Virus record (IMG/VR): IMGVR_UViG_3300020020_000561
Location: 1-22,638 of that record
Reading direction: 5' to 3' (one strand)
DNA length: 22,638 bases
Source of the DNA: a virus
The position numbers were made by a program, and so were the translations under genes. This document shows, in pieces, positions 1 through 22,638 of the stretch. Every line of letters starts with the position of its first letter. Within the stretch, counting starts at the first letter, position 1. The notes beneath the pieces are model-generated. The model was not told the origin of the DNA and ran no database searches. It saw only the letters and a list, made by a program, of their open reading frames with translations.

Positions 1-147
1 AATCTGAAGCATGTCAGGCGGGGACTGGATACACTCAACACACTTGTGATCGGTGTAGTCCGCGAGCGCGGTCAAGAACTCGTCCCACTGCTGGGGCGAG
101 GACTGTGCAAGGCGCGCGGCGGCCATCACCATGTCCTTGTCGTTCAT
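1..147 (-). CDS. small phage protein, N-terminal part only
   Basis: Reading leftward from the ATG at 147-145, the frame is open for 49 codons to the window edge, so the gene is cut by the boundary. The protein begins MNDKDMVMAAARLAQSSPQQ and continues with WDEFLTALADYTDHKC. It looks soluble and helical, with two Cys near the cut end (CVEC). It starts 4 nt after the stop of the 62-aa gene upstream, so it belongs to the leftward portal transcript. The upstream purines (TGAAGAT) make a weak ribosome site. I do not recognise a function. By position it could be a small head or scaffold-associated protein, but that is a guess. Confidence 0.72.
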   Translation of the reverse strand, partial: MNDKDMVMAAARLAQSSPQQWDEFLTALADYTDHKCVECIQSPPDMLQI

Positions 148-151
148 ATCT

Positions 152-340
152 TCAATACTTTATCTGCGTCATGTCCAGTATGTCGGGGGCGTCGAGCGCA
201 CTCCCCCCACTCGGCGTCACCTTCGCGTAGTTGTTGGTGCTCTTCTGCCATGGCTCCCCGCGCACAAGCTGGTTCGCAGCCGCGCGATTGGGGAGGAGCA
301 CTTGCTCCCCCTTGCCCTTATGTCTGATGAGGCCCTTCAT
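152..340 (-). CDS. 62-aa hypothetical protein downstream of portal cluster
   Basis: This is a short leftward gene. I place the start at the ATG at 340-338 because it overlaps the stop of the preceding gene by one base (TGATG), a usual sign of translational coupling. A GTG one codon earlier (343) is the alternative. The product starts MKGLIRHKGKGEQVLLPNRA, is basic at the N-terminus, and has no signal peptide or membrane segment. The middle (LVRGEPWQKSTNNYAKVTP) is polar. No family is recognised. The tight packing between two co-oriented genes supports it being real, probably a minor virion or morphogenesis component. Confidence 0.62.
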   Translation of the reverse strand: MKGLIRHKGKGEQVLLPNRAAANQLVRGEPWQKSTNNYAKVTPSGGSALDAPDILDMTQIKY

Positions 341-822
341 CACACCGCGAACACCACATGCGTGCCGGACTGCGTGCCGGTCGTGTTGATGGCCGCGCCG
401 CCCGGTGTATTTGTCACGTTGAACGCGCCCGTCGTAAACCCGCCGCCAGCCGCCACGTAGTACGTCGGCCCGATAGCAATGCCTGTCGGCAGCGCGCCGG
501 TCGACTGAAACCGGATCGCCTGACCCGGCTGCCAGCCGTGACCCGCCAACGTGACAAGGCCGGGTGTGGCAATACTGATAGTCGCCGACCGCTGATTGAG
601 CTTCACCTGCACCGCCTGTAGTGCCGCAGTGAAGTCCTTACGGTCGATGGCGCGGTGAACGGGGATGCTCGCCGCCGCTTCCAGCGCCTTGATGAACTTC
701 TCGATATCGTAGTCATCCACCAGCCGCTGGATCGGCGTGATCCCGTTACCGGTTTGCGCCAGCGGGATAGTCCGCTCGTAGTCGTTGTCGTCGATCTTGC
801 GATAGTAAGTGACTGCGGCCAT
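340..822 (-). CDS. 160-aa phage structural-type protein with beta-rich C-terminal domain
   Basis: The start ATG at 822 has a good ribosome site (AGGAG, about 7 nt upstream). Residues 1-75 are charged and helical (YRKIDDNDYERTIPLA, then DYDIEKFIKALEAAA). The C-terminal half from about residue 82 is a Gly/Thr-rich beta domain (LVTLAGHGWQPGQAIRFQST, then ALPTGIAIGPTYYVA and TQSGTHVVF). This pattern recurs in phage tail and virion proteins, where it forms a small beta-barrel-like module. It lies 9 nt after the 74-aa gene and is coupled to the gene downstream. A role as a minor head or tail protein follows from position and domain style. The exact function is not known, and recognition of the module is from memory. 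Confidence 0.72.
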   Translation of the reverse strand: MAAVTYYRKIDDNDYERTIPLAQTGNGITPIQRLVDDYDIEKFIKALEAAASIPVHRAIDRKDFTAALQAVQVKLNQRSATISIATPGLVTLAGHGWQPGQAIRFQSTGALPTGIAIGPTYYVAAGGGFTTGAFNVTNTPGGAAINTTGTQSGTHVVFAV

Positions 823-831
823 GGAGCGCTC

Positions 832-1056
832 CTATTTACCTGTGACACCGGAACGGCGCGGCCCGGCGGACTGCTTGCCGAACATGCCAGTCGTGCCACC
901 CTTGGCCCACTTGCCGCCTGAACCCGACTGCGCCTTGCCGGTGCCCGCCGCCGACAGTGACTTGCGCGGCCCGGCAGTCTGCTTGCCGAACATCTTGGTC
1001 GAGCCCCCGTCAATGAAGGGCTTGGAGCTGCTCTTGATCACTTTGCCTTTTGCCAT
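832..1056 (-). CDS. 74-aa Gly/Lys-rich protein with duplicated MFGKQ-AGPR motif
   Basis: This small, very basic, Gly/Ser/Lys-rich protein has no hydrophobic core. It contains two copies of a 12-residue unit, MFGKQTAGPRKS (about residues 22-33) and MFGKQSAGPRRS (about 58-69). Each copy follows a Gly-Gly-Ser/Thr-Thr stretch, so the protein is an internal duplication linked by GTGKAQSGSGGKWAKGG. The start ATG at 1056 has a strong AGGAGAG ribosome site. It lies 17 nt after the portal stop in the same transcript. Similar low-complexity proteins next to portals are familiar in podovirus-like genomes, but I know of no established function. DNA or virion contact through the basic residues is only a possibility. 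Confidence 0.78.
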   Translation of the reverse strand: MAKGKVIKSSSKPFIDGGSTKMFGKQTAGPRKSLSAAGTGKAQSGSGGKWAKGGTTGMFGKQSAGPRRSGVTGK

Positions 1057-1073
1057 TTCTCTCTCCTGTGAGG

Positions 1074-3137
1074 TTATCCCGGTCCACCTTGGACCGTGTT
1101 GGTACGTGGGCCTTGGTCGTTGTTCATGGGCGGACCCTGTTGCGCGCCCTGCGCCTGCGCCGCTTGCTCTTGCAGTGCCGCAGCCTTCTGCTTCTCCTTG
1201 AGATCGTCGTCGGACGGCACCACAAGCTCGCCCTCCATGCCGATACCTTCGGAGACTTTGCGCAGCACGACTGCACGTCCTTCGGCCCCCATGATCCCCA
1301 TGTCGATGGGGTTGGCGGTGGCTTGCAGGAACTCGATCTGTCGGGAGCGCTCGGTTTCGCGCTGGATAGCCACGGTCACGCCCTTGACCCGGATCGCTTC
1401 CTGCCCAGTCAGCATGCCCGACTGGTCCGTCAACATGATCATGTCAAACAGATTAGACAGGAGCCCCTGTAGAACATCACGGTCGATGTTGGCGGCAACC
1501 GTTTGAAGGATCTTCGAAGCATTGCCCATGAGCATCGCAAGACCACTGGCTGTCCGTCCCGCACCGCCCGACGAACCTCCCGATAGGTATTTCGGTATCG
1601 CCGACAGTTCATCCGCAAGATCGGAGAACTTCTGGTATGTCTGAAGCAGCTCTCCTGCGTTGGAGTTGGGCTGGAAGAAGTCGATTGGCTTCTGCGAGCC
1701 CGAGTTAGCGCCCATCGGATCGGAAGTGACGCGCCAGCGCTTCCACGGGTAGAGATCCTCGCCATCCTCGTCCGGGGAAAGTCGATCTGTATTAACGACC
1801 ACTTGAGGACCGGAAGAGATCGAGAGGTTGTTAACCAGCGCGCGTAGGGTCGCATTAGCTACCTCGCCGATATCGCTCAGAATATCCGGCAACCCGTTCC
1901 CAACTGGCGTACCCGGTACTTTCTCGAAGCTCGTAATGAAATAGGGGTGTCGCTTGCGCGGGCTCGGCGAAAGCTGAACCTTGATGACGTGGCGTCCAAT
2001 GAGCCACGCCTGAATAAAGTAATCTCTCATCTCGTCCGGGATCTGCTTGTTGCTCATCCCATATTCGCGCAACATCCGCCCTTGCACGTTCCCGTGATAC
2101 TCTATGCATGAGATCAGCCCCGACCGGTTCATGTTGGGGTTCTCGCGCGACTCTTGTACCGCGCGCTCGGAGTCTGTGGTGTCCCAGTCTTCGTTCAAAC
2201 CGCCGCGCCCATACTCGTCCAGTACGGCGCGGATCGCCTTGACGTCGTAGCCGGGCAGATCCAAGAGGTCGTTAAGATCAGCGCGCGATACGCGTGAACG
2301 CTCAATGACGGCAGCGTCTTCGATGTCGCCGCATCCGGGCGTCCACCAGATGTCGAACGGCGAGGTCCGCATCCAGAACAGTCGCGGCTTCTGATCGATG
2401 ACAGCGGTACCATTCTTCCAGTTCACCACCGGTACGATCTTGACGACCGGCCCCTTGATGCAGGCGAAGGGAAACATCGGGATATCAACGAGGAAGGCTG
2501 CGAGGGCTTCGTAGAACTTCCCCTCGGAAAGGATCTCATCGATCTTGTCTTCGGCAACCTGCGCCTGTTTGGAAGCCCGCTTCTTGGCGGCTTGGCGGGC
2601 GGCTTCCATCAAGGAAAAAGTTCGATCCCGAATTGAGGTGGCATCAACGGGCGCGCCCGCTTGGGCCTGTGTCTGCGCTTCGACACCCACCAATTGCGCG
2701 ATGGACTGGATGATTTCCGGCGGGACATCGGGGTCTTGCGGCGGCTCCAGCCCCCACGGCCTCTCGTTGGAGAGGTAGACGTCACGGAGAAGCGAACTGG
2801 CCCCCCTGCACTTCATGGAAATGAGCCGGGCGTAGACTTCCGAACCGCCGAACTGCTTGATCTCCATGAGCTTGCTTGCGTCGTACTGGCCGTTGAAGAC
2901 CCGTAGGCAACTCAGGAGACGTTCGCTCCAGCCCGATCCACCCGTGTTACGGTGGTTCTTGAACGTCTCAAACTCGGTACGGATAAACCCCGCCAACCCT
3001 GTCGCTACTTCCTCGGTGACAGGCTTGGCGGCTCTGGCTTTTTCTTCGTCGGCGAGCTTAATAGCGGCGTTGAGTTGCGCTGGCGGCACAACCCGCATCA
3101 CGCCCCGTCCTGTAGGTCCAATAGCCGGAAGTGCCAT
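1074..3137 (-). CDS. portal (head-tail connector) protein
   Basis: The 687-aa product fits a podovirus-type portal. This protein forms the dodecameric ring at one capsid vertex through which DNA is packaged by the terminase and to which the tail attaches. Supporting features are the length, typical of the larger portals; the central beta and helical wing (PRLFWMRTSPFDIWWTPGCG); the stretch GTPVGNGLPDILSDIGEVAN before the long stem helices; and GGAGRTASGLAMLMGNASKI, typical of the clip and stem region of podoviral portals. The C-terminus is a Gln/Ala/Gly-rich tail (AAALQEQAAQAQGAQQGPP), perhaps the barrel or crown extension. The start ATG at 3137 has only a weak GAG upstream. It is divergent from the terminase cassette, with 61 nt between them. 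The family call is confident; the subfamily is not. Confidence 0.9.
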   Translation of the reverse strand: MALPAIGPTGRGVMRVVPPAQLNAAIKLADEEKARAAKPVTEEVATGLAGFIRTEFETFKNHRNTGGSGWSERLLSCLRVFNGQYDASKLMEIKQFGGSEVYARLISMKCRGASSLLRDVYLSNERPWGLEPPQDPDVPPEIIQSIAQLVGVEAQTQAQAGAPVDATSIRDRTFSLMEAARQAAKKRASKQAQVAEDKIDEILSEGKFYEALAAFLVDIPMFPFACIKGPVVKIVPVVNWKNGTAVIDQKPRLFWMRTSPFDIWWTPGCGDIEDAAVIERSRVSRADLNDLLDLPGYDVKAIRAVLDEYGRGGLNEDWDTTDSERAVQESRENPNMNRSGLISCIEYHGNVQGRMLREYGMSNKQIPDEMRDYFIQAWLIGRHVIKVQLSPSPRKRHPYFITSFEKVPGTPVGNGLPDILSDIGEVANATLRALVNNLSISSGPQVVVNTDRLSPDEDGEDLYPWKRWRVTSDPMGANSGSQKPIDFFQPNSNAGELLQTYQKFSDLADELSAIPKYLSGGSSGGAGRTASGLAMLMGNASKILQTVAANIDRDVLQGLLSNLFDMIMLTDQSGMLTGQEAIRVKGVTVAIQRETERSRQIEFLQATANPIDMGIMGAEGRAVVLRKVSEGIGMEGELVVPSDDDLKEKQKAAALQEQAAQAQGAQQGPPMNNDQGPRTNTVQGGPG

Positions 3138-3198
3138 GCTAGACTCATAACGCAGTGACGGGCATGATTACAGCTATATCTAGAGCTTGGAACGCCCC
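3138..3198. promoter_or_regulatory. divergent intergenic region between portal and terminase cassette
   Basis: These 61 nt separate the leftward portal from the rightward terminase pair, so any promoters driving the two directions should lie here or read in from a distance. A TATATC box at 3175-3180 could be a rightward -10, but the nearest -35-like sequence (GTGACG at 3155-3160) is only 14 nt away. No convincing sigma70 promoter or phage-polymerase promoter is visible on either strand. Confidence 0.3.
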
Positions 3199-3684
3199 AT
3201 GACACAAGAACTTCTTGGCAGCCCGGCCAACAGCGACATCGCGCTGGTCAAGCTCGCCCGCGAAATTGCGATGGATATCCAGCCGCTCGAAGTCATCCTG
3301 AAGCGGCACTTGGTATCAGACGAGAAGTGGGCCGAACTACAATCAAGCAGCAAATTCAATGCTTTACTGTCTAGCGAGGTCGAGACATGGCAGACCGCGC
3401 TGAACACCCACGAGCGGGTCAAGATGAAGTCGGCGTCGATGCTGGAGGAGTGGCTCCCGACACTGAACACAAGGATGTCCAACACTAACGAAGCCCTCCC
3501 GGCGGTAATCGAGGCCGGGAAGATGCTGGCCCGGATCGCGGGGCTGGGCATGCCCGGCGAGATCCAAGGCAACGTCGGCGAGCGCTTCGTGATCAACATC
3601 TCAATGGGGCCGCAGGTAGAGCCCGTATCGTTCGCCAAGGATGTTACCTCGCAGGTAACTATCGAACATGAGCCCAGCAAATGA
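3199..3684 (+). CDS. putative terminase small subunit
   Basis: The 161-aa, largely helical and charged protein starts MTQELLGSPANSDIALVKLA. I take the ATG at 3199 because GGA at 3189-3191 is well spaced. A TTG at 3187 would extend it by four residues with less support. The protein reads helical through about residue 115, then turns to a beta-like, acidic tail (ERFVINISMGPQVEPVSFAK). It overlaps the large terminase by ATGA and shares its direction, opposite to both neighbours. Small terminases normally sit directly upstream of the large subunit and recognise the packaging site, so the role is inferred from position and size. No diagnostic helix-turn-helix was recognised. The gene carries one GTTACC/GGTAAC dyad near its 3' end. 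Confidence 0.6.
   Translation: MTQELLGSPANSDIALVKLAREIAMDIQPLEVILKRHLVSDEKWAELQSSSKFNALLSSEVETWQTALNTHERVKMKSASMLEEWLPTLNTRMSNTNEALPAVIEAGKMLARIAGLGMPGEIQGNVGERFVINISMGPQVEPVSFAKDVTSQVTIEHEPSK
3643..3659 (+). repeat. dyad repeat copy 1
   Basis: GTTACCTCGCAGGTAAC, perfect 7-bp arms with a 3-nt centre, in the 3' end of the small terminase gene, 21 nt before the large terminase ATG. It is the only copy found outside the right arm and is nearly identical to the copy at 21530. Confidence 0.65.
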
Positions 3685-5126
3685 GAGCTATCAACTACGT
3701 AGCGCCCCCCACATGCGGCGCGTTTATGCAGTCGAAATCATTCGGGCGCTTGCTGGCGGGGCCGGTGGGGTCCGGCAAAACAACATGCTGCGTGTTCGAA
3801 CTGCTCAGACGCGCATGCGAGCAGGCTCCTTCGCATGACGGCATCCGCTACACCAGATTTGCTATTGTCCGACAGACACTGAAGCAGCTCAAAGACACTG
3901 TCTTAAAGGATATCCTGTCATGGCTGGAAGGACTGGTGAGCTACAAAGTCAGCGACAACACGATTTACATCACGATGGGCGACGTGAAGAGCGAGTGGTT
4001 ATTGATACCGTTGGACTCCCCGGAGGATCAGCGACGGTTACTGTCTATGCAGTTGACTGGGTGCTGGATGTCGGAAGCCATCGAAATGCCTGTCGATCTT
4101 GTGGACTCACTGGCTGGCCGTTTAGGGCGCTATCCGTCTGCCCAAATGGGTGGTGCGACATGGTTTGGAATGATAGCTGACACCAATATGCCTTCAGAAG
4201 GAACTGAGTGGCACAAGTTCATGAACGAGGACGTTCCCATTGATTGGCAGATCTTCGTCCAGCCGGGGGGCTTGGAGCCGGAAGCCGAGAACCTGCAGTG
4301 GCTGACGCAGACCGCAGATACGATGAAGCTACCGGAATACGACCCGGTAAGGATAATGCAGGGGAGATCGTACTATGAGCGACTGGCGCGGGGACATGGG
4401 GCCGACTGGGTACTCCGATACGTCCACGCCAAGTACGGTAACGACCCCAGCGGCACTGCAGTGTTTCGGGAGTCCTTCAATAGATCGTTCCACGTTAGAG
4501 ACGACGTACTGCCTGTCTCAGCTCAACCCCTTATTGTCGGGCAAGATTTTGGCAGAGATCCGTGTAGTGTTATCGGGCAACTCGACCACAAAGGGCGTCT
4601 ACTCGTCCTACAGGAAGTGATCGCGGAAGACACCGGACTGGAGATGCACGTCGACAAGTCGCTGCGTCCCGCGCTGATGCACGAGCGTTATCTGGGCAGG
4701 GCAACCGCGATGGTGGGAGATCCAAGTGGCATCAGCAAGAGTTCGATCTATGAAGAAACAACCTTTGACGTCCTCAAGCGCATGGGAATGCACGCCTTCC
4801 CCGCGCCCACCAACGATATCGATCCACGTCTTCGTGCTGTCGAAGCATTTTTGCTCGGACAGCGCGACGGTGGGCCTGCGTTCATCATTGATAGAGACAG
4901 ATGCCCCGTTCTGGTTAGAGCACTCGGAGGCGGTTACCGATACGCCAAAACCCGAAACGGGATGAGGAAGCTCACCCCCGACAAGAACGAATACTCGCAC
5001 GTCATGGACGCCCTCCAATATTTATGTCTGGCGGCGCATGGCGGCATGGCGAGTACGTTTGCAATACGCCTTGGCAGAAGGCCAAGAAACACGCGGCCAA
5101 AAATGCGGGCGGGCGCGTGGACTTAA
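3681..5126 (+). CDS. terL: terminase large subunit (packaging ATPase-nuclease)
   Basis: The 481-aa product is the DNA-packaging motor, which pumps genome DNA through the portal and cuts concatemers. The Walker A motif GPVGSGKTT is at residues 27-35. The Walker B region is TGCWMSEAIE (126-135), with the catalytic Glu at E132 but Ser131 where Asp is common. A third motif is likely around residues 160-170 (WFGMIADTNMP). The C-terminal RNase H-like nuclease has D289 (VGQDFG), a possible E312, D347 (VGDPSG) and D443 (SHVMDALQ), the spacing expected for metal-binding residues. The extreme C-terminus is basic (RLGRRPRNTRPKMRAG), plausibly for portal or DNA contact. The start overlaps the preceding gene by ATGA. 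The stop is only 2 nt from the oppositely directed tail gene, leaving no room for a terminator between them. Confidence 0.93.
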   Translation: MRAINYVAPPTCGAFMQSKSFGRLLAGPVGSGKTTCCVFELLRRACEQAPSHDGIRYTRFAIVRQTLKQLKDTVLKDILSWLEGLVSYKVSDNTIYITMGDVKSEWLLIPLDSPEDQRRLLSMQLTGCWMSEAIEMPVDLVDSLAGRLGRYPSAQMGGATWFGMIADTNMPSEGTEWHKFMNEDVPIDWQIFVQPGGLEPEAENLQWLTQTADTMKLPEYDPVRIMQGRSYYERLARGHGADWVLRYVHAKYGNDPSGTAVFRESFNRSFHVRDDVLPVSAQPLIVGQDFGRDPCSVIGQLDHKGRLLVLQEVIAEDTGLEMHVDKSLRPALMHERYLGRATAMVGDPSGISKSSIYEETTFDVLKRMGMHAFPAPTNDIDPRLRAVEAFLLGQRDGGPAFIIDRDRCPVLVRALGGGYRYAKTRNGMRKLTPDKNEYSHVMDALQYLCLAAHGGMASTFAIRLGRRPRNTRPKMRAGAWT

Positions 5127-5128
5127 CT

Positions 5129-8100
5129 TTACAGATTAAACAAGAACACACCGTTGGACGGCCAGCCAACGTATAGCCGCCCATAGATGTTTGGATCGCC
5201 CCAGATCTGCGACATCTGCCAGCCCAGATATTGCGATGGCGGTGTTGACGACTCGTCGCCAAATTTGGTCCACGCAAACCCGGCGGCTGGGCTCGCGCCG
5301 TTGCACACTCCGCGATAGTAACCGGGGATACTGTTAATCGTGGCGTATGTAAACACTGTCGGATAGGCGTTGCCGGGCGCGGCCTTGCCCAGCGCCACCC
5401 ACATGGCGGACCCAAGGTAGCCGCCGGTTACTGTTGTCAGCCCCGGTATCGCGGCCCAGTTATCGCCGCCGTCGGTCGAGTAATGCAGCGTTCCCGGAAA
5501 AGCGCTGTTCCAATTCGCACAGAAGAACAAATGCCCCGCGTAGCCGGGCACCGACAACAGTGTGTAACCACAATAAACCCCGTTGTCGCCAGCGAGTGGT
5601 CCGTTCATCAACGTCCAGTTCGCGCCGTAGTTTATCGAGCGAAAGACACCAGTACCCGGCGCGTAGCAGTAATACGTTCCAATGTTGACGCGATCAGCCG
5701 CCAGCAACGTCGTACACCACTCCATTTGTCCGATGTATTCCTGCGTAGGCAAGCCACTACAGGTTAGCCACGTATTGCCATTGTTGGTCGTGTAGATCGG
5801 CGTCAGCACATTACCGCCTGCAATGATGACAACACTTGCTGTTGCGTTGGTCGGAGACAGCCCGTCTGCCCCCGTCGAAGCGCAGGCCATGCAACCGCCA
5901 TATGTAAGATCGTCGGGACCGGTTGCGGGTTTTACCGGAGGCATGGTTACCGGGGACTGCCACGTGTGTTCTTTGCCGTAGTCGTAACTCCAGCAAGACA
6001 TGCGACCCGAAAGTGGTCCCGTGATATAGGCCCAGACAAACGCAGGATTGTTCGATGCGTAGTCCATCCCCCATGCATGAGCGTCACCGTCATCGCGCGC
6101 CTTGGCCAATGGAGGGTTGGGCAGATCGGAAATCAAGACCATCTCGTCTTCTACGCCAACCAAGGGATGCACCGCGCCGGGAATAGCAAGCACCTGCTGC
6201 ACCAGCATCTCCTCAATGCCTTGGCTCTCGTTCGTGCAGATGCAGGTGAAGGTGTTGTCTGTGGAACTCCAGTTAAGGTTGGACTCTAAAACATGGATGC
6301 CATGCCCATGAGCCTGCCAGTATTTGCCAGTCACGGGGTCTTGCACCATGTCACCCACCGCCGCAGGGCCGGTGCCCGTAGTCGTGAACCCGCCAAGCCA
6401 CGGCACACCGGACGGCCCAACAGTCGTTTCCAGAGCGCCGCCGGTCGAGCCCCACCACGTCATCGACGCAGGTGCAGCGTTGCCTGTCTGCGTCTGAAAT
6501 CCGCGCCAAACACCGTTAGGTCCACCAAAGGTGACACGTCCTTCAAATCCGGGCCTTGGATCGACGCAGATCGCATTAGCAATCGAACCCTCTCCCGGAG
6601 AACCGAACGGTAATCCAATTCCACAAATGGCTACTGTCGATCCGCTGATGCAGTCCCACACCCCCGACTTCAACCGCCATATATTGCCGTAGTTTCTTGC
6701 GTTAACCCCATCAATGCACCAGTACGTACCCGAGTTATCCATCTGGGCGGTCCAGACGTCTACCGGCTGCGTGTTAAGCGATGGTCCGCTTATCGCGTAT
6801 TGCGCCGTGCCGTTGCGCGCGATTGTCATGCCGGTGCCCTGCTTGAGCGCGTCGGCAATCGTCATGACAGCGTTGGTATCGATCCCCAGCGACCGCGTCC
6901 CCGCAGCCATTGGTACCGTGGAAATTTCAGACCAGAAGGACGGGTTAGCCGTCATCCCCATCGCGGTGTAGCCGCTATCCACCGTCGTTATGCCGGGTGA
7001 TCCATAATTATTATGCCCAAATGAAAATATCAGGCAGTTATTGGCGACGGTTGTTATCGGGGCATATCCTCCACCGGGATACATTTGATAGCCGGGCCTT
7101 GGTCCGCCAGCATCGAACGCGCTCCCCGGCATGGCGCTGACGTCGCAGCCCTGCACGGCGAAAACATTAACCATGTTGCCCTGACGTGTCCGGCCATGAA
7201 TAAGCGTTGCCGCGACCGGCAACACCGATGCGTTAATCGTCCACGTCGAACCGGGCGTAGAGCCAGAACCGCTGGTAAGGCTGACAAGATAGATGCCGTT
7301 ACCTGCCCCCCACCAACCACCTTCGATAACTTCCCCCGCACTCGTTACAGGCAATCCGCTGCCGGATATCTCCTGCCCAATCGCAAAGGTACCCGTAACC
7401 GTACCGCCAACCGTAAACGTCCTGTTGTTAACTGTACCCGCAGTGCAGGACGCTGTATCAGCGTTGGAAGTCCAGTACGCCAGCTGCCCGTCATGATAGT
7501 TGACACTGATGTTATACGTCCCGGCGGACGGCGCGACTGCGTAATATTCGTACAGTACACATCTCGTAGTGTCGTTGCGTGTCAAGCCATAGCGACGCGT
7601 CCATGTCAGGCTGGCCGTTCCGGTGTTCGTAACATTCGAAACGTGCCCCTCGCCTGCACACATAACCTGTACAATGATGACGCAGTTAGGTTGCGTCGTG
7701 GTGTAGTTGATAATTGTTGACGGCGTCGGATCGCTGGTGATTTTACTGAATGTCGCCCCACCGTTGGTGCTTTGGTAAATACCAACGCCCGCGCACGGCA
7801 GGATGATACGGCTGTGAACAGTTTCAGTCTGACTGCCAACCGTAAGTGAAATCATACTGCTGGACTTGTCGATGCACATCCCCGCATAGCCGGGATATTG
7901 GCTCGGCACAGGCAGGCCCGGAACAACCGCCCATGTCGTACCGCCATCCAGCGTGCGATACACGCTTGCCGGACTGGCTACGTGCGCGTCAGTCATGACT
8001 GCACCGACAGGCAGGCCGACGTAAACTACCTTCGGGTTAGTGTGGTCGCCAACGATCTTCTGGTTTGCAAACTTGTTCTTTGGCGCGTTTGTAATATCGG

Positions 8101-8527
8101 AACCAAAGTGTTCCCAGTATCCCGTATTATACACACTGAACTGTACGTTGGTTCTGGTCCAAGATGTCACGCCACCATTCGATGAAATAAAGATCAGGTA
8201 ATGCCCGGCGTTATTCCCATAGGCAGAGTCGCCGTAGACCATAAACGCCTTCTGGTAATTGGTTGGCGCACCGATAATCTCGTAGACGCCGTTCGCAACA
8301 CCGCCATTATGGCCGCTGCCGAACGATATGGGGTTGACGACTTGATGCCACCAACTACCGTCCCAGAAATAAGCACCGGATACGTCCGTCTTGCAGTAGG
8401 CCCCGTTTGCAGCACCGGTCCCCGACACGTTAATCCCGACAACGTAGCCGCCATCGCCAAGCGGAAACGGTTGCCAGCCACTCGTAAGTGTTAACGCGAC
8501 TGGCGGAAAATTCAGCGTTGCTGGCAT
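5129..8527 (-). CDS. 1132-aa Asp-box beta-propeller tail protein, GH74/sialidase-like
   Basis: Probably a tail spike or fibre with glycan-binding or glycan-hydrolysing activity. Asp-box repeats, the loops that mark propeller blades, occur near residues 114-123, 190-199 (YRTLDGGTTW), 251-260 (YQSTNGGATF), 911-920 (IYTTNNGNTW), 962-971 (FRSINYGANW) and 1015-1024 (HYSTDGGDNW). The N-terminal KTDVSGAYFWDGSWW (46-60) resembles the start of GH74 xyloglucanases, where the Asp of TDVGGAYRW is catalytic; D48 would be its equivalent. A large insertion of about 270-590 interrupts the propeller with a jelly-roll-like domain, itself interrupted at about 365-440 by a Gly/Thr-rich module. The N-terminus (MPATLNFP) echoes that of the 587-aa tail protein. 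The start lies just after the KWGV-stop of the upstream gene. Enzymatic activity is inference; the propeller fold is well supported. Confidence 0.85.
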   Translation of the reverse strand: MPATLNFPPVALTLTSGWQPFPLGDGGYVVGINVSGTGAANGAYCKTDVSGAYFWDGSWWHQVVNPISFGSGHNGGVANGVYEIIGAPTNYQKAFMVYGDSAYGNNAGHYLIFISSNGGVTSWTRTNVQFSVYNTGYWEHFGSDITNAPKNKFANQKIVGDHTNPKVVYVGLPVGAVMTDAHVASPASVYRTLDGGTTWAVVPGLPVPSQYPGYAGMCIDKSSSMISLTVGSQTETVHSRIILPCAGVGIYQSTNGGATFSKITSDPTPSTIINYTTTQPNCVIIVQVMCAGEGHVSNVTNTGTASLTWTRRYGLTRNDTTRCVLYEYYAVAPSAGTYNISVNYHDGQLAYWTSNADTASCTAGTVNNRTFTVGGTVTGTFAIGQEISGSGLPVTSAGEVIEGGWWGAGNGIYLVSLTSGSGSTPGSTWTINASVLPVAATLIHGRTRQGNMVNVFAVQGCDVSAMPGSAFDAGGPRPGYQMYPGGGYAPITTVANNCLIFSFGHNNYGSPGITTVDSGYTAMGMTANPSFWSEISTVPMAAGTRSLGIDTNAVMTIADALKQGTGMTIARNGTAQYAISGPSLNTQPVDVWTAQMDNSGTYWCIDGVNARNYGNIWRLKSGVWDCISGSTVAICGIGLPFGSPGEGSIANAICVDPRPGFEGRVTFGGPNGVWRGFQTQTGNAAPASMTWWGSTGGALETTVGPSGVPWLGGFTTTGTGPAAVGDMVQDPVTGKYWQAHGHGIHVLESNLNWSSTDNTFTCICTNESQGIEEMLVQQVLAIPGAVHPLVGVEDEMVLISDLPNPPLAKARDDGDAHAWGMDYASNNPAFVWAYITGPLSGRMSCWSYDYGKEHTWQSPVTMPPVKPATGPDDLTYGGCMACASTGADGLSPTNATASVVIIAGGNVLTPIYTTNNGNTWLTCSGLPTQEYIGQMEWCTTLLAADRVNIGTYYCYAPGTGVFRSINYGANWTLMNGPLAGDNGVYCGYTLLSVPGYAGHLFFCANWNSAFPGTLHYSTDGGDNWAAIPGLTTVTGGYLGSAMWVALGKAAPGNAYPTVFTYATINSIPGYYRGVCNGASPAAGFAWTKFGDESSTPPSQYLGWQMSQIWGDPNIYGRLYVGWPSNGVFLFNL

Positions 8528-8530
8528 CTT

Positions 8531-10204
8531 CTACACGCCCCATTTGGCAAGAGTATACGCGGCGGCATTGCTGGCGTCGGTCGGCGCGTTGACTAGAGCA
8601 GCGGCATGATCTGCATACGGGATAATAAACGCCTCGCAGATGATCGCGTTCGAATAGGTTCCAGCAGTTTCACCCCCTATCGAAATGCCACCAATGATGC
8701 GTGCTATCCCAAAATCTTGCCCTGTCAGGTTGGATGCATTCAAGACAGACGAGGACGTTGATCCGTCATTTACGATGCGAGAGTGATAAACCGTATTCGT
8801 CGCAGTAGCGACACCCTGATTTATAACAACATTATTAGCAAATACGCTGTAGTTACCGCTGTTGTAACGGTTGTAGAAACTCAGAGTGCTGCTGTCCCCC
8901 GACGCGTGCGGGCGTCCAGAAAACAAGACGCCGTATGCCTCTCCAATCACCCCGGTTTGTTTCCAGACCATGACCAGCATGAAAGGCGCTGCCTTAAAGA
9001 AGTTAGCCGTTCTGAGGCTCCTGCCCGTACAATCAAGACCCGGCTTACCGTTGAGCGCGTTAGCCACATACATTGGCCCTGTCGCGAAAGGGGTCATGTT
9101 ATGTGTGGTCGGCAAGCCAAGGTCGCCTAACTGCGTCACTGTCTCAGTTGGTGCAGTCCCGGTCTTGGTAATCGAGGCCGCATTGCTGGCATCGATCCAC
9201 CAGATAGCAGGTGTCGATGCGGTAAGCGGTGTCCATCCCACAACGACATCGGCGGTTGTGAACGACCATAGTGTGGTTGAAGACAGCGCTGCGACACCAT
9301 TATTTAATGCATCTTTTACAATCCCCGCAGTCCAGACAATGTAATACTCCGTCGAGTTGGCCAGATTTGCTGTCAGATGCAGATGCAACGCATTGCCGCC
9401 GATAACTTGCAGCTGACCCGCACCGCTGCCGTTATCGGCTGGTGCATCCCAGCTGTCGACGAGCGAGTTGTCCGACGTTTTCTTCAAGGAGATTGTACCG
9501 GTGCCGAGCGTCACCGGCTCGCTGAACGTCACTATAAATGTAGCACCAATGACTAGATTGGTTGCGTTATCAGCAGGACTAAATGAGACAACCACTGGCG
9601 GATTTGACAACCAGTTGAATTTCACTCGCTGCTTCGACCCCACGGCGTCAAGCGATGGCTTCATTACAGTCGCCCAATGGGATTGACCTGCAGCTGTGCA
9701 GTGAACGCCATCAGGGTATTTACTAGTGTCATCAGCCGCCGCAAACGTGCCCCACGTTGGGTCAGCGGCCATATTAAAATAACCATCAATGGCATCGCCT
9801 ACCCACGATCCCATCTCGGGGTTCATCCATGCAATGGCAGCGTTGTAATTCGCGTAGCCTGTCCAAGCAGATCCTCTTGATGGCGGCCCAAACGCCAACA
9901 GACGCCAACCCCTGTCCCGATAAATACGGAACATGGCCTTGTAACGAACGAGCAGTGCCTCATAATCCGCAGTTGACCCCAACCCGAGATCATTCGCATA
10001 CGGCCATATGCTCATCATGTTGACACGACCGGGGAGAACCAGCGCGTTATTGGAATTAATCCGCCCCTCGTAAGTCGAAATGATAGCTCCGCTCGACGCT
10101 ACAACTGTCACGGTTGTGGGTTGATCAGGCACGTAGAGCGTCGGATAGGCCCCAACTGCGGCAGTGCTGCTTGAACCTTCCGCAATGTAATTGCGATTTG
10201 CCAT
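8531..10204 (-). CDS. tail protein: SGNH hydrolase + Ig-like + LamG-like lectin domain (copy 2)
   Basis: Residues 1-190 resemble an SGNH esterase. The nucleophile block is EGSSST (Ser12, with Ser replacing the Asp of GDS), the oxyanion Gly is near residue 39, the block III Asn is N71 in YANDLG, and the last block is DGVHCT (D165, H168). Residues 200-318 form a bacterial Ig-like domain of the SbsA/Big_5 type (SFSPADNATNLVIGATF, then WTAGIVKDALNN and LWSFTTAD). Residues 322-557 are a concanavalin/LamG-like sandwich ending KWGV. SGNH domains in phage tails are known to deacetylate surface polysaccharides, for example in coliphage G7C; that role here is inferred. The ATG at 10204 overlaps the previous stop by one base (TAATG). 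The protein is closely similar in architecture to the product of 11968-13674. Confidence 0.85.
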   Translation of the reverse strand: MANRNYIAEGSSSTAAVGAYPTLYVPDQPTTVTVVASSGAIISTYEGRINSNNALVLPGRVNMMSIWPYANDLGLGSTADYEALLVRYKAMFRIYRDRGWRLLAFGPPSRGSAWTGYANYNAAIAWMNPEMGSWVGDAIDGYFNMAADPTWGTFAAADDTSKYPDGVHCTAAGQSHWATVMKPSLDAVGSKQRVKFNWLSNPPVVVSFSPADNATNLVIGATFIVTFSEPVTLGTGTISLKKTSDNSLVDSWDAPADNGSGAGQLQVIGGNALHLHLTANLANSTEYYIVWTAGIVKDALNNGVAALSSTTLWSFTTADVVVGWTPLTASTPAIWWIDASNAASITKTGTAPTETVTQLGDLGLPTTHNMTPFATGPMYVANALNGKPGLDCTGRSLRTANFFKAAPFMLVMVWKQTGVIGEAYGVLFSGRPHASGDSSTLSFYNRYNSGNYSVFANNVVINQGVATATNTVYHSRIVNDGSTSSSVLNASNLTGQDFGIARIIGGISIGGETAGTYSNAIICEAFIIPYADHAAALVNAPTDASNAAAYTLAKWGV

Positions 10205-11967
10205 TATGCTGAACCGATTGTGATGGTCAGGGGGGCCGATAAAAGGCTGACGGTAGCGCCGCGCGTATGCGTGCAGGTGATTGGATGACTGCCTGAACTC
10301 AAAGCCGATAGACCAAGGTCGATATCGCCGAAATCTGCTTCTCCGGCAGTGATGACATGCGTATTTATAAGCGTGCCATTATCGTAAAGTTTAACAACGT
10401 CGCCAGCAAGCAGCGTACCCATGAAGTCAATATTGACCGACGGCGTAGTGTTCGTAGTGATGTTGTCGATACTGGATGACCCTAAATCCGACGCGCCGAT
10501 AAGGTCAAGGACCGGTGCAACGCCAGCCGCCGGACTACCACCTACGCCCCATTTAGCAAGAACATAGGCGTCGACGTTGGTGGCGTCGGTCGGCGCGTTG
10601 GCTACAGCGGCGGCGTGATTGGCGTAGGGAATAATGAAGGCTTCGCAGATGATTGCGTTCGGCCCGTTATTGGCAACGTCCGCATTGCCCAGTACGATAC
10701 CGGCGACGATACCGGCTGGCCCGGTAACGCCAGTCACAGTGCTTGCATTCAGTTTAGACGAAGTGGTGTTCCCATCCCAGACAACACGGGAGTGGTAAGC
10801 CGTACCCGCCACGGTAGGCACGTTCTGATTTAGATTGGGGAAGGTAGCTTCTATCGCGTAATTGGCGGAAGCGTAACGGTTCATGATCATAAATCCGTTG
10901 TTGGTGCCAGTCGCGTCACCTTGGATCAATATGGCGTAAGCCGCCGCGGGGGTAGCAATCTGCTTCCAGACAACGACAAGCATAAGCGGCTGCGCCCGCG
11001 TGAACGATGTCACCGTTCGAAGATCACTATTGGATGTGAACGAAAGACCCGGCTGACCAATAAGCGCGTCGGCCACATAGTACGGGCCGTTGCCCCCGAC
11101 GCTGGGCGTCATGTGGTGTTGTGTACCCGTGGTGAGATCGTTCAACTGTGTGACGCGTTCGTTCGGCGCGGTGCCAACCTTGGTAATGGATGCGGCATTG
11201 CTCGCGTCCACCCACCAGATCGCAGCCGTCGTCGCCAGTAGCGGCGTCCACCCCGTGGGGGCAAGGCCGGTCGTGAACGACCACGCTGTGGTCGAGGACT
11301 GTGCGGCAACATTGTTTCCCTGAACGTCCCTGATAACGGTGGTGGGCCAGACAACATAAAGTTCGGTGCTGGCAGGGAGACTGGTTGTCAGGCGTATATG
11401 CAGCGTATTGCCCCCGGTAACCTCCACCTTGCCCGCAGTGCTACCGCCAGCCGTTGCCACGTTCCAGCTGTCGACTGTGGTATTGTCAGACGTTTTCTTC
11501 AGCGAGATAGTCCCCGTGCCGAGCAGGACAGTCTCGTTGAATGTCACGACCAACTCGGCAATGCCAATAACTACGCTGGTTGCATTATCAAGCGGGCTGT
11601 AGGACGTGACTGTCGGCGGGGTCGTATCGATAAACATCGTCTGGTTGACGGTGTTTGAGTAGACAGGCGCTTCAACGCCGCGCTGCAGCTTGATACGGGC
11701 GTAATAGGTTATTCCCGGCAGGAGCGTGGTGAACCCACCGTAAGTAATCGAGCCATCTGCAATCTCGGGACCGCTGAGTGTGTCCGACTCGCTGTCATGC
11801 AAACTACCAAAGCCGCTGCTGTCATCGACCTCAAGCGTCAGAATATCGCCCACCAGCGCTTCGTAGGTCGTCAGCGTGAACACCGGATCGTAAGCAGTGA
11901 AGCCGGATGTCCACGCCAGCGTCAGCGCTCCACTGGCTGCAACAGGAAAATTCAGTGTCAAAGGCAT
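10204..11967 (-). CDS. tail protein: FnIII-like + Ig-like + LamG-like + C-terminal Ig domain
   Basis: This 587-aa protein is a domain-swapped relative of its two neighbours. Residues 13-112 form an FnIII-like domain (LTLEVDDSSGFGSLHDSE, then GITYYARIKLQRG) that closely matches residues 943-1040 of the 1377-aa protein. Residues 115-233 are the SbsA-type Ig domain (TTPPTVTSYSPLDNATSV), and 238-475 the LamG-like sandwich ending KWGV. Here the reading continues past KWGV into an extra Ig-like domain (about 478-587, VLDLIGASDLGSSSI, then VVKLYDNGTLINTHV). There is no SGNH domain. The start ATG directly follows the upstream stop, and the ribosome site would fall within the TGGGGCGTG that encodes the previous protein's WGV terminus. 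A carbohydrate-binding fibre or baseplate decoration role is likely. Confidence 0.84.
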   Translation of the reverse strand: MPLTLNFPVAASGALTLAWTSGFTAYDPVFTLTTYEALVGDILTLEVDDSSGFGSLHDSESDTLSGPEIADGSITYGGFTTLLPGITYYARIKLQRGVEAPVYSNTVNQTMFIDTTPPTVTSYSPLDNATSVVIGIAELVVTFNETVLLGTGTISLKKTSDNTTVDSWNVATAGGSTAGKVEVTGGNTLHIRLTTSLPASTELYVVWPTTVIRDVQGNNVAAQSSTTAWSFTTGLAPTGWTPLLATTAAIWWVDASNAASITKVGTAPNERVTQLNDLTTGTQHHMTPSVGGNGPYYVADALIGQPGLSFTSNSDLRTVTSFTRAQPLMLVVVWKQIATPAAAYAILIQGDATGTNNGFMIMNRYASANYAIEATFPNLNQNVPTVAGTAYHSRVVWDGNTTSSKLNASTVTGVTGPAGIVAGIVLGNADVANNGPNAIICEAFIIPYANHAAAVANAPTDATNVDAYVLAKWGVGGSPAAGVAPVLDLIGASDLGSSSIDNITTNTTPSVNIDFMGTLLAGDVVKLYDNGTLINTHVITAGEADFGDIDLGLSALSSGSHPITCTHTRGATVSLLSAPLTITIGSA

Positions 11968-13674
11968 TTACACGCCCCACTTCGCAAGCAGGTAAGCGTT
12001 GATATTGATGAGATCGTTCGGTGCGTTGGTCCCAACAGCAGCGTGATCTGTATACGGAATAACAAAGAGTTCGTGTATGGTCGCGTCGGGTCTGTTCCCC
12101 GTGTCGCCGCCTATCATTATGCCCCCGATGATCCGCCCTATGCCAAAATCCAGTCCGGTTATGTTTGAAGCGTTCAAGGTAGATGACGAGAATGTACCGT
12201 CAGAAACAAAAATGGTTTTATACGCTGTATTGACTGTTACTGCGACACCCTGATCTTGGAAGCCGGGGGGAGCGTAGACGCCATAGTTAGCGCTGTTGAA
12301 CCGGTTGAACGGGGTCAATGAACTGCCGTCACCGGTTGTCGAAGTCCCCATCACGATACCGTAAGCATCTCCTAATGTCGTACCCTGCCGCCATACACAG
12401 ACAATCATGAACGGAGCCGCTTTGAAGAAATCTGTGCTTTTCATCCAACCGCTAGTCGGACCAACTCTAAGCCCCGCCTTGCCGTTAAGTATGTTGGCAA
12501 CATAGACCGGGCCGGTCCCGCTTGCCGCCCTGTTGTGTGCGGTCGGCAAGCCAAGATCGCTTACTGCCGTCACGATCTCGTTTGGTGCAGTGCCGGTTTT
12601 GGTAATGGTAGAAGCGTTACTCGCATCGATCCAGAAAATAGCAGCCGTCGACGCCAGCAGCGGTGTCCAAGGAGGAGCGGCGACTGTCGTGAACGACCAT
12701 GCAGTTGTCGACGATTGCGCGGCCAGAGGGTTGTTGGAAGCGTCTTTGACAACGCCAGCCGTCCAGACGACATAGTATTCCGTCCCGCCAAGCAGGTTGG
12801 ATGGCAGATACATATGTAACGTATTGCCGCCTACGATCTGAAACTGACCGGCAGCGCTGCCAACATCGGTTGCCAAATCCCATACCTTGGCCGTCGAGTT
12901 GTCAGACGTTTTCTTCAGCGTCACCGCCCCCGACGCGCCGTACAAGACAGTCTCGCTGAACGTCAGGACAAGCTCGACGTTGTTAACGACATCAATTGCG
13001 TTATCGGTCGGGCTGTATGTGGTAACTGTCGGCGCTGTGGTGTCCGCCACGGCTATGCCGCCAGTGGACGCCCTGAACCGTCGCACGCCAACCGTGTTGT
13101 TCAGAAACGTGTCAAGCACCGGGACCATGACACGCGCCATGTTGGCCTGACCCTTGACGGTTGGATGGATGCCGTCGATGTTAAAATACAGCGTGTTTGC
13201 TGATGTCGAGTTCGGCCCAAGGACACTGTCAATGCCATAATCAACGACAGCGTCGATATCGATGCCAACCCGCGCCTTGATCGCGGCGGCAAACGTCGGG
13301 CGATAAGCCGCCACAACAGTATAAGCATGGGGTATCATGGTCGATGCAACGATCTTCAGCTTCTTGCCGCTGCTGATGCCGTAGGCTTTCATCGACGCGA
13401 TATACGACATGTAACTCGCCAATTCCGCCGTCTGCGTACCGGCATTGCCGAAGTTATTAGCCGGTCCCCCGATCAGCAGAATATTAAGATCCGTTGCATG
13501 CAGCGATGCCTGCGTCGTTGCGATCCGCGTATGCCAGTCGGCAATTGTCGCCCCGTTAGTGGCGGGAGATTGCATCGTGGTTGGCACTTGTGAGTAAAAC
13601 TGGACGTAGTTGGACAGAGACTGGCCGCCGACGTCGATGCTGGTGCCTTCGAATGTGATGAGACGGTTCCCCAT
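11968..13674 (-). CDS. tail protein: SGNH hydrolase + Ig-like + LamG-like lectin domain (copy 1)
   Basis: I place the start at the ATG at 13674 (MGNRLITFEGTSIDVGG), 4 nt after the upstream stop, with GGAG 9 nt ahead. A TTG at 13689 would add five residues and overlap the previous gene. SGNH blocks over residues 1-200 are EGTSID (Ser12, with Thr in place of the Asp of GDS), G41 in TNGATIAD, GGPANN (N73/N74), and DGIHPT (D167, H170), so all catalytic positions are filled. Residues 212-331 form the SbsA-type Ig domain (SPTDNAIDVVNNVELVL, then WTAGVVKDASNN). Residues 335-568 are the LamG-like sandwich ending KWGV. A probable esterase acting on O-acetylated surface glycan; the substrate is unknown. 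Paralogue of the 8531-10204 product. Confidence 0.86.
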   Translation of the reverse strand: MGNRLITFEGTSIDVGGQSLSNYVQFYSQVPTTMQSPATNGATIADWHTRIATTQASLHATDLNILLIGGPANNFGNAGTQTAELASYMSYIASMKAYGISSGKKLKIVASTMIPHAYTVVAAYRPTFAAAIKARVGIDIDAVVDYGIDSVLGPNSTSANTLYFNIDGIHPTVKGQANMARVMVPVLDTFLNNTVGVRRFRASTGGIAVADTTAPTVTTYSPTDNAIDVVNNVELVLTFSETVLYGASGAVTLKKTSDNSTAKVWDLATDVGSAAGQFQIVGGNTLHMYLPSNLLGGTEYYVVWTAGVVKDASNNPLAAQSSTTAWSFTTVAAPPWTPLLASTAAIFWIDASNASTITKTGTAPNEIVTAVSDLGLPTAHNRAASGTGPVYVANILNGKAGLRVGPTSGWMKSTDFFKAAPFMIVCVWRQGTTLGDAYGIVMGTSTTGDGSSLTPFNRFNSANYGVYAPPGFQDQGVAVTVNTAYKTIFVSDGTFSSSTLNASNITGLDFGIGRIIGGIMIGGDTGNRPDATIHELFVIPYTDHAAVGTNAPNDLININAYLLAKWGV

Positions 13675-13678
13675 GACA

Positions 13679-16600
13679 TCAGGCTCCAAACGCTGCGGCG
13701 GCGAGAATGGTAACCTTGCTATCGCCTCTGGTTAGCGTCGGCGTCGACGATCCCACCGTCGTCGATTTCGCCAGTGAGATGTCCACGTCCGCGCTGGTAA
13801 GGTTTGCTATCACAGTGGAGTAGCCACCAGACCACGTAGCAGAACTAACACTCTCCATTCCCGCGAATGCCAGTGAAAAGCCACCGGAAGGAATAGTGAG
13901 CGAAGGTGCGACTATGGGGTCCGGAGGGTTCGCATAACCAGTCACTGACGTGGCCGGTGCTGCAGAACTAATTGCGTAAGCCATAACATAAGTAAATGCC
14001 ACAACCGAGAACACGCCCGGCCCAGTCGACGACTCAACCACAAGCCTGCCCGAGCTACCGATAGGAATGGCTACGCGATAGATACCAATCTGCCTGTTGT
14101 TCGATATAACTGACTGGACCAGCATCGTCATGACCGTTCCAGCCGGACTACCGGTTGCCATGTCCTGATCTGTAACCAGCCTGAGAACAGGACTTGTCGC
14201 GTTGAGAACAGAGGCATGAGCAATAATCAGATATCTCGACGCACTCTCGGGACCGTCGAATTTGATGTTGGGGTGCTGGTCGCTAAAATAGCCCATGCCA
14301 ACACTGGTCGTATGATGCGCTGGCGCAAAAGCCCCCATCGTTGTGGGCGTTGTCGGCACGGCAACAGCGGAGATCGTCACTGTCACTACAGTCGACCACT
14401 CGGACAAATGCCCGGCGGTTTCATGCTGCGCCTGCCAGTAGCTGGTACCGTTTGCTTCCTTGATGACCGGAAAGTCCAGCGCTCCAAAAGAGACAGTCCT
14501 CGCTGTAACGTCGTGCGTGTACGTGGTCGGCGACGTCATGCCGACAACTGATGAGCGCCGCAGCCGGATGATATCTCCCGGCTTCGGGTTCTCCAGATCC
14601 ATATCGAACTGCGGGCTGAAGACGGCACTGCTCGTCGCCCACACAAGAACCGGCGCGTCGGGCGCGAGCGGGTCGATACCGCCCGTCATCAGCTTGCTGA
14701 CGGTGTTAGAATAGACCGGCGGGGCAGCGCCACGCTGCAGCTTGACGCGAGCATAATAGGTGACGCCACCGACGAGCGTCGTGAACCCGGCATAAGTGAT
14801 CGTGCCCGCCGCAACCTCAGTGCTGTCGAGTACGTTAAGCTCGCTATCATAAAGACTGGAGAAGTCACTGTTGTCGTCGACTTCGCACGTCAGGGTATCG
14901 CCGATCATCGCGGTGTAGTCCGACAGCGTAAGCACTGGATCAAGTACGGTGTCGTCGGATGTCCATGTCAGCGTCGGCGCTGGCGTAGTCACTACAGTCG
15001 TAATCCTGAAGACGTCGCTCTTGTCGCCAATCGTCAGTGTTACGTCCACTGGCGTCCCCGCCGACGGGGACGATGTGCCGCGAACCTTGATACTGGCACC
15101 ATTGAATGTGGTCGTCGGGAACGAAGCCCACGGCAGGGTACCGACCTGATACTCGCCACCCGTGATCGTCATGAGGGTAGCAACGTTGATGCCCGAAACG
15201 GTGATGGCGTTACTCTCTACTACAGTCGAAAGAGGAACACCGCTGGCGTCCGTAAACGTAAACTGGTCCGGCGACGTATCCCCGGCCATTGTAGTAATCG
15301 TCCAAGTATCGCTAACCCCGCCAACCGTCAGTTGGAAAATGGAGTCGGACAAGGCAAATGTTGACGACATACCGTTTATCTTGACGGTGGTCCCGTTAAC
15401 CACGGTCGTCGTTGCGGAAGACCAACCACCAGTACCATTAAGCTGATACTGGGTATTCGTCGAGACTGTCAGGGTCGCGGGGGCATTGATCCCGGTAATC
15501 GTAATGGAGTTGCTCTCAAGAACCACCCCCATCGGCGCGTTTGTAACATCGATAAACGTAAACGGGTCAGGCGTCGTATCCACACCGAACGTAGTGATTT
15601 CGAAGGTGCTGCTGACCCCGCCAATATTCAGGGTCACCCCGGTCACGGTGGATTGTGTATTGGCAGACATGCCACGCACCTTGAAGGTGGTGCCGTTAAG
15701 CGCAGTGTTTGCGACGGTCAGCCAAGGCCCAGTACCGTTCTTCTGGTACTCGCCGCCTGCAACGGTCACACCCGTAGGCGCGGCAATGCCAGTCACCGTG
15801 ATCGTGTTACTTTCGATTACAGTATTAAGCGCCACACTCCCCACAGGGGCAAACGCAAAATCATCCGGCGTCGTATCTTCGGCTGCGTCGGTAACGTTGA
15901 CTGTAATGGTCTGCGAGTCGGTGCTGGTGCCGTCCGACGCCTGCACGATGACGATGTATTGATTGCTTGGCGGGACGGCAGCGCTGGCGGGGTTTTCGTA
16001 GTCAGGCGCGCTCACGAATGCCAACGCACCCGTGCTGGAGTTAATGGTGAACTTCGTAGCGTCCGCACCACCCGTTATCGAGTAGGTGATAACTGCGCCC
16101 GCGTCTGCGTCCGCAGCTGCCACGGCGGTGACTATAGTGCTGTTCTCGGGAACGGTTATGGTCGCCGTCGCCCCGCCGCCATTAGAGGAGATAACCGGCG
16201 CGAACTCGTTGACGTTGGTGACTATGGCCGTAAAGGTCTGGCTGACGGCATTGAGGGCAGCGTCTGTCGCAGTTATTTGAACGATGTACTGGTTGTCGCC
16301 GTTGGCATCGCCGAACGCCTCGTAGTTCTTGGCGGGCATTGTCAGGAACACCAGCGGCGGCGTCCCGGTTAACGTGAAGTGCAATGCGTCCGCACCGCCC
16401 GTGATGGCCCACGTTACATTCTCGCTGGCAGTCAGCGCATGCGTGAGGGGATCGTTTTCGGCGAGGGCTTTCGAACTTGCCGACGTGATGATCGGCGGCG
16501 TCGTGTCCACACTGTCAGCTATATCCGTTACAGTAACGGTAATAGTCTGCGTGTCGGTATTGGAGCCGTCACTGGCCTGCACGATGACGATGTACTGGTT

Positions 16601-17812
16601 GTTGGAGTCGGCATCGGTGGGGACTTCAAAATCAGGTGCCGCCTTGAACGTCAGCACGCCCGTGGTGGGGTTGATGTCAAATCTGGGACCGTCAGCACCA
16701 CCGGTTATCGAATAGGTAACAGCATCGTTGTCGGCATCGGTTGCCGCAACGGTCGTCACCGCAATCGTGTTCTCCACAACGGAGATATCAACGGTGGGGG
16801 TACCACCGTTCGATGTGATAACCGGCGCGAACTCGTTAACGGCAGCGACCGTAACTGTAATGGTTTGGTTGGTGGTGAGGCCCGCAGTATCCGTTGCAGT
16901 GATCTCAACGATGTACTGGTTGTTAAAGTCTGCATCGGCGGGCGACTCGAAATTCTTCGGGGAGAGCAACAATACCGAAGAAGCTACGCCACCAATCGTA
17001 AAGAGTCCCGCATCCGCACCGCCCGTTATCGTCCACGTCACAGTCTCGTCGGCGGTCAGCTGATGCGCAAGCTGCGAGTTTTCGAAAAGGGGAAGGTTCG
17101 ACGCTGAAGTGATAGTAGGCGGAATGAGATCGACGGGGTCGTATATATCCGTCACCGACACAGTGAACGTCTGCGTGTCCACAAACTTCCCGTCGCTGGC
17201 TACTACAGTAACGACGTAGACATTGGAATTTGTCGCGCTTAGGGGGCGCTCGTAATCGGGCGGCGCTGCGAACCGCAGCTCGCCCATGGAATTTATAGCG
17301 AACTTCGAAGCATCTGGTCCGGTTACTTCGTAGGTAACTACCGAGCCGATATCGGCATCCGTTGCTGCAACGACAGTGACCGCAGTGGTGTTCTCGACAA
17401 TGGACAGCGATACGTTAGCTGCACCGCCATGTGACACGAAGACAGGCGGGTACTCGTTGATGTCAACCACATCAATTGTAAACGTCACGTTGGGAAGTTG
17501 CGGTGAGACGCCAATCACCGACACGGTAAAGTTAAAGAAGGGCGTTGTTTCAAAGTCTGTATTGACCAACCCGGCAAGCACGGTCGCGTTGTTGGCACCG
17601 CCCAGCGCTATGCGCCCCGCAGCGTCGTCGATCAGCGAGTAGACCGGGATACCGATGGTGCCGGTGCAAGTGAGCGTTCCAATGACCGCTCCCGGAACGC
17701 TGTTCTCTGGCAGACCACTGGTGGTCAGCACCACGTCAAGGCCGCTGCCGTGGGCCGCGCGCAGCGCGTAACTGGTGATGCGCGTACTGGGGACCGAAAA
17801 TCCATAGGCCAT
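13679..17812 (-). CDS. 1377-aa cadherin-repeat tail/adhesin protein
   Basis: First gene of the leftward tail block. Residues 28-643 hold six cadherin-like repeats (about 28-120, 121-225, 231-326, 328-432, 439-536, 538-643). From the second on they alternate between a type with VENT and TDAD acidic calcium-type motifs (FAPVITSNGG start) and a type beginning PPIITSAS. Three tandem repeats of about 98 aa begin DTTPD or DTSPD at 647, 745 and 845 (VVESNTITVTGI motif). FnIII-like domains follow at 943-1040 and about 1050-1150, then a beta-rich C-terminal domain to 1377. There is no signal peptide. Multi-domain beta proteins like this usually form long tail fibres or host-binding stalks, with rigidity from bound calcium; that is inference. 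The ribosome site before the ATG at 17812 is weak. Repetition in the DNA explains the long antisense frames here. Confidence 0.85.
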   Translation of the reverse strand: MAYGFSVPSTRITSYALRAAHGSGLDVVLTTSGLPENSVPGAVIGTLTCTGTIGIPVYSLIDDAAGRIALGGANNATVLAGLVNTDFETTPFFNFTVSVIGVSPQLPNVTFTIDVVDINEYPPVFVSHGGAANVSLSIVENTTAVTVVAATDADIGSVVTYEVTGPDASKFAINSMGELRFAAPPDYERPLSATNSNVYVVTVVASDGKFVDTQTFTVSVTDIYDPVDLIPPTITSASNLPLFENSQLAHQLTADETVTWTITGGADAGLFTIGGVASSVLLLSPKNFESPADADFNNQYIVEITATDTAGLTTNQTITVTVAAVNEFAPVITSNGGTPTVDISVVENTIAVTTVAATDADNDAVTYSITGGADGPRFDINPTTGVLTFKAAPDFEVPTDADSNNQYIVIVQASDGSNTDTQTITVTVTDIADSVDTTPPIITSASSKALAENDPLTHALTASENVTWAITGGADALHFTLTGTPPLVFLTMPAKNYEAFGDANGDNQYIVQITATDAALNAVSQTFTAIVTNVNEFAPVISSNGGGATATITVPENSTIVTAVAAADADAGAVITYSITGGADATKFTINSSTGALAFVSAPDYENPASAAVPPSNQYIVIVQASDGTSTDSQTITVNVTDAAEDTTPDDFAFAPVGSVALNTVIESNTITVTGIAAPTGVTVAGGEYQKNGTGPWLTVANTALNGTTFKVRGMSANTQSTVTGVTLNIGGVSSTFEITTFGVDTTPDPFTFIDVTNAPMGVVLESNSITITGINAPATLTVSTNTQYQLNGTGGWSSATTTVVNGTTVKINGMSSTFALSDSIFQLTVGGVSDTWTITTMAGDTSPDQFTFTDASGVPLSTVVESNAITVSGINVATLMTITGGEYQVGTLPWASFPTTTFNGASIKVRGTSSPSAGTPVDVTLTIGDKSDVFRITTVVTTPAPTLTWTSDDTVLDPVLTLSDYTAMIGDTLTCEVDDNSDFSSLYDSELNVLDSTEVAAGTITYAGFTTLVGGVTYYARVKLQRGAAPPVYSNTVSKLMTGGIDPLAPDAPVLVWATSSAVFSPQFDMDLENPKPGDIIRLRRSSVVGMTSPTTYTHDVTARTVSFGALDFPVIKEANGTSYWQAQHETAGHLSEWSTVVTVTISAVAVPTTPTTMGAFAPAHHTTSVGMGYFSDQHPNIKFDGPESASRYLIIAHASVLNATSPVLRLVTDQDMATGSPAGTVMTMLVQSVISNNRQIGIYRVAIPIGSSGRLVVESSTGPGVFSVVAFTYVMAYAISSAAPATSVTGYANPPDPIVAPSLTIPSGGFSLAFAGMESVSSATWSGGYSTVIANLTSADVDISLAKSTTVGSSTPTLTRGDSKVTILAAAAFGA

Positions 17813-17960
17813 TGGGTGACGCTCGCTGTGGGTTGGCAGAGCGTACGTGGCCCGAGGGGCAGTAGCAACATGTACTGTGGGGGCGCTAGATGTTGTTGGA
17901 GTAACTTTCGAGTAACCTTGGGTTTTTTCGCTTCTATATTTTTAAGGTACCCAATCAAAA

Positions 17961-18004
17961 GCCGGGTGGGTGGGGCCGCCCCCCTGTCCAGTCCACCCCC
18001 CGGC
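17961..18004 (-). terminator. GC-rich hairpin with T-run, candidate leftward terminator
   Basis: GCCGGGTGGGTGG (17961-17973) pairs with CCACCCCCCGGC (17993-18004), 12 pairs with a single bulged T. On the minus strand the stem is followed at once by TTTTGATT, the layout of an intrinsic terminator. It would stop leftward transcription coming from the hairpin-rich region before it enters the tail genes. The loop is G/C-rich, and the G-runs on the minus strand could form other structures. No T-run follows on the plus strand. Confidence 0.42.
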
Positions 18005-18100
18005 TGGCCCCCCTCCCCCGTTGCTAGGTTGTACCGACTGAGGGATGCAACTTCCCCCGGTGCTGAGTTGAGACGGCTAGCAAAGCCGTCGGGCAAGAAG

Positions 18101-18117
18101 GTTACCCGGTGGGTAAC
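18101..18117. repeat. dyad repeat copy 2
   Basis: GTTACCCGGTGGGTAAC, perfect 7-bp arms, in the gene-free hairpin region, 11 nt after the GACGGCT hairpin. Confidence 0.65.
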
Positions 18118-18349
18118 TGGCGAGCGGTTAGGTAGCCGCGCCCAAAGGGAAATTTATCCCATGCTGTATCGCCCCATGGCTAAGTCGCCATGGCTGGGAG
18201 GAGGTAAGTGGTCCGCGCGCATGGCTTGTGCTCGTGTGGATACCAGCCCGACCCTCTGGATCGAGTAAAATCGATGCGCGGATACCCTTAGCGTGATGCC
18301 TCTGGTGTCCGGCCACGCTTCGCTCTAGTGCTACAAGCTTAGGATCGCG

Positions 18350-18366
18350 GTTACTTTTTGGGTAAC
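18350..18366. repeat. dyad repeat copy 3
   Basis: GTTACTTTTTGGGTAAC, extended by one outer G-C pair, in the gene-free region. It is bracketed by two AAGCTT hexamers (18335 and 18373). Confidence 0.6.
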
Positions 18367-18499
18367 CATGGGAAGCTTCAGGGTCATTGGGAAGGTGAAA
18401 GTCTGCTCGCCCAATGTAATGAAGCCTAAACTGTTCTGACACAACAGCCCGCTCTGCGAGTGCCGCAACTAACTAAGCCCTGAAACCGTGAGCAAGGAT

Positions 18500-18671
18500 G
18501 CCTTGGATCTCCAAGGCTTGACGTTGATTGGTTCGCGCGGCCTTCGTGATGGCTACTGTCATCACTCGCCGCGCGGATCATTCAACCGTGTCGCCATGTG
18601 GTCAATCCACCCAAGAGTACTTGTTGGCTGGAAGCCGCGCTGTCACTGCGACGGCGACACCGTTGAATGAT
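18500..18671 (+). ncRNA. candidate structured RNA of three stacked hairpins upstream of 18691 gene
   Basis: Three consecutive hairpins fill 172 nt. (a) GCCTTGG-ATCT-CCAAGGC, 18500-18517. (b) 18534-18575: an outer stem CGCGCGGC/GCCGCGCG, a small internal loop, and an inner stem GTGATGGC/GTCATCAC with a four-base loop. (c) 18577-18595 with 18653-18671: 18 of 19 positions pair, enclosing 57 nt that contain GTGG-TCAAT-CCAC. Hairpins b and c are one base apart and could stack. The one wobble in b is G-U if the plus strand is transcribed (A-C otherwise), which slightly favours rightward RNA. It ends 10 nt before the ribosome site of the next gene, so it could be a 5' leader or a free RNA. The 60-aa open frame through it is unlikely to be real. 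Confidence 0.45.
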
Positions 18672-18687
18672 AACCTCATGAGGTAAC
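18671..18687 (+). repeat. dyad repeat copy 4, start-associated
   Basis: TAACCTCATGAGGTAAC with a central perfect palindrome ACCTCATGAGGT. The GAGG doubles as ribosome site for the ATG at 18691. The left arm is imperfect. Confidence 0.55.
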
Positions 18688-18690
18688 CCA

Positions 18691-18897
18691 ATGGCTTCGT
18701 CTGGCAACACTTGGTTCAAGAAGCTCCGCAACAAGCAACGGCTTCACTCGCTCAAAGTCAAAGGCGTGAAGCAGCGCCACTCGATTGATAACGGCAATGA
18801 CTACGTGGCCGCGCCGCGACCGGCTGTGATGTTCGGACGGCAGCCGCGCCGGTTCGGCAGTGTGCCGAGCGCACTCCCGCCGCAATCCGCTCGCTGA
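18691..18897 (+). CDS. 68-aa basic hypothetical protein
   Basis: First credible gene of the rightward block. The ATG at 18691 follows GAGGTAACCCA, whose GAGG is the ribosome site and whose GGTAAC is the right arm of a dyad repeat. The product begins MASSGNTWFKKLRNKQRLHS and is rich in Lys/Arg throughout (about a quarter of residues), with a Pro/Arg-rich end. It has no membrane segment. A nucleic-acid-binding role would fit the charge, but no family is recognised. Its 3' end contains a copy of the GCGCACTCCCGC repeat. It sits directly downstream of the structured 18500-18671 element, which may control its expression. Confidence 0.6.
   Translation: MASSGNTWFKKLRNKQRLHSLKVKGVKQRHSIDNGNDYVAAPRPAVMFGRQPRRFGSVPSALPPQSAR
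18869..18880 (+). repeat. GCGCACTCCC element, copy 1
   Basis: GCGCACTCCCGC followed by CGCAATCCG, at the 3' end of the 68-aa gene. Confidence 0.4.
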
Positions 18898-18925
18898 CGG
18901 TACTACGGCACCCCAAACGCGGGTA

Positions 18926-18956
18926 TTGACCTAAAAGTGAGTACTATCAGTACTAT
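18926..18956 (+). promoter_or_regulatory. weak sigma70-like promoter candidate with AGTACTAT direct repeat
   Basis: TTGACC at 18926-18931 could be a -35 and TACTAT at 18951-18956 a -10, with a 19-nt spacer, longer than ideal. TATAAC at 18954-18959 is an alternative -10 but further away. The octamer AGTACTAT is repeated at 18940-18947 and 18949-18956, nine bases apart, overlapping the spacer and -10. It would read into the AT-rich region and the small genes beyond. Confidence 0.27.
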
Positions 18957-19148
18957 AACTAATGTAATATATATAATATAGATTTTTACATACAAGAGTG
19001 TACAATGGGAGGTTACTTATCGGTTACTGACCCCCACGGCCACTAAAAGGATTAGCTCTCTCTCGAAAAAACTTATATGATATATACTACATTTGTTAAG
19101 TCTTTGACGCCAGTGGTCTTTTGGTCAATCAAATATAACAAGCCGGTG

Positions 19149-19187
19149 TCGTTCTATGCTCTCGCTCTGGCGCGGAGCATAGAATGA
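19149..19187. repeat. strong inverted repeat (13-bp stem)
   Basis: TTCTATGCTC (19152-19161) pairs perfectly with GAGCATAGAA (19175-19184). C-G and T-A pairs and one G-U extend the stem outward to 19149/19187, and an inner CGC/GCG can close a TCTG loop. It is followed by seven A residues on the plus strand, not T, so it is not a standard terminator in either direction. The wobble is allowed only in plus-strand RNA. Possible roles are an RNA processing or stability structure ahead of the small-gene operon, or a DNA hairpin. Confidence 0.6.
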
Positions 19188-19218
19188 AAAAAATTGAAAG
19201 TCAACCCCACCCCTAGTT

Positions 19219-19238
19219 GTCTGCCGACGTCGGTAGAC
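19219..19238. promoter_or_regulatory. 20-bp palindrome, operator-like
   Basis: GTCTGCCGACGTCGGTAGAC is symmetric about CCGACGTCGG, with one mismatched pair (G19223/T19234). It sits 20 bp before the ATG at 19259, where a dimeric regulator could control the small-gene run. No regulator gene is visible in the window, so the role is inferred only from symmetry and position. Confidence 0.4.
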
Positions 19239-19258
19239 CATTACCAATGGAGCCCGCA

Positions 19259-19366
19259 ATGGATTTGCTCGCTATGCTTGGTGCCGCCTTCATGACCGGA
19301 GGCGGGCTTGCCGTCATCGTGTTCATTCTCGTCAACGTCATCGGAGATATAACCCATGAGTTATAA
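19259..19366 (+). CDS. 35-aa single-span membrane peptide
   Basis: ATG at 19259 with GGAG six bases upstream (19249-19252). The sequence starts MDLLAMLGAAFMTGGGLAVI and continues VFILVNVIGDITHEL, so about residues 3-28 form one transmembrane helix with a short polar, acidic C-terminus. It overlaps the next gene by 11 nt in another frame. Tiny membrane proteins are common in phage early or lysis regions, but nothing here identifies a holin, and one span with an uncharged N-terminus is not specific. Function unknown. Confidence 0.55.
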   Translation: MDLLAMLGAAFMTGGGLAVIVFILVNVIGDITHEL

Positions 19367-19487
19367 GAAACACGGCGGCCTGCACTTCGTGCGGATCGGG
19401 CGCTTTGGCTTTTCGTTCTTCTGGTCGGCCAAGGCGCGCACTCCCCGCAGCAATCTCGACCCGCGTTACTCTTACCTCGCGAGGTAA
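19356..19487 (+). CDS. 43-aa basic aromatic-rich hypothetical protein
   Basis: ATG at 19356, inside the end of the previous gene, with GGAG at 19343-19346. The product is MSYKKHGGLHFVRIGRFGFS followed by FFWSAKARTPRSNLDPRYSY and LAR. It is strongly basic and rich in Phe and Gly, with a possible amphipathic middle. I have a faint memory of similar short KHGGLHF-RIGRFG proteins in other phages, but no known function. The stop codon lies inside a perfect 16-bp palindrome (19472-19487), and a GCGCACTCCCCGC element is in the coding sequence. Confidence 0.58.
   Translation: MSYKKHGGLHFVRIGRFGFSFFWSAKARTPRSNLDPRYSYLAR
19436..19448 (+). repeat. GCGCACTCCC element, copy 2
   Basis: GCGCACTCCCCGC followed by AGCAATCTCG, near the 3' end of the 43-aa gene. 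Confidence 0.42.
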
Positions 19488-19488
19488 C
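19471..19488 (+). repeat. dyad repeat copy 5, start-associated
   Basis: CTTACCTCGCGAGGTAAC. The inner 16 bp, 19472-19487, are a perfect palindrome containing the stop of the 43-aa gene. GAGG is the ribosome site for the ATG at 19493. Confidence 0.65.
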
Positions 19489-19492
19489 TCAC

Positions 19493-19801
19493 ATGTCTGC
19501 ACTTGCTTACAATGGTACCTTTGCCGATCAAGCCTATGCCGCTGGTATTGAAGACGGCAAACAGCAGGCAACCCGCATCTCACTAGGCGAAAGCAACTAC
19601 GGCGCAACGCAAAGCGCCATCATCGCCATCGAGTTCACATCCTTCCAAGAGCTGCGCCACGAGATCCGCGCACGGCGGGATCGAAGCTACGGCGACCGTC
19701 CGGGCATGGCCTACCTCTGGACCTGCGAACTGATCCACATTCACCACAACGATTACAACAAAGTCGCGCTGCTGAAATGCGCCACGCATTGGGATGTCTG
19801 A
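19493..19801 (+). CDS. 102-aa hypothetical protein
   Basis: ATG at 19493 preceded by GAGGTAACTCAC. The GAGG serves as ribosome site and GGTAAC is the dyad's right arm. The product (MSALAYNGTFADQAYAAGIE start) looks soluble, mixed helix and sheet. It has an Ala-rich N-terminal helix, a charged middle (SFQELRHEIRARRDRSYGDR), and a His/Cys-containing end (WTCELIHIHHNDYNKVALL, then CATHWDV). The clustered His and Cys could bind metal, but no known signature is present. It is followed after one base by a tiny membrane-protein gene. Function unknown. Confidence 0.62.
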   Translation: MSALAYNGTFADQAYAAGIEDGKQQATRISLGESNYGATQSAIIAIEFTSFQELRHEIRARRDRSYGDRPGMAYLWTCELIHIHHNDYNKVALLKCATHWDV

Positions 19802-19802
19802 A

Positions 19803-19901
19803 ATGTTTCCGGAAATCTTCGTAGGCTTCTTGCTCACGCTTCTCGCTATCGCATTCGGGCTCAACGTCTGGGCTTGCTTCACTGCCGACCAAGAAGACTA
19901 G
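19803..19901 (+). CDS. 32-aa membrane peptide
   Basis: ATG at 19803, one base after the previous stop (TGAAATG), so translation is probably coupled. The product, MFPEIFVGFLLTLLAIAFGL then NVWACFTADQED, is a single hydrophobic helix (about residues 4-26) with an acidic tail. Second tiny membrane protein in this block, after 19259-19366. There is no separate ribosome site of note. Function unknown; real expression is likely from the tight spacing but unproven. Confidence 0.48.
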   Translation: MFPEIFVGFLLTLLAIAFGLNVWACFTADQED

Positions 19902-19941
19902 TCTTTGCTGGCGGGACTTTAATTAAGCAGCATCACCCACT

Positions 19942-19959
19942 CTTACCCACAGGAGTAAC
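19942..19959 (+). repeat. dyad repeat copy 6, start-associated
   Basis: CTTACCCACAGGAGTAAC. AGGAG is the ribosome site for the ATG at 19964. The arms TTAC and GTAA pair. Confidence 0.55.
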
Positions 19960-19963
19960 TGTA

Positions 19964-20137
19964 ATGAACGTTCAACTCATCACTGAAGATATGTTCAGGC
20001 TCGAAGGCTACATCGACGATACGTTCCAGCTGATCTTCGAAGCGCTGGAGATTGCCGCTGCAAGTGACGACCACTATGCGCCAGCGTTTGGCGCGCTTGC
20101 CGAAAAGCTGGCGATTGCCGCTGGCGACTGGATGTAA
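19964..20137 (+). CDS. 57-aa acidic hypothetical protein
   Basis: The start is the ATG at 19964, preceded by CAGGAGTAACTGTA. The AGGAG is the ribosome site and GAGTAAC the right arm of a dyad. Longer in-frame starts upstream give an unlikely Arg/His-rich extension without a ribosome site. The product (MNVQLITEDMFRLEGYIDDT start) is acidic and helical, with an Ala/Glu-rich middle (FEALEIAAASDDHYAPAF), and ends GDWM. No family recognised. The stop is directly followed by a GCGCACTCCCCCCGC repeat copy. Confidence 0.6.
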   Translation: MNVQLITEDMFRLEGYIDDTFQLIFEALEIAAASDDHYAPAFGALAEKLAIAAGDWM

Positions 20138-20138
20138 C

Positions 20139-20153
20139 GCGCACTCCCCCCGC
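20139..20153 (+). repeat. GCGCACTCCC element, copy 3
   Basis: GCGCACTCCCCCCGC followed by AACCCACCC, starting 2 nt after the stop of the 57-aa gene. Confidence 0.42.
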
Positions 20154-20187
20154 AACCCACCCAACCGATCCCCACAAGGAGATTACA

Positions 20188-20922
20188 ATGACTGCTCTCG
20201 CCCACAACTTGACCAACGACACCCGCGAAGTCGAGTTCGATGCGTTTACCCGCGATGCAGCCCGCACGGATGCGGCTGGCAACGACGCCCTGCCCGGCTG
20301 GGCGATAGCATTCGTCCGTGCCGTTTCTGATGGTGTGTTCACCGTCGCCAAGGACGCCAACGGCGAAGACGCCGCGATGCGCAAGTTCAAGATCTACGCC
20401 ACTGCCAAGGGCAAGAAAGCGTTCCACGACCGCTCCGAGACTTCGCAGAAAGCGCAAGTGAGCAAGCTGCGGCAATTGATGAATGCTGCGGCTAATCCCA
20501 AGTTCGATTTCGTGGATGTGCTGAACCGCGCTGTTACTATTCGGCAGGGAGCAATCGACGACGGCCTCGAAGTCAAGTCACCCTATCCTGCTTACGTTGA
20601 CATCGCCCGCGAACAGCTAAAGCAGGACGACGAGTTGAGCGACGAGCAGATCCTCTCCGTGGTCTGCAAGAACGAGGTTACCCGAGAGGTAACGGTCGAA
20701 GGACAACTGAAGAAGGCGTACAAGATCCTTGAAGATCTTATCGCTGGCGAGAAGCATCCGGGCGTGCAGGATCAGACGCCTGAAGTGTTGATGGCTGCCG
20801 AGCAGCTGCACACACGCATCGCAACGCTCGTTACCATTCGCGAGGGCTTCGAGAAGGTAACGAAGGCCATCGAGCTGGGCATGGTGCAGAACGTGGATGG
20901 TAGCTGGTCGCTGCCCTCGTAA
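20188..20922 (+). CDS. 244-aa helical hypothetical phage protein
   Basis: The largest right-arm gene. ATG at 20188 with a strong AAGGAG ribosome site. The protein is charged and mostly helical. The N-terminal third (residues 1-60) is acidic (NDTREVEFDAFTRDAA). Residues 68-100 are basic (KFKIYATAKGKKAFHDRSET, then SQKAQVSKLRQLMNAA), which could contact nucleic acid. A second half has long helices (IAREQLKQDDELSDEQIL, QLKKAYKILEDLIAGEKH). There is no membrane segment, no known catalytic motif and no clear helix-turn-helix. The length and expression-type ribosome site suggest a main early product. A full GTTACC/GGTAAC dyad is embedded at 20677-20693, with related arms at 20830-20861 and at the stop. 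Function not assigned. Confidence 0.72.
   Translation: MTALAHNLTNDTREVEFDAFTRDAARTDAAGNDALPGWAIAFVRAVSDGVFTVAKDANGEDAAMRKFKIYATAKGKKAFHDRSETSQKAQVSKLRQLMNAAANPKFDFVDVLNRAVTIRQGAIDDGLEVKSPYPAYVDIAREQLKQDDELSDEQILSVVCKNEVTREVTVEGQLKKAYKILEDLIAGEKHPGVQDQTPEVLMAAEQLHTRIATLVTIREGFEKVTKAIELGMVQNVDGSWSLPS
20677..20693 (+). repeat. dyad repeat copy 7, inside coding sequence
   Basis: GTTACCCGAGAGGTAAC, perfect 6-bp arms, within the 244-aa gene, where it encodes VTREVT. Confidence 0.6.
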
Positions 20923-20936
20923 CCTCTTGAAGTAAC
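20919..20936 (+). repeat. dyad repeat copy 8, degenerate
   Basis: GTAACCTCTTGAAGTAAC, starting within the stop codon of the 244-aa gene. The right arm is intact; the left arm is reversed or degenerate. Confidence 0.4.
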
Positions 20937-20940
20937 AAGC

Positions 20941-20969
20941 GCGGGGAGCCCATTCGCGGCGCTCCCCGC
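20941..20969 (+). terminator. GC-rich hairpin after the 244-aa gene, possible terminator
   Basis: GCGGGGAGC (20941-20949) pairs perfectly with GCTCCCCGC (20961-20969) around an 11-nt loop, 18 nt after the stop of the 244-aa gene. The following bases (AGTTAGCTCCTTG) contain no T-run, so as an intrinsic terminator it would be weak. It could instead protect an mRNA end or act as a processing site. Its GGGGAG arm is the complement of the GCGCACTCCCC element's core. Confidence 0.4.
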
Positions 20970-21010
20970 AGTTAGCTCCTTGTCGTGCAAGACTTCAGAG
21001 CAAGGCCATC

Positions 21011-21374
21011 ATGACACATACAACGATGCTGACCACCTGCGCAGCCATCACAATCGCTGGCGCACTCCTCGCCGTCGCCATACCTACGCCATCGAACCCC
21101 ATAGTCATTCAACCATTCGAACAATCGTGGCGCGAGAGCATGGTGCCGCTGGGCTTCAAGCAAGCGCAACTAAAGACAACACCACCCGAGCCAACACCTG
21201 TGCGGGTTATCCCCTGCGGTGCCGGTTACCCCGGAAGTAACAGAGGAGGAGACTCCTGTGGTTCGAGTGGCCAAGCGCTATGGGTCACGCACAGAACGCC
21301 ACACGGCTCGCGACATCTGCCGAGGCAAGGGCAAGCGATACATCAACAGATACAAATGGAGATGCCGAAGATGA
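21011..21374 (+). CDS. probable frameshifted gene: signal/TM N-terminus plus basic WRCRR C-terminus
   Basis: ATG at 21011 with AAGG upstream. Residues 6-25 are hydrophobic (TTCAAITIAGALLAVAIPTP), either a signal peptide or membrane anchor, followed by IQPFEQSWRESMVPLGF. At about residue 68 the natural-looking sequence continues in the +1 frame. PVRVIP passes at CCC-T (21212-21215) into AVPVTPEVTEEETPVV, then RVAKRYGSRTERHTARDICR and RYINRYKWRCRR, stopping at 21372-21374; the total is 120 aa. The unshifted frame stays open and would run Gly/Ser/His-rich nonsense into the next gene, giving a 212-aa fusion. Alternatives are a sequencing error in the C4 run, or two genes with the second starting at GTG 21258 (AGGAGGAG upstream). 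The basic Cys-containing C-terminus suggests a secreted or envelope-bound small protein. Function unknown. Confidence 0.5.
21225..21241 (+). repeat. dyad repeat copy 9, next to frameshift site
   Basis: GTTACCCCGGAAGTAAC, 5-bp arms, beginning 10 nt after the CCC codon of the proposed +1 shift and followed by AGAGGAGGAG. Confidence 0.55.
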
Positions 21375-21649
21375 GTGACCATCACCCCATAGCCAAACCC
21401 GACGGAGAGTTCAGCGTCGTGCAGTTCTTCCCGGACGGCACACATGAGTGGGTCCGCGAGCGTTGCAGTGTCGATGAGGCACTCAAGGCTGCGGAGCATT
21501 ACACGCAGAACGTATCGGCACATGCCGGACTTACCTCGCGGGTAACCATCCTCGATGGCGGCGACTCAATTGTATTCGAGTGGCGCTTTGGTGAAGGCGT
21601 TGTCTTCCCTGAAGTCTACGAACAGCAGCGAAGGGACTACGGCAAATGA
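21371..21649 (+). CDS. 92-aa hypothetical protein
   Basis: The start is the ATG at 21371, which overlaps the TGA of the shifted upstream frame (ATGA). This supports both that stop and this start, although the frame is open further upstream. The product (MSDHHPIAKPDGEFSVVQFF start) has a mixed beta/alpha look: a strand pair, a helix (CSVDEALKAAEHYTQNV), then strands (SRVTILDGGDSIVFEWRF). That order is compatible with a small compact fold. No family is recognised. It overlaps the next gene by ATGA, and a CTTACC/GGTAAC dyad lies within it at 21530-21546. Confidence 0.63.
   Translation: MSDHHPIAKPDGEFSVVQFFPDGTHEWVRERCSVDEALKAAEHYTQNVSAHAGLTSRVTILDGGDSIVFEWRFGEGVVFPEVYEQQRRDYGK
21530..21546 (+). 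repeat. dyad repeat copy 10, inside coding sequence
   Basis: CTTACCTCGCGGGTAAC in the 92-aa gene, differing at two positions from copy 1. Confidence 0.6.
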
Positions 21650-21813
21650 AGTACGTGATCCTGATGGGCAACCCCGCTGATGGCTTCGTGATCATCGGAC
21701 CATTTGACGACGCAGCCTTCGCTGCCGAGTACATCAACACCGACCCTGCTGGAAAAGATATGTGGGTCTGCGAAATGCATGAGCCCGATTTGTTACCCGA
21801 GGAAGTAACATGA
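21646..21813 (+). CDS. 55-aa hypothetical phage protein
   Basis: ATG at 21646 overlaps the previous stop by ATGA, and its own TGA overlaps the next ATG in the same way, so three genes are translationally chained. The product (MKYVILMGNPADGFVIIGPF start, then DDAAFAAEYIN) has two strands, a helix and an end that reads DMWVCEMHEPD. I recall similar short proteins beginning MKYVILMGNPADGF in other phages but no function. The dyad at 21792-21809 encodes its last residues and supplies the ribosome site of the following gene. Confidence 0.62.
   Translation: MKYVILMGNPADGFVIIGPFDDAAFAAEYINTDPAGKDMWVCEMHEPDLLPEEVT
21792..21809 (+). repeat. dyad repeat copy 11, start-associated
   Basis: GTTACCCGAGGAAGTAAC, directly abutting the ATG at 21810. 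GAGGA is the ribosome site, so both arms bracket it. Confidence 0.6.
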
Positions 21814-22040
21814 GAGAAGATGAAAGCGTTGAAGACTACACCGGGCGGCTGGACGTGCTTGCAGATAAAGTCAGCAAGCATTTTGTGGGTGAGGACATTC
21901 AGGAGATCGTCCTCGTCCTCACCCGCTTGACCATCGAATGTCTGGACCAAGTGGAAGACCCCCGCGACAGACGCGGCATGATCCACGTCATCAAAGTCTA
22001 CTACGACGCCGCCAACATCCATCTGGGCGAAGTTAACTAG
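21810..22040 (+). CDS. 76-aa acidic helical hypothetical protein
   Basis: ATG at 21810 directly abuts GAGGAAGTAAC, so the GAGGA is the ribosome site and GTAAC the dyad arm, and the start overlaps the previous stop. The protein (MREDESVEDYTGRLDVLADK start) appears to be almost all helix, acidic at the N-terminus, with LADKVSKHFVGEDIQEIVLV giving a heptad-like hydrophobic pattern that could dimerise. It has no membrane segment or catalytic motif. Function unknown. The end (HLGEVN, stop at 22038-22040) overlaps the left half of the next dyad. Confidence 0.62.
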   Translation: MREDESVEDYTGRLDVLADKVSKHFVGEDIQEIVLVLTRLTIECLDQVEDPRDRRGMIHVIKVYYDAANIHLGEVN

Positions 22041-22049
22041 GGAGGTAAC
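22032..22049 (+). repeat. dyad repeat copy 12, start-associated
   Basis: GTTAACTAGGGAGGTAAC, containing the stop of the 76-aa gene and the GGAGG ribosome site of the GTG at 22051. Confidence 0.5.
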
Positions 22050-22050
22050 T

Positions 22051-22311
22051 GTGGCCAAGATCTACGACGAGTTCTGTGCATGGCCATACCATACGCCCTA
22101 CGGAATGGTCGCTGCACCCAAGGTAAAGAAGCCACGCAAGCCGCGCACTCCGCGCGCCAAACCCGACTGGCTCAAGACTCAACCCAAGAAAGGAAAGCCT
22201 CGTGCCACGAAAGCCCGACCCCACCGAAGAAGAGATGAACGCAGACACCGCAAAGATCATGAAGGACATGGAGAGTTACTTCGTGAAGTACTACGGCCCG
22301 CGCTGCCCTGA
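22051..22311 (+). CDS. 86-aa Lys/Pro-rich basic protein, GTG start
   Basis: GTG at 22051 after GGGAGGTAACT, a strong ribosome site (GGAGG) merged with the dyad arm. The N-terminus is ordered and aromatic (MAKIYDEFCAWPYHTPYGMV). After it comes a histone-tail-like basic region (KVKKPRKPRTPRAKPDWLKT, then QPKKGKPRATK). From about residue 51 the frame overlaps the next gene by 110 nt, and the residues turn into an Arg/His-rich string that looks like an off-frame reading of it. The true end may therefore be earlier in related phages, and this copy may have lost a stop or shifted frame. Nucleic-acid binding is plausible from charge only. Confidence 0.5.
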   Translation: MAKIYDEFCAWPYHTPYGMVAAPKVKKPRKPRTPRAKPDWLKTQPKKGKPRATKARPHRRRDERRHRKDHEGHGELLREVLRPALP

Positions 22312-22381
22312 GTACGAGAAGGGCTGTGTCGTGTGCGAAGTGTGGGAGCTGTACGACGAGCTACATCTGTTGATCAAATAA
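22202..22381 (+). CDS. 59-aa Cys-containing hypothetical protein
   Basis: GTG at 22202 has AGGA seven bases upstream; an in-frame ATG at 22235 after GAAGAAGAG is the alternative start. The product (MPRKPDPTEEEMNADTAKIM start) continues DMESYFVKYYGPRCPEYEKG and CVVCEVWELYDELHLL. Three Cys in C-x6-C-x2-C spacing could bind a metal, although a fourth ligand is not evident. Composition and codon flow are more natural than those of the overlapping frame, which supports this as the real gene in the overlap. Last rightward gene before the oppositely oriented dioxygenase. Confidence 0.58.
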   Translation: MPRKPDPTEEEMNADTAKIMKDMESYFVKYYGPRCPEYEKGCVVCEVWELYDELHLLIK

Positions 22382-22395
22382 CCCGGAGAAGTAAC
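22378..22395 (+). repeat. dyad repeat copy 13, between convergent genes
   Basis: ATAACCCGGAGAAGTAAC, overlapping the stop of the 59-aa gene and touching the stop of the dioxygenase. It has a ribosome-site-like GGAGAA but no gene start follows. Confidence 0.45.
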
Positions 22396-22638
22396 TACTG
22401 GAACCAAGTGATCATGCTGTACCGCGTGCCTGCCGTTACCGGCTTGATGGCATGCGGATACATGAAATTGGATGGGAACATGAGCGCACTCCCCGCCTCG
22501 ACCCGCATGCAAAGCTCGTCCTTGAAGAAGGAGAACTCACCGCCCTCGTAATCATTATTGAGCGCAAGACTAAAAGACAGTAAGCGTGGCGATCCCATAG
22601 TGTGATCAGTATGTTCTTTATAGAACTGACCCTGTTCG
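22395..22638 (-). CDS. 2-oxoglutarate/Fe(II)-dependent dioxygenase, C-terminal part
   Basis: Leftward gene cut by the right edge; 80 residues remain. They contain the double-stranded beta-helix signature of prolyl-4-hydroxylase-type enzymes. The iron ligands are H-x-D in YKEHTDH (residues 9 and 11 of the visible part) and the distal His in NFMYPHAIKP (62). The 2-oxoglutarate-binding Arg is in GTRYSMITW (72). The strand LALNNDYEGGEFSFF and the turn VEAGSALMFPS are family hallmarks. Such enzymes hydroxylate protein side chains or other substrates using O2 and 2-oxoglutarate, and they occur in many environmental phages, where their targets are mostly unknown. The stop TAG at 22395-22397 lies against the last dyad. 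An internal ATG at residue 14 is not the start, because the H-x-D motif lies before it. Confidence 0.9.
   Translation of the reverse strand, partial: EQGQFYKEHTDHTMGSPRLLSFSLALNNDYEGGEFSFFKDELCMRVEAGSALMFPSNFMYPHAIKPVTAGTRYSMITWFQ
22484..22496 (+). repeat. GCGCACTCCC element, copy 4
   Basis: GCGCACTCCCCGC followed by CTCGACCCGC, within the dioxygenase gene (antisense to it). It may be a coding coincidence (EAGSALM). Confidence 0.3.

Follow-up and report, generated by a model that had tools for sequence, protein, structure and literature searches.

The 22,638-nucleotide window analysed here (positions 1 to 22,638 of the IMG/VR virus record IMGVR_UViG_3300020020_000561) contains a real family of mirror-image dyads, and examination of related genomes reveals that these sites are symmetric, genome-wide, specific to one phage lineage and under selection at the DNA level. 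Comparisons of the sequences give good support to the view that the dyad would be a DNA element bound by a protein whose two DNA-binding units are equal.

A dyad family with two spacings

The consensus of the dyad is GTWACCY-N3/4-RGGTWAC, or equivalently GTWACC-N5/6-GGTWAC, giving sites of 17 or 18 bp (Table 1). Copies with at most 1 mismatch to the latter form number 14 in the window versus 0.0 per shuffled window; a search with GTTACCN5GGTAAC at up to 3 mismatches gave 24 copies, against a mean of 7.4 and a maximum of 17 in 100 shuffles. The first-pass annotation of this DNA had listed twelve sites in the right arm and a further copy at 3643, and the feature is present at all of them. Its formula KTTACC-N5-GGTAAC is exact in only 3 copies (3643, 18101 and 20677), but the dyad family behind it is real. 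Likewise, its description of the arms holds on the right, where all 12 listed sites end in GTAAC, but the TTAC left arm fails at 4 of the 12 (ATAACC at 18670, GTAACC at 20919, GTTAAC at 22032 and ATAACC at 22378), because one arm position takes A or T: the half-site is GTWACC, with W seen both as A and as T in nearly all relatives. Putative 'direct' and 'everted' half-site repeats were rejected, as the same A/T alternative explains them. The reported near-constant length of 17-18 bp is correct in the form of two discrete spacer classes, N5 and N6, with N4 and N7 near background. The tail genes, described as having no comparable set, indeed show a far lower density (3 per about 12.7 kb versus 12 listed sites per 4.3 kb), but they are not free of sites, as copies with at most 1 mismatch lie within them at 8852, 16704 and 17322.

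Searches of the window for RNA families and tRNAs returned none, and promoter and terminator scans gave no more than expected by chance; a terminator-like call at 20677 arises solely because that site is a dyad.

Table 1. Dyad sites and the conserved gene associated with two of them, in window coordinates
Feature	Position	Strand	Spacer	Match	Context
Dyad GTTACCTCGCAGGTAAC	3643..3659		N5	exact	within small-terminase gene
Dyad	8852..8868		N5	1 mismatch	within tail gene; weak, possibly chance
Dyad GTTATCGAATAGGTAAC	16704..16720		N5	1 mismatch	within 1377-aa tail gene
Dyad GTTACTTCGTAGGTAAC	17322..17338		N5	1 mismatch	within 1377-aa tail gene
Dyad GTTACCCGGTGGGTAAC	18101..18117		N5	exact	noncoding region from which leftward tail genes and rightward early genes diverge
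Dyad GTTACTTTTTGGGTAAC	18350..18366		N5	1 mismatch	same noncoding divergent region as the 18101 site
Dyad ATAACCTCATGAGGTAAC	18670..18687		N6		GAGG over Shine-Dalgarno position of ORF starting 18691
Dyad CTTACCTCGCGAGGTAAC	19471..19488		N6		closely 5' of ORF starting 19493
Dyad CTTACCCACAGGAGTAAC	19942..19959		N6	2 mismatches	closely 5' of ATG 19965
Dyad GTTACCCGAGAGGTAAC	20677..20693		N5	exact	within conserved 244-aa gene
Dyad GTAACCTCTTGAAGTAAC	20919..20936		N6		TAA stop of 244-aa gene in left arm
Dyad GTTACCCCGGAAGTAAC	21225..21241		N5	1 mismatch	
Dyad CTTACCTCGCGGGTAAC	21530..21546		N5	1 mismatch	within ORF
Dyad GTTACCCGAGGAAGTAAC	21792..21809		N6	1 mismatch	abuts ATG 21810
Dyad GTTAACTAGGGAGGTAAC	22032..22049		N6	1 mismatch	overlaps stop 22038-22040; ends 1 nt 5' of GTG 22051
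Dyad ATAACCCGGAGAAGTAAC	22378..22395		N6	2 mismatches	left arm holds TAA stop of ORF ending 22381
244-aa all-alpha protein, rh28 family, function unassigned	20188..20922	+			in nearly all relatives; one dyad inside, one at stop

Distribution in a lineage of rhizobial phages

The dyads characterize relatives of Rhizobium phage RHph_TM3_14A and of Bradyrhizobium prophages, the hosts being rhizobia. Across 15 genomes the pattern TTAC-Nn-GTAA stands out at two spacings alone, n=7 (116) and n=8 (218), the others giving about 5. Each relative carries 14-74 dyads with at most 1 mismatch, with shuffles giving about 0-0.6 at each spacing and reversed-pattern controls near zero; the enrichment suspected by the first-pass annotation thus extends genome-wide, with counts far above the shuffled expectation. 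In the relatives the sites span the whole genome, with a higher density in the early region, and the earlier picture of a family restricted to the right arm had to be abandoned. Furthermore, a motif-first scan of viral contigs recovered enriched contigs almost exclusively from the RHph_TM3_14A-related lineage, and, of the 11 contigs bearing 5 or more dyads, 10 encoded lineage genes. In metagenomic data the motif can serve as a signature by which the lineage is recognised. It is absent from Pseudomonas phage Rollin, whose genome is of similar size and whose TerL shows 35% identity, and a sequence-string search of the literature found no description of it in phages.

A dyad whose short arms are fixed resembles a site for DNA modification or for a regulator of the host, and in rhizobial hosts the dyads might be bound by a host protein or by a phage-recruited methyltransferase. 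This is improbable given that counts in two Bradyrhizobium chromosomes are at chance level (in one of them about 10 in 8.6 Mb, with 50 for the reversed-pattern control), that phages differ in the finer points of the consensus and in the spacer they prefer, and that a degenerate W with two spacer lengths is ill-suited to a bipartite methyltransferase. In an 8.7-Mb Bradyrhizobium genome, 20 of the 30 N6 sites lie on its 60-kb phage contig.

With respect to lysogeny, Bradyrhizobium sp. 139 contains an integrated prophage that encodes a serine integrase and is flanked on both sides by chromosomal genes, with a shared att core of 17 bp, and a tyrosine integrase is encoded in 10 of 25 records; a Resolvase search of the viral records was empty. 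The complete phage RHph_TM3_14A, with its 55 dyads, has no recognised tyrosine or serine integrase, so the dyads are not linked to lysogeny in any simple way.

Symmetry and selection at the DNA level

Aligned dyads are kept in close relatives in 30 of 31, 15 of 16 and 5 of 9 cases, and conservation in related phages is thereby confirmed. In two close pairs the arms are 98.7% and 93.8% identical, as against 90.3/94.6% and 82.4/84.1% for spacer/flank. Many sites lie at gene junctions, and in one prophage a half-site falls within the 17-bp att core, both of which would be compatible with intergenic linkers shared for homologous recombination (mosaic boundary sequences). We consider such linkers extremely improbable, since conservation is confined to the arms with spacers and flanks diverging, 12 separated bases around a variable centre make a poor recombination substrate, and the RHph_TM3_14A sites are mostly intragenic.

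The two arms also vary independently of each other. The W alleles of the arms combine as 301/169/27 observed versus 307/157/33 expected, and Watson-Crick pairing at the non-W arm positions does not exceed the prediction of independence (within 3%). No compensatory changes between arms were found when the sites were examined as potential RNA hairpins, and this independence of the half-sites argues against a selected hairpin. Among the 36 intragenic dyads of RHph_TM3_14A, mismatches are evenly shared between the 5' arm (12) and the 3' arm (11). Together, dyad symmetry, half-site independence and equal intragenic arm mismatches point to a putative dimeric protein site, in agreement with the first-pass annotation.

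Placement relative to genes

Dyads ending 1-8 nt 5' of an ATG (ORFs of at least 60 codons) account for 99 of 476 sites, or about one fifth, with 25-48 in shifted controls, and in several window sites the GAGG of the right arm occupies the Shine-Dalgarno position. These placements would fit hairpins or start-associated sequences controlling translation initiation at the RNA level, akin to the SAS of Cluster K mycobacteriophages. However, GAGG makes up one side of a symmetric consensus to which intragenic sites conform as well, the majority of sites lie away from starts (36 of the 55 in RHph_TM3_14A are wholly intragenic, with the equal arm mismatch load noted above), and the arms lack compensatory pairing; control of translation is accordingly a very improbable explanation of the family.

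The sites are found in early and structural genes, tail genes of great length included, and are spaced more evenly than at random in RHph_TM3_14A and in the relatives G008, G007 and G006. This distribution, together with their retention in a phage for which no integrase is recognised, might indicate that a phage protein placed at about 1-kb intervals folds, protects or marks the DNA, acting in replication, packaging or a nucleoid-like capacity instead of controlling genes. We regard this as rather unlikely: the density in the early region of RHph_TM3_14A is about twice that of the structural region 1-17521 (1.21 versus 0.51 per kb; 0.79 in the second late block), noncoding junctions hold 19 sites against 6.2 expected, sites occur in the divergent control region, and the ParB_N domain was found in 0 of 21 records.

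Candidate binding protein and proposed mechanism

The best candidate for the binder is a predicted winged-helix protein related to PhoB-type domains and to wHTH structures. It occurs in 12 of 25 phage genomes and in both Bradyrhizobium records, and in most relatives its gene sits between those for DNA polymerase and a RecB-like nuclease, that is, among replication genes and not in an immunity-type position. It is absent from the near-complete genomes G009 (59 dyads) and G012 (17 dyads), and protein-motif co-divergence did not single it out; such co-divergence correlates with nearly every core gene and hence reflects general relatedness, which leaves the binder unassigned by this approach. The 244-aa protein is a less favoured candidate, as its model is all-alpha and gave no match to a DNA-binding fold.

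We give about an even chance to the proposal that the dyads are genome-wide operators of one phage-encoded dimeric protein, most likely stoperator-like. A single dimer of two-fold symmetry would bind the dyad, reading each half-site independently and tolerating a centre-to-centre distance of 11 or 12 bp. It would occupy sites in the divergent early control region, at gene junctions and in gene interiors, about one per kb, and the bound protein may block both transcription initiation and stray elongation. Phage transcription would thus be silenced or timed, in the prophage state and/or at the early-late switch. The integrated prophage and the integrase carriers make stoperator-like silencing the leading mechanism. 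A rigid dimer would not usually accept two spacings, and a purely transcriptional role does not require the enrichment at start codons.

More tentatively, and with some doubt, this temperate alphaproteobacterial phage clade might as a whole possess a genome-wide network for silencing or organisation. Its reader would be a phage dimer of another type than the CI and L5 repressors known so far, perhaps a PhoB-like winged helix that stands alone, and would recognise one dyad at two different spacings. At gene junctions the sites would be fitted such that the stop codon of the gene upstream can come from one arm and the ribosome-binding site of the gene downstream from the other, and even members that lack a recognised integrase would retain the network.

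Comparison with known systems

The likeness to lambdoid operators proposed earlier is one of length alone: those are sites of CI/Cro (HTH_3) repressors confined to early control regions, whereas here no HTH_3 (XRE/CI-type) protein was found in 25 records and the sites are genome-wide. In the rhizobial phage 16-3, operators reportedly have two spacer lengths. On plasmid RK2, KorB uses several palindromic operators dispersed over one replicon in silencing. KorB belongs to the ParB family, whereas the 21 records examined here gave no ParB_N protein, which sets the dyads apart from ParB/parS systems too; the KorB operators are also unrelated in sequence. Silencing by KorB is described in a published study (PMC11790492).

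The SAS/ESAS of Cluster K are asymmetric repeats tied to starts and overlapping Shine-Dalgarno positions (PMC3203893). The dyad is similarly a repeated motif over such positions 5' of start codons, but it is symmetric, also intragenic and start-linked in only about one fifth of cases. The stoperators of the Cluster A phages L5 and Bxb1 are asymmetric 13-bp sites oriented with transcription and bound by a known HTH repressor; their 24-34 dispersed copies in temperate phages, many intergenic, are proposed to block transcription (PMC3029335). The first-pass annotation's appeal to L5 is plausible because the lineage has an integrated prophage and integrase-bearing members, and the dyads too are many, dispersed in temperate phage genomes and often in intergenic gaps; but they are symmetric where stoperators are asymmetric and oriented, as the arm mismatches of the 36 intragenic sites show. 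The GTTAC that Bxb1 GTTACGWDTCAAG has in common with the dyad is probably a coincidence. If the dyads are stoperator-like, they would represent symmetric genome-wide silencing outside actinobacteriophages.

The nearest precedent, closer than the L5 stoperators, is the 17-bp palindrome TGTTCGG-NNN-CCGAACA of the Cluster O mycobacteriophages (Corndog group), described in 2015 with about 34 copies per genome (PMC4351075). Its function and binder are not established, and its authors propose a dimeric regulator (PMC4351075). Both are symmetric dyads of about 17 bp with a variable centre, present in tens of copies at junctions and in genes and denser in one arm. The sequences are unrelated, and the Cluster O repeat has a fixed N3 and near-invariant arms, unlike the present dyad with its degenerate W and two spacers; phages of Cluster O have ParB-like proteins and no integrase, whereas the present lineage has no ParB_N match and counts an integrated prophage and carriers of integrases among its members. 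An unrelated lineage thus has a Cluster O-like architecture of dispersed dyads, and its cultured Rhizobium RHph_TM phages and natural Bradyrhizobium lysogens make the function of such repeats testable.

Distribution and conservation of the dyad

Examination of the window reveals a dyad at all twelve right-arm places listed in the first-pass annotation and at its additional copy at 3643, with the proposed consensus, KTTACC-N5-GGTAAC, corrected to GTWACC-N5/6-GGTWAC (W is A or T; softer extension GTWACCY-N3/4-RGGTWAC). Fourteen window sites have at most one mismatch, against about 0 in shuffles. Spacing in the window is clustered, and the described right-arm concentration holds as the region of highest density (18.1-22.4 kb), with copies also at 3643 and at three places listed in the table.

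Genomes compared were the cultured Rhizobium phage RHph_TM3_14A (RHph) and the other relatives, fetched as loci. Summed over 15 genomes, of which G007 and G008 are closely related and hence not fully independent, TTAC-Nn-GTAA occurs 116 times at n=7 and 218 times at n=8, against 0-10 times at each other n from 0 to 25. These peaks are seen separately in nearly every genome, and the most overrepresented 5-mer dyad in most genomes is a version of the GTWACC-type dyad; Pseudomonas phage Rollin has no peak at these spacings. Dyads of 17 bp (N5) and 18 bp (N6) are both frequent and those of 16 and 19 bp rare, with preferences differing by phage: G013 and G023 use almost only N5, G006 and G012 almost only N6, and the remaining genomes are mostly mixed.

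A motif-first scan of viral contigs gave at least 119 readable loci; among the matches listed, 11 loci carry five or more sites, ten of them with genes of this phage lineage and the eleventh a contig of 43% GC with a higher background. Phage contigs likewise hold most N6 sites of two Bradyrhizobium genomes; in one of 8.7 Mb, 20 of 30 lie on a single 60-kb contig (reversed-pattern control, 50 genome-wide).

At aligned sites the arms are better conserved than their surroundings: 98.7% versus 90.3% for spacers and 94.6% for flanks in G007/G008, 93.8% versus 82.4% and 84.1% in G004/G021, and 83.3% versus 75.5% and 70.7% in G001/G002. Pairs further apart rarely keep dyads at the same position, as expected from turnover of binding sites. 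Sites are spaced more evenly than random in RHph (P<0.0005), G008, G007 and G006, and are clustered in others. Together, the dyads are a real, selected, lineage-wide network of DNA sites.

Placement relative to genes and level of action

Of the 55 RHph sites, 19 overlap noncoding DNA at least in part, where 6.2 would be expected, 10 stop 1-8 nt short of an annotated start (expectation 0.64) and 36 are wholly intragenic; the early block has 1.21 sites per kb, the late blocks 0.51 and 0.79. Lineage-wide, 99 of 476 sites directly precede an ATG opening a long frame, against 25-48 in shifted controls. At gene junctions, GTAACC in the left arm can provide a stop codon for the gene upstream, and GAGGTAAC in the right arm a Shine-Dalgarno sequence: window sites 20919 and 22378 hold the TAA of the upstream gene in the left arm, and start codons follow 18670, 19471, 21792 and 22032.

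At the W positions, where this question is best decided, hairpin pairing between the arms would favour T-A and A-T combinations. The observed consensus/consensus, mixed and variant/variant pairs number 301/169/27, versus 307/157/33 under independence. Positions 7 and 8, which are softly conserved, show no clear pairing excess; at the outer, second and sixth positions this test is limited by the one-mismatch filter. Single mismatches in sites inside RHph genes fall 12 times in the 5' arm and 11 times in the 3' arm, so that the dyad shows no evident orientation with respect to transcription. The dyad most probably acts as a DNA, not an RNA, element. With arms varying independently and mismatches balanced between them, the dyads are very likely read by a dimeric DNA-binding protein, in keeping with the original proposal.

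Gene content and lifestyle

The window record is linear (22,638 bases). Its left part codes for portal, terminase and long tail proteins; to the right come a divergent region of 880 bases and then small genes pointing rightward. Three consecutive tail genes have repeated blocks in common, as if duplicated, each a PADNAT/PLDNAT Ig-like stretch followed by WW(I/V)DASNA...; upstream of them is encoded a 1377-aa protein with cadherin-like repeats. An AT-rich stretch between early leader ORFs is a possible promoter or origin region. A conserved 244-aa protein is all-alpha, and a search for structural matches to it found none. By terminase, the relatives include ~60-kb contigs as well as four Rhizobium phages in culture, the latter at 57% identity.

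Ten of the 25 records encode a tyrosine integrase. The phage of Bradyrhizobium sp. 139 is split between two contigs, occupying the end of C111 and the beginning of C166; beyond it lie chromosomal genes, for an S49 peptidase on one side and for a polyprenyl synthetase and a ketoacyl synthase on the other. A 17-bp core common to C111:25004 and C166:25142 bounds ~61 kb; these features point to an integrated prophage on contigs left separate in the assembly. Within this att core, GGCCATGCCGTTACCTC, is a dyad half-site, and on one side the core lies in the S49 peptidase gene. The complete RHph genome, with 55 sites, has no recognised integrase; its annotated 'putative integrase' (L085 42239-45322) instead matches primase/helicase families and DUF927. 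The ATPase and VWA/metallopeptidase gene pair is kept throughout the lineage.

Coordinates of features in the window and related records (L085, RHph; L162 and L156, Bradyrhizobium sp. 139 loci; G, related phage genomes or contigs)
Feature	Record	Position	Strand	Remark
One-mismatch dyad sites	window	8852, 16704, 17322		outside dense region
Three tail genes	window	8531-13689	-	repeated blocks
AT-rich stretch	window	18920-19110		TATATATAATATAG
2OG-Fe(II) oxygenase-like protein, C-terminal part	window	22395-22637	-	PHROG 61; truncated by window end
Serine integrase	L162; L156	3486-5162 (L162)		inner prophage edge
ATPase and VWA/metallopeptidase gene pair	L085	26620-27726, 28808-30091		PHROG 1297; DUF2201
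Second, different PhoB-type winged-helix protein	G005; G009; G013	3166-3675; 2644-3144; 1696-2106		directly downstream of primase gene

Candidate binding protein

No HTH_3 protein was found in the 25 records searched and no ParB_N protein in 21. A small winged-helix protein, encoded between the DNA polymerase and a RecB-like nuclease, is present in 12 of 25 phage genomes searched. Both Bradyrhizobium records also have it, one of them being identical to the contig of a phage record. Profile comparison relates the protein to PhoB-family domains (E=0.0025), with Trans_reg_C in three members, and structure prediction gives a winged helix (mean pLDDT 69); SaeR (2.2 A) is among the structural matches, none of which reaches E<0.001. 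On domain grounds only, it is the best candidate binder. No copy is detectable in G009 and G012, both with sites; several other genomes lacking it are fragments. Co-divergence tests of motif versus proteins did not discriminate this candidate. The ATPase and VWA/metallopeptidase gene pair is kept throughout the lineage.

Comparison with known systems

The L5 stoperators, invoked as a precedent in the first-pass annotation, are asymmetric and oriented (PMC3029335), whereas the dyads are symmetric; the start-associated sequences of Cluster K mycobacteriophages are tied to starts (PMC3203893), whereas only 99 of 476 dyads lie just before an ATG. The dyad thus falls outside the definition of a stoperator. 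Nearest in architecture is the Cluster O mycobacteriophage palindrome, with 34 symmetric 17-bp sites within and between genes and an unknown binder (PMC4351075). The dyad may nevertheless work like a stoperator, and we infer that stoperator-like control is its most likely role.
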